From positions 1 through 44,001 of the forward strand of contig JASBSS010000037.1 of assembly GCA_030148805.1 (NCBI GenBank): DNA of 44,001 nucleotides, read 5' to 3'. The notes below the pieces were generated by a model that saw nothing but the letters and a program-made list of their open reading frames with translations, was not told the origin of the DNA and ran no database searches. Position numbers and translations under genes: made by a program. Every line of letters starts with the position of its first letter. Positions within the stretch are counted from its first letter, which is position 1. Source of the DNA: Thiogranum sp. GTDB taxonomy: Bacteria > Pseudomonadota > Gammaproteobacteria > DSM-19610. Positions 1-44,001 of the stretch are shown one piece after another.

Positions 1-123
1 CGGGCTGAGATATTCAATTATATTGAATTCTACTACAACACGAATCGCCGCCATGGCAGCAACGACGGCCTTCCGCCGATGGAGTACGAGAAACAGTACT
101 ATGAGAAGCTTTCAGTTGTGTAG
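1..123 (+). pseudogene. C-terminal end of an IS3-family transposase (cut by window edge)
   Basis: Frame 1 is open from the first base and encodes the last 40 residues of an IS3-family OrfB, with the typical tail 'FNYIEFYYNTNRRHGSNDG' and 'PMEYEKQYYEKL'. This is the end of the rve integrase core that follows the DDE glutamate. The element differs from the complete IS3-family copy at 4635-5866. Its right terminus is probably near position 141 (ending CTTGCCA), because integrase homology starts directly after that. Whether the upstream part is intact cannot be seen. Confidence 0.85.
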
Positions 124-142
124 AAAACTAGGGTCTTGCCAG

Positions 143-799
143 ACCATTAAAAACCGCATGGCCGCGATCCGCTGGTGGTCGCAGAAAGTCGACAAACAAA
201 ACGTGGTGGCGCGGTCCAACGAACACTACGGCATTCCCGACCGCCATTTCATCACCAACGAATCCAAGGCTAAAAGCGTCACTCAGTCGCAACTGGAAAA
301 CGTGCGCGATCAACATGTGCGCATGAGTCTGGAACTGCAGCAAGCCTTTGGTCTGCGCCGTGAAGAGGCGATGAAGTTCCAGCCGAGTTTCGCCGATCGG
401 GGCGACCACCTGGTGCTCAAGGCAAGCTGGACGAAGGGCGGAAAAGAACGGACCATACCGGTACGCACCGAGGCCCAGCGCGACGTCCTCAACCGCGCAC
501 GTCGGCTGGCTGGTTTCGGCTCCCTGATTCCGAGCAACCGCAACTACGTCCACCAGCTTCGCGTCTATGAGGGCAACACCCTGCGCGCCGGATTATCCCA
601 GATGCACGGCCTACGCCATGCTTACGCCCAGAACCGCTATGAGGAACTGACTAGCTGGAAGGCGCCAGCCGCCGGCGGACCCGATACCCAGTCTCTAACC
701 CCGGAACAACGCGAGGTCGACCACCATGCACGCCTCACCATCAGCCAGGAACTCGGTCACGAGCGGGAGCAGATCACTGCCGTGTATTTGGGGCGGTGA
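143..799 (+). pseudogene. 5'-truncated tyrosine recombinase (integrase), beheaded by an IS
   Basis: About 218 residues of a site-specific tyrosine recombinase of the Integrase_1 type remain. The catalytic signature is visible in order: the box I arginine (FGLRREEA), HGLRHAYAQ (H-x-x-R), LGHEREQ and a C-terminal tyrosine in AVYLGR. The N-terminal DNA-binding part is missing. The open frame upstream of about position 142 only overlaps the IS transposase in another frame and is not integrase. The first integrase residues seen are TIKNRMA, inside the core-binding domain of relatives. I infer that the IS landed in the gene and removed or separated its 5' part. The remnant points to a former integrative element and is probably not functional. 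Confidence 0.8.
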
Positions 800-866
800 T
801 ACAGGCTCGCCAATCTCATCCCGGCTTACTCAACACTACAATGTCAGCGGCTACTAAACCGATGCA

Positions 867-1202
867 TTAGCTATCGAAGTAGTGTAATGGTTTGGTGCTT
901 AACAGATCTGCTACTGAGATCCCCAGGGCCTGCGCGATTTTCTCCACCGTCCCGAGAGATGTATTGACCTCAGCCCGCTCAATCGCGCCGATCAAGGTAC
1001 GATTAAGACCTGCCTCCAGCCCGAGGGCTTCCTGGGACCAACGGCGCAGCGTGCGCAAGTAGCGAATGTTGTCCCCCAATCGTTGGCAGATTTCCGGGGC
1101 GGGGTGATCGACACCGTAGGTCGATCCTGGTTCGCAGACGCCGTACTCAAACGAAAAGGATTCTCTCTTATAGTTGGCATAAGCATGGGTATATGCGGCC
1201 AT
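867..1202 (-). CDS. XRE-family helix-turn-helix transcriptional regulator
   Basis: A 111-residue DNA-binding protein. The C-terminal two thirds form a classic XRE/Cro-like HTH (LGDNIRYLRTLRRWSQEAL, then IGAIERAE, then KIAQALGISVADLL). The N-terminal 40 residues are polar and unrecognised. I chose the ATG at 1202 rather than the upstream in-frame codon because AGGAGG lies 7 bases before it. A terminator-like hairpin sits about 40 bases upstream of this start, so transcription into the gene may be attenuated or must begin between hairpin and start. Regulators like this often accompany integrated elements; the target is unknown. Confidence 0.75.
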   Translation of the reverse strand: MAAYTHAYANYKRESFSFEYGVCEPGSTYGVDHPAPEICQRLGDNIRYLRTLRRWSQEALGLEAGLNRTLIGAIERAEVNTSLGTVEKIAQALGISVADLLSTKPLHYFDS

Positions 1203-1240
1203 AGGTGTGCCTCCTGTTAGCAAATTAAACAGCGGCTCAC

Positions 1241-1278
1241 AAAAAGCGGCCCCGGTCCGTTACCGGACTCGGGGCCGC
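1241..1278 (-). terminator. Rho-independent terminator upstream of the XRE gene
   Basis: Read on the minus strand, a GC-rich hairpin (arms GCGGCCCCG and CGGGGCCGC plus a GTCCGG/CCGGAC extension with a small bulge, loop around TAA) is followed directly by TTTTT (the AAAAA at 1241-1245 on the plus strand). It lies in the leader of the XRE gene at 867-1202, with no recognisable gene upstream on that strand. It may insulate the regulator or act as an attenuator. Confidence 0.6.
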
Positions 1279-1735
1279 CTGAAATACCCACACCACCGAT
1301 TCGTGTGCACACGCACCGGTGTATACTGGAAGCAGCCTCGAGTCTTGGCCTTATCAAGCTCGGGGTTAGTCGCTCCGGAGGTGTTAGCGCACCTTCGGGA
1401 CGACGCTTTTCATGAGATCGATAGTACTATCGACGTGATGCCTATCGAAGTCAAGTCATGCCCTATATATGCGGCAAATCAAACTCTCTCAGCATCAAGT
1501 GTTACTGTACATTGTTTGTCCATGAAGCGCTTTTCGACATCATGATTGAATATGGGCCGATTTTAGATGGGCGTGAGCCAGTTTTCGTCAATATTGTAAA
1601 GAGTTGCTGTCGTCGATCTTAGGCGATAAAGCCGCCGCTGCATTTACATTGCAATCGCCTGTTCAAGCGTTGTTCCGGCTGTGGTAGCTTGGTTTTAAAT
1701 CTAGTTATGATTTTCCCCTCGTATAAGGTTGCGAT
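1279..1735. other. Intergenic stretch without a recognisable gene
   Basis: No convincing gene is visible. The plus-strand open frame through 1207-1545 has no family resemblance and begins over the terminator. A perfect 16-bp palindrome (TCGATAGTACTATCGA) lies at 1418-1433 and could be a repressor site. The last 100 bases before 1736 are AT-rich and probably carry the promoter of the phosphoesterase gene, but I cannot pick a clear -35/-10 pair. Confidence 0.5.
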
Positions 1736-2479
1736 ATGAAGCTTCATATCCTGAATGACCTGCATATCGAGTTCGAGGATTTCGAACCACCTGTAACCGA
1801 TGCTGATCTTGTCGTTCTGGCAGGCGATATCGGTGTGGGGGTGGAAGGTCTACGCTGGGTGGAAGCCAGGTACCCGAATAAGCCCGTTATTTACGTACCG
1901 GGGAATCACGAGTTCTATCACCATGACCTTGTGCTGATGGATGAACTGAAAGCCCAAGCGCCTGAGCATATCCACGTATTGAACGATAACCAGGTCATCA
2001 TAGAGGACGTACGGTTTCTGGGGAGTATCCTCTGGACCGACTTCGCGCTGTTCGGCGAGGCAGACAACTTCTTCGCCATGCAACAGGCTTGGCAGCAGAT
2101 GACGGATTTTTCAATCATTAAGCACAACGGCGGGCCTTTCACGCCGGAGGATGCGGTCCGGCTGTTCAGGGCAAGCTGGGACTGGCTGGCAGCCAGGCTG
2201 GCTGAACCCTTCGACGGCAAGACGGTGGTCGTGACGCACCACGCACCTTCATCGCGGTCGGTCCATCCCCGCTATGCGCATGACCTGTTGACCCCGGCCT
2301 TCGCCAGTAATCTTGAAATCTTAATGAATGGCGACCGGGCGGCGCTCTGGATTCACGGCCATATGCATGAATCCTATGACTACGAGATATACGGCACCCG
2401 GGTAGCCTGCAATCCTCGCGGGTATGCGCCGGAGGCCCTGAATCCGGATTTCAGGCCGAATTGGGTCGTGGAGGTATGA
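1736..2479 (+). CDS. Calcineurin-like metallophosphoesterase
   Basis: A 247-residue cytoplasmic metallophosphoesterase. The metal-ligand motifs appear in order: NDLHIEF (D8, H10), AGDIG (D31), PGNHEF (N57, H58), THHAPS near residue 169 and HGHMHE near 206-211. These build the dinuclear metal site of the calcineurin-like fold. Such enzymes cleave phosphomono- or diesters; the substrate here is unknown. The gene ends 20 bases before the first hip operator, and no terminator is visible between them, so hipBA could also be reached from this promoter. Start is the ATG after AAGG. Confidence 0.85.
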   Translation: MKLHILNDLHIEFEDFEPPVTDADLVVLAGDIGVGVEGLRWVEARYPNKPVIYVPGNHEFYHHDLVLMDELKAQAPEHIHVLNDNQVIIEDVRFLGSILWTDFALFGEADNFFAMQQAWQQMTDFSIIKHNGGPFTPEDAVRLFRASWDWLAARLAEPFDGKTVVVTHHAPSSRSVHPRYAHDLLTPAFASNLEILMNGDRAALWIHGHMHESYDYEIYGTRVACNPRGYAPEALNPDFRPNWVVEV

Positions 2480-2499
2480 GTGATCCATAGCGCCCTGTT

Positions 2500-2598
2500 T
2501 ATACGGTAATTCGTATGTTATATTTTTATTCGATTTAACGTATATGTTGACATTATTCGGAATAGCGTATATAACCTGTTTATACGTAAAATCGTATA
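2500..2598 (+). promoter_or_regulatory. hipBA promoter with four 27-bp-spaced operators
   Basis: Four dyads of the form TAT(A/T)CG-N6-CGTAT(A/G) start at 2500, 2527, 2554 and 2581, exactly 27 bp apart. The two middle ones are identical in both arms. A sigma70-type promoter, TTGACA (2547-2552), 17 bp, TATAAC (2570-2575), is embedded in them: the third dyad overlaps the spacer and -10. hipB begins 13 bases after the last dyad. E. coli HipB also binds four dyads before hipBA, so autorepression by the HipB encoded next door is the natural reading. Confidence 0.85.
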
Positions 2599-2610
2599 AA
2601 TTAGGTTGGA

Positions 2611-2859
2611 ATGATGGGAAAGATCGTACGCAACAACAAAGATCTCGGTGAGGCCATACGCCTGGCACGCAAGAACAAGGCTTTGCGGCAGGTCGATGTT
2701 GCCCAAAGAGCGTCTGTCCGCCAGGCCCTGGTCTCGGACCTAGAGAACGGCGCGACATCGGCAAGGCTCGACACCGTCATTCGGGTACTGGCAGCCCTGG
2801 ACATGGATCTGTCCATCGTCCCGCGCCGGAAAGCCGAGTTCAATCCCACGGAGTACTGA
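2611..2859 (+). CDS. hipB: HipB-like antitoxin, XRE family
   Basis: An 82-residue XRE-family DNA-binding protein with a clear HTH (AIRLARKNKALRQVDVAQRA, then ALVSDLENG, TVIRVLAALDMDLSIV). Its size and position just before hipA identify it as the antitoxin and autorepressor. It would neutralise the HipA kinase and bind the four upstream dyads. The stop codon is 2 bases before the GTG start of hipA, so translation is coupled. Two ATG codons are adjacent at the start (2611 and 2614); either could be used. Confidence 0.88.
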   Translation: MMGKIVRNNKDLGEAIRLARKNKALRQVDVAQRASVRQALVSDLENGATSARLDTVIRVLAALDMDLSIVPRRKAEFNPTEY

Positions 2860-2861
2860 CG

Positions 2862-4160
2862 GTGGGCCGTAAACGCAAAGGACGCGTGCTGGACGTGTAT
2901 ATCGGCTCAAGCAAAGTCGGCCAGTATTCCCGTGATCCAAGCGGATCAACAGCATTTCGCTATGATCCAGAATGGTTGTCGTCTGAACGGGCATTTCCCA
3001 TTTCTCTATCCATGCCATTGTCAGATCGTGTCTGGTCAGGGGAGAGTGCGACCAGTTACTTCGATGGGCTGCTGCCCGATGATCGCACCGTGAGGGAAAA
3101 AATCGCTGCCCGTGAGCATGCCGAAAGCGCCGGGGTCTTTGATCTCCTGGCCGTCATCGGACGGGATTGTGTGGGGGCACTGCGTTTCGTTCCCGAAGGC
3201 CTTGACCCTGGCGATCCGACAAAAATGGAATACCGGCCGGTCAGTGACGACGAAATCGCAACCCGGATTAATTCCCTGGCCATCAACCCCCTCGGCATCC
3301 ATGCTGATGACGATGACTTTCGTATCTCTATTGCAGGGGTTCAGGAAAAGACGGCTTTTCTTCGGGTGGATAATCAATGGCAGCTTCCGTTCGGGCCAAC
3401 ACCGACCTCCCATATTTTCAAGCCGGCAATGAAGGAAGGTCTGAATGGTGCAGACTTTTCTGATACGCCGTGGAATGAATGGCTCTGCCTGACGTTGTGT
3501 CGTACCCTGGGTCTGGAGACGGCCAATGCCGAAGTGCTGTTGTTTGGCGACAAGCCCGTTATAGTCGTGGAGCGTTTCGATCGCGTCTGGCAGGAAGGCG
3601 TGCTATACCGCCTGCCGCAGGAGGATATCTGTCAAGCACTGGGTGTTCCACCTATGCGGAAATATGAAAGTGATGGCGGCCCCGGCATTATAGATGTGCT
3701 GGAATTCCTGAACGGCGCTGTCGCTCCGCATGAAGACCGCTTGACCTTTATGAAGGCACAAATCGTATTCTGGTTATTGGCCGCCATCGACGGCCATGCC
3801 AAAAATTTTTCGGTATTCCTCACTCCAGGCGGTTACAGGCTGACGCCGCTCTATGACGTGATGTCCGCGTCACCCTACCCGGAATTCCCAGTTCAGAAAA
3901 TCAAGCTGGCGATGGCCATAGGTGACAAGCGCTATTATCGCTTACACCAAATCCAGCTCCGGCATTTTTATCAGACCGGCCAGAAAGCCGGGCTGCAAAA
4001 GCAGGAAATGGATGGCCTCTTCTCAAGCCTGATTGCGCAGATGGATAAGGCGATAGGGGACGCGACTGCTTTGGCGGCTGCGGCGGGTATGCCGGAATCC
4101 ACGTATGAGCCAATCTTTGCTGGTGTGATTAAGCGGGCGGGCATGATACAACATGTATGA
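2862..4160 (+). CDS. hipA: HipA-type serine/threonine kinase toxin
   Basis: A 432-residue HipA, close to the 440 residues of the E. coli protein. HipA kinases arrest growth by phosphorylating a translation factor (GltX in E. coli). Visible features are the couple_hipA N-terminal domain (SMPLS, YFDGLLPD), the phosphoserine/P-loop motif AGVQEKTAF near residue 159, a lysine in HIFKPAM, VVERFDR, the catalytic loop AAIDGHAKNFS (Asp near 310) and LYDVMS (Asp near 331). All key residues are present, so the enzyme looks active. It starts with GTG 2 bases after hipB. The window contains a second, divergent HipA at 16443-17699. Confidence 0.9.
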   Translation: MGRKRKGRVLDVYIGSSKVGQYSRDPSGSTAFRYDPEWLSSERAFPISLSMPLSDRVWSGESATSYFDGLLPDDRTVREKIAAREHAESAGVFDLLAVIGRDCVGALRFVPEGLDPGDPTKMEYRPVSDDEIATRINSLAINPLGIHADDDDFRISIAGVQEKTAFLRVDNQWQLPFGPTPTSHIFKPAMKEGLNGADFSDTPWNEWLCLTLCRTLGLETANAEVLLFGDKPVIVVERFDRVWQEGVLYRLPQEDICQALGVPPMRKYESDGGPGIIDVLEFLNGAVAPHEDRLTFMKAQIVFWLLAAIDGHAKNFSVFLTPGGYRLTPLYDVMSASPYPEFPVQKIKLAMAIGDKRYYRLHQIQLRHFYQTGQKAGLQKQEMDGLFSSLIAQMDKAIGDATALAAAAGMPESTYEPIFAGVIKRAGMIQHV

Positions 4161-4272
4161 AATACGATAGCCAGAATTATGCCGCAGTCCGAGCGTTTCG
4201 AAGTGGTTGAAAACGACTATGAGCAGCGGTGCATCTGGCTGTTTGGCTATGATCGCTATGTGAAGAATGTGA

Positions 4273-4634
4273 GTGACGGCACCGACTCGCTACGAACGTA
4301 TTGCTGGGTTCCTTACTGTGCCAGCGCTGCAAGCCAATACCATCCGAATAGAAATCCTAGTCCACCTAGCTGTAGTGCGTTGCTGTGGTAAACGTAAACC
4401 AGGTCTGCCTGAGATCCGCAATTGGCTGAATCGGCAGCTCGGCGATACGCAGATTGCACGCTTGGAAGATCCTGTTGAAGATGTTTTTGTCAGCAATGTC
4501 GAGACACCGGAAGGCAATCGCCGGCTATTTGAAGGTATATGGGAGTCAAACGACTATTTCGTACAAGCAGTTCTCGATACGCTTGGGAGCAGTAGTACCC
4601 CGCAAGAATGTCAAGTCTTACTGGCCCCTGCGTT
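4273..4634 (+). pseudogene. Unrecognised gene truncated at its 3' end by the IS3-family element
   Basis: About 120 residues of a soluble protein (RYERIAGFLTVPALQAN, then NWLNRQLGDTQIARLEDPVEDVF, FEGIWESNDYFVQ) with normal coding character. The frame runs into the left end of the IS at 4635 and stops inside it at 4656. The best start is GTG 4273, preceded in frame by TGA. The sequence to the right of the IS does not continue the gene, so the 3' part is missing and not merely displaced. I do not recognise the family. Confidence 0.55.
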
Positions 4635-4669
4635 TGGACTTCCCCCAGTATCCTAGACACCCCGCAGCC

Positions 4670-5560
4670 TCATTTTGAGGCATGTTCGAACGCCTCGGGA
4701 CTAATCCCGCCCAGATGGCTGTGCCGGCGGGTACGATTGTAAAACGACTCGATGTAATCGAAGACGTCGGCACGCGCCAGGTCACGCGTTTTATAGATCC
4801 GTTTCTTGATGCGTTCCTTTTTCAGGCTACTGAAGAACGACTCGGCGACGGCATTGTCCCAGCAATTGCCACGCCGGCTCATACTCGGTTCCAGGTTATG
4901 CTCTTTCAAAAACCGTAGCCAGTCATCACTGCCATATTGTGAACCCTGATCCGAGTGTACCATCACACGTTCCTTAGGACGACGGCGCCATACAGCCATG
5001 ATCAACGCATCCAGCACCAGTTCGCGGGCCAAGGTCGGCTTCATCGACCAGCCCACCACTTTGCGGGAGTACAGGTCGACGACCACGGCCAGGTACAGCC
5101 AGCCCTGCCAGGTGCGGATATAGGTAATATCGGTAACCCAAACAGTATCCGGCTGCTCAACCGTGAACTCGCGCTGCAGCTTGTTCGGCGCAATGATCGA
5201 AGGCCGCCCGGCAATGGCACGAGGTGCTTGATAGCCACGTAAGGCCTTTATTTTATTGATGCGCATGATTCTGGCCACTCGATGTTTGCCACACTGCTCG
5301 CCCGCTTCCCGCAGGTCCAGAAAGACGCGTGGTGCACCATAGACACCACCGCTGGCCGCATACGATGCGCGGATAAGTTCCAGCAACCGCAGGTCTTCGA
5401 TGGCGCGATCCGACAGCGGTTTGTGCAGCCATTGATAGAAGCCGCTACGCGATACACACAGAACCCGGCACATCGTCGCGATCCCATACTCATGCCGATG
5501 ATCATTAATAAACCGGTACTTTACTCGGACTCCTTTGCAAAGTACCGCGCGGCCTTTTTT
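4670..5560 (-). CDS. IS3-family transposase OrfB (catalytic part, made as OrfAB by -1 frameshift)
   Basis: The rve integrase domain with the DD(35)E triad: D in WVTDITYI, D in VHSDQGSQY and E in NAVAESFF, 35 residues apart. An HTH_21 segment (YGAPRVFLDLRE) precedes it. The C-terminal signature YNRTRRHSHLGGISPEAFE is typical. The frame is reached from orfA through an A-AAA-AAG slippery heptamer at 5560-5554. The frame stays open upstream to 5683, but no good independent start is visible, so a fusion transposase is the likely product. No inactivating change is seen. Confidence 0.88.
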   Translation of the reverse strand, partial: KKGRAVLCKGVRVKYRFINDHRHEYGIATMCRVLCVSRSGFYQWLHKPLSDRAIEDLRLLELIRASYAASGGVYGAPRVFLDLREAGEQCGKHRVARIMRINKIKALRGYQAPRAIAGRPSIIAPNKLQREFTVEQPDTVWVTDITYIRTWQGWLYLAVVVDLYSRKVVGWSMKPTLARELVLDALIMAVWRRRPKERVMVHSDQGSQYGSDDWLRFLKEHNLEPSMSRRGNCWDNAVAESFFSSLKKERIKKRIYKTRDLARADVFDYIESFYNRTRRHSHLGGISPEAFEHASK

Positions 5561-5805
5561 AGGATGTCGCGCTCCTCTTCCGTGCGTCGCAGCTGGGCAC
5601 GGAGCCTGAGAACCTCGCTCTTGGCCTCGACGAGTTCGGCGGTGTTCTGCTCTGTTTTGTCCGGGGCAACCGCTTTGACCCACTTGTACAGGCTGTGACT
5701 GGACACACCCAGGCGTTCCGACACTTCGGCAACTGAGTAGCCTCGTTCGACGATCTGACGAACGGCTTCATCTTTGAATTCTGGTGAATAACGTTGACTG
5801 CTCAT
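5521..5805 (-). CDS. IS3-family transposase OrfA
   Basis: A 94-residue OrfA with the HTH of transposase_8 proteins (YSPEFKDEAVRQIVERGYSVAEVSERLGV, shown here over two stretches) followed by a leucine-zipper-like helix (VEAKSEVLRLRAQLRRTEEERDILKKAA, likewise). It binds the terminal repeats and, when the ribosome slips at 5560-5554, forms the N-terminus of OrfAB. The ATG at 5805 follows GGAAG. Confidence 0.88.
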   Translation of the reverse strand: MSSQRYSPEFKDEAVRQIVERGYSVAEVSERLGVSSHSLYKWVKAVAPDKTEQNTAELVEAKSEVLRLRAQLRRTEEERDILKKAARYFAKESE

Positions 5806-5909
5806 TGGTCTTCCTCCTATGCTCGGATTATAGGCCGGAGGTGTCCACTAAACCGGGGGAAGTCCAAAAAACCAGGTCGTCTACCTGTCGGTCATAACAG
5901 ATCTTTCAG

Positions 5910-6510
5910 CTACTCGTTTGCCAGAATGGTCTTGCGCTTCCTGCGTAACTTCACAACCGTGGGATCGAAGTTGTCCATGATGTCCTTATACGTGCTGGCA
6001 AGAAGATCGAGCGCGAGATGTATCTCCTGTTCGATCAGATGATCAACTTCTGCCGGATTGCAGGCGATACGCCGACAGTCACTGACGAAATACCGGAAAC
6101 GTACGGCATCCAATGCGGCCGCATTGGTAAATACGAAATCCATTTGCGGTTTGTTATTATTGGTTCGGTCCAGCATGTACACGCATGTGGCTGACGATTC
6201 ATTGAATTGATCGAGTAGCGCTTCGTATCTTGCTCCCATATAGGCGTAGTAACGATCCCGCAGCGCCTCCAACTGTGGCCTTCCAATCCATCGGCATCGA
6301 GTCGTTTGTCATAGACGTATCCGTTGTCATCCCGTTTTCCATGATCCGGACCATTGACATAGTGACAGGGGATAAGCGTGTCAATCCGCTCAAAGCCGGA
6401 TCGTCCAGCCTGTCGGTCACATAGCCCGCCAGGTAACCGATGTCGGCATAATGGAAAGTGCCGTCAATCGTTAACCTTGCCCAACAGCGGTGAATGTTCC
6501 CCCGGTAGGC
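5910..6510 (-). pseudogene. Decayed gene with at least two frameshifts, function unknown
   Basis: Three coherent pieces lie in successive minus-strand frames: about 6510-6395 (WARLTIDGTFHYADIGYLAG), about 6395-6280 (ERIDTLIPCHYVNGPDHGKR, then GYVYDKRLDADGLE) and 6280-5910 (LEALRDRYYAYMGARYEALL, then LDRTNNNKPQMDFVFTNAA). Joined, they give one continuous protein of about 200 residues, so one ancestral gene was broken near 6395 and 6280. It directly abuts the right end of the IS, separated by about 45 bases. I do not recognise the family. Confidence 0.55.
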
Positions 6511-6580
6511 GTGTATTTTATAGTCTGGGTCCTTCTATTTGCGAGCCTGTTCCTGCCCCACAGAGGGGGCATCAATTCGG

Positions 6581-6609
6581 TTGCAGATCTTGGAAGGGTT
6601 GATTATATT
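6581..6609 (+). promoter_or_regulatory. Sigma70-type promoter giving a probably leaderless transcript
   Basis: TTGCAG (6581-6586), a 17-bp spacer and TATATT (6604-6609). The ATG at 6616 is 7 bases after the -10, which is where transcription should start. The promoter before arsR at 43868 has the same hexamers, spacer and distance. Confidence 0.6.
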
Positions 6610-6615
6610 GGGCTT

Positions 6616-7056
6616 ATGAGAAGAAATCCGTCATTTCGCCGTTTTATCGCCGCGATCCTGGTGTTTCTGGGGCTGTTTTCACAGTTCCAAACGGTGTTCG
6701 CCTGCGAATTGATGGATGGTAAGGCGAAACCGGTCTGTTGTTGCGACGAACCCGGAGACATGTCCAAGGGCTGTCACATGGGTGGTGGCTGTCAGGACCA
6801 GGCGACCGGTTCCGCAATCGGCGCGGATTGTTGCGTGGTATCGTACCAGGAGGTGCCCAGCGCCACGGCGACCCCACCCGGCGCAACCAGCCACCAGGTC
6901 TTGCTGCTCGACGCGCCGCAACCACCACCAATTCCGGTTTCGTTTCAAGTTCCGGAGTTTCCTCCGGTCGTTCACACTCCCCGCTACATACGCTTTATAC
7001 CCCCCCGCGTCATAGGCGCCGATACCTACCTGCTGACCAACCGCTTCCGCATTTGA
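6616..7056 (+). CDS. Secreted Cys/Met-rich protein, probable metal binder, before the efflux operon
   Basis: A 146-residue exported protein. It has an N-terminal basic region and hydrophobic stretch (RRFIAAILVFLGLFSQFQTV) ending in VFAC, which could be a lipobox or a plain signal-peptidase site. The mature start is unusually rich in Cys, Met and His (CELMDGKAKPVCCCDEPGDM, then KGCHMGGGCQ), then a Pro-rich tail. This composition and its place before a Cus-type efflux operon suggest periplasmic or membrane-attached Cu/Ag binding; I cannot assign a named family. The frame is open upstream to 6490, but the ATG at 6616 starts the signal peptide and fits the promoter. Function is inferred from context. 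Confidence 0.65.
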   Translation: MRRNPSFRRFIAAILVFLGLFSQFQTVFACELMDGKAKPVCCCDEPGDMSKGCHMGGGCQDQATGSAIGADCCVVSYQEVPSATATPPGATSHQVLLLDAPQPPPIPVSFQVPEFPPVVHTPRYIRFIPPRVIGADTYLLTNRFRI

Positions 7057-7058
7057 TC

Positions 7059-7180
7059 ACACCTTCGTTCGCCCGCCGGTAGCACGGCGGCGTTTGCGTT
7101 CGCGTTCGCCTCCTACGCGTGTCTTGCTGCACGGGTATGTGGTGGTCCGATTCGAATACATCACACAAGAACGAAGGTGT
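7059..7180 (+). promoter_or_regulatory. 12-bp inverted repeat that could hide the ribosome site of the TolC-like gene
   Basis: ACACCTTCGTTC (7059-7070) is perfectly complementary to GAACGAAGGTGT (7169-7180), 98 bases downstream. The right arm contains GAAGG, the Shine-Dalgarno sequence for the ATG at 7186. A smaller CGCCG/CGGCG hairpin lies between the arms. In the mRNA, the long stem would block translation of the efflux operon. No clear promoter is visible between the two genes. Confidence 0.45.
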
Positions 7181-7185
7181 TCCAA

Positions 7186-8508
7186 ATGCGTTACACATCC
7201 TCTCCGCGCGGGCGGCGTTGCCTGATCGGATTCATGCTGACATGGTTGGCGGCGTCGGCAAACGCTGCGCCAGCAGCCGATGACGGTGATCCATTCGGTG
7301 ACAGCCAGCAACTTACGCCGACGGGCCTGGTAGACGCCGTCCTGGCACGAAATCCGGGTATCAAGGCCCTGGAGGCGGCCGCCCAGGCGGCGGAGTTCCG
7401 GATCGCACCGGCCGGTGCCCTCGATGATCCCAGCCTGAGCTACAACGCGGCGCCTGAGACCGCCGGCGGACCCCGGGGGCTGCAGCAGCGATTCGAGCTC
7501 AGCCAGCCGCTCCCATGGCCGGGCAAGCTGGCCTTGCGCGAAGAAGCCGCGCGCCAGCGGGCCGCGGCTGCGACCGAGGATATCGACGAGCTACGCCTGC
7601 GGGTGGCCGCGGCGGCGAAGTCCTTGTCCGCAGAATGGGCCTACGTGCACCGGGCGCTGGCGATCAACCGCGAACACCAGGTGCTGTTGCAGGAGCTGCG
7701 CCGCGTCGCCGAAACCCGCTATGCAGCGGGACGCGCCGGGCAGCAGGACGCACTGCAGGCCGAAGTGGCCCGGGCCCGCCTGGTGGCCGTGGCGATTACG
7801 CTTGAGCGCCGTCGGCGCGAGGTTCAGGCGCGCATCAATGCGCTGTTGAACCGCCCGGCACAAAGCCACGTACCACCGCCGGCGGACTTGTCCGAGCCAA
7901 AGCCCCTGCCACCCCTGTCCGCGTTGCAACAAAACGCCGCGCACGACCACCCCGGGCTGGCCCGGGTGCGCGTGCGCATCGCCGAGGCGCAGGCACAACA
8001 AGAACTGGCCGAAAAAGATTTTTATCCCGATTTCCGGGTGATGGCCGGCTACAACAGCCTCTGGGACAACCCGGACAAACGCTGGACCGTTGGCGTCGGG
8101 ATCAATCTGCCTCTCGACTTCGGCAACAAACGCTCCGGCACCCTCGACGCCGCCCGCGCCGAACTGATGCGCAGCCGCTGGCAGCTGACCGATCGCGAGG
8201 CGCAGCTACTGGGCGAACTCGAGGCAGCCAGGGCTGGGGTCGAGGAGGCCGCGTCCGTGATCGCCATCTACCGGACCCGCCTGCTGCCCCTCAGCGAAGA
8301 CAATCTTGCCGCCGCCCGGGCCGACTATCGTGCCGGAGCCGGCGCTTTCCTCAACGTCATAGATGCCGAGCGCGAGCAGCTGCGCACCGAGGACGAATTG
8401 GCGCGGGCCCGTGCCGATTATCTGCGTCGTCTAGCGGAACTGGAGCGCTGGGTGGGTACCCCCCTTTTGGACACCGCGTCGTTCACACCGCCGGAGGCTA
8501 AACCATGA
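7186..8508 (+). CDS. cusC: TolC-family outer-membrane channel of a Cus-type efflux system
   Basis: A 440-residue outer-membrane efflux protein (OEP/TolC fold) that would carry metal across the outer membrane. A signal peptide ends around ASANAAPA. Two repeats of long amphipathic helices are visible (LEAAAQAAEFRIAPAGALDD, ALREEAARQRAAAATEDIDE; later ARAELMRSRWQLTDREAQLL), with the typical SYNAAPE and LPLDFGNKRSG strands. The ATG at 7186 follows GAAGG; a GTG at 7177 is in frame but has no better site. The stop overlaps the next start (ATGA), so the three efflux genes are translationally coupled. The symbol reflects operon context with CusB/CusA-type proteins. Confidence 0.85.
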   Translation: MRYTSSPRGRRCLIGFMLTWLAASANAAPAADDGDPFGDSQQLTPTGLVDAVLARNPGIKALEAAAQAAEFRIAPAGALDDPSLSYNAAPETAGGPRGLQQRFELSQPLPWPGKLALREEAARQRAAAATEDIDELRLRVAAAAKSLSAEWAYVHRALAINREHQVLLQELRRVAETRYAAGRAGQQDALQAEVARARLVAVAITLERRRREVQARINALLNRPAQSHVPPPADLSEPKPLPPLSALQQNAAHDHPGLARVRVRIAEAQAQQELAEKDFYPDFRVMAGYNSLWDNPDKRWTVGVGINLPLDFGNKRSGTLDAARAELMRSRWQLTDREAQLLGELEAARAGVEEAASVIAIYRTRLLPLSEDNLAAARADYRAGAGAFLNVIDAEREQLRTEDELARARADYLRRLAELERWVGTPLLDTASFTPPEAKP

Positions 8509-10403
8509 ACCGTATTTTGCTTTTCGTACTTTTCGCCATTGCCCTGCTGGGAGTCGGGGTGTTCATCGGGCTTCGGATGCAGCCTGCGGATATGACTGCT
8601 GCCACTGCGGCCGCGCCACCCGGCCTGCAACCCCAGTATCGCTCCGGCCCTTTCAAGGTCGGCGTGGCAGTCCAGCCCGAGACGCCCCAGGTGGGCGACA
8701 ACCGCCTGCGCATGGTTCTGCAAACACCAGCCGGCGATCTGGTTCGCGGCGCGTCCGTGCGCGCGGTGGCGGAAATGCCGGCCATGGGCACCATGCCCGC
8801 CATGCAGGCACCGGCGGAGATGGCTGAGGTCGAACCCGGCATCTACGAGGGTGCCTTTGACCTTTCGATGGAAGGCAGCTGGCCGCTGACGCTGGCGATC
8901 GGTAAACCCGAGTTGGGCGAGACGCGCATCACACTCGACATGGCCACGGGTCGTACCGGACTTGAGCTTTCCTCAGGGGGTACGCCCCTGCAATCGGATT
9001 CCGCAGGGTCCATGGCGAGCGCCGCTGAGAAATTGCCCTATCGCAGCGGACCATACCGTCTCGACGTACAGGTCGAACCCCAAACCCCCCGAGTCGGCGA
9101 GAACACGCTCACTATTCGCCTGCAGAACGAGGACGGTGCGCCGGTCACGGGGGCAGCCTTCCGGGCCGTGGCCACCATGCCCGCCATGGGCACGATGCCC
9201 GAGATGAACGCACCGGCGGAGATGAACGAGGTCGAACCCGGCCTGTATGAAGGTACCTTCGAACCCTCCATGGAGGGCAGCTGGCCGCTGAGCCTCACGA
9301 TACGGGCCCCGGGTATGCCCGAGCGTCACGTGAGCTTCGATCTGGCCACGGGCCGCAAAGGCCTGCAGCCGGCCTCGGGCGTAATTCGTGCCGGCGGCGG
9401 GTCCCTGCAAGCCATGGAGGAGGCTCCGCCCGGTACCGTGACCCTGGACCCGGCCCGTCGTCAGCTCATCGGCGTGAAGACCGCCGAGGCGCAGGTGAGC
9501 GATCTGACCCGCACGATCCGCGCCGTGGGCCGGGTGACCTACGACGAAACGCGGCTCGCCGACGTCACTCTCAAGTTCGACGCCTGGATCGGCGAGCTGT
9601 ATGTCGATTACATCGGCGCGCCGGTCAAACAAGGCCAGAAGCTGTTCACGGTCTACGGCCCGGAGCTGCTGGCCGCCCAGCAGGAGTACCTGGAACTCAA
9701 GGCCCGCGCCGGACGCAGCGAGGCCACCGGTACCCTGCTGGCGGCGGCGCGCAAGCGCCTCGCCCTCTGGGACTTGACGGCAACCGAGATCCAAGCCCTG
9801 AAACGCCGTGGGGCACCCTTCGATTACGTGGCGTTCCATGCGCCCATCAGCGGCACCGTGGTGACCAAGAACGTGGTCGAAGGCACGGCCCACAAGGCGG
9901 GCACGACCCTGATGCGAATCGCCGATCTGTCGCGCGTCTGGGTCGAAGCGGATGTGTACGAGTCCGAGCTGGCGCTGGTGCAACCCGGCATGCCGGTCAC
10001 GGTGCGCCTGCCCTACCTGCCGGGGCGGACCTTCGCGGGCAAGGTGGATTACCTCTATCCGTACCTGGAAGGCCAGAGCCGCACGGGGCGCATCCGTATC
10101 GTGCTCGACAATCCCGACGGTGTGCTCAAGCCCGACATGTACGCGGAAGTGAAGCTCGCGGCCGACCTCGGAGAACGGCTCACGGTGCCAGAGGAGGCGG
10201 TGATCATCTCTGGGGAAACGCGCGTGGTGTTCGAGGATCTCGGTGGCGGGCGGCTCGCCCCGCGCATCGTCCAGACCGGCCAGCGCGCCGACGGGCGCAT
10301 CGAGATCCTGCGCGGTCTCGAGCCCGGTGACCGAGTGGTGACGTCCGGCAATTTTCTGATCGCATCCGAAAGCCGGCTCAAAGCGGGGATTAAACAATGG
10401 TGA
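8505..10403 (+). CDS. cusB: CusB-type RND periplasmic adaptor with two N-terminal YtkA/FixH-like repeats
   Basis: A 632-residue membrane-fusion protein linking the RND pump to the TolC channel. An N-terminal anchor helix comes first. Two tandem Ig-like domains of YtkA/FixH character follow (about residues 45-150 and 175-285), each with YRSGP, EMPAMGTMP or TMPAMGTMP, a PAEM-EVEPG motif and SMEGSWPL. The adaptor proper starts near 310 (GTVTLDPARRQLIGVKT), with barrel-sandwich pieces (KFDAWIGELYVDY, APISGTVV) and a C-terminal membrane-proximal domain. Typical CusB proteins lack this double module, so the protein is about 200 residues longer than usual. The Met-rich loops could bind Cu(I)/Ag(I), by inference. 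It overlaps both neighbours. Confidence 0.88.
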   Translation: MNRILLFVLFAIALLGVGVFIGLRMQPADMTAATAAAPPGLQPQYRSGPFKVGVAVQPETPQVGDNRLRMVLQTPAGDLVRGASVRAVAEMPAMGTMPAMQAPAEMAEVEPGIYEGAFDLSMEGSWPLTLAIGKPELGETRITLDMATGRTGLELSSGGTPLQSDSAGSMASAAEKLPYRSGPYRLDVQVEPQTPRVGENTLTIRLQNEDGAPVTGAAFRAVATMPAMGTMPEMNAPAEMNEVEPGLYEGTFEPSMEGSWPLSLTIRAPGMPERHVSFDLATGRKGLQPASGVIRAGGGSLQAMEEAPPGTVTLDPARRQLIGVKTAEAQVSDLTRTIRAVGRVTYDETRLADVTLKFDAWIGELYVDYIGAPVKQGQKLFTVYGPELLAAQQEYLELKARAGRSEATGTLLAAARKRLALWDLTATEIQALKRRGAPFDYVAFHAPISGTVVTKNVVEGTAHKAGTTLMRIADLSRVWVEADVYESELALVQPGMPVTVRLPYLPGRTFAGKVDYLYPYLEGQSRTGRIRIVLDNPDGVLKPDMYAEVKLAADLGERLTVPEEAVIISGETRVVFEDLGGGRLAPRIVQTGQRADGRIEILRGLEPGDRVVTSGNFLIASESRLKAGIKQW

Positions 10404-13400
10404 ACCAACTACAGAGGCAAGGTCCCCACGTCCCGCCCCCGGAAGGCGAATCCATCGGCTGGCTGCAACGTCTGATCGCCTACTGCGCGCGCAACCCGCT
10501 GCTGACCCTGGTGGCCGTTGCGGCGCTGGCCTTCGGCGGCTACCGGGCATTGATCAATGCCCCGCTGGATGCCATTCCGGATCTCTCTGACGTGCAGGTG
10601 ATCATCTTCACCGAATGGCCCGGGCGCAGCCCGGACCTGGTGGAGGACCAGATCACCTATCCGCTCACGACCACGTTGCTCGCCGCGCCGGGCGTGAACT
10701 ATGTGCGCGGCCAGAGCTTCTTCGGGCTGTCCTTCGTTTATGTCATCTTCGACGACGGCGTGGACATGTACTGGGCGCGCTCGCGCGTGCTCGAGTACTT
10801 GAACAGTGCCACGGCCGATCTGCCCGAGGGCGTCAACCCGACCCTCGGGCCCGACGCCACCGGCGTGGGCTGGGTCTATCAATACGCACTCAAGGACACC
10901 TCCGGCAACCACAGCCTGGACGAGCTGCGCGCCTTGCAGGACTTCAACCTGCGCTACGCCTTCGAGGCGGTGGAAGGCGTCTCCGAGGTCGCGTCGATCG
11001 GAGGCTACGAGCGCGAGTACCAGATCAGCCTCGACCCTAACAAGCTGGCCTCCTTCGACATCCCGCTGCAACGGGTCATCGCCGCCGTGCGCGACTCCAA
11101 CAACGACGTCGGCGGGCGCATTCTCGAGGTCGCGGGCCACGAGCAGTTCATCCGCGGCCGTGGCTACGTGCGTTCGGTTACCGATCTGGAAAAGGTCGTG
11201 CTCAAGACCACCGCCGGCGGCGTCCCTGTCACGATCAAGGATGTAGGCGTGGTCGCCCTGGGACCCGCCATGCAGCGCGGTCAGGCCGAGCTCGACGGCC
11301 AGGGCGTGACCGTCGGGGGCGTCGTGGTGATGCGCTACGGCGAGAACGCCCTGGCGGTGATCGACCGGATCAAACAGCGCATGGCGGAGATCAAGCCGGG
11401 CCTGCCTGAGGGCGTGGAGATCGTGCCGGTCTACGACCGCTCGACCCTGATCAAGCAGGCCATCGATACCTTGCAGAAGACCCTGATCGAGGAAATGATC
11501 ATCGTCTCCCTGGTGATCGTGATCTTCCTGCTGCATGTGCGCTCGACACTGGTGGCGGTGATCACTCTCCCTGTTGCAGTGCTGCTTGCGTTCATCCCCA
11601 TGTCCTACCAGGGCCTGACTGCCAACATCATGTCACTGGGCGGCATCGCGGTGGCCATCGGTGCCATGGTGGACGCGGCCATCGTTATCATCGAAAACGT
11701 GCACAAGCGGCTGAACCGATGGCAGGCCGACGACGCCGACCCGGAAGAGAAAGCGAAGTCGCGCACGGACGTGATCATCGAGGCCATGCAGCAGGTGGGG
11801 CCGAGTATCTTCTTCTCGCTGCTGATCATCACCGTCTCGTTCATGCCGGTGTTCGCGCTGGAGGGTACCGAGGGACGGTTGTTCAAACCGCTGGCCTTCA
11901 CCAAGACCTATTCCATGGGTTTCGCGGCCTTGCTGTCCATCACCCTGGTGCCGGCGTTGGCGGTGTGGTTGATTCGCGGCAAGATCCGGGCCGACCGCAG
12001 CAAACTCAATCAATGGTTGGTGGCCGGTTACCGGCCCATCGTGCGCCTGGCGGTCAAGCTGCGCTGGCTGGTGGTGGGCCTTGCGGTGGCGGCACTGGTG
12101 GTGACCGTGGTGCCGTTCAAATCCCTGGGCAATGAGTTCATGCCGCCCTTGAACGAGGGATCGATTCTGTACATGCCCACGGCCCTGCCCGGCATGTCCA
12201 TCACCGAAGCCACCCAGACCCTGCAGACCATGGATCGCATCATTGCTGGCATCCCGGAAGTGGAACGGGTGTTCGGCAAAATCGGACGCGCCACCAGCGC
12301 CACGGATCCGGCGCCGTTGTCCATGGTGGAGACCGTGGTGACCTTGAAACCGAAGGACCAATGGCGCGAGGGCCTCACCTGGGACGGCCTGATCCAGGAT
12401 ATGGACCAGAAGCTGCGTTTCCCCGGCATGCCCAACATCTTCTGGATGCCGATTCAGACGCGCACCGAGATGTTGGCTACCGGCATTCGTTCGGCACTGG
12501 GTATCAAGGTGTTCGGGCCGGATCTGAAGGCCATCCAGAAAACCGGGGTAGCCATCGAGGAAGCGCTGCAGGCCGATCCGCGCACGGCACCCTACACTCG
12601 CAGCGCCTTTGCCGAGCGCACCACCGGCGGCTACTTCCTCGACTTCACCGTCGATCGGGATGCCGCCGCGCGGTTCGGTCTCAACGTCGGCGATGTGGAG
12701 CGGGTGATCATGGCGGCGATGGGCGGTACGGTGGCCTCACAAACCGTGGAAGGTCGGGAGCGCTTCAACATCCTGGTGCGCTACGCGCGCGACTACCGCG
12801 ACAACATCGAGGCCCTAGAACGGGTACTGGTGCCGACGCCCACGGGTGCCCAGATTCCCATCACCCAGGTGGCCGACTTGGAGTTTCGCACCGGTCCGCC
12901 AGCCATTCGCAGCGAGGACGGCCAACTCGCCGGCTTCGTGTTCGTGGACGTCAAGCCGGATATCGGCATCGCCGACTACGTGGAGCTGGCGAAGCAGGTG
13001 GTCGCCGATCGCGTCGACATCCCGGCCGGCTATCGCCTGGCCTGGGCGGGGCAGTTCAAGTACTTCGAGCGGGCCAAGGCCAAGCTGAAGATCCTGGTGC
13101 CGCTGGCGGTGTTCCTGATCTTCTTCATGCTGTTCATGCACCGCGGCTCGCTGATCGAGACCCTGGTGGTCATGGTCAGTGTGCCCTTTTCCTTGGTCGG
13201 CGCCGTGTGGCTGTTGTGGCTGCTCGACTACAACCTGAGTGTGGCCGTCTGGGTCGGCATGATCGCCGTCGCCGGTCTCGCTGTGGAATTAGGGCTATTG
13301 ATGATGGTGTACCTGGACATCGCCTACCGCGACCGGGTGGCCGAGCAACGCCTCAGTACCCGCGCGGATTTAAATGCAGTGATCCAGTCCGGCGCCAGCC

Positions 13401-13639
13401 AACGCATTCGCCCCATGCTCATGACCGGCCTGGCGCTGTTCATGGGGTTGATTCCAATTATGTGGAGTACTGGCAGTGGGGCGGATGTGATGCAGCGCAT
13501 CGCCGCACCCATGGTCGGCGGGGTGATCTCCGCGCTGGTCATGGTGCTGATCGTCTTCCCGGCCGTGTTCGCCATCTGGCGCGGCCGCGGTCTGGCGAAA
13601 CAGCGTAACGTCCGTAACGGGCATCAACCTCCCGCCTGA
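10397..13639 (+). CDS. cusA: CusA-type heavy-metal efflux RND permease
   Basis: A 1080-residue inner-membrane proton-driven pump of the heavy-metal (CzcA/CusA) RND branch. Visible signatures are APLDAIPDLSDVQVI-type N-terminus, the first large periplasmic loop, the transmembrane block with GGIAVAIGAMVDAAIVIIEN, the porter segment MPNIFWMPIQTRTEML with ATGIRSALGIKVFGP, and the C-terminal AGLAVELGLLMMVYL and RPMLMTGLALFMGL. The Met-rich CusA-like context and the neighbouring CusF-like gene favour Cu/Ag over Zn/Co/Cd. The ATG lies 7 bases before the end of the cusB-like gene. A terminator begins within its last codons. Confidence 0.92.
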   Translation: MVNQLQRQGPHVPPPEGESIGWLQRLIAYCARNPLLTLVAVAALAFGGYRALINAPLDAIPDLSDVQVIIFTEWPGRSPDLVEDQITYPLTTTLLAAPGVNYVRGQSFFGLSFVYVIFDDGVDMYWARSRVLEYLNSATADLPEGVNPTLGPDATGVGWVYQYALKDTSGNHSLDELRALQDFNLRYAFEAVEGVSEVASIGGYEREYQISLDPNKLASFDIPLQRVIAAVRDSNNDVGGRILEVAGHEQFIRGRGYVRSVTDLEKVVLKTTAGGVPVTIKDVGVVALGPAMQRGQAELDGQGVTVGGVVVMRYGENALAVIDRIKQRMAEIKPGLPEGVEIVPVYDRSTLIKQAIDTLQKTLIEEMIIVSLVIVIFLLHVRSTLVAVITLPVAVLLAFIPMSYQGLTANIMSLGGIAVAIGAMVDAAIVIIENVHKRLNRWQADDADPEEKAKSRTDVIIEAMQQVGPSIFFSLLIITVSFMPVFALEGTEGRLFKPLAFTKTYSMGFAALLSITLVPALAVWLIRGKIRADRSKLNQWLVAGYRPIVRLAVKLRWLVVGLAVAALVVTVVPFKSLGNEFMPPLNEGSILYMPTALPGMSITEATQTLQTMDRIIAGIPEVERVFGKIGRATSATDPAPLSMVETVVTLKPKDQWREGLTWDGLIQDMDQKLRFPGMPNIFWMPIQTRTEMLATGIRSALGIKVFGPDLKAIQKTGVAIEEALQADPRTAPYTRSAFAERTTGGYFLDFTVDRDAAARFGLNVGDVERVIMAAMGGTVASQTVEGRERFNILVRYARDYRDNIEALERVLVPTPTGAQIPITQVADLEFRTGPPAIRSEDGQLAGFVFVDVKPDIGIADYVELAKQVVADRVDIPAGYRLAWAGQFKYFERAKAKLKILVPLAVFLIFFMLFMHRGSLIETLVVMVSVPFSLVGAVWLLWLLDYNLSVAVWVGMIAVAGLAVELGLLMMVYLDIAYRDRVAEQRLSTRADLNAVIQSGASQRIRPMLMTGLALFMGLIPIMWSTGSGADVMQRIAAPMVGGVISALVMVLIVFPAVFAIWRGRGLAKQRNVRNGHQPPA

Positions 13640-13655
13640 AGAGGGCGGGGTTTTT
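13630..13655 (+). terminator. Rho-independent terminator after the efflux operon
   Basis: CCCGCC (13631-13636), a short loop and GGCGGG (13644-13649), followed by GTTTTT. The hairpin overlaps the stop codon of the cusA-like gene (TGA 13637-13639), so the CusF-like gene downstream probably depends on readthrough or its own promoter. Confidence 0.75.
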
Positions 13656-13683
13656 CGTACCAACACAACGAAAGGAACCCACA

Positions 13684-14037
13684 ATGAACCGCAAAACATG
13701 TTTCACCCTGGTCGCCTCTATGATGCTCGCCGGCAGTGCCGGCGCGCTATCCATCCCTGCGCTCGCCGCGCCCGGCGGCGTGGAAGACACAGCCGCTGGG
13801 GCCGTCGAACGCCACAACGGTGCAGGCGAAGTCACCAACATCGACCGCGACGCCGGTCGTATCGAACTCAAGCATGGGCCGATCCAAAGCCTCGGTTGGC
13901 CGGCGATGCGCATGGCGTTTCGCGTGACCGATCCCAAGCTGCTCGATGGGATCGAGACGGGCCAGCGCGTGCGCTTCACGCTCAGCCGATCACCCGATGG
14001 CAGCTTGAAGATATCCGAACTGGCGCCAGGAAACTGA
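13684..14037 (+). CDS. cusF: CusF-like periplasmic Cu(I)/Ag(I)-binding protein
   Basis: A 117-residue exported protein with a signal peptide ending near ALAAPGG and a CusF OB-fold. The metal site of CusF (His, Trp, two Met) is present: H64, W72, M75 and M77 in the motifs LKHGPI and LGWPAMRMAF. CusF hands Cu(I)/Ag(I) to the adaptor of the tripartite pump in the periplasm. It lies 44 bases after the permease, beyond the terminator, with AAAGGAA before the ATG. Confidence 0.88.
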   Translation: MNRKTCFTLVASMMLAGSAGALSIPALAAPGGVEDTAAGAVERHNGAGEVTNIDRDAGRIELKHGPIQSLGWPAMRMAFRVTDPKLLDGIETGQRVRFTLSRSPDGSLKISELAPGN

Positions 14038-14164
14038 GACGGCCTGCGACAGTGATCCACATTGGACAAGCCCCGGCGCCCGCAGTGGCCGGGGTCCCGT
14101 GGTCACGGATGACCGCCGTAAACAACCGAGCCCACTCCGGGCTCAGCAGTAGGAGGGAAGTATC

Positions 14165-14467
14165 ATGAAAACGATCATTCACTCGGCTTCCATGATCGTA
14201 TTGACAGCGGCCATTGGCCTCGGAATGACGACGCCCGGTTACGCGGGCGCACCGATGGTCGTGGCGCAAGCTGACAGCGATTACAGCACAGCGAACCGAA
14301 GCGGATGTCGCCACCCGGATCGGTCAAAATGCAGGCGCGTGATTCATCAGCCGAAGCAGACCACTCAGCCGGTGCAGGAAAAGCGGCAGTCGGCGGAGCC
14401 CCGCACCGAGGGGACGCGGCGCTGTTTGAAAGGCATTCAGCCGCATCGCTCGCCCCGCAGGTGTTGA
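14165..14467 (+). CDS. Small exported protein of unknown function, possibly frameshifted
   Basis: A 100-residue open frame with a strong site (AGGAGGGAAG before the ATG) and a credible signal peptide (MKTIIHSASMIVLTAAIGLG, cleavage near YAGA). After about residue 40 the composition becomes odd (many Arg, Cys and Gln). Another frame across 14283-14475 reads more naturally (EPKRMSPPGSVKMQARDSSA), so a frameshift near 14285 is possible. No family is recognised. Confidence 0.4.
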   Translation: MKTIIHSASMIVLTAAIGLGMTTPGYAGAPMVVAQADSDYSTANRSGCRHPDRSKCRRVIHQPKQTTQPVQEKRQSAEPRTEGTRRCLKGIQPHRSPRRC

Positions 14468-14653
14468 GCGCATAACGCCTGCCTTACAGGCGCGCACCTC
14501 ATCCGGCCCTGTCTGCTCCACGGAATCGGGTATGGAACGTTTCGACCCGCTTGGTGGCGCAGACGGCCGCGTTCGTCATGGCTTTTCGGCGAGATGGTGT
14601 GCAAAAGGAGACAACTGTCGTAATCCCGGAACTGAGCAACTTGGAGGTGCACA

Positions 14654-15301
14654 ATGAAACGCTACCAGTCACTATTTATGAGAATACCGCTCATTGCGTC
14701 AATCGCGGGCGTGATCTACCTTGTCACGCCCGTCACCGTCATGGGGCAGAGGATGGGCGGAGAGGGCATGCGCGAGATGATGCAGCGCATGATGGGCGAT
14801 GTGCTGCCGCCCGGTATCGACCCGGCGCAGTTGCCAGCGCCGACATCCAAAGGCGCAAGGCTGCTCGGTCGCTACTGCATGCAGTGTCACAATCTGCCCG
14901 GACCCGGTATGCACACGGCGCAAGAATGGCCAGCGGTGGTGGCGCGTATGAACCAACGCATGCAGATGATGAGCGGTCACGGTATGATGATGGGGCAGGT
15001 CGAGGCCCCTTCCGCGAATGAGCTCCAGTCGCTTCTCGATTATCTGCAAGCCCATGCGCAGCGGCCCATCGATCCGACCCGGTATCCGGAACTGGCGACA
15101 GCCTGGGGTCGAGCTTTCCAGACGACGTGCGCGCAGTGTCACGCGCTTCCCGATCCGAAGCAACATTCGGCGAACGAATGGCCCGGCGTGGTGGCGCGCA
15201 TGCAGCAGAATATGCGCACGATGGGCAAGCCTGTCCCGGACGAGAAAGCGCTCGGCGAGATTATCGGATTCCTGCAACGCAATGCGCGTCAGCCGGAGTG
15301 A
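14654..15301 (+). CDS. Exported dihaem cytochrome c with Met/His-rich linker
   Basis: A 215-residue periplasmic protein with an N-terminal hydrophobic signal and two c-type haem sites, CMQCH (C75, C78, H79) and CAQCH (C159, C162, H163). The two halves are homologous: each has a CxxCH, a Q/N-EWP motif (AQEWPAVVARM, ANEWPGVVARM) and an LLDYL or IIGFL helix. Before and between the haems are Met-rich runs (GMREMMQRMMG; NQRMQMMSGHGMMMGQ). I infer a copper-associated electron carrier from its place next to the Cus-type genes; its partner is unknown. GGAGG precedes the ATG. Confidence 0.8.
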   Translation: MKRYQSLFMRIPLIASIAGVIYLVTPVTVMGQRMGGEGMREMMQRMMGDVLPPGIDPAQLPAPTSKGARLLGRYCMQCHNLPGPGMHTAQEWPAVVARMNQRMQMMSGHGMMMGQVEAPSANELQSLLDYLQAHAQRPIDPTRYPELATAWGRAFQTTCAQCHALPDPKQHSANEWPGVVARMQQNMRTMGKPVPDEKALGEIIGFLQRNARQPE

Positions 15302-15384
15302 TTGACTACCCTTCTCTTCGGGCTCGATTTGAATAGGGAAAGCAATCCGCAACAGGGTGTCAAGGGTCATGAAATTGCCGATGA

Positions 15385-15582
15385 GTGACCACGGGGCTTA
15401 GCTACACGATCTACAGCGAGATCGCCAACGTGCGCATCAAGGGGACCTGGGGCTATACGGACTTGATGCCTATCGTTCCCGTCGTCGAGACCGGAGGGAC
15501 GCCATTTCTGCAATGGCTATTGATCCCGCCGATCCTTTTGGCGCTGATGCGCGTGCTAAGACGAGCGCAACTCCCCGTCTAA
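15385..15582 (+). pseudogene. Fragment of a small membrane protein
   Basis: A 65-residue frame with GTG as first codon directly after an in-frame TGA. It reads like the middle and end of a short hydrophobic protein (YTIYSEIANVRIKGTWGYTD, then FLQWLLIPPILLALMRVLRR). Relatives that I remember begin with a signal-like segment that is absent here, so a 5' truncation is likely. There is no clear ribosome site. Confidence 0.4.
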
Positions 15583-15861
15583 GTGGAAGGCCTGGCAAGC
15601 TGAGAAGCTTCTTGCCAGTGCTTTTGCTGTTCAGCCTGATAGCCTTGTAGACGGACTCGTACGACGGGACCTGCGCCGTTGGGGCGGAGGCCGGGAGAGT
15701 TATTTCGTTTACCATTACGCGAAGAAAGCGGCGATACCGCTCGTGGTGCTGACATGGGTGGTCCTGTCACTGCCATTCAGCCTGCATCCGGCGTTTGTGA
15801 TCCTTCCCTTCGCCACGCTGTTCGCGCTTGCCGTGGCAGTGACTAGTACGTTCAGAAATAT
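15560..15861 (+). pseudogene. Copy 1 of a two-helix membrane protein fragment
   Basis: The frame is open from 15560 with no good start codon: KWKAWQAEKLLASAFAVQP, then LVDGLVRRDLRRWGGGRESY, YHYAKKAAIPLVVLTWVV and FVILPFATLFALAVAVTSTF. It predicts a basic N-terminal part and two membrane helices. Homology to copy 2 ends at 15861, after which the frame drifts into AT-rich sequence to 16048. The ancestral protein is unrecognised. Confidence 0.5.
15618..15861 (+). repeat. Direct repeat, left copy, flanking the second HipBA-like pair
   Basis: About 244 bp with strong similarity (long identical stretches such as TTACGCGAAGAAAGCGGCGA and ATCCTTCCCTTCGCCACGCT) to 17742-17995, in the same orientation. 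It encodes copy 1 of the membrane-protein fragment. The two copies bracket the genes at 16072-17699. Confidence 0.8.
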
Positions 15862-16014
15862 CTCTGAACAGGGGGGAACTCCACCGTCCGTCGGCAAACG
15901 TATCCACAACTCAATGGGAATGTTAACGATTCTGAACATAAAATCATTTAGAGTACAGAATAACGAACATAAAGTTTATTGGTTGGCTAGTGAATCGATC
16001 AAGAATAATTGCTT

Positions 16015-16038
16015 TAGCGTCCATTATTATATACGCTA
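16015..16038 (+). promoter_or_regulatory. Possible operator before the second antitoxin gene
   Basis: TAGCGT (16015-16020) and ACGCTA (16033-16038) form an inverted repeat with a 12-bp AT-rich spacer, 34 bases before the antitoxin start. Autoregulation by the HTH protein downstream is plausible but rests on one short dyad. Confidence 0.3.
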
Positions 16039-16071
16039 TATACAGTAGTGATTACAAAGATGGACGTAAAT

Positions 16072-16443
16072 ATGAAAAAGACCCAATTGGAATTGATGGT
16101 GCCGATCCCGGTGAAGCGGTCGGTGCACAAGCTCGGACAGGATATCCGTGATGCCCGGCTCAGGCGGCGGATCGCTACGGCCGTTATGGCTGAGCGTGCC
16201 TCCATCAGCCGGACGACCCTGAACAAGGTGGAAAAGGGCGATCCCGGCGTGGCGTTGGGCAACTATGCCAATGTGCTCTTCGTCCTGGGCATGGCCGAGC
16301 GCCTGGGAGACCTGGCGGATGTCAAGACGGATACGGTGGGTCTTGAACTCATCGATGCGCGCTTGCCGCAGCGCATCCGCAGGCCTCGCCAAGCGCACAC
16401 CGGGCGCAAGACAACCCCGTCCGGCCGGAAGGGTAAAGCGTGA
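16072..16443 (+). CDS. HipB-like XRE antitoxin of the second HipBA pair
   Basis: A 123-residue protein from the ATG at 16072 (GGA 6-8 bases upstream). In-frame starts at 16048 and 16060 are also possible. The HTH is clear: KLGQDIRDARLRRRIATAVM, AERASISRTTLNKVEKGDPG, YANVLFVLGM. A basic tail (RQAHTGRKTTPSGRKGKA) follows. It would repress the operon and neutralise the HipA-like partner, whose ATG overlaps this stop codon by one base (TGATG). It is not closely similar to the HipB at 2611. Confidence 0.8.
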   Translation: MKKTQLELMVPIPVKRSVHKLGQDIRDARLRRRIATAVMAERASISRTTLNKVEKGDPGVALGNYANVLFVLGMAERLGDLADVKTDTVGLELIDARLPQRIRRPRQAHTGRKTTPSGRKGKA

Positions 16444-17699
16444 TGGAAACCGAAGTGCTCGTTTATGTGGATATCGCCGGCACGCCTCGTCTGGCCGGGC
16501 GGCTGTGGGCGCGCGTGCGCAAGGCTAAGGAAAGCGCCACCTTCGAATACGATCCGGGCTGGCTCGACGACGAAAACCGGTTCTCCCTGGAACCGGCCCT
16601 GACGCTGGGCCCCGGTCCGTTTCACACTCCCTCGGGGAAACCGCTGTTCGGCACCCTCGGCGATTCCGCGCCCGACCGTTGGGGGCGGGTGCTGATGCGC
16701 CGCGCTGAACGCCGGCGGGCGGAGCGTGCCGGCGAGATGCCGCGCACCTTGATGGAAATCGACTACTTGCTCATGGTCGATGACGAAGCCCGGCAAGGCG
16801 CACTGCGTTTTGCCAGGGAAGAGGATGGGCCATTTCTTGCCAAACACGACGTCGCCCGCATTCCGCCCCTGATCGATCTGCCCCGACTGCTGTCGGCGGC
16901 GGAGCACGTCGTTGGTGATACTGACAGCGACGAAGATCTGCGCCTGTTGTTGGCCCCGGGGTCGTCGTTGGGCGGTGCGCGTCCCAAGGCATCGGTTCGG
17001 GATCGGGATGGGCACCTCGCTATTGCCAAGTTTCCGCACAAGGATGACGAGATCAATACGGTGTTATGGGAGGCGGTCGCGCTGCGGCTCGCCGCCAAGG
17101 CCGGCATTCCCGTACCCGAGTGGCGGATCGAACGGGTCATGGACAAGCCGGTACTATTGCTGCGCCGCTTCGACCGGATACACGGTCAGCGCATTCCCTT
17201 TCTCTCTGCCATGAGCATGCTCGGAGCTAGCGACAACGAGTCGCGCAGCTACCTGGAATTCGTCGATGCCCTGCGCCGCTATGGCGCCGGCCCGAAGCTG
17301 GATATGCACGATCTGTGGCGGCGCATCGTCTTCAACGTCCTGATCTCCAACACCGATGACCACCTTCGCAATCACGCCTTCCTCTATACCGGCCCGGACG
17401 GTTGGCGGTTGGCCCCGGCCTATGACCTCAATCCGGTACCCACGGATATTAAACCACGCATTCTGACCACGGCCATCGATCTCGATGATGGATCGGCCTC
17501 TCTGGATCTGGCGATGAGTGTGGCGGGTTATTTCGAGTTGGATGAAGGTAAGGCTCGCGTGATCGCCGCTGAGGTCGGGAAGGCCGTGACAACCTGGCGC
17601 GAAGAGGCTGCGCGACTGGGTTTGTCGCAAGCCGAAATCGATCGCATGGCCTCAGCCTTTGAACATGAGGACTTGAAGGCGGCGCTTTCTATGCTTTAA
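16443..17699 (+). CDS. HipA-family kinase toxin, second divergent copy
   Basis: A 418-residue HipA-family protein. Motifs are SLGGARPKASV near residue 175 (the glycine-rich loop region), AIAKFP (Lys), LLLRRFDR, the catalytic loop SNTDDHLRNHAFL near residue 302 and APAYDLNPVP near 326. The catalytic-loop histidine/asparagine and the metal-binding Asp are present, so it should be active. It belongs to the GGARPK-type branch and differs clearly from the HipA at 2862, so the two pairs probably do not cross-neutralise. The pair sits between direct repeats at 15618 and 17742. Confidence 0.85.
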   Translation: METEVLVYVDIAGTPRLAGRLWARVRKAKESATFEYDPGWLDDENRFSLEPALTLGPGPFHTPSGKPLFGTLGDSAPDRWGRVLMRRAERRRAERAGEMPRTLMEIDYLLMVDDEARQGALRFAREEDGPFLAKHDVARIPPLIDLPRLLSAAEHVVGDTDSDEDLRLLLAPGSSLGGARPKASVRDRDGHLAIAKFPHKDDEINTVLWEAVALRLAAKAGIPVPEWRIERVMDKPVLLLRRFDRIHGQRIPFLSAMSMLGASDNESRSYLEFVDALRRYGAGPKLDMHDLWRRIVFNVLISNTDDHLRNHAFLYTGPDGWRLAPAYDLNPVPTDIKPRILTTAIDLDDGSASLDLAMSVAGYFELDEGKARVIAAEVGKAVTTWREEAARLGLSQAEIDRMASAFEHEDLKAALSML

Positions 17700-17741
17700 C
17701 GTCAGGTGAGCGAGGCCTTCTATGTACGTTTAGTAATACCT

Positions 17742-17995
17742 GTGTTCTTGTTGTTCAGCTGAGTGGCCTTGGTAGACGGTTTCGTACGGGGGGATCTTCG
17801 ACGTTGGGGCGGCGGACGAGAAAGTTCGTTTGTCTACCATTACGCGAAGAAAGCGGCGATACCCCTCGTGGTGCTGACATGGGTGGTGTACCTGTCACTT
17901 TCTTTCAGCCTGCATCCGACGTTTGTGATCCTTCCCTTCGCCACGCTGTTCGCGCTTGCCGTGGCAGTGACCGCAAGTACGTTCAAAAAATATTT
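17742..17995 (+). repeat. Direct repeat, right copy, flanking the second HipBA-like pair
   Basis: The partner of 15618-15861, separated from it by about 1.9 kb. Differences are scattered substitutions and a few small indels (for example extra bases after the segment encoding LTWVV), so the duplication is old rather than recent. Confidence 0.8.
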
Positions 17996-17999
17996 ATGA
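17763..17999 (+). pseudogene. Copy 2 of the two-helix membrane protein fragment
   Basis: A 78-residue frame (VRGDLRRWGGGRESSFVYHY, AKKAAIPLVVLTWVVYLSLS, HPTFVILPFATLFALAVAV) that aligns with copy 1 but lacks the N-terminal QAEKLLASAFAVQPD part. The first codon is GTG directly after an in-frame TGA, with no ribosome site. It ends in FKKYL, which may be the native C-terminus. It could still make a tiny two-helix protein, but it looks like a truncated remnant. Confidence 0.45.
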
Positions 18000-18062
18000 G
18001 ATGCCTCGGTGATCAGAATCTCGTGATCGCGATGTCACGTATGAATTGCCATAAGAATTGGT

Positions 18063-18515
18063 TTATCCGAGCTTGCCGGCTTGCTCCATCAGCCGGCGTT
18101 GCAAGGTCACCCACACGCGGATGCGTTCCGTGATCTCGTTGCGCACGCGCCGGAAGACCATGCGCTGGGCGTTGGTATCGCCCGGTGCGTCGGCCGGGTC
18201 CTCGAAGCCCCAGTGAATCCGCTCGTTGTCGCCGGGGAAGGTCGGGCAGTTGTCGCGTGCCCGGTCGCACACGGTGATGACGTAGTCGAAGGATTGGCCG
18301 AGGAACTCCCGCAGGTCCTTGCTGCGGTGGGCGGACAGGTCCCGATCGATTTCCGCCATGACCTGACGGGTCAAGGGATGAATGGGCTTGGGGTCGGTGC
18401 CGGCGCTGTAGACCTCGAAATCCTCGCCGCCGAAGTGCCGCAGCAGGGCCTCAGCCATTTGCGAACGGCAGGCATTGCCCGTGCACAGAAATAAGACGCG
18501 GAGGGGTTGAGCCAT
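18063..18515 (-). CDS. arsC: Thioredoxin-coupled arsenate reductase ArsC (LMW phosphatase fold)
   Basis: A 150-residue cytoplasmic arsenate reductase. The catalytic loop CTGNACRS starts at C11, and the resolving cysteines C83 and C90 are in VCDRARDNC, the same triad as the S. aureus enzyme (C10, C82, C89). It reduces As(V) to As(III) for export. It is transcribed divergently from arsR; the two promoters share one operator region. A second, non-identical ArsC of the same type lies at 18991. Alternative function as a tyrosine phosphatase is unlikely given the extra cysteines. Confidence 0.9.
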   Translation of the reverse strand: MAQPLRVLFLCTGNACRSQMAEALLRHFGGEDFEVYSAGTDPKPIHPLTRQVMAEIDRDLSAHRSKDLREFLGQSFDYVITVCDRARDNCPTFPGDNERIHWGFEDPADAPGDTNAQRMVFRRVRNEITERIRVWVTLQRRLMEQAGKLG

Positions 18516-18556
18516 GGGTGTTTCCGCTAATCTAAAGTGAATTGTTGTTGGATGAT

Positions 18557-18594
18557 AATATATGCTTGACGATATATATGGTAAAACATATATT
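18557..18594. promoter_or_regulatory. Divergent arsC / arsR promoters with shared operator
   Basis: Plus strand: TTGACG (18566-18571), 17 bp, TATATT (18589-18594). Minus strand: TTTACC (18585-18580), 17 bp, TATATT (18562-18557). An inverted repeat ATATATG-N6-CATATAT (18574-18580 and 18587-18593) lies over both, well placed for ArsR repression. The arsR ATG at 18602 is 8 bases after its -10, so that transcript is probably leaderless. Confidence 0.7.
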
Positions 18595-18601
18595 AGCGGG
18601 C

Positions 18602-18955
18602 ATGAATATCACCGCCGATACCGTTTTCACCACCCTGGCCCACCCCCTGCGCCTGCGCGCCCTGTTGCTCCTGTACCAGGAGGGGGAGTTGTGCGTCTGC
18701 GAACTGACCCATGCGCTGGGGGTGTCGCAACCCATGATTTCCCGCCATTTGGCGCAGATGCGCCAAAGCGGCCTGGTCAGCGACCGCCGCCAGGGCCTGT
18801 GGGTCTATTACCGGCTGCATGAGGCGCTGCCGGACTGGGCGCGGCAGCTATTGGCGGCCACCGCCGACGGCGTGGCCGGCGAGGCCCCCTATACCGACGA
18901 CCGCGCCGCCCTGTCCGTCATGCCCAACCGGCCGGGCAGCGCCTGCTGCGCCTGA
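18602..18955 (+). CDS. arsR: ArsR/SmtB-family arsenic-responsive repressor
   Basis: A 117-residue winged-helix repressor. The As(III)-sensing motif ELCVCEL places C31 and C33 in the recognition-helix region as in plasmid ArsR proteins. The HTH reads ALGVSQPMISRHLAQMRQSG. The tail SACCA adds two more cysteines. On binding As(III) it should leave the operator at 18574-18593. I start it at ATG 18602; the frame is open to 18542, but that segment is the promoter. It heads an arsR-arsC-acr3 operon. Confidence 0.9.
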   Translation: MNITADTVFTTLAHPLRLRALLLLYQEGELCVCELTHALGVSQPMISRHLAQMRQSGLVSDRRQGLWVYYRLHEALPDWARQLLAATADGVAGEAPYTDDRAALSVMPNRPGSACCA

Positions 18956-18990
18956 GCCCTATTCGATAACCCAAATCCAAGGAGCCCTGA

Positions 18991-19409
18991 ATGAACATCC
19001 TGTTTCTCTGCACCGGTAATTCCTGCCGCTCGCAAATGGCCGAAGGCTGGGCCAGACGCCTGGCGCCGCCGGGCTGGACCATCCAGTCGGCCGGTATCGA
19101 GGCCCACGGCACGAATCCGCGCGCCATCGCGGTGATGGCCGAAGCGAGGGTCGATATCGCCGGGCAGGAGTCCACCCGGGTCACCGAGGCCATGCTCCAG
19201 GAGGCCGACCTGGTGGTGACCGTCTGCGGCCACGCCGACGAGCACTGCCCGGTGCTGCCTGCCGGCACTCGCAAGGAACACTGGCCGCTGAACGACCCGG
19301 CCAAGGCCACCGGCACGGAAGAGGAGATCATGGCGGTGTTTCGCGCCACCCGCGACGAGGTCAGGGAACGGGTGGCCGGACTGATGGCGCGCCTGCAGGA
19401 GAGCGCGGC

Positions 19410-19413
<4 letters not shown>
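18991..19413 (+). CDS. arsC: Second arsenate reductase ArsC, thioredoxin-coupled type
   Basis: A 140-residue LMW-phosphatase-fold arsenate reductase with CTGNSCRS (C7) and the resolving pair C79 and C86 (VTVCGHADEHC). It is shorter than, and clearly diverged from, the ArsC at 18063. AAGGAG precedes the ATG. Its stop overlaps the GTG of acr3 by 4 bases, so reduction and export are made together. Confidence 0.9.
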
Positions 19414-20543
<1,130 letters not shown>

Positions 20544-20687
20544 CAGGGTAAGTGGCATCGAAAGATGTCAAGAAGCTTAAGGAATACTACTGAGGCCTGC
20601 GCTGCTCGGATGAAGCGGTTAGTTTGAGCTATATCGCGCCGAACGGAATCGGGCCTCCGTCGTACATTTGTTTTTCATCACAGGCTA

Positions 20688-21122
20688 TTATTGCCGGCGA
20701 TCTTTGGTCAGCGTCGCGATGATGGCGCAGCGCTCCTGGCCGGCTATGTTTTTCTTGCACGCTTTGATCAGTTTTGTCAGTTCACGCTGCATGGCGCTCA
20801 GGTCGTCAATGCGTTGTTGAATGATTTCCTGTTTGTGTTCCGCGATGTGGCGTGCCTCGTCGCAGTCCCGGTCGTTCAGGGACAACAGGTCGGTGATTTC
20901 ATCGAGGGAAAAGCCGAGCTCCTGGGCACGCTTGATGAAGCGGATGCGTTTCACCATATCGGTCGGGTAGGTGCGATAGCCCTGCGCCGGTTTCGACGGT
21001 TCGGCGATCAAACCGATGCGCTGGTAGTAGCGGATCGTCTCGACGTTGACGCCCGCGGCCTTGGCGAGTTTGCCGATGGTCAGGCCCGGGTCGTTGTCGT
21101 TGATGGGTCGATGAGTCTTCAA
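20688..21122 (-). CDS. merR: MerR, Hg(II)-responsive regulator, at the distal end of the mer cluster
   Basis: A 144-residue MerR from TTG 21122, exactly the length of Tn501 MerR. The HTH is TIGKLAKAAGVNVETIRYYQ. The three Hg(II) ligands are conserved: C87 (DRDCDEARHIAEHK), C122 (IKACKK) and C132 (ERCAII). It should both repress and, with Hg(II), activate the promoter at 29513-29544. I chose TTG because AAGGGA lies 7 bases before it; the frame is open to 21185. Unusually it is the last gene of the minus-strand cluster, not divergent from merT. Confidence 0.85.
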   Translation of the reverse strand: MKTHRPINDNDPGLTIGKLAKAAGVNVETIRYYQRIGLIAEPSKPAQGYRTYPTDMVKRIRFIKRAQELGFSLDEITDLLSLNDRDCDEARHIAEHKQEIIQQRIDDLSAMQRELTKLIKACKKNIAGQERCAIIATLTKDRRQ

Positions 21123-21145
21123 AGATACTTCCCTTGGGTATCTTT
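21121..21145 (-). promoter_or_regulatory. Perfect dyad enclosing the merR ribosome site
   Basis: AAAGATAC and GTATCTTT (8-bp perfect arms) are separated by 9 bases. In the merR mRNA the loop is CCAAGGGAA, which contains the Shine-Dalgarno, and the TTG start begins in the second arm. It could be a protein operator or an RNA hairpin controlling merR translation. Confidence 0.45.
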
Positions 21146-21192
21146 TTACCGACGAATGCCCATGCTGGCACAGCCGGCGGAGCAATACAGTT

Positions 21193-22545
21193 TCACGGCA
21201 ACATGGACTCCAGATCGGAGGCCCCGGTCGGGTAGGCGAAGGTGGCGTAGGCCAGATCCGCCGCCTTGAGGCCGGTGCGCATGGCCAGCCCGAACAGATT
21301 CACGATTTCCACGGCATCGGGGCCGACCACGTGAGCGCCGAGCACGCGATCGGTTTCTTCCTCCACCAACACCTTATAGGCGTAACAGGACTCGTTGACC
21401 CGCCGGGCGCTGTACCAGTCCGGCACACTCTGGTGGTTAACGCGATACTTCAATCCCTGTTCCTTCGCCTCGGCCTCCAGCAGGCCGACCCGGGCCAGCG
21501 CCGGTATACTGAACACCGCCGTCGGGATGCCGATGTAATCCACGGTTTGGTGATTACCGTCCAACAGGTTGCTGGCCACCGCGCCGGCCTCCAGCGCGGC
21601 GACCGGCGTCAGCGGCAGGGGCGGGGCGCCGGCATCGCCGGCAATATAGACGGCTGGGTTCGAGGTGCTTTGCAAGTAGGGGTTTCGCTCGATGTGGAAT
21701 TTTTCATGGGCGATACCGGCGGCGTCGAGGTCCAGATCGGCCACGGCGGGTACACGCCCACCGCTATGCACGACGCAGTCGGCGGTGAAAGTCGCCTCGC
21801 CATCCGGGCCGGTCGCGTGCACGGTATACTCGTCGTTGTCCCGGGAAATGGATTTTACTTCGTGCCCGCAACGCACCTCGATGCCGATGCCCTCGCCGCG
21901 CCGCACCAGTGCATCGACCAGCTCGGGTTCGAAGTTCTTGAGCGCGTGGGGGCCACGATTGAGGATGGTAACCTGCGCGCCGGCGCGGGCGGCCACGTGA
22001 GCGAACTCGAAACCGATGAAGCCGCCGCCGACCAGCACCAGCCGCTTGGGCAATGATTCGAGTTCCAGGAAGGCGTCGCTCAGCGTGAGATGTTCGGCGC
22101 CGTCGATGGGCAGCGGCGCCGGTTCGGCACCGGCGGCGATGACGAACTGTTTGGCCTCGAGTGTCTCTCCATTCACGGTGATCCGGTTCGGCCCGGTGAA
22201 ACGGGCCTTGCCGTGGTAGGTATCGATGCCGTGATCCCGGTACATGCGCTCGCGCTTATCCGGCACCGGATCGGTGAATGAGTGCTTGAAGCGTTGCAGT
22301 GCCGCCCAGTCGATGGCCGGCTCGCCTTGGACCACGTCCACCTGGTGCATGCGGCTGACGCCGTCGATCACCTCGGTGGCGGCCACCAGCATTTTTTTAG
22401 GATCGCACCCACGCAGCGCGCAGGTGCCGCCGAACGGGCGGTGATCGATTACCGCGACCTGCCAGCCTGCTGCATGGCAGCGGGTGGCGCTCACGGTGGC
22501 GGCGGTGCCGGTGCCGATAACGATGAGATCATAGGGTTGAGCCAT
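21193..22545 (-). CDS. FAD/NAD(P)-dependent disulfide oxidoreductase, glutathione-reductase-like
   Basis: A 450-residue class I pyridine-nucleotide-disulfide oxidoreductase. It shows the FAD fingerprint (LIVIGTGTAA), redox-active disulfide in TCALRGC (C42, C47), NAD(P) domain (VLVGGGFIGFEFAHVAAR), FAD-binding YIAGDAGAPP and a dimerisation domain. The usual active-site His-Pro of glutathione reductase is replaced by Tyr-Pro (FAYPTGASD). There is no HMA domain and no C-terminal Cys pair, so it is not MerA. The substrate is unknown; thiol supply to mercury detoxification is a guess from context. A clear site (AAGGAGGAC) precedes the ATG. Confidence 0.8.
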   Translation of the reverse strand: MAQPYDLIVIGTGTAATVSATRCHAAGWQVAVIDHRPFGGTCALRGCDPKKMLVAATEVIDGVSRMHQVDVVQGEPAIDWAALQRFKHSFTDPVPDKRERMYRDHGIDTYHGKARFTGPNRITVNGETLEAKQFVIAAGAEPAPLPIDGAEHLTLSDAFLELESLPKRLVLVGGGFIGFEFAHVAARAGAQVTILNRGPHALKNFEPELVDALVRRGEGIGIEVRCGHEVKSISRDNDEYTVHATGPDGEATFTADCVVHSGGRVPAVADLDLDAAGIAHEKFHIERNPYLQSTSNPAVYIAGDAGAPPLPLTPVAALEAGAVASNLLDGNHQTVDYIGIPTAVFSIPALARVGLLEAEAKEQGLKYRVNHQSVPDWYSARRVNESCYAYKVLVEEETDRVLGAHVVGPDAVEIVNLFGLAMRTGLKAADLAYATFAYPTGASDLESMLP

Positions 22546-22661
22546 TGTTGTCCTCCTTGTCCAGGTTTATTGCATCGTGTCTCAGTGTTGGACTGCCATG
22601 CATTGACGCTTGTTCATTGCCACTTCAATGCCGAACGGCGGGGCAGCTACGCTAAAAGGGT

Positions 22662-22964
22662 TCATTCTTGCGCGTCGCTGAACGGTATGGCATGTGTGTC
22701 GTGCGGTCGCTCGGATGTAATTGGGAGTGCCCGTTCGACGAATGGCGCACGATATGAGGTAGACAGGGCAGTCATACGCGTGCATATTCGTGCCAATCCA
22801 AGTATTGAATGTGTACTCCCCGTATGCAAGACGTGATGCCATAGCAAACGCTGTAGCTGTTGCCGCACCTCTATAGGCGTGTCGTTGCCTGAAGACGCCG
22901 CGATAGACGAAACAGTCAACATCGCGGTCAAGGCAAGCACACGGATTATCCAGTTACTCCACAT
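22662..22964 (-). CDS. Small exported protein or remnant, unrecognised
   Basis: An ATG at 22964, with GAGGGG before it and overlapping the end of the dehydrogenase gene, opens a 100-residue frame. It begins with a convincing signal peptide (WIIRVLALTAMLTVSSIAAS). The remainder has no family character. A second frame over 22842-22582 (YGEYTFNTWIGTNMHAYDCP) looks as coding-like, so a frameshift near 22840 may have broken one ancestral gene. Confidence 0.35.
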   Translation of the reverse strand: MWSNWIIRVLALTAMLTVSSIAASSGNDTPIEVRQQLQRLLWHHVLHTGSTHSILGLARICTRMTALSTSYRAPFVERALPITSERPHDTHAIPFSDAQE

Positions 22965-24261
22965 TGGTCCCCTCGATGGCGCCCTGAAAGTATTCGCGGG
23001 TGCCCTGGTCGTGTATCGCACCCGCGATGCGGGCGACGCCATGACGATAAGCCGCGCTGCGCAAGGTGCAGTTCTGCTCATCCGCCAGCGCGAAGACTCG
23101 TTTGGCTTCGCCCTCCATGACGCTTTTCAAACGGTCATTGACCCGGGCTTCATCCCAGTACTCGCCGGCACGGTTCTGCACCCACTCGAAATGGCTGACC
23201 ACGACGCCGCCGGCATTGACCAGCACGTCCGGCAATACAGGGATGTCACGTTGGGCGAGGATACGATCGCCCGCCGCGTCCACCGGCCCGTTGGCGATCT
23301 CCAGTACCTGGTCGGCGTGTATCCGTTCGGCGTTGTCCGCGGTGATCTGGTCTTCCAGCGCCGCCAGCGCGAGCACCTCCACGTCCAGTTCGAGTAGTTC
23401 CGCGTTGCTGATCTCCTTGTGGTCGGCTTCCTCGCAGACCGAGGCGTCACAGTAGAGCATGGCCTTGAGTTCGCGGCGGTTCAGTTTGTGACGCATGATC
23501 AGCGCCGGGTCCAGCCCGTCCTCGGCATAGATGCCACCCCGGGAATCGGAGAGCGCGACGATCCGAAAGCCCGCCTCATGCGCGAGGCGCGCAAAATGGT
23601 AGCCGGCGTTGCCGAAACCCTGCACCGCGATGCGCGTGCGTTTGGGTTGCAGGCCCTGGCGTTGCGCCCATTGCTGCAACAGGTGTAACGCCCCCCTGCC
23701 GGTGGCGCTGGTGCGGCCGAGCGAGCCACCCAGGTGCACCGGCTTTCCGGTGATCACGCCGGGCGTCTGCTGGCGGCGGATCTGGTAGTACTCGTCGGTC
23801 ATCCACCCCATGATGGTGGCGTTGGTATAGACGTCCGGCGCCGGAATATCCCGCTTGGGGCCAATGATGTCGGCGATCCCGCGGATGTAGCCGCGCGAGA
23901 GCCGTTCCAGTTCCAGTCGAGACAGGCGCTTGGGGTCGACGGCCACACCGCCCTTGGCGCCGCCGAAGGGCAAACCGGCCACCGCGCACTTGACCGTCAT
24001 CCAGAAGCTGAGGGCGGTCACCTCTTCGAGCGTGACTCGGGGGTGAAAACGCACCCCGCCCTTGGTGGGGCCGCGGGTGTCATCGAACTGCACCCGGAAA
24101 CCTTTGAATACCTGCAAGGTACCGTCGTCCATGCGCACCGGGATGTTGACGGTCAGCGCGAGCTTTGGCTGCGCCAGGCGGGTACGCACATCGTCCGAGA
24201 CGTCGAGCTGATCGAAAACCTCATCCAGGAAGGACTGCGTTTGGGTACGTTGTTCACTCAT
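22954..24261 (-). CDS. gdhA: Glu/Leu/Phe/Val dehydrogenase family enzyme, glutamate dehydrogenase-like
   Basis: A 435-residue NAD(P)-dependent oxidative deaminase. The substrate-binding and catalytic lysines lie in RGPTKGGVRF and in CAVAGLPFGGAKGGVAVDP. The dinucleotide fold follows (IAVQGFGNAGYHFARLA), and the ending NAGGVVVSHFEWVQN is typical of glutamate dehydrogenases. It interconverts glutamate and 2-oxoglutarate plus ammonia. Start is ATG 24261; the frame is open further but that part is the merD-like gene in another frame, whose end it overlaps by 8 bases. Finding it inside a mer cluster is unusual; it may supply NAD(P)H or glutamate for thiols, by inference. Confidence 0.88.
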   Translation of the reverse strand: MSEQRTQTQSFLDEVFDQLDVSDDVRTRLAQPKLALTVNIPVRMDDGTLQVFKGFRVQFDDTRGPTKGGVRFHPRVTLEEVTALSFWMTVKCAVAGLPFGGAKGGVAVDPKRLSRLELERLSRGYIRGIADIIGPKRDIPAPDVYTNATIMGWMTDEYYQIRRQQTPGVITGKPVHLGGSLGRTSATGRGALHLLQQWAQRQGLQPKRTRIAVQGFGNAGYHFARLAHEAGFRIVALSDSRGGIYAEDGLDPALIMRHKLNRRELKAMLYCDASVCEEADHKEISNAELLELDVEVLALAALEDQITADNAERIHADQVLEIANGPVDAAGDRILAQRDIPVLPDVLVNAGGVVVSHFEWVQNRAGEYWDEARVNDRLKSVMEGEAKRVFALADEQNCTLRSAAYRHGVARIAGAIHDQGTREYFQGAIEGTNVE

Positions 24262-24675
24262 GGGCTTCTCCATAATTGTCGTGTCCGCCGTGCTCGATTG
24301 TATCTTTGGCGCTGTCGCGCGTCGGCTGACGCGACCTCTCCCCGGTGCGCAAGGCGTCGAGACGCGCCCGGAATCGGGTAATGGCGCGCACCTGGCGATC
24401 GAGCGTGCGATCGATTTCCCGAAGCGGGGTGCGCAGGGCATCGGGCGCATCGTTCGTCATGGCCGGCACAGGTCGGCCATGGTGGCCAGCGAAATTCCCG
24501 CCGCCTTGGCATCCAGCACCAGGCGCAGTCGTTCAAGTGCGGTCCCGTCATAGACCCGGTAACCGCCGGGCGTGCAACGGCAGGGTTGCAATAGCCCGCG
24601 CCGTTCGTAATCGTGCACGATGCTGGTACTCAGCCCGGCGTCCGCCGCCAACCGGGAAATGGTGTAGGCCTTCAT
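24254..24675 (-). pseudogene. merD: merD-like regulator broken by a 1-base deletion
   Basis: The first 72 residues are MerD/MerR-like (MKAYTISRLAADAGLSTSIV, DYERRGLLQP, CTPGGYRVYDGTALERLRLV). They stop at DLCRP. The next frame continues naturally (AMTNDAPDALRTPLREIDRT, RAITRFRARLDAL) to 24254. Compared with the second copy (25180-25539), which reads DLCRAMTN, one A is missing near 24466. MerD is a co-regulator that modulates MerR at the mer promoter. The HTH part could still be made as a short protein. Confidence 0.7.
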
Positions 24676-24767
24676 GCGTGGTCCCCGGCGCTAGGCACGG
24701 CAATGCCCATCCTGCAATATCCGTTTGGCGTTTTGATACAACGCCAGGGCCAACAGCCCGGCAGCGG
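24636..24767 (-). repeat. Duplicated segment: start of merD plus 3' end of the CC-motif membrane gene, copy 1
   Basis: About 130 bp strongly similar to 25499-25630 in the same orientation, covering the merD start, the intergenic bases (GGCGCTAGGCACGGCAATGC is shared) and the end of the upstream membrane-protein gene. It shows that a mer segment was duplicated around the Cys-rich gene at 24809-25183. Confidence 0.8.
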
Positions 24768-24780
24768 TGCCAGCGCAACG
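24691..24780 (-). pseudogene. 3' remnant of the CC-motif mer membrane protein gene
   Basis: About 27 codons ending in TAG: AAGLLALALYQNAKRILQDG, then HCRA. This matches the end of the protein at 25555-26067 (AAGLLALALYQNARRVLRGA, HCRA). The rest of the gene is absent; sequence upstream switches to the AT-rich Cys-rich gene. Confidence 0.7.
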
Positions 24781-24808
24781 GCCGCCCTGTTATACATTTT
24801 ATTGGGCT

Positions 24809-25183
24809 TTATGAGCAGCACCGTTTTTCCTCAGCGAATACACCGGTATATTCTATTTCACCTGACAGGCGTTTTATAAAGTATTCCGAATCTTCTTCGA
24901 AGATGGTTATACAGGAGGGGCATTTACAAAAATAAGTATTTTTTCCTTTATGGTCATATGATACCGTTTGGTCTATCGGTTTCTCAGCTAAACAACTCGG
25001 GCATACGACAAGGTTTCTCGTTTCTTCGAGCAATGCGTCAGGCGTTTTTTCGAATAGCTCCGCGCATCCCTTGCAACAGAACATATAGTCCGTTCCAAGA
25101 TGTTCTCGCACTGCTGTATTTTCTTTGGTAATACCTAGCCTGACTAAGGAACAACCACATGTAGGGCAAATGGGTGTTTTCAT
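24809..25183 (-). CDS. Cys-rich protein with two YHS/TRASH-like metal-binding modules
   Basis: A 124-residue soluble protein with 13 cysteines. Two modules look like YHS/TRASH folds: CPTCGC then YMFCCKGCAELFEKTPDALL (C36, C37, C40), and CPSC then YFCKCPSCITIFEEDSEYFI (C86, C88, C91). It ends in RCCS. No signal peptide is seen, so it is probably cytoplasmic. It lies between two duplicated mer segments and is more AT-rich than its neighbours, which points to separate acquisition. A role as cytoplasmic metal chaperone or sink for mercury is inferred from composition and place. ATG at 25183. Confidence 0.7.
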   Translation of the reverse strand: MKTPICPTCGCSLVRLGITKENTAVREHLGTDYMFCCKGCAELFEKTPDALLEETRNLVVCPSCLAEKPIDQTVSYDHKGKNTYFCKCPSCITIFEEDSEYFIKRLSGEIEYTGVFAEEKRCCS

Positions 25184-25539
25184 ACCGCTACCTCTTTAGT
25201 TTGTTTGGGTATAACAACGCCGGCAGCAACAGCCTCGATATGTCGTTTAGCCTGCGCAGCAGACCAGTTGCTTAACGTCTTTGATGAAAGTCTGGTTGTG
25301 CTCTGGACGATCAAGTTGATATACACGCTGATCAAGGAGCAATTGAGGATCCCCTGGAGCAAGGCCTTGGGCAGTCGGCGCAAGGGCCGTTGTGGCATGC
25401 CGACCAGCAGTCCCTGAAGCGGGGTACACAGGGTATCGAGTGCATGGTTCGTCATGGCTCGGCACAGATCGGTTTCGGTTATGGTCTCCAGCGAAATCCC
25501 CGCGTCCGCCGCCAACCTGGAAATGGTGTAGGCCTTCAT
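25180..25539 (-). pseudogene. merD: Second merD-like copy with an in-frame deletion of its HTH region
   Basis: Begins exactly like the copy at 24675 (MKAYTISRLAADAG) and then jumps to ISLETITETDLCRAMTNHA. The 46 residues between, which hold most of the HTH, are missing in frame (138 bp). The deletion ends lie in short similar sequences (CCGCC-rich), suggesting slippage. The tail after about residue 55 is unlike the first copy and runs in another frame over the merA remnant, ending 4 bases into the next gene. It cannot bind DNA as MerD does. Confidence 0.65.
25247..25318 (-). pseudogene. merA: 3' tail remnant of a second merA
   Basis: About 23 codons ending in TAA encode NQTFIKDVKQLVCCAG, matching the end of the intact MerA ([16 protein letters not shown], stop at 26624). 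The C-terminal Cys pair is unmistakable. The rest of that merA is gone. Confidence 0.75.
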
Positions 25540-25630
25540 CCGCGTAACCCGGCGCTAGGCACGGCAATGCGCACCCCGCAATACCCGTCTGGCGTTTTGA
25601 TAAAGCGCCAGGGCCAACAGCCCGGCGGCG
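25499..25630 (-). repeat. Duplicated mer segment, copy 2
   Basis: The partner of 24636-24767. It spans the first codons of the deleted merD copy and the end of the complete CC-motif membrane protein gene, so this copy is in the original gene order. Confidence 0.8.
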
Positions 25631-26067
25631 AACAGCAACAACTCGGTCTGATAGGTGGCGATGAAATACTGCACCCGGATCCCGACGGTGCCGCCCAGGG
25701 CGGGCAAGATGGCGGCGACGGCGCCCATGGCCAGGGGCAGCAGTGGAGAGCAACACAGCATCGGTGCGAACACGCCGATCAGCACACCACCGGTGGCGCT
25801 CGCCTTGGCGCTCTTGCGGCCCTCGCGCAGCAGATAGACCATCAGCGGCGCCAACAGTGTCACCAGTACGGACAACAGCACGGCAAAACTGATGAGTTTC
25901 ACATCCAGATAGGCCAGCGCCTTGAGGCTGATCGTGCCGCCCACGTACGAGGCCGGCAGGGTGGTCAAGTAGAGAGGCAGGGACAGGCCAAAGGCGATGA
26001 GGGCCGTCCACGGATACACGCGGCCCTGCGCCCAGACCTGCCGCAGCGCCCGGATGATGGTGCTCAT
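25555..26067 (-). CDS. Inner-membrane protein with a CC motif, mer-cluster transporter candidate
   Basis: A 170-residue protein with four to five hydrophobic segments. The helix GVLIGVFAPMLCCSPLLPLA carries a vicinal Cys pair followed by Ser-Pro, resembling the CC-x-GP helix of MerT but in a different protein. The C-terminus has a further Cys (GAHCRA). The gene overlaps the thioredoxin-like gene by 4 bases (ATGA), so both are made together. I infer Hg(II) or thiol-related membrane transport; no named family is claimed. A duplicated piece of its 3' end lies at 24691. Confidence 0.65.
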   Translation of the reverse strand: MSTIIRALRQVWAQGRVYPWTALIAFGLSLPLYLTTLPASYVGGTISLKALAYLDVKLISFAVLLSVLVTLLAPLMVYLLREGRKSAKASATGGVLIGVFAPMLCCSPLLPLAMGAVAAILPALGGTVGIRVQYFIATYQTELLLFAAGLLALALYQNARRVLRGAHCRA

Positions 26068-26618
26068 GGTGTTTTCCTCGTCATGTTTTTGGCGTGCTGG
26101 GCGAACCGGCGGATCCTGTCCAGGGTCACCGTGGGCGCGGTACTGACGGTTTGCACCTGCCCGTGCGCGTCCACCAGGTAATAGATGTCGGGATACTGCT
26201 TCGCATTGAGTGCCTGCTTCATCTGCGCGCTTGCTTCACCGAAGCGCCAGTTGGCCTGGCCGGACAATCCGGGGGCGAACTGTTGCGCGAAACCGCGAGC
26301 GTCCGGCCCAGGGGCGCCGTCGTTATCGTGGTTGCGCAGCAACAAAATGGTGAATCCCTGTTGCATCAGTTGATCGTTGGCCTTGTCCATCACGCGCAGG
26401 CTGGCGATGCAGGTGTGACACCAGGTCGAGACCAGCCACAGCATGTAAGGCTTCCCTTGCAGTTCGGCGAGACTGTGAGCCTGGCCGTTCGCCGCGTAGG
26501 TCACGGCCGGCATGGGAAACGGGAGCGGGCGCGGCGCAAGGTCCAGCATGCCGGCGCTGATGCGCCCGCTGGCGAACACGATGAGTAGCAGCAATGCGAA
26601 CTTCGGCCGCGACAACAT
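26064..26618 (-). CDS. Exported thioredoxin-like (TlpA/redoxin) protein with CHTC site
   Basis: A 184-residue protein with an N-terminal signal or anchor helix (FALLLLIVFASGRISAG) and a thioredoxin fold. The active site STWCHTC (C67, C70) sits after YMLWLV, followed by IASLRVMDKANDQL and YPDIYYLVDAHGQVQTV. It should act in the periplasm on thiols or disulfides, perhaps keeping Cys-based mercury carriers reduced. The start is ATG 26618, just after the merA stop, with GGTGA 5 bases before it; a GTG at 26627 overlapping the merA stop is the alternative. Confidence 0.75.
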   Translation of the reverse strand: MLSRPKFALLLLIVFASGRISAGMLDLAPRPLPFPMPAVTYAANGQAHSLAELQGKPYMLWLVSTWCHTCIASLRVMDKANDQLMQQGFTILLLRNHDNDGAPGPDARGFAQQFAPGLSGQANWRFGEASAQMKQALNAKQYPDIYYLVDAHGQVQTVSTAPTVTLDRIRRFAQHAKNMTRKTP

Positions 26619-26623
26619 CCCGA

Positions 26624-28270
<1,647 letters not shown>

Positions 28271-28311
28271 TTAATTCAATCTATTTGCTTACGAGTCAGT
28301 TGGCGCTCGGT

Positions 28312-28755
28312 TCAGTCGTGTTGCGTTCGCTCCTGCGGCACTTCGCAGCCCGCGGGACCGCAGCGCCGGTGGGCGGGGGAGACCAGGTCCCACACGGCGA
28401 CGATCAGCATCAGTTCGAGACCGGCATACAGCGTCCAGATGCTCCAGCCGTACTGGAACCACGGATAAAGGCTGAGCAGTACGATGGCGGGGCCAAGCAT
28501 GCCGGCCACCGAGCGGTACCACTGGCGGTGGCTGAGCCAGCCCAGCGCATTGGCGCCCAGCGCGATCCAGGCAAACAGCGGCAGCAGGGTGTTGAGGAAC
28601 AGGCCCTCCCATTGCGACAAGAAGCCCAGGCTAATCGCCGCCCCGATGCTGGCCAGAGCCGGAAAGCACATGGCGCAGCCCATGGTGGAGACGATGGCGC
28701 CGCGCGCGCCGGATTTGTCGCCGATGCGGGCCAGCCAGGGGATGAGCCGGTCCAT
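28312..28755 (-). CDS. merC: MerC mercury uptake membrane protein
   Basis: A 147-residue inner-membrane protein with four hydrophobic helices. The Hg(II)-binding motif STMGCAMCFPALASIGAAIS (C27, C30) is in the first helix as in known MerC. Two further cysteines lie near the C-terminus (RRCGPAGCEV). It carries Hg(II) into the cytoplasm for MerA. ATG 28755 follows TAGGAGG; it lies 10 bases after merP. Confidence 0.92.
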   Translation of the reverse strand: MDRLIPWLARIGDKSGARGAIVSTMGCAMCFPALASIGAAISLGFLSQWEGLFLNTLLPLFAWIALGANALGWLSHRQWYRSVAGMLGPAIVLLSLYPWFQYGWSIWTLYAGLELMLIVAVWDLVSPAHRRCGPAGCEVPQERTQHD

Positions 28756-28765
28756 GATATGCCTC

Positions 28766-29086
28766 CTACTTTTTAATGTGCGACGGATAACCCGCGTCGA
28801 AGGTGGCATTGGTGAGCGTGTCGATATCGGTCTTGGCCGGATCGAAGGTCACCTTCGCCCAACCTACGCCGTCACCTTCGTACTTGGCTTCGGCCTTGAC
28901 CACGCTCGGCACCTTCTCCAGGGCCTTGCGCACGGTGATGGGGCACATGTTGCAGGTCATGTTTTCCACGTCGAGGATCACGGTCTTCGTCTGCGCCTGT
29001 GCGGCGGCCGCAGCTGCGGGGGTGGATAGCGCCAGGGAAAAACCGGACAGGCCGAGAAACATGGCGACTAAGAAGGTTCGAAACAT
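28766..29086 (-). CDS. merP: MerP periplasmic mercury-binding protein
   Basis: A 106-residue exported HMA-domain protein. The signal peptide is followed by an Ala-rich stretch (TPAAAAAAQAQ), then the metal site ENMTCNMCPITV (C45, C48). The ending FDAGYPSHIKK is typical. It scavenges Hg(II) in the periplasm and hands it to MerT. AGGAGG precedes the ATG. Confidence 0.93.
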   Translation of the reverse strand: MFRTFLVAMFLGLSGFSLALSTPAAAAAAQAQTKTVILDVENMTCNMCPITVRKALEKVPSVVKAEAKYEGDGVGWAKVTFDPAKTDIDTLTNATFDAGYPSHIKK

Positions 29087-29121
29087 GGATGCGCCTCCTA
29101 ATATATAAAGTGGATAATCAA

Positions 29122-29478
29122 TCAGCCCAACAGGGCCGGGCCGTACCAGGGGAAGGCGACGAGCGCGGCTAGGATCACCGCCACCACCCAGAACAGGATG
29201 CGCTGATTGCGGCGCGTGACCGGATTGGCGCAGGGTTTGCCCACCTCGCAGGCCTCGGGCACCAGATAGAGCTTGCGAAACGCCAGCCCCAGAAACACCA
29301 GGGTCACGCCGATGAAAATCGGCCGGTACGGCTCCAGCGCACTGAGGTTGCCGATCCAGGCGCCGCCGATACCGAGCGTCAGCAGGACGATAGGGCCGAC
29401 ACAACATAGCGACGCCCCGATGGCCGCCAGTGCCGCCAGGAGCAGGGAGCGGTTTCTGCTCACGGTGTGATCCGCCAT
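29122..29478 (-). CDS. merT: MerT mercuric transport protein
   Basis: A 118-residue inner-membrane protein with three helices. The first helix carries the Cys pair AAIGASLCCVGPIVLLTLG (C25, C26), and the cytoplasmic loop has the second pair region (EACEVGKPCANP). It is the first gene after the mer promoter at 29513-29544 and opens the minus-strand operon merT-merP-merC-merA. Confidence 0.93.
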   Translation of the reverse strand: MADHTVSRNRSLLLAALAAIGASLCCVGPIVLLTLGIGGAWIGNLSALEPYRPIFIGVTLVFLGLAFRKLYLVPEACEVGKPCANPVTRRNQRILFWVVAVILAALVAFPWYGPALLG

Positions 29479-29512
29479 GGGTTTTCTCCCTAAAAATCCA
29501 ACCTTGGCTTAA

Positions 29513-29544
29513 AGCATAAACGCCGTACTTAGGTACAGAGTCAA
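29513..29544 (-). promoter_or_regulatory. mer promoter/operator (MerR-type, 19-bp spacer)
   Basis: On the minus strand: TTGACT (29544-29539), 19 bp, TTATGC (29519-29514). The spacer contains GTAC-N4-GTAC (29525-29536), the half-sites of classic mer operators such as Tn501. The long spacer is the signature of activation by DNA untwisting through MerR. Its -35 is 50 bp from the -35 of promoter A, which points the other way. Confidence 0.85.
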
Positions 29545-29593
29545 GCCCCTGCCAGATTATTTCGGTGACACTGGAGCAAGCCAAAATTCGTGG

Positions 29594-29624
29594 TTGACCT
29601 GGGGCCAACTCCAGGTAGTAACCT
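29594..29624 (+). promoter_or_regulatory. MerR-family-type promoter A (19-bp spacer)
   Basis: TTGACC (29594-29599), 19 bp, TAACCT (29619-29624). The spacer dyad is ACCTGG-N8-CCAGGT (29597-29602, 29611-29616). Same design as promoters at 32197, 33438 and 37874. It drives the MerT-like, HMA and barrel genes. Confidence 0.8.
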
Positions 29625-29660
29625 ATTTCAGCAATACAGAAATTTATTGAGTGCCGTGGA

Positions 29661-29680
29661 ACCTGAAGTCAACTCCAGGT
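29661..29680. promoter_or_regulatory. Extra operator-like dyad downstream of promoter A
   Basis: A 20-bp near-perfect dyad, ACCTGAAGTC/AACTCCAGGT, related to the promoter A operator but without TTG before it or a -10 after it on either strand. Its centre is 64 bp from that of operator A. It may be an auxiliary binding site for the same regulator. Confidence 0.55.
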
Positions 29681-29710
29681 TGTCACAGTTATTACCGGAT
29701 GGCTTGGTAG

Positions 29711-30094
29711 GTGGCTGTTTATACATGGACCTGGCTGACGCTATTCGCTTCGACCGGTACGCTGAGTTGCTGTGCCTTGCCGATCCTGCTCGTGACGCTG
29801 GGGCTGGGAGCCACCGTGGCGGCGCTGAGCAGTGCCTTCCCCTTCTTGCTCGTATTAAGCGAGCACAAGATTTTGGTGTTCACGTTCTCTGGTTTCCTGC
29901 TTGGCCTGGCTGGGCGGATGCTTTTTTGGACCGCCAAAGAGTGCCCGGCCGATCCGAGGCTGGGGGCACTATGCGCCAGGACCCAGGTCTGGAATCGGCG
30001 TATCTACTGGTGATCCGTCGTCTTGTGGTGTGTGGGGTTTTTTGCCGCCTACCTGGCATTGCCATTGCGAATCTGGCTTGAGTCCGGGACTTGA
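29711..30094 (+). pseudogene. MerT-like membrane protein interrupted by an in-frame TGA
   Basis: The first 100 residues from GTG 29711 resemble MerT: a first helix with a Cys pair (STGTLSCCALPILLVTLGLG), a second helix (LVFTFSGFLLGLAGRMLFW) and a loop with CPADPRLGALC. The frame stops at TGA 30011-30013 right after RRIYW. It then continues in the same frame for 26 more codons encoding a third helix (SVVLWCVGFFAAYLALPLRI, then WLESGT) before TGA 30092. One base change (TGG to TGA) explains this. The truncated protein would lack the last helix. It is the first gene after promoter A. Confidence 0.7.
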
Positions 30095-30120
30095 GTCATT
30101 GCCAATAGGAGGTGTTTTTC

Positions 30121-30441
30121 ATGAACCGGTTTATCGTACTTTTTATCGTCCTGTTGATGACGCATTCGCCGGGCTTGGCTGATCCAGCGCAGGTCCAGGC
30201 GCAGGTCGTTGAGATCGAGGTGACAGGGATGACCTGTCCATTCTGTGTCTACGGGACCGAGAAGAAACTGAACAAACTACCTGGCGTGGATGCTGCCGAG
30301 GTGAGTCTAAAGAACAAGAAGGCACGCATTCTGATGAAGCCTGGAGAGAAGGCCGATATCGAGGTCATTCGAAAGGCGATCGTCGACGCCGGCTTTACGC
30401 CCGGGGAGGCCACCGTCGACACATCTAAGGCAGCACAGTGA
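30121..30441 (+). CDS. Exported HMA-domain metal-binding protein (MerP-like)
   Basis: A 106-residue periplasmic protein: signal peptide (IVLFIVLLMTHSPGLA) then one HMA fold with GMTCPFCVYGTEKKL (C39, C42) and the ending DAGFTPGEA. It is closely related to the protein at 37947, not to the true MerP at 28766. AGGAGG precedes ATG 30121. Its stop overlaps the next GTG by 4 bases. Predicted role: binding a soft metal ion in the periplasm for the adjacent membrane proteins. Confidence 0.85.
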   Translation: MNRFIVLFIVLLMTHSPGLADPAQVQAQVVEIEVTGMTCPFCVYGTEKKLNKLPGVDAAEVSLKNKKARILMKPGEKADIEVIRKAIVDAGFTPGEATVDTSKAAQ

Positions 30442-31157
30442 ACGCAAAGCAATCTTTCATAGCGGGACTGGTGATGGCAGCGTTATTAAGCGATGCGAGT
30501 GCGATGGGCATCCGGTCTTTCGTCGCTCTGCCACTGGAAGAGGGTGGCACGGTATTGCGCTTATTCGGTGAACGCAATCCGGATCAGGAAAGGACTGTCC
30601 TAACCGCCAACCTGGCCTATGGGGTGAACGCCAGGCAGACGTTGTTTTTCGGCGTGCCATATCGCCTGTCCTACGGGGCGGGTGATCGTTTGGGCGATAT
30701 CAGTGGTCTGTATCGGTATACCACATGGCAGGTCGACAACCTTGAGGGAACCAGCCGGCTCGGTTTGTTGGGTGGCGTGGTTGTTCCGACCGATAGCAAT
30801 CGGGATCCAGGTGTACAGGCCGGTGCTGTCGCAACCTTTTTCCGGCACCGCTATGAGTGGGATCTGGATGTACTCTGGATCGAAGGGCTGGGCGACAGGA
30901 AAGACCGCGCGCGTTATGACATCGCCTGGCAGTACCGCCTCATCCCGGCGGAGTATCCAGATTGGGGTATCGGCAGTGAGTGGGATCTCGATCTTGAGTT
31001 GGGCGGACGCTGGGAACGCGGTTCCGACACGGTGCATCAGGCTACCATCGGGCTCCAATCGATCCATAAACGCTGGGTACTGGAGGGCGCGGTGGTTAGA
31101 GACCTGGACGGCCCCAACGACACGCAGTTCATATTGAGTACCCGGTTTCATTTCTAA
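30438..31157 (+). CDS. Outer-membrane beta-barrel protein, metal-cluster associated
   Basis: A 239-residue exported protein with signal peptide (SFIAGLVMAALLSDASA). The body consists of alternating amphipathic strands (VLTANLAYGVNARQTLFFGV, RLGLLGGVVVPTD, IGSEWDLDLELGGRWERG) and ends in a C-terminal strand with final Phe (FILSTRFHF), the barrel-assembly signal. It is a predicted outer-membrane channel or sensor, made by translational coupling with the HMA protein (GTGA overlap). The substrate is unknown; soft-metal passage is inferred from context. Confidence 0.7.
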   Translation: MNAKQSFIAGLVMAALLSDASAMGIRSFVALPLEEGGTVLRLFGERNPDQERTVLTANLAYGVNARQTLFFGVPYRLSYGAGDRLGDISGLYRYTTWQVDNLEGTSRLGLLGGVVVPTDSNRDPGVQAGAVATFFRHRYEWDLDVLWIEGLGDRKDRARYDIAWQYRLIPAEYPDWGIGSEWDLDLELGGRWERGSDTVHQATIGLQSIHKRWVLEGAVVRDLDGPNDTQFILSTRFHF

Positions 31158-31168
31158 CTGAGCAGTCG

Positions 31169-31220
31169 ATGACACATATACAGGTAGAAGTGTTTTCCTC
31201 TCGATGCCACTATGCTGGCA
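31169..31220 (+). pseudogene. 5' remnant of a thioredoxin-like gene
   Basis: An ATG 12 bases after the barrel gene starts MTHIQVEVFSS, matching the start of the CGKC thioredoxin at 38295 (MRIKVEVFSS). The similarity fades after about 17 codons where the TetR remnant begins. This suggests cluster A once continued with the thioredoxin gene as in cluster D. Confidence 0.45.
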
Positions 31221-31355
31221 AGATTACTGATCGCGACATACGACGGTCTTGTCTTGCAGTGGCTTGCAGACAAGAAGGCCATTGATTGGCAATCGAGTGT
31301 CAAAACATTAACCACCGTCATGCTTCAGGGCTTGCAGAAGCCGTCGGAGAAGTAA
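31212..31355 (+). pseudogene. C-terminal remnant of a TetR-family regulator
   Basis: About 47 codons: ARLLIATYDGLVLQWLADKK, then AIDWQSSVKTLTTVMLQGLQ and KPSEK before TAA. This reads as the last helices of a TetR-type ligand-binding domain. There is no HTH. It ends 29 bases before the methyltransferase, so both may have arrived together on one recombined segment. Confidence 0.5.
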
Positions 31356-31384
31356 CGCGCTGACTAAGTGAAAAGGAGGTCGAC

Positions 31385-32050
31385 ATGAGAGAGGCCCTGG
31401 ACAAGTTGAGGCTGAAATCGGTCTATGACAACGTTGCAGAGCGATATGATTTTCAGCATGCCTTCTTTACCGCAAGATCCGATCAGCGAGGACGCAAGTT
31501 ATTGGTTGACAAGGCCGTCTCCTCAGGAAATACGGTCCTTGATTGTGGTGCTGGGACAGGTACCACGGGATTACTGGCTGCGGAGAAGGTCGGTGACACC
31601 GGCAAAGTGACGTTGGTAGATATGAGTGAAGGTATGCTTTCGGTTGCAAGAAAAAAAGCGGAAGCAGATAAAAATTTGGACCGGGTGGAAATCAAAGTCG
31701 GTGATATGCTTGACTTGCCATTTGAGGACAATAGCTTTGATGTTGTACTTTCAACCTACAGTATGTGTCCTGTTTATGATCCTGCCAAAGCGGCAACCGA
31801 AATATATCGGGTCGCCAGGCCGGGTGGGCTTATCGGGATTGCTCATTCTAGTGAGCCAGAGACACCGCTGGTTAAATGGCTGGCCGATCAAATAGAGAAC
31901 ATTGTTTGGCATCTTCCATCTATATCGCTTGGGTGCAGAGCTGTCTCTGTCTTGCCTGCACTCGAACAACTTGGCTGTAAAACGATTTTTAAAAAGCACA
32001 TCGGTGTGCCACTCTGGCCTTTTCTTGTTTGTGTAGTAGTAAAACGATGA
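31385..32050 (+). CDS. Class I SAM-dependent methyltransferase, UbiE/Methyltransf_11-like
   Basis: A 221-residue cytoplasmic enzyme. Motif I for SAM binding is VLDCGAGTGTTGLLAAEK. It is followed by acidic VTLVDMSEGML, VGDMLDLPFEDNSFDVVLST (motif IV region) and YRVARPGGLIGIAHSS. The N-terminus (VYDNVAERYDF) is UbiE-like. The substrate is unknown. The strong AAAGGAGG site and lower GC differ from the neighbours. It sits between a TetR remnant and a dead mer promoter, so it is probably an insert rather than an original member of the metal cluster. Confidence 0.75.
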   Translation: MREALDKLRLKSVYDNVAERYDFQHAFFTARSDQRGRKLLVDKAVSSGNTVLDCGAGTGTTGLLAAEKVGDTGKVTLVDMSEGMLSVARKKAEADKNLDRVEIKVGDMLDLPFEDNSFDVVLSTYSMCPVYDPAKAATEIYRVARPGGLIGIAHSSEPETPLVKWLADQIENIVWHLPSISLGCRAVSVLPALEQLGCKTIFKKHIGVPLWPFLVCVVVKR

Positions 32051-32158
32051 GGCACGCAAAGCCCTGAGATCAGTTTCGCATCGTTCGCCATGGGGTTTCT
32101 CCTCAAATATCCAACTATGGCCTAAAGCCTAAACGCCGTACTTAAGTACGGAAGGGTC
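32050..32158 (-). pseudogene. merT: Remnant of a second mer promoter and merT start
   Basis: On the minus strand, a 16-bp palindrome with GTAC-N4-GTAC (CCGTACTTAAGTACGG, 32137-32152) and flanking sequence closely match the region before merT at 29478-29544. The start codon matches too (ATG 32091, MANDAKLISGL). The -35 (ACCCTT) and -10 (TTAGGC) positions have decayed, and merT homology ends after a few codons where the methyltransferase begins. Confidence 0.65.
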
Positions 32159-32196
32159 TTGAGGACAATTCCGGGCGAACGGGCCACAATCAACAC

Positions 32197-32227
32197 TTGA
32201 CCTGGAGTTCGCTCCAGGCAGTAGGCT
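32197..32227 (+). promoter_or_regulatory. MerR-family-type promoter B (19-bp spacer)
   Basis: TTGACC (32197-32202), 19 bp, TAGGCT (32222-32227). The spacer has a perfect dyad CCTGGAG-TTCG-CTCCAGG (32201-32218). It precedes the MBL-fold gene at 32447. Confidence 0.8.
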
Positions 32228-32257
32228 TCGTTCAAGTCACCTTTTTCCGGCATGCGG

Positions 32258-32279
32258 AATCTGGAAGCGGCTCCAGATT
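32258..32279. promoter_or_regulatory. Extra operator-like dyad downstream of promoter B
   Basis: A perfect dyad AATCTGGA-N6-TCCAGATT, sharing the CTGGA/TCCAG core with operator B and centred 59 bp downstream of it. No promoter elements surround it. The arrangement parallels the second dyad at 29661. Confidence 0.55.
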
Positions 32280-32446
32280 GCCAATTGGTGAGCATATGTT
32301 TGGAGGTGAATTATGAGGAAATGCACACGCGTCGCGAAAGCGGCCAAGTGGTCGCACTGCATCTGGATGTGACTTTGAACGCGGGGAAGGCGTCGCGTGT
32401 GTCATAAGGTTCTTGAAAACATGCTGCACACGACAATGGGGGGATC

Positions 32447-33382
32447 ATGAGGCAATTTGTATTGGCTTTCGCTGGATTGATGTGCCTTTGGTTTGGGCCA
32501 GCATCAGGGCAGGCCCAGGAAATCGAGGTCCAGAAAGTGACCGACAACGTATACGCCCTGGTGGGAAAACGAGGTCCCATGTCCAAGAACGATCTGGGTA
32601 CCAACGCCACATTCGGGGTCGTGGTTACATCGGCAGGTGTAGTCTTGATCGATCCAGGCGCGAGCTATAAGGCGGCGCAATGCATTGACGACGCCATTCG
32701 GTCCATCACCGATCGACCGGTCGTACTGGTGATCGACACAGGTGCCGAAGACCAGCGCTGGCTAGGTAACGGTTATTTCCAGGCGAAGGGTGCGCGCATC
32801 CTGGCCGCCCATGCCGCTGTTGAAGCCCAACGCGCCCGTGCCAGCGAACTTCTGACCCTATTGGAAATGCTGCTTGGGAAAGAGGGGGCGGCAGGCACTC
32901 GCGAGGTTTATGCCAGCGAGGTCTTCGAGGTACAGAAAAACTTATCCATCGGCGGTGTCGGGTTCCAGCTACGCCGCGTCGGACCCGCGTATACACCGGG
33001 CGATACTTATGTATGGCTGCCGAAACAACGGGTGGTCTTCACCGGCGACATTGTTTCCACGGAGCGCTTGTTAGCCGTCGGCTCGACCTCGAACACCGCC
33101 ACTTGGCTTGCGGCATTCGATGCCATTGCCGCCCTCAATCCCGCTCAGGTCGTTCCCGGCCACGGCCATGCCGGCACGCTGGCTCAAGCCCGCAAGGATA
33201 CCCGCGATTATTTAGTGACTCTGCGCGACGGCGTGAAGGCACTGCTGGATACCGGTGGGGACCTTTCGGAAGTAGGCAAGGTAGACCAGTCGCCGTTCGA
33301 GGCACTTACGGGTTACGAGATGTTAAAAGGCCCCAATGCCCATCGCGTTTATTTGGAACTGGAGTCGCAGGAATTGCAATAG
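32447..33382 (+). CDS. Exported MBL-fold protein lacking most canonical zinc ligands
   Basis: A 311-residue exported protein (signal peptide ending near SGQAQE) with the metallo-beta-lactamase fold: TNATFGVVVTSAGVVLIDPG, TGDIVSTERLL, VVPGHGHAG. The canonical THxHxDH motif is replaced by IDTGAEDQRWLGN, so its three His and Asp are gone. The His normally in GPAHTPGD is Tyr (GPAYTPGD). Only the last His (PGHGH) remains. Some relatives I recall carry a similar TGGQDHRWLGN motif, so this may be a subfamily trait taken further here. Catalysis as a zinc hydrolase is doubtful. It is alone behind promoter B. Confidence 0.8.
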   Translation: MRQFVLAFAGLMCLWFGPASGQAQEIEVQKVTDNVYALVGKRGPMSKNDLGTNATFGVVVTSAGVVLIDPGASYKAAQCIDDAIRSITDRPVVLVIDTGAEDQRWLGNGYFQAKGARILAAHAAVEAQRARASELLTLLEMLLGKEGAAGTREVYASEVFEVQKNLSIGGVGFQLRRVGPAYTPGDTYVWLPKQRVVFTGDIVSTERLLAVGSTSNTATWLAAFDAIAALNPAQVVPGHGHAGTLAQARKDTRDYLVTLRDGVKALLDTGGDLSEVGKVDQSPFEALTGYEMLKGPNAHRVYLELESQELQ

Positions 33383-33437
33383 GGAGTGATGCGACATATC
33401 CGCCTACCGCTGCCAGCTGCTGCGGGTCAATTCACCC

Positions 33438-33468
33438 TTGACCTCGAGCTGACTCCAGGACTTAAGCT
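33438..33468 (+). promoter_or_regulatory. MerR-family-type promoter C (19-bp spacer)
   Basis: TTGACC (33438-33443), 19 bp, TAAGCT (33463-33468). The spacer dyad is less perfect (CTCGAG then ACTCCAGG) but keeps the right half-site. It precedes the RND gene at 33547. Confidence 0.75.
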
Positions 33469-33546
33469 TGTGTTCGTTCGCGTAGCGCGTCGCGTGTAGA
33501 TGTGCGCAAACGATGCATACACAGACAAGAAGAGACGGCGTAACTC

Positions 33547-35850
33547 ATGTTGCATTTTATGTTGCGACTCGCCCGGCGGGCGGCCGCGTTTCCAAAACTG
33601 ACGATTGTGGTCGTGCTGTTGCTCACGGCAGGCTTTGCCTCGCGATTGCCGACCCTGCACGTGGACGACGAAGTGCTCAATATGATGCCGACCGATCATC
33701 CGGCGCGCGTGCTGCAAGAGCGGATCGAGCAACAGTTCGGGGTGCGGGATCTGGTGATCCTGGCCGTGGAAAACGCGCATGGCGTTTTCAACCCCGAATC
33801 GTTGGCCCGGCTCAAGGCGTTGAGTGATTTCCTCGCGGCGCAGCCGGGCATCGTATCGGAGGACGTGGCCAGCCTGGCGGCCACGGACAATGTAGTGGCG
33901 CACGGCGATGAGCTGCTCATGCGCCCGCCCTTACGGGCGATTCCGCACGATGCCGCTGGCGCCAGGCTGATCCGTGACGGGGTGCAGGACAACGCGTTAT
34001 TCACCGGCCGCCTGATTTCGCGCGATGGCACCGTGGCAGCTATCTATGCACCCATCGCCGACGGCACAACCCGCGAGGCGGTCTACGCCGCGGTGATGAA
34101 ACATCTCTCGGGGCTCGCCCCACCGGACAACGGCGATCGCATCCTGGTCTCGGGCAAGGTGATGATCGAGGGCGCGCTCGGTACCGCCATGCGCAGTGAC
34201 CTGCGTCACCTTGGACCCATTGTCGTGCTGGTGCTCCTGGCCTTGCTCACGCTGACGTTCCGGAACCCCGGGCTGGCGTTGCTGCCGGTATTGACGGCGG
34301 TGATCAGCGTGGTGTGGACCATGGGGCTGCTCGCGGCGCTAGGAGTATCGGTCTATCTCCCGACCACGTTGATCCCAGTGATGCTATTGGTCATCGGCAT
34401 TTCGGACGAAGTGCACCTGTTGGGCGTCTACCGGCGTCAAGGATTGGAGCGGCCGCGCCATGTCGCGCTGCTCGCGGCCGTCAAGCATACCGCCCGCCCG
34501 ATTACACTAACCTCTGTCACGACGGCTGCCGGTTTCCTGGCTGTGGCGGCAAGCCCCATCGTGCCACTAAAACACTTCGGCCTGTTCACGGCCTTCGGTA
34601 TCGGTGTGGCCTATCTGCTGACGTTCACTCTGACACCGGCCTATCTCGCACTCATGAGCCGCCCACAACGCTGGAAACACTCGACGCAGATCCGTTTTGA
34701 GAAGGGCCTGGCGGCGTTTGGCCGCCGTCTGGCCCGACGCCCCATCCTGGTTGGGCTAGCGTTGATGTTAATCGGCGGCCTGGCCGCCTGGGGCGCTTCC
34801 GGTACGCGGGTGGACGAGAATTGGGTCAACCGCTTCAAGCCGGGGAACCTGGTGTACGAGTCGGATGCGCTCCTCAACCAGGCGTTGGGCGGTACCACCA
34901 TGCTCTACGGACGGATCACGACCGATGACGGCGGGCTACAAGATCCGCAAGTCCTGGCGCGCATCGAGGCCATGCAGAACGCCCTGGCGGCGCTGCCTCA
35001 CGTCGGCAAGATAACCTCCGTCGTGGACCTGCTCGAGCAAAGCAACCGGGTGCTGCATGGAGGCGATCCCGCTGAGGAACGGCTACCGCCTTCCACCCAG
35101 GCGGTCGCTCAGCAACTGCTGTTGCTGGAGTCGAGTGGCGATCCCAACGATCTCGATTTATGGATCGATGGCCGGCGCGAGCGTAGCTTGCTTTGGATCC
35201 AGCTCAAAGACCCCTACGCCTCCACCGCCCGGGCGCTGCTACCGGCGATGGAACACCTGGCCAGCGAGCACCTCGGCAACATGGCCAAGGCCACTTTCGG
35301 CGGCCCAGCCCACGTGAACGTGGCCATGGCAGACCTGGTGGTGACGAGCCAATTGCGTAGCCTTGTCTTGTCACTGGTCGCGGTGTTTCTGGTGCTGGTG
35401 GCGCTGTATCGTTCCGTGGCCTGGGCTGGGCTGGCACTCGCGCCACTCGCCGTGGTGCTGGCCGGTGTCTTCGCGTTCCTGGCGTTCACGGGCCGTTATA
35501 TCGACATCCCGCTGGCGGTGCTGGCGTCCATCGCCATTGGCCTCGCGGTCGATTACGCCATTTACGGTCTCGATCGCTACCGGGTCGCCCGCACAGCGGG
35601 TGAAGCCCAGCACGCCGCCGTGGGCCAGGCCTTGGCGCAGAGCGGTTCCATCGTCGTGACTAACAGCCTGGTTCTCGCGTGCGGATTCAGTGTGCTGGCC
35701 TTTTCCCACTTCGCGCCGCTTACGGCCATCGGATTGCTGACGGCTGGCGTGCTGGTGGCAAGTGCGTTGATTTCCCTGCTGCTCCCGGCCATGGCGGCAC
35801 GGTTGCGCTTGCCGAGCGCGATACCGACAACAAAGGAGAGCGCCTCATGA
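33547..35850 (+). CDS. MMPL-type RND transporter
   Basis: A 767-residue inner-membrane RND protein of the MMPL/HpnN-like branch, with two repeats each of one helix, a periplasmic domain and a five-helix block. Signatures are PVMLLVIGISDEVHLLGVYR in the first half and ASIAIGLAVDYAIYGLDRYR in the second, with the proton-relay Asp in each. This branch moves lipids or hydrophobic compounds rather than ions in characterised cases; its presence under a metal-type promoter is notable. It overlaps the next gene (ATGA). The ribosome site is weak. Confidence 0.85.
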   Translation: MLHFMLRLARRAAAFPKLTIVVVLLLTAGFASRLPTLHVDDEVLNMMPTDHPARVLQERIEQQFGVRDLVILAVENAHGVFNPESLARLKALSDFLAAQPGIVSEDVASLAATDNVVAHGDELLMRPPLRAIPHDAAGARLIRDGVQDNALFTGRLISRDGTVAAIYAPIADGTTREAVYAAVMKHLSGLAPPDNGDRILVSGKVMIEGALGTAMRSDLRHLGPIVVLVLLALLTLTFRNPGLALLPVLTAVISVVWTMGLLAALGVSVYLPTTLIPVMLLVIGISDEVHLLGVYRRQGLERPRHVALLAAVKHTARPITLTSVTTAAGFLAVAASPIVPLKHFGLFTAFGIGVAYLLTFTLTPAYLALMSRPQRWKHSTQIRFEKGLAAFGRRLARRPILVGLALMLIGGLAAWGASGTRVDENWVNRFKPGNLVYESDALLNQALGGTTMLYGRITTDDGGLQDPQVLARIEAMQNALAALPHVGKITSVVDLLEQSNRVLHGGDPAEERLPPSTQAVAQQLLLLESSGDPNDLDLWIDGRRERSLLWIQLKDPYASTARALLPAMEHLASEHLGNMAKATFGGPAHVNVAMADLVVTSQLRSLVLSLVAVFLVLVALYRSVAWAGLALAPLAVVLAGVFAFLAFTGRYIDIPLAVLASIAIGLAVDYAIYGLDRYRVARTAGEAQHAAVGQALAQSGSIVVTNSLVLACGFSVLAFSHFAPLTAIGLLTAGVLVASALISLLLPAMAARLRLPSAIPTTKESAS

Positions 35851-36620
35851 TCCGGCGCTGCCTATTCCTGGTTATGGGTGTGTTTATCGCCTTCGCGGCC
35901 CCTGCCCAAAGCGGCCCCGATGCCGAGGCGATTATGCAGGCGGTGAAGTGGCGCGACATCGGCCGTGACGAGCGCGCCGATGTCGTGATGCTGCTGAAAG
36001 ACGCAGGCGTGAAGCGCCGCGAACGCCGGCTCATCCGCCTGCGCCGCACCGAGGGCCGCGAACAGCAGATCCGCATTCAGTTCCAGTTTCCGCCGGACGT
36101 GCGTGATACAGCCTTCCTGTTGCACGATCACGCCGACCGCGAGGATGACCGCTGGCTGTACTTGCCCACGCTGCGCAAGGTCAAGCGCATCGCCGGGGCG
36201 CAGAAGTACCGCAACTTCCTCGGCACCGATTTCACCTACGGTGAGCTTGGCGGCCGGGAGCCCGGGGAGGACACCCACACCTTGGAAGGTGAAGAGATGT
36301 TGGACGGTAAGGCGGTATACAAGATCCGCAGCGTACCCCGGGAGTCCGCCAATCCCTATCAATATCGAATCTCGTGGGTATGGGAGAAAACACCCGTCGT
36401 GCTGCAGGAAGAGTACTACGATCGTCATGGCCGCCTGCGCAAGCGCATGCGGGTGCTGGACCTGCGGCCGGTGCAGGGGATCGAGACGGTGCTCAAGCGC
36501 GAAATGGTCGATCTGCAGGAGAAGCACCGCACGGAACTGATTTTCTCCGGACTGCATTACGACCTGGGTCTCAGCGCCAGCCTTTTCGAGCCGCGCAGCC
36601 TGGATCGGCCTGTCGAGTGA
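35847..36620 (+). CDS. LolA-like outer-membrane lipoprotein-sorting family protein
   Basis: A 257-residue periplasmic protein with signal peptide (CLFLVMGVFIAFAAPAQS) and a LolA-like half barrel: DVVMLLKDAG, QFQFPPDVRDTAFLLHDHAD, DRWLYLPTLRKVKRIAG, NFLGTDFTYGELGGR, YQYRISWVW. Proteins of this type often accompany MMPL transporters and may carry lipid or hydrophobic cargo across the periplasm. It overlaps both neighbours by 4 bases, so all three are made together. Confidence 0.8.
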   Translation: MIRRCLFLVMGVFIAFAAPAQSGPDAEAIMQAVKWRDIGRDERADVVMLLKDAGVKRRERRLIRLRRTEGREQQIRIQFQFPPDVRDTAFLLHDHADREDDRWLYLPTLRKVKRIAGAQKYRNFLGTDFTYGELGGREPGEDTHTLEGEEMLDGKAVYKIRSVPRESANPYQYRISWVWEKTPVVLQEEYYDRHGRLRKRMRVLDLRPVQGIETVLKREMVDLQEKHRTELIFSGLHYDLGLSASLFEPRSLDRPVE

Positions 36621-37834
36621 ACTGGAAGCTGGCGATATTTCTGCTAGGCGTGCTGCCTTGTCGGGTACCGGCGTATGCCGTCGAGTCGCCACGCGGTTAC
36701 CTCACGCTGGCCAACGAGACTGCCGTGGAATCAGGCGGTGAAGTGGCGAAGTTCCGCAATCTGGTCGAACCGGAACTGGATTGGGACCTCACACCGAACC
36801 TGCGCCTGAACGGTGCCGCGCGCCTGCTGTGGGACCCGGCCTTCGACGGCTGGGAACACGAGGTATCACTGCGTGAGCTGAGTCTCGACTGGCGCGTCGA
36901 GGAAGCCGACGTTCGACTGGGTTTGCAGCAGGTGGTATGGGGGCAGGCATCCGGGTTCCTGTCCGGATTTGACGTGTTTCACCCGCGCGACCTGCGCGAG
37001 TTCGTGCTGCCGCCGTTCGACTTCCTGCGTCGTCCGCTGTGGCTCGTGCAGGTGCAGCAGCCCTTGAGCGACTGGACCCTGGGGGCGCTGTGGTCGCCGC
37101 AGGAGCGGGTGGATAAAGTTGCCGGCCCGGGCGAACCGTTCTATACACCGAGATACCAGCCGCCTGGATACGCGCTCATCGACGGTAGCCGTGATATTGA
37201 ACACCAGCGGTTTGGAGTTCGACTTTCCACTCATCGCGGGTCGTGGGATGTGGCCTTCATCTACCTGTACGCGCCGCGTAGTGATGCTGTATTTCAGCGC
37301 GAACTCGTTACGACCGGTGTGCTACGCGAGGTGGAGCGCCACTCGGCCTTTCACACGGCCGGCTTGGCATTTGCCCGGGCGGCGGGGGCTGCGGTCTGGC
37401 GGGGCGAACTGAGTGCCTACGCGGGTCGGGAATACCAGACGACCGAGGCGTTGGGCGGGGTGCGGAGAACCAACCAGGTCAATGCGGTGCTGGGTCTTGA
37501 TCTGACGCTGCTGACGGATCTGGATCTGACGCTGGAAGTGGGTCACCGGCGTATCGCGGATCACCATGCAAGCTTCGTTGAGCCTCAGGATCGGACCACG
37601 CTGGTCGTGCAAGTGCGGAAACCGTTCTTGCACGAAACGCTGATCCCCAGCTTGGCGGTGATCCACAATTTCCGAGGTGGCGATGCCTTGTGGCGCCCGA
37701 CGATTCAGTGGCGAGTGACAGATCGCTTCGACATCGCCGCCGGCTTCGACCTGTTCAGTGGGCCGGCGAACTCGCCATTTGGCGGGTTTCAGGATCGCGA
37801 TCGGGCTTACGTGACCCTGACCTATCGACGCTAG
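36617..37834 (+). CDS. Outer-membrane beta-barrel protein, DUF1302-like
   Basis: A 405-residue exported protein, GTG start overlapping the previous stop, with signal peptide ending near AYAVES. Barrel strands follow (LRLNGAARLLWDPAFDG, DVRLGLQQVVWGQASGF, FGVRLSTHRGSWDVAFIYLY, PTIQWRVTDRFDIAAGFDLF). The motifs VVWGQASGF and DVFHPRDLREF are typical of DUF1302-like outer-membrane proteins that pair with MMPL and LolA-like genes. Predicted to be the outer-membrane end of the system C pathway. Confidence 0.72.
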   Translation: MNWKLAIFLLGVLPCRVPAYAVESPRGYLTLANETAVESGGEVAKFRNLVEPELDWDLTPNLRLNGAARLLWDPAFDGWEHEVSLRELSLDWRVEEADVRLGLQQVVWGQASGFLSGFDVFHPRDLREFVLPPFDFLRRPLWLVQVQQPLSDWTLGALWSPQERVDKVAGPGEPFYTPRYQPPGYALIDGSRDIEHQRFGVRLSTHRGSWDVAFIYLYAPRSDAVFQRELVTTGVLREVERHSAFHTAGLAFARAAGAAVWRGELSAYAGREYQTTEALGGVRRTNQVNAVLGLDLTLLTDLDLTLEVGHRRIADHHASFVEPQDRTTLVVQVRKPFLHETLIPSLAVIHNFRGGDALWRPTIQWRVTDRFDIAAGFDLFSGPANSPFGGFQDRDRAYVTLTYRR

Positions 37835-37873
37835 GTGACTGAATTCTAGTGATTTTAAGGCCGTAGAAATTAC

Positions 37874-37904
37874 TTGACCTGGAGTTGACTCCAGATTGTA
37901 ATCT
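37874..37904 (+). promoter_or_regulatory. MerR-family-type promoter D (19-bp spacer)
   Basis: TTGACC (37874-37879), 19 bp, TAATCT (37899-37904), with spacer dyad CCTGGAGT-TG-ACTCCAGA. It has the best -10 of the four and precedes the operon that ends with the MerR-family gene, so the regulator would control its own expression. Confidence 0.82.
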
Positions 37905-37946
37905 TTAAGCAATATTGGAATTTGGCGACTGTTGGGAGAGATACAC

Positions 37947-38246
37947 ATGAAGCGTTACTTGCTGCTGGCTTGGCTTTTGATAATCCCTCTGTCCGTTCCC
38001 GCTGCACAGGGGCAGGTCGTGGAGATCGGGGTGGTCGGCATGAGCTGTGAGTTCTGTGCCTATGGTGTTGAGAAAAAACTGAAAGGTGTCCCCGGTGTTG
38101 AGCAGGCCAAAGTCAGTTTGGATGATGGTAAGGCGTGGATTGTCATGGCACCGGGCCAGGTTGCAGATTTAGCCACGCTTCGTAAGGCGATTGAAGCCGC
38201 GGGTTTCACGCCGGGCGAAGTACACGGCGAGTCGCAGGTGAAATAG
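37947..38246 (+). CDS. Exported HMA-domain metal-binding protein, paralogue of 30121
   Basis: A 99-residue periplasmic protein: signal peptide (LLLAWLLIIPLSVPAAQG) and one HMA domain with VGMSCEFCAYGVEKKL (C34, C37) ending AAGFTPGEV. It shares VVEI, CxFCxYGxEKKL, PGV and AGFTPGE with the protein at 30121, so one arose by duplication. First gene after promoter D. Confidence 0.85.
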   Translation: MKRYLLLAWLLIIPLSVPAAQGQVVEIGVVGMSCEFCAYGVEKKLKGVPGVEQAKVSLDDGKAWIVMAPGQVADLATLRKAIEAAGFTPGEVHGESQVK

Positions 38247-38294
38247 CCGCGCTGACGCCGCTGGTTTGTGATGATTGATAGAGAGGTCAAACCC

Positions 38295-38579
38295 ATGCGT
38301 ATCAAGGTCGAAGTCTTTTCCTCCCCCGGCTGTGGCAAGTGTGGCCACGCCAAGGAGGTATTACGCAAGCTTGCCGAAGAGATCGGTGGTGATCGAGTCA
38401 AGTGGCGTGAGGTGAATGTACTCGAAGAGATGGACTATGCTGTAAGCCTCGGTGTGATGTCCACGCCCGCCATCGCCATCGAAGGCGAACTGGCATTCAC
38501 TGGGCTGCCATCGGCGCGTAAGCTGCGCGCGCACCTGGAGACGCGCCTAGGGTCCGGCCAACGGGAAGTGCAGGCATGA
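38295..38579 (+). CDS. Small thioredoxin-fold protein with CGKC site
   Basis: A 94-residue cytoplasmic thioredoxin/glutaredoxin-like protein: VEVFSSPGCGKCGHAKEVL (C13, C16), GVMSTPAIAIEGELAFTG with the cis-proline. It is followed with a 4-base overlap by a CcdA/DsbD-like membrane protein, so it may feed electrons to that protein. The ATG at 38295 follows GAGAGG; a GTG at 38268 is possible but adds an unlikely tail. Confidence 0.8.
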   Translation: MRIKVEVFSSPGCGKCGHAKEVLRKLAEEIGGDRVKWREVNVLEEMDYAVSLGVMSTPAIAIEGELAFTGLPSARKLRAHLETRLGSGQREVQA

Positions 38580-39880
38580 GCGCACTTCTTCTGACCACCT
38601 CGTCCGTGCTTGGAGGGCTGTCGTTTTTCGAGCCATGCACCATCGCCACACACACCCTGTTTTCTGCGCGCGTCCATCGACAGCCGCGAGCCAGTTGTTG
38701 TCAGGGTTTGTTGTCAATGTGGTTGGCACGCAGCCTCTTGTCGGTCGTTTTGTTGACGGTGGCGGTCGCGTTCACATCACCACCGGCCTGGGGGGCATGG
38801 CTACCCAGCGTCATCCTGGCGGTGATGGGTACCGTTTACATCGTCTCCCGCTTCACCTACATCCCAGTGCCGCACCTGGAATTTTTCAAGCTCCTGCCGG
38901 GCGGGCGCTCACTGCCGTTCGCAATACAATTGGGATTGACCCTCCCGGCCTGTACGATCCCATTATTCGTGGTCGTCACTGGTCAGGCGATAACTGTGGA
39001 TTCGGTTGGTTTCGCGGCGTTGGCGGGCTTACTATTCGGTACGCTGTTTACCGCACCGCTGGTGCTCACGGCGTTCAAAGGGGTGCACGCGGATGGCCGC
39101 GAGTTGCTCAACCGTGCGGCCAAGGGCAGTCCGTATCTCACCGCGGCACTGCTGTTCGGTGCCGCGCTCTATCTAATGGTCCCCTCGCTGGATGTCAGTG
39201 CCGACACACTCAAGGCGACTCTGCAGCAGGCCAGCTGGGCAGGGGTCGGCCTGGGCTTTCTGGCAGGATTCGTGTTCAGCTTCAACCCCGTCTCTTTTGC
39301 CTCTATCCCAGTGGTGCTCGCCTATGTCACCAAAGCCCACGAGGAGCGTCGTGCGATCAGGATGGGTGGGGCCTTCGTCGCCGGCCTGATTGTGACTCAC
39401 GTTGCGCTCGGTGTCGCGGCGGCCCTGGGGGGTGAGTGGGTGAAAGGCGTCATGGGGCGTCAGTGGGGGCTTCTCCTCGGTCCCGTGCTGATCGTTTTGG
39501 GACTGATGTGGCCCGGCTGGCTCAAGTTGCGTCTGCCCTGGATCTCCGTGAGGGCGAAGAAGGTCACGGGCGTGTGGGGCGCCTTTCTGCTCGGTATCCC
39601 GTTCTCGGTGGCGGTGTGTCCCTTCTGCACGCCGGCATTGCTCGTGACCTTGACGGCCAGTGCCGCCATCGGCTCAGTGACGTTCGGTTTCGCGCTGCTG
39701 TTGGCCTTCGCTTTGGGGCGCAGTATCCCTATTATATTGGGGGCCTGGAGCATGGGTTTTCTAGAGTCGCTGCGAATGCTCTCGCGCCACCAGAAAGCCG
39801 TCGAGATAATCGCTGGCGTCACATTGATCCTGACGGGGTTGTATCTGCTCAATGAGTATTTCTTCATCATCAAGTATTGA
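38576..39880 (+). CDS. CcdA/DsbD-like membrane protein with two homologous halves
   Basis: A 434-residue inner-membrane protein with about twelve hydrophobic segments. It looks like two CcdA-type units in tandem. The first has the Cys pair in FFEPCTIATH and LPACTIPL. The second keeps AVCPFCTPALL but has FNPVSFASIP where the first Cys is expected. CcdA/DsbD proteins carry electrons across the membrane from thioredoxin to periplasmic thiols; the CGKC protein just upstream is the likely donor and the Cys-based HMA proteins are likely acceptors, both inferred. Confidence 0.72.
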   Translation: MSALLLTTSSVLGGLSFFEPCTIATHTLFSARVHRQPRASCCQGLLSMWLARSLLSVVLLTVAVAFTSPPAWGAWLPSVILAVMGTVYIVSRFTYIPVPHLEFFKLLPGGRSLPFAIQLGLTLPACTIPLFVVVTGQAITVDSVGFAALAGLLFGTLFTAPLVLTAFKGVHADGRELLNRAAKGSPYLTAALLFGAALYLMVPSLDVSADTLKATLQQASWAGVGLGFLAGFVFSFNPVSFASIPVVLAYVTKAHEERRAIRMGGAFVAGLIVTHVALGVAAALGGEWVKGVMGRQWGLLLGPVLIVLGLMWPGWLKLRLPWISVRAKKVTGVWGAFLLGIPFSVAVCPFCTPALLVTLTASAAIGSVTFGFALLLAFALGRSIPIILGAWSMGFLESLRMLSRHQKAVEIIAGVTLILTGLYLLNEYFFIIKY

Positions 39881-40343
39881 CCCGAGTCCACGAAAGCGGC
39901 GAAAGCCGCTGGGCCGTGAAGGATCCCGGTACAGTATCGGTGACATGACCCGGTTGACCGGACTGTCCGCCGACACGCTGCGATACTACGAGAAGATAAA
40001 GTTGCTGCGCCCCATTGGTCGCTCCGCGTCCGGTGTTCGCGTTTATGATGATGGTGACCTGTCGCGGTTGCGGTTCATACAACGCGCAAAGGCGATGAAT
40101 TTCTCTCTGGAAGAGATCGCGCGCCTTGTGGAAATGCGGGAGGACCCACAGCATGCGCGCGATGAGGTGCGTGAGTTGACGTACCGAAAACTGAAGGACA
40201 TAGAAAACCATATGAAAGAGCTCGGCACGCTGCGAAAGGAATTGATATTGCTCGTTAACCTTTGCCGCGGCGCGGAGGCAGGATGCCCGATCATTGAGGG
40301 TCTGGATAACAAGCCCAAGCTCAAGAAGACCAAACGACGGTAA
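39852..40343 (+). CDS. MerR-family metal-responsive regulator, presumed master of promoters A-D
   Basis: A 163-residue MerR-family protein with a polar N-terminal extension, the HTH (YSIGDMTRLTGLSADTLRYY), the wing (GVRVYDDGDLSRLRFIQRAK) and a long dimerisation helix. The metal-binding loop has C138 and C145 (VNLCRGAEAGCPIIEG), like the C-terminal Cys pair of MerR and CueR relatives. The Cys of MerR near position 82 is replaced by the His region DPQHARDEV. So it should sense a thiophilic metal but not with the MerR three-Cys site. It overlaps the CcdA-like gene by 29 bases. Confidence 0.85.
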   Translation: MSISSSSSIDPSPRKRRKPLGREGSRYSIGDMTRLTGLSADTLRYYEKIKLLRPIGRSASGVRVYDDGDLSRLRFIQRAKAMNFSLEEIARLVEMREDPQHARDEVRELTYRKLKDIENHMKELGTLRKELILLVNLCRGAEAGCPIIEGLDNKPKLKKTKRR

Positions 40344-40474
40344 GTTGTCTATCGCGCGGCGGTATCACACCAACCCTACGGCGCGGGTTGTGATCACCGA
40401 ATTGTCAACCAAATGGCAGTGAATGGGCGGGTGCCGGGAGGTGGCCGATGCGTCGCGGCCTGAAGGATTGGCAG

Positions 40475-41440
40475 CTATGGCGTCGTCCGGAACAAATACC
40501 GCGGCAACCACCACAAGTAAAATACCATGCCGAACAGTTCCACCAGCGACTGGAACACGATGACCACCACGGTGGTTTCCCAGCCGGCGGGCAGGGCCAG
40601 GGCGAAGGGCAGCACGACGAAGGAGTTGCGGGTGCCGAGGCTGAAGGCGAGCGTGCGCCCGGCGTCCAGCGGCAGTCGTAGCCATCGGGCGAGACCGAGC
40701 GCCAGCCCCGCGGCCACGAGCAGGAAGCCGACGAACACCGGCAGTACCGTCAGCAGCACAGGGCCGGCATCGAGCACTGTGCCGACCTGTGCGCCGGCGA
40801 TCAGGAACACCACAATCGCCAGCAGAGGCACCGGCCACCAGGCGAGCCGCTCGCGCCAGATGGCCCGCTCCGTCCTGGCCTCGACCCAGCGCTCGGTGAG
40901 CGCGGCGGCCATCAAGGGTAGCCCGATCAGCGCGAGCGCGGTGGGCAACATGTCTTCGGTTTTCAGTGCAGCGCTGAATTCGGCTGCCGGCAGTATCAGC
41001 CACAGGTAGCCGGGCAAGAGCAGCAATTGCAGCAGCAGGTTGAGCGGCGTCACGGCAATCGCCCGGGCAGTATTGCCGCCGCCCAGCTGGGTGAAGGTGA
41101 TAAACCAGTCGGTGCACGGCACCAGCAGCACCAGCAACACGCCCAGGCATAACGCCGGATCGGCGGGCAACCAGTGCAATATGCCCCACGCCAGCAGCGG
41201 TGATAACACGAAATTGCCGAGCAGGATGGCGTACACGAAGCGCCGGTCGCCAAACGCCTCGCGCACATGCAGCAAGGGCACCTGCACGAAGGTGGTGTAG
41301 AGCAGCAGCCCGAGCACCGGCCAGAGCAGGGTATCGAGGCGCGGCCCCAGCGCCGGTTGCAGACTCCCCAGTGCCAGCCCCGCGAGGATCGCACTGAGAT
41401 AAATCCATACCTGGCGGCGTTCAAGGGTCAACCGATTCAT
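40475..41440 (-). CDS. ACR3/bile-acid-symporter-fold transporter, arsenic-resistance-like
   Basis: A 321-residue inner-membrane protein with about ten helices of the BART fold. The region LLVLLVPCTDWFITFTQLGG holds the Cys equivalent to that of ACR3 proteins, followed by LAFSLGTRNSFVVLPFALAL. It is clearly different from the ACR3 at 19410. Annotated relatives are usually called arsenic resistance or bile acid:sodium symporter family; As(III) export is plausible but unproven. ATG at 41440. Confidence 0.75.
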   Translation of the reverse strand: MNRLTLERRQVWIYLSAILAGLALGSLQPALGPRLDTLLWPVLGLLLYTTFVQVPLLHVREAFGDRRFVYAILLGNFVLSPLLAWGILHWLPADPALCLGVLLVLLVPCTDWFITFTQLGGGNTARAIAVTPLNLLLQLLLLPGYLWLILPAAEFSAALKTEDMLPTALALIGLPLMAAALTERWVEARTERAIWRERLAWWPVPLLAIVVFLIAGAQVGTVLDAGPVLLTVLPVFVGFLLVAAGLALGLARWLRLPLDAGRTLAFSLGTRNSFVVLPFALALPAGWETTVVVIVFQSLVELFGMVFYLWWLPRYLFRTTP

Positions 41441-41471
41441 TGCGTGCTTTTCTCTCGAGTCGATTGCAATC

Positions 41472-41693
41472 TCAAAAACCCAGGTCCGCGCCGGCGCTGA
41501 ACAGGGTCGCCAGTCCCAGCAGTGCAAATAGAGTTGCGGCGATGCCGTGGTTGGCCAGTGTGGCGATCAGAATACCTGAAACGATAGGCAGTGGCTGGCG
41601 AAATTTGGCGGTGAGCAGGAAAGCGAGCAGCTGGGTCTTGTCACCGATTTCGGCGAGGGCGACGATGCCGGTCGAGACGAGGAAGGCTTCCAT
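41472..41693 (-). pseudogene. GDT1/UPF0016-family gene with a large internal deletion
   Basis: 73 residues only. The start (STGIVALAEIGDKTQLLAFL, the EIGDKTQ motif of Mn/Ca exporters of the TMEM165/GDT1 family) and LPIVSGILIATLANH are normal, but then comes IAATLFALLGLATLF, which looks like the end of the second repeat. Full proteins have about 190 residues, so about 115 residues including the second EIGDK motif seem to have been deleted in frame. Probably non-functional. Confidence 0.65.
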
Positions 41694-41699
41694 ATTGAT

Positions 41700-42410
41700 T
41701 TGACTCTCGGCCGGTACACAGACGATTGGTCACGACGCATCCCCGGCCTATTCGGAGGCGTTGTGGTCAAAGGTCTTGCCAGGCTCAGGAGCTGCCTGCG
41801 CCATGGCCGCACGGCCAAGTGTGCAGGTATTACTCTGCGGGAGCTTCAATGGTTCACTTCGGGGAATGCTCCACTAGATCGGCATGTGCGCTTCGATTTG
41901 GAAGACTCGCTCGGCATCGAATACGACGAAAGCATGGGTAGTTATGTGATTGCCGGGCCTTGTGTCCTGATAGCCAAAAAACCGATGGCTCTCAAGGAGG
42001 TCTATGAAGACCTTTCCAAAGGCGGAGATGCAAGCCCCTGTGAGATTGTTCCTCGCCAGGGAGCCGCAGACCCAAGCTGGCGATACGTGTTGATCAACAT
42101 GTACGGTGACCCCCCGAGTATTTTGATGACGCTACGCGGAGCAAAAATCACGGAGCGTATTCCGGATTCGCTTATGAATTTCGACGGGATCAAGCAGGTT
42201 GCCCCTGAATTCTACCGGGATGTTGTTGCTACCTGTGCCCGGGCAAGCCGCGAACCTACGGCCAACACCCGCGAGGTGAAAGACTTTGTGAAGCGCTACG
42301 AACAGCACTGGGTAGATTGTGCCTGGCAATCCGAGCGAATGACTCTTTATGCGGTATGGGTGCCCAGGGATGCTTTTGCTCAGGATGCTGCGTCATCAGA
42401 CTGCACATAG
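41700..42410 (+). CDS. Hypothetical protein, unrecognised
   Basis: A frame of up to 236 residues. The part from about residue 40 has good soluble-protein character (CAGITLRELQWFTSGNAPLD, GIEYDESMGSYVIAGPCVLI, RYVLINMYGDPPSILMTLRG, FVKRYEQHWVDCAWQ). The first 40 residues look less natural, and the TTG at 41700 is only 6 bases from the divergent gene, so the true start may be GTG 41761 or later. No ribosome site decides this. No family is recognised. Confidence 0.5.
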   Translation: MTLGRYTDDWSRRIPGLFGGVVVKGLARLRSCLRHGRTAKCAGITLRELQWFTSGNAPLDRHVRFDLEDSLGIEYDESMGSYVIAGPCVLIAKKPMALKEVYEDLSKGGDASPCEIVPRQGAADPSWRYVLINMYGDPPSILMTLRGAKITERIPDSLMNFDGIKQVAPEFYRDVVATCARASREPTANTREVKDFVKRYEQHWVDCAWQSERMTLYAVWVPRDAFAQDAASSDCT

Positions 42411-42481
42411 TGCTGTGGATCTGCTAGGCTCATGTTTCAGAAAAACAACACTGTTTATCTGAAAAAACGAAGCATTCGAAA

Positions 42482-42886
42482 ATGTCGCAAAGTATTGAAA
42501 ATAAGGTTATTTCACGGATATATGGCCGTGGTAGGGGTTGGGCCTTTACCAAGACCGACTTTGTGGCTGAATTTGGTGAGGTCAATATCCACCGGGCACT
42601 CTCCAGCCTGACCAAGGCTGGCAAGATTCGCCGTGTCTGTCGAGGGGTCTACGACTATCCTCGCTATAGTGAGCTACTGGATCGTCAGCTGAGCCCGGAT
42701 CTCGACCAGGTGGCTCATGCTTTGGCTCGCAAATTCAATTGGCGCATTCAACCTTCCGGCGATGCGGCTCTCAACCTGCTGGGCCTCTCCACCCAAGTTT
42801 CAGGGCGTTGGATTTACCTCTCCGAGGTCCAGGCCGTGAGTACGAAATCGGGAAACATTCCCTTATTTTTCAGACAGGGGTTGATA
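42482..42886 (+). pseudogene. Truncated DUF6088/AbiEi-antitoxin-like gene
   Basis: About 120 residues of a type IV antitoxin-like winged-helix protein: KVISRIYGRGRGWAFTKTDF, HRALSSLTKAGKIRRVCRGV, LARKFNWRIQPSGDAALNLL, GRWIYLSE. After about 42830 the family pattern continues in the next frame (GREYEIGKHSLIFQ), so there is a frameshift. Near 42880 it is cut off by the DUF411 gene. By accident the original frame runs on through DUF411, giving a 282-codon fused frame. A dyad TTTCAG-N18-CTGAAA (42435-42464) precedes the gene. Confidence 0.6.
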
Positions 42887-43330
42887 ATGAGAAAGCTTGT
42901 GCTGATATTCTGGACGTTTGCGTTGCTGCCGTTTTCCAGCTCACAGGCAGAGCTGGCAAAGGATATTGTCGTCTATAAAAGCCCGCACTGTAGCTGTTGT
43001 TCCAAGTGGGTGCGCTACCTGGAAAGCGAAGGCTATCAGGTTGAAGCAATAGATACCCGGGATGTCTTTGCCTGGAAAAAGAAGTATGCGGTGCCGGAAA
43101 AACTTGCAGCCTGCCATACTGCGGTGATCGATGGCTATGTCGTTGAGGGGCACGCAACTGATCGCGATATCAAGCGCCTGTTACTGACCCGCCCGGAGAT
43201 AAAGGGTATCGCCATACCCGGTATGCCCATAGGCACGCCCGGCATGGAAAGCGGCAACAGAAAGGAGCGCTATGATGTCATGAGCTTCGATGAAGAAGGG
43301 AACACCGAGGTCTTCGTGCGACACCGGTAG
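42887..43330 (+). CDS. DUF411 exported metal-associated protein
   Basis: A 147-residue protein from ATG 42887 (AGGGG upstream) with a signal peptide (VLIFWTFALLPFSSSQA) and the DUF411 domain: VVYKSPHCSCCSKWVRYLES (C35, C37, C38), VPEKLAACHTAVIDGYVVEG, GIAIPGMPIGTPGME. DUF411 proteins are found in copper and other metal resistance loci and have a thioredoxin-like Cys motif. The frame is open into the antitoxin-like remnant upstream, but the signal peptide shows the real start. Confidence 0.85.
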   Translation: MRKLVLIFWTFALLPFSSSQAELAKDIVVYKSPHCSCCSKWVRYLESEGYQVEAIDTRDVFAWKKKYAVPEKLAACHTAVIDGYVVEGHATDRDIKRLLLTRPEIKGIAIPGMPIGTPGMESGNRKERYDVMSFDEEGNTEVFVRHR

Positions 43331-43832
43331 ATTCATGGCGCGGTTCATCATCAGACGAGCCGATATTGGCGAATGTTACAGGCGCTTTGGGAGTTTGGCG
43401 TCCAGCAGGAAAACGGTGCGAACCTGCAGTCTCGCAAGGGCGGCCTGAGCTTTCGCGAAGAACTACTGAATGAAACCCGAAGGGGTTCTGCAGTACACGA
43501 ATTATACTCCTTGCCGTTGCCTCAAGGAATCGGAAGGAGGACCGGTCGGCGGGGGCGTTGCCAACGCTACCGTCCAGAGCAAACCCCACCCACAAAATCG
43601 TCGAAGCGAATCTCCGGTATCTAACGTGCATCTGGCGGTGTGGGTATTGCCGGGTCAATGCTGGCGTCCGCCACTGATCGCTGCGATATTGGTCACGGTA
43701 CTGTGGTTGAAACGCCGCCATGGTCGCGAGTCGGTTGCGCTTTAGGCGGTGTTGCGGATGGTGGTGCACGGTTCAAGGTTGTTATGGTGCGGCATTCGCT
43801 CAGCCGAGCTTTGGGCGCCCGCGCGCTGGCGC
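43331..43832. other. Intergenic stretch, no supported gene
   Basis: The open frames here (43278-43769 minus, 43470-43745 plus) have no ribosome sites or family character. One plus-strand stretch ending at 43745 (PPLIAAILVTVLWLKRRHGR) could be the last membrane helix of a lost gene. A TATAAT-like box on the minus strand lies near 43505, without a convincing -35. Confidence 0.4.
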
Positions 43833-43873
43833 TTGCAGAAATTATAAAGTTGCACTATATTGCAAATATGCAA
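43833..43873 (+). promoter_or_regulatory. Promoter and operator of the second arsR, probably leaderless
   Basis: TTGCAG (43833-43838), 17 bp, TATATT (43856-43861). The ATG is 7 bases after the -10. A dyad TTGCA-N4-TGCAA (43860-43873) overlaps the start codon and would allow autorepression. Confidence 0.65.
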
Positions 43874-44001
43874 ATAATTACTGTCCCACCCGAAGCGATC
43901 TTCCAGGCCCTGGCCGACGAAACCCGGTTGCGCATCATGCGTTTGCTGACATCCACGGGCGAAGAAGTCTGTCTCTGCGAGCTGGTTGACAGTCTGCAGG
44001 A
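43868..44001 (+). CDS. arsR: ArsR-family repressor, cut by the window end
   Basis: The first 44 residues of an ArsR/SmtB protein: AIFQALADETRLRIMRLLTS, then EEVCLCELVDSLQ. The Cys pair in VCLCEL matches the As(III)-binding motif of ArsR at 18602 (LCVCEL). The rest lies outside the window; a further arsenic operon probably follows. Confidence 0.88.
   Translation, partial: MQIITVPPEAIFQALADETRLRIMRLLTSTGEEVCLCELVDSLQ

Follow-up and report, generated by a model that had tools for sequence, protein, structure and literature searches.

The 44,001-nucleotide stretch of Thiogranum sp. DNA analysed here (the window) carries metal-handling, thiol-redox and transport genes behind four closely similar promoters, raising the question of whether these genes form one regulon, which regulator controls it and which metal it would answer to.

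Operators in the window and across genomes

A pattern scan of the window placed four promoters on the plus strand at 29594..29624, 32197..32227, 33438..33468 and 37874..37904, confirming the positions, 19-bp spacer and shared dyad given for them in the preliminary description. All four have the architecture TTGACC-19 bp-TAnnCT (TTGACC-19-TAACCT at promoter 1) with a CTGGAG/CTCCAG dyad in the spacer, deviating from the consensus TTGACCTGGAGNNNNCTCCAGGNNNTANNNT by 1, 0, 1 and 1 mismatches, respectively. The bare promoter pattern occurred a mean of 0.01 times in 100 dinucleotide shuffles of the window; a fifth match to it, at 3741, lacks the dyad. Allowing at most one mismatch, CCTGGAGTnnnCTCCAG has 11 matches in the whole genome, both strands counted, all located on the window's contig C21 or on C33, where they belong to a paralogous operon (locus L001); at two mismatches, additional matches are dispersed over the genome. 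The divergent, linked mer operon next door (merT, merP, merC and merA by gene calls; 26624..29478, minus strand) has its own promoter with a different dyad, as described earlier. The mer operator TCCGTAC-4-GTACGGA does not fit the four window sites, and a mer-promoter reading of them is ruled out by their differing dyad.

Cassette loci were represented by the best 80 of 139, many of them located on short contigs. A scan found 83 operator sites with at most three mismatches in 66 of 82 loci, mostly a short way upstream of the same gene families, and three shuffles contained none with four mismatches or fewer. The operator is present in 33 of 369 class genomes, compared with 0/369 for the reversed motif; the strict operator pattern is missing from 9 of 25 cassette genomes. 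Comparison across loci shows a core operon holding one or two barrel-like proteins beside a MerP-like HMA protein, a MerT-like protein, a CGKC thioredoxin, a double CcdA-like protein and the MerR-family regulator. The earlier proposal of a single regulon is upheld for the operator and the gene families that follow it, but not for the MMPL/LolA/DUF1302 line, which had been counted in its core. This line, consisting of an MMPL (HAE3-type) transporter assigned by family profiles (33547..35850), a LolA_like protein assigned by Pfam (35850..36620) and a DUF1302 barrel-type protein (36617..37834, its start picked by eye inside a longer frame), all on the plus strand, recurs in only 1 of 81 other loci. 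In that locus, L051, the closest site ahead of MMPL deviates at three positions, with a P-type ATPase fragment between the site and MMPL. At E 1e-100, MMPL is found in 8 of 369 genomes, seven of these matches at 32-33% identity; by these sequence comparisons, the line is a rare add-on.

The regulator and its relatives

The preliminary description had named a MerR-family gene in the fourth unit (39852..40343, plus strand), present there like the other genes it listed, and had proposed scanning genomes for the operator motif and testing whether the gene families co-occur with this MerR clade. A comparison of genomes bears out the association of regulator and operator: a MerR of at least 47% identity is found in 31 of 33 operator genomes, whereas none of at least 45% identity is found in 47 operator-less genomes, which were taken at even intervals along the numbered genome list and happened to include no cassette genome. 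In a tree, a single branch with support of 100/96 unites 22 cassette MerRs (20 random plus the window genome's two, from 54 eligible) with nine MerRs from the vicinity of operators elsewhere; all 22 mer-type entries, three plasmid HMRTRs and E. coli CueR and ZntR fall outside it. MerR 39852 is shown by comparison to be a member of a clade found together with the predicted operator ACCTGGAG-4-CTCCAGGT inside the 19-bp promoter spacer. Its scores fall below the cut-offs of the NCBIfam profiles TIGR02043 for ZntR (101.5 vs 167.95), TIGR02044 for CueR (111.8 vs 147.4) and TIGR02051 for mer-operon MerR (84.3 vs 150.85).

E. coli ZntR-zntA resembles the system in the zntA promoter core, CTGGAG/CTCCAG, and in the DNA-recognition residues, the clade having Asp, Thr and Lys as in ZntR; an excerpt of PMC5045206 reports a correlation of Asp and Lys at those positions with this kind of site among gammaproteobacterial HMRTRs. 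The window spacer, however, is 19 bp at 4/4 sites, against 20 bp for ZntR-type promoters in an excerpt of PMC1526738. The clade further differs from ZntR in its two-cysteine sensor, its ZntR profile score below the cut-off and its other target genes.

CueR/HmrR, with which CupR-type regulators, presumably relatives, are grouped in this comparison, share the Cys-x-Cys sensor loop and the 19-bp spacer; the best PDB relative of MerR 39852 is CueR, and Arg occupies the CueR Lys81 position in 57/57 clade members. Cys138 and Cys145, the equivalents of CueR Cys112 and Cys120, are likewise kept in 57/57, but the CueR Ser77 position holds Arg or Lys in 53/57 and Cys in 4/57, and because of this replacement the third cysteine is missing there in nearly all clade members. 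Besides the CueR profile score below its cut-off, the operators differ, since the window operator is not ACCTTCC, the CueR-type operator according to the excerpt of PMC1526738.

Plasmid sets from Cupriavidus, Paraburkholderia and Nitrobacter similarly have an HMRTR (a MerR-type regulator), thioredoxin and CcdA adjoining, followed by a mer operon in Cupriavidus and accompanied by a MerT-family gene in Nitrobacter. They differ in their short CcdA and, in Cupriavidus and Paraburkholderia, in a P-type ATPase that replaces the HMA/MerT-like/barrel core. No operator with up to six mismatches lies near these plasmid relatives in the four records searched.

A second element downstream of the promoters

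A second element, GGAAC-19 bp-GTC around the same dyad, is present in many copies of the module and was absent from the preliminary description; its offsets from the first are mostly 59-67 bp downstream, a few being 73-76 and a single one 104. By dyad search and element alignment, the window has one 64 bp downstream of promoter 1 (GGAACC...GTCACA, 29658..29688, plus strand), a candidate ECF-like promoter or auxiliary operator, and a degenerate one 59 bp downstream of promoter 2 (GGAATC...GCC, 32256..32286, plus strand). Among 29 second elements chosen by overall similarity, GAAC is conserved in 27, GTC in 28, the A of GTCnnA in 21 and an intact dyad in 14; a separate set of 34 elements was chosen for GAAC and GTC. 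When selection relied on the dyad alone and tandem TTG promoters were excluded, 22 of 24 second dyads displayed GAAC-N19-GTC, the exceptions being the window's 32256 and L091. A spacer scan of 104 sites, with near-duplicates between collections possible, gave 27 matches at N19 and 0-2 at other lengths.

The -35 GGAAC and -10 GTCnnA are of the type found in sigma-E (ECF) promoters. Spacing departs from that type: sigma-E sites at E. coli degP and rpoH and at the window genome's rpoH-like gene follow GAAC-N17-xTC, with no match at E. coli rpoE in the one stretch scanned before rseD, whereas the second element has N19. The element looks like a sigma-E (ECF) promoter stretched by 2 bp. MerR promoters for sigma-70 have a 19-bp instead of a 17-bp spacer, and the second element parallels them in a spacer 2 bp overlong relative to sigma-E spacing. 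Tentatively, and at somewhat less than even odds, the MerR-family metal regulator may work an ECF (sigma-E type) promoter through [G/T]GAACC-TGGAGnnnnCTCCAGGTT-GTCnnA, with the same operator in its spacer. None of the genome's 18 Sigma70_r2 matches, the search made for a sigma-factor gene in the window, lies on C21. A literature search with few subscription journals covered returned no report of MerR regulators acting at ECF promoters, nor of paired MerR operators.

The element may instead be an auxiliary operator rather than a promoter, a second regulator dimer about six helical turns downstream tightening repression either through bridging or by acting as a roadblock, which we regard as possible at a little under an even chance. 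Its identical half-sites and the clustering of the offsets near whole helical turns are consistent with this; the asymmetric GAAC and GTC, better kept than the dyad, the spacing of exactly N19 and the elements of L125, L218 and L221, which have no primary promoter nearby, argue against it. An RNA hairpin in the leader is improbable: the arms could pair in RNA, and 6 cells altered on both sides still pair, but one-sided changes break the pairing in 33 cells, and the flanks are better preserved than the arms. Were the second element an ECF promoter worked by MerR, its arrangement in tandem with a sigma-70 promoter would allow a single metal sensor to control both housekeeping and envelope-stress transcription of one operon, and activation by DNA distortion would extend beyond sigma-70.

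Genes of the module and the metal they may point to

The first unit, like the others on the plus strand, begins with a MerT-like membrane protein (29711..30013), followed by a periplasmic-type, MerP-like HMA protein assigned by Pfam (30112..30441), a barrel-like protein lacking a Pfam match (30438..31157) and a UbiE-like methyltransferase by family profiles (31385..32050), whose tie to the regulon is uncertain. The MerT-like protein has no Pfam match at E 0.001, MerT itself scoring 15 bits against a gathering score of 32.9 (E 0.026), while its family aligns with MerT in hhalign at 94.7% and E 6e-8 (25 vs 13 sequences), with the CC pair present. The gene may be broken in this genome, because its frame is stopped by an in-frame TGA at 30011-30013; selenocysteine was considered for this codon, and L051 has Ala at that position. 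Promoter 2 precedes an MBL-fold protein (Lactamase_B, SoxH-related by family profiles; 32447..33382), and promoter 4 precedes a second HMA protein (37947..38246), a small CGKC thioredoxin (Thioredoxin_3; 38295..38579), both assigned by Pfam, and the double CcdA-like membrane protein (DsbD_TM/DsbD_2; 38576..39880).

The CcdA-like assignment draws on Pfam, alignment and predicted structure. DsbD_TM exceeds its gathering score (51.1 vs 27.1 bits) over residues 224-426, the second half; Cys21, Cys126, Cys348 and Cys351 are unchanged in 18/18, and the length of 434 residues exceeds the 224 of a lone CcdA (the 5vkv chain). One stretch of the modest AlphaFold model (pLDDT 73.5, pTM 0.54) resembles CcdA 5vkv (Foldseek rank 37, E 0.26, probability 0.99, TMt 0.57). 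The best matches in both structure searches are MFS-type transporters (best Z 8.5), which we read as common helical packing, and CcdA is absent among the 50 matches listed in the second. An ArsG permease identity was rejected (NCBIfam NF040495, 64.3 vs a cut-off of 200).

The module resembles a mer operon in its MerT-like and MerP-like proteins and its genomic linkage, and differs in its operator and regulator, in a core without its own MerA, and in the added thioredoxin and CcdA-like protein. The earlier statement that it is not a mer operon holds for the dyad, yet the link between the module and mer is strong. Counting genomes singly with kinship ignored, MerA above the cut-off occurs in 20/25 cassette genomes against 53/344 others (odds ratio 22, p 2e-11) and in 25/33 operator genomes against 48/336 (odds ratio 18.8), thus being missing from five and eight, respectively. 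The arsenic ACR3 control gives 9/25 vs 122/344 (odds ratio 1.0) for the cassette and 16/33 vs 115/336 (odds ratio 1.8, p 0.13) for the operator. Across the sampled loci, a divergent mer operon lies upstream of the module in 12/81 loci as well as in the window, and the cassette neighbourhood contains HME-RND genes in 19/81, merA in 15/81, mer matches in 20/81 (three weak, at 33-39% identity) and multicopper oxidase matches in 3/81. The response to a thiophilic metal proposed earlier is plausible.

A copper, silver or gold regulon, with a CueR-type monovalent sensor, the HMA protein as Cu(I) carrier and MerA nearby through shared metal-resistance islands, is rather unlikely. It would suit the two-cysteine sensor and the CueR structural match, as well as operators located upstream of or next to P-type ATPases or copper-type genes in L171, L177, L186, L172 and L179 (some genes identified by eye) and the alpha-/betaproteobacterial plasmid Trx-CcdA-MerR relatives, which are found with P-type ATPases, in one case next to copN and copK. 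The MerA association relative to the arsenic-island control, the scarcity of multicopper oxidase beside mer matches and the similarity of the transport genes to merT and merP speak against it.

Our preferred reading, with a probability of about 0.68, is a soft-metal response regulon under a distinct MerR clade, its core module being an accessory to mer. MerR would use Cys138 and Cys145 to bind a soft d10 metal ion and, once metal-bound, untwist the overlong spacer, switching the operons on. Judging from family membership, the HMA protein would capture metal in the periplasm, the MerT-like protein would carry it over the inner membrane on its way to MerA or efflux, and the thioredoxin and CcdA-like protein would pass electrons outward, keeping the periplasmic carrier's CxxC thiols in the reduced state. 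This combination of metal handling with a thiol-electron relay suggests the accessory role. The ScsABCD copper-tolerance system links electron supply to periplasmic thiols with metal stress, as proposed here for the module.

A literature search covering few subscription journals found no description of the regulon or of this MerR clade. The results define the clade, which has an operator of its own, and a regulon common to many environmental bacteria, including many uncultured gammaproteobacteria, where it tends to be accompanied by mercury-resistance genes, mercuric reductase included. The regulon would couple MerT/MerP-like metal handling with a thiol-electron relay, tied to mercuric reductase in many of these uncultured gammaproteobacteria.

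Operator promoters and the conserved cassette

The four plus-strand promoters of the preliminary description (29594, 32197, 33438 and 37874) are present, each with TTGACC, a 19-bp spacer enclosing a CTGGAG/CTCCAG dyad, and TAnnCT. In a whole-genome scan, the dyad at up to one mismatch occurs only in the window and at one place on contig C33, where the same promoter lies upstream of a paralogous operon encoding a barrel, an HMA protein, a MerT-like protein, a thioredoxin, a CcdA-like protein and MerR, with TolC-, membrane-fusion- and RND-type genes downstream. The CcdA-like gene of this paralogue (L001, the C33 locus, 5667-6950) is broken across frames.

The operator promoter is found in 66 of 82 loci, comprising the best 80 of 139 from named genomes, the C33 locus and the window. 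Most of the 80 are titled as gammaproteobacterial MAGs, among them Thiohalobacter, Thiogranum, Sedimenticola and Acidiferrobacterales, and a few are labelled otherwise. The 82 loci hold 83 sites at up to three mismatches, and three shuffles gave none at up to four. Most sites lie a short way upstream of the same gene set in similar order: barrel, HMA, MerT-like, an optional second barrel, thioredoxin, CcdA-like, an optional MBL, and MerR. Among 369 genomes of the class, the operator pattern occurs in 33 and its reverse in none; 25 (the cassette genomes) have a match to the CcdA-like protein, and 16 of these carry the strict pattern. The regulon, rightly spotted earlier, is real and conserved. 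An NHL-repeat protein gene stands behind its own operator promoter in two fetched loci (L086, 4871-5845; L123, 4155-5129), and its product is likely a further regulon member.

The export line had been given too much weight: close relatives of MMPL (33547), LolA_like and DUF1302 occur in only one of 81 loci, L051, at 82, 78 and 77% identity. In L051, on a contig labelled Phycisphaerales, a P-type ATPase fragment (1912-2793) lies between operator and MMPL gene.

The MerT-like family (window gene at 29711) is a remote MerT relative with a CC pair and a CP...C loop; the window gene has an in-frame TGA at 30011-30013, ahead of the last transmembrane stretch, with the frame open beyond. The HMA family lies near MerP by profile comparison (97.4%). 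The CcdA-like protein (38576) is about twice the size of CcdA, has four invariant cysteines (18/18) and matches Pfam DsbD_TM in its second half; its AlphaFold model, of modest quality, matches the CcdA NMR structure along one stretch, ranked below many MFS-type rows. The usual MBL motif is HxHxDH. The MBL-fold protein (32447-33382), related to SoxH-like quinoprotein-relay hydrolases, apparently lacks it, and seven relatives have nTGsEDlRWLGN there. At 42482-43330, a single open frame fuses a DUF6088 (AbiEi-like) start with a DUF411 domain.

The MerR regulator and the mercury link

MerR proteins at least 47% identical to the window protein (39852) occur in 31 of 33 operator genomes (exceptions G009 and G291), and none at or above 45% in 47 sampled operator-less genomes, three of which have matches at 38-40%; the co-occurrence of operator and MerR clade proposed for testing is thus borne out. 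In the tree, cassette and operator MerRs form one branch (support 100/96), separate from E. coli CueR and ZntR, three plasmid HMRTRs and mer-type rows. The recognition helix carries Asp, Thr and Lys, as in ZntR, and the operator core recurs in E. coli zntA, there in a 20-bp spacer (its sequence and PMC1526738); correlations between such residues and sites are reported in PMC5045206. The sensor loop is Cys-x6-Cys in 57 of 57 clade members, with Arg or Lys (53) or Cys (4) at the position of CueR Ser77 and Arg in all 57 at that of Lys81. DNA reading would be ZntR-like and sensing most CueR-like, and the window protein scores under both family cut-offs. The two thiolates suggest that a soft metal ion is bound linearly.

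The link to mercury had been underrated. MerA exceeds its cut-off in 20 of 25 cassette genomes versus 53 of 344 others, and in 25 of 33 operator genomes versus 48 of 336 others; the arsenic control ACR3 gives 9/25 versus 122/344 and 16/33 versus 115/336. Matches to mer proteins occur in 20 of 81 loci, three of them weak, and mer genes lie divergently upstream in 12, as in the window (26624..29478, minus strand). Because the segment that contains the start of merT and the mer promoter occurs twice in the window, ahead of units 1 and 2 (29473-29539 and 32086-32152, 85%), a duplicated mer-cassette junction is suggested. A purely mercury reading is weakened by heavy-metal RND matches in 19 of 81 loci and, in several genomes, by operators that lie close to P-type ATPases and copper-type genes. 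On C25 of the window genome (62118-69684), two Sigma70_r2 genes adjoin a second MerA and an ACR3 gene.

A second element downstream of the operators

The preliminary description was correct on the promoters, but the regulon's most unusual feature went unseen. Of the 83 primary sites, 27 are followed by a second dyad in the next 200 bp, versus 39 of 1660 random places; three of these 27 dyads are tandem TTG promoters, and 22 of the other 24 carry GAAC, 19 bp and GTC (in the window the one at 29658 does, the one at 32256 does not). Below 104 primary sites, a spacing scan gave 27 matches for N19 and 0-2 for each other length from 12 to 26, with 1 match upstream and 6 in a tenfold random control. 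At up to two mismatches, the element occurs at 20 places in 15 of 42 operator or cassette genomes, and its reverse at none. It stands without a nearby primary promoter in L125, L218 and L221, 63-114 bp upstream of an operon-gene match; in L120, L219 and L220 the order is inverted, and the -10 of the TTG site is poor. Among 29 elements selected on overall similarity, the flanks outlast the dyad, since GAAC is intact in 27 and GTC in 28, versus 14 for the dyad core (Fisher p 0.006 by cells).

GGAAC and GTCnnA are reminiscent of sigma-E promoters: GAAC-N17-xTCTGA is seen at E. coli degP and rpoH, PMC2893595 lists GGAACTT and TCAAA for E. coli, and the window genome's rpoH-like gene, identified by eye, has GGAACTT with N17. 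The genome has 18 Sigma70_r2 matches, one RpoE-like by eye and none on the window's contig. The chief alternative to an ECF promoter is that the element is an auxiliary operator, and the two are about equally probable. As an ECF promoter, with a spacing of N19, 2 bp longer than N17, it would parallel MerR-type sigma-70 promoters, whose spacers are 19-20 bp instead of 17 bp (PMC9909328), and for this reason it is proposed that the MerR regulator would untwist an ECF promoter at the second element.
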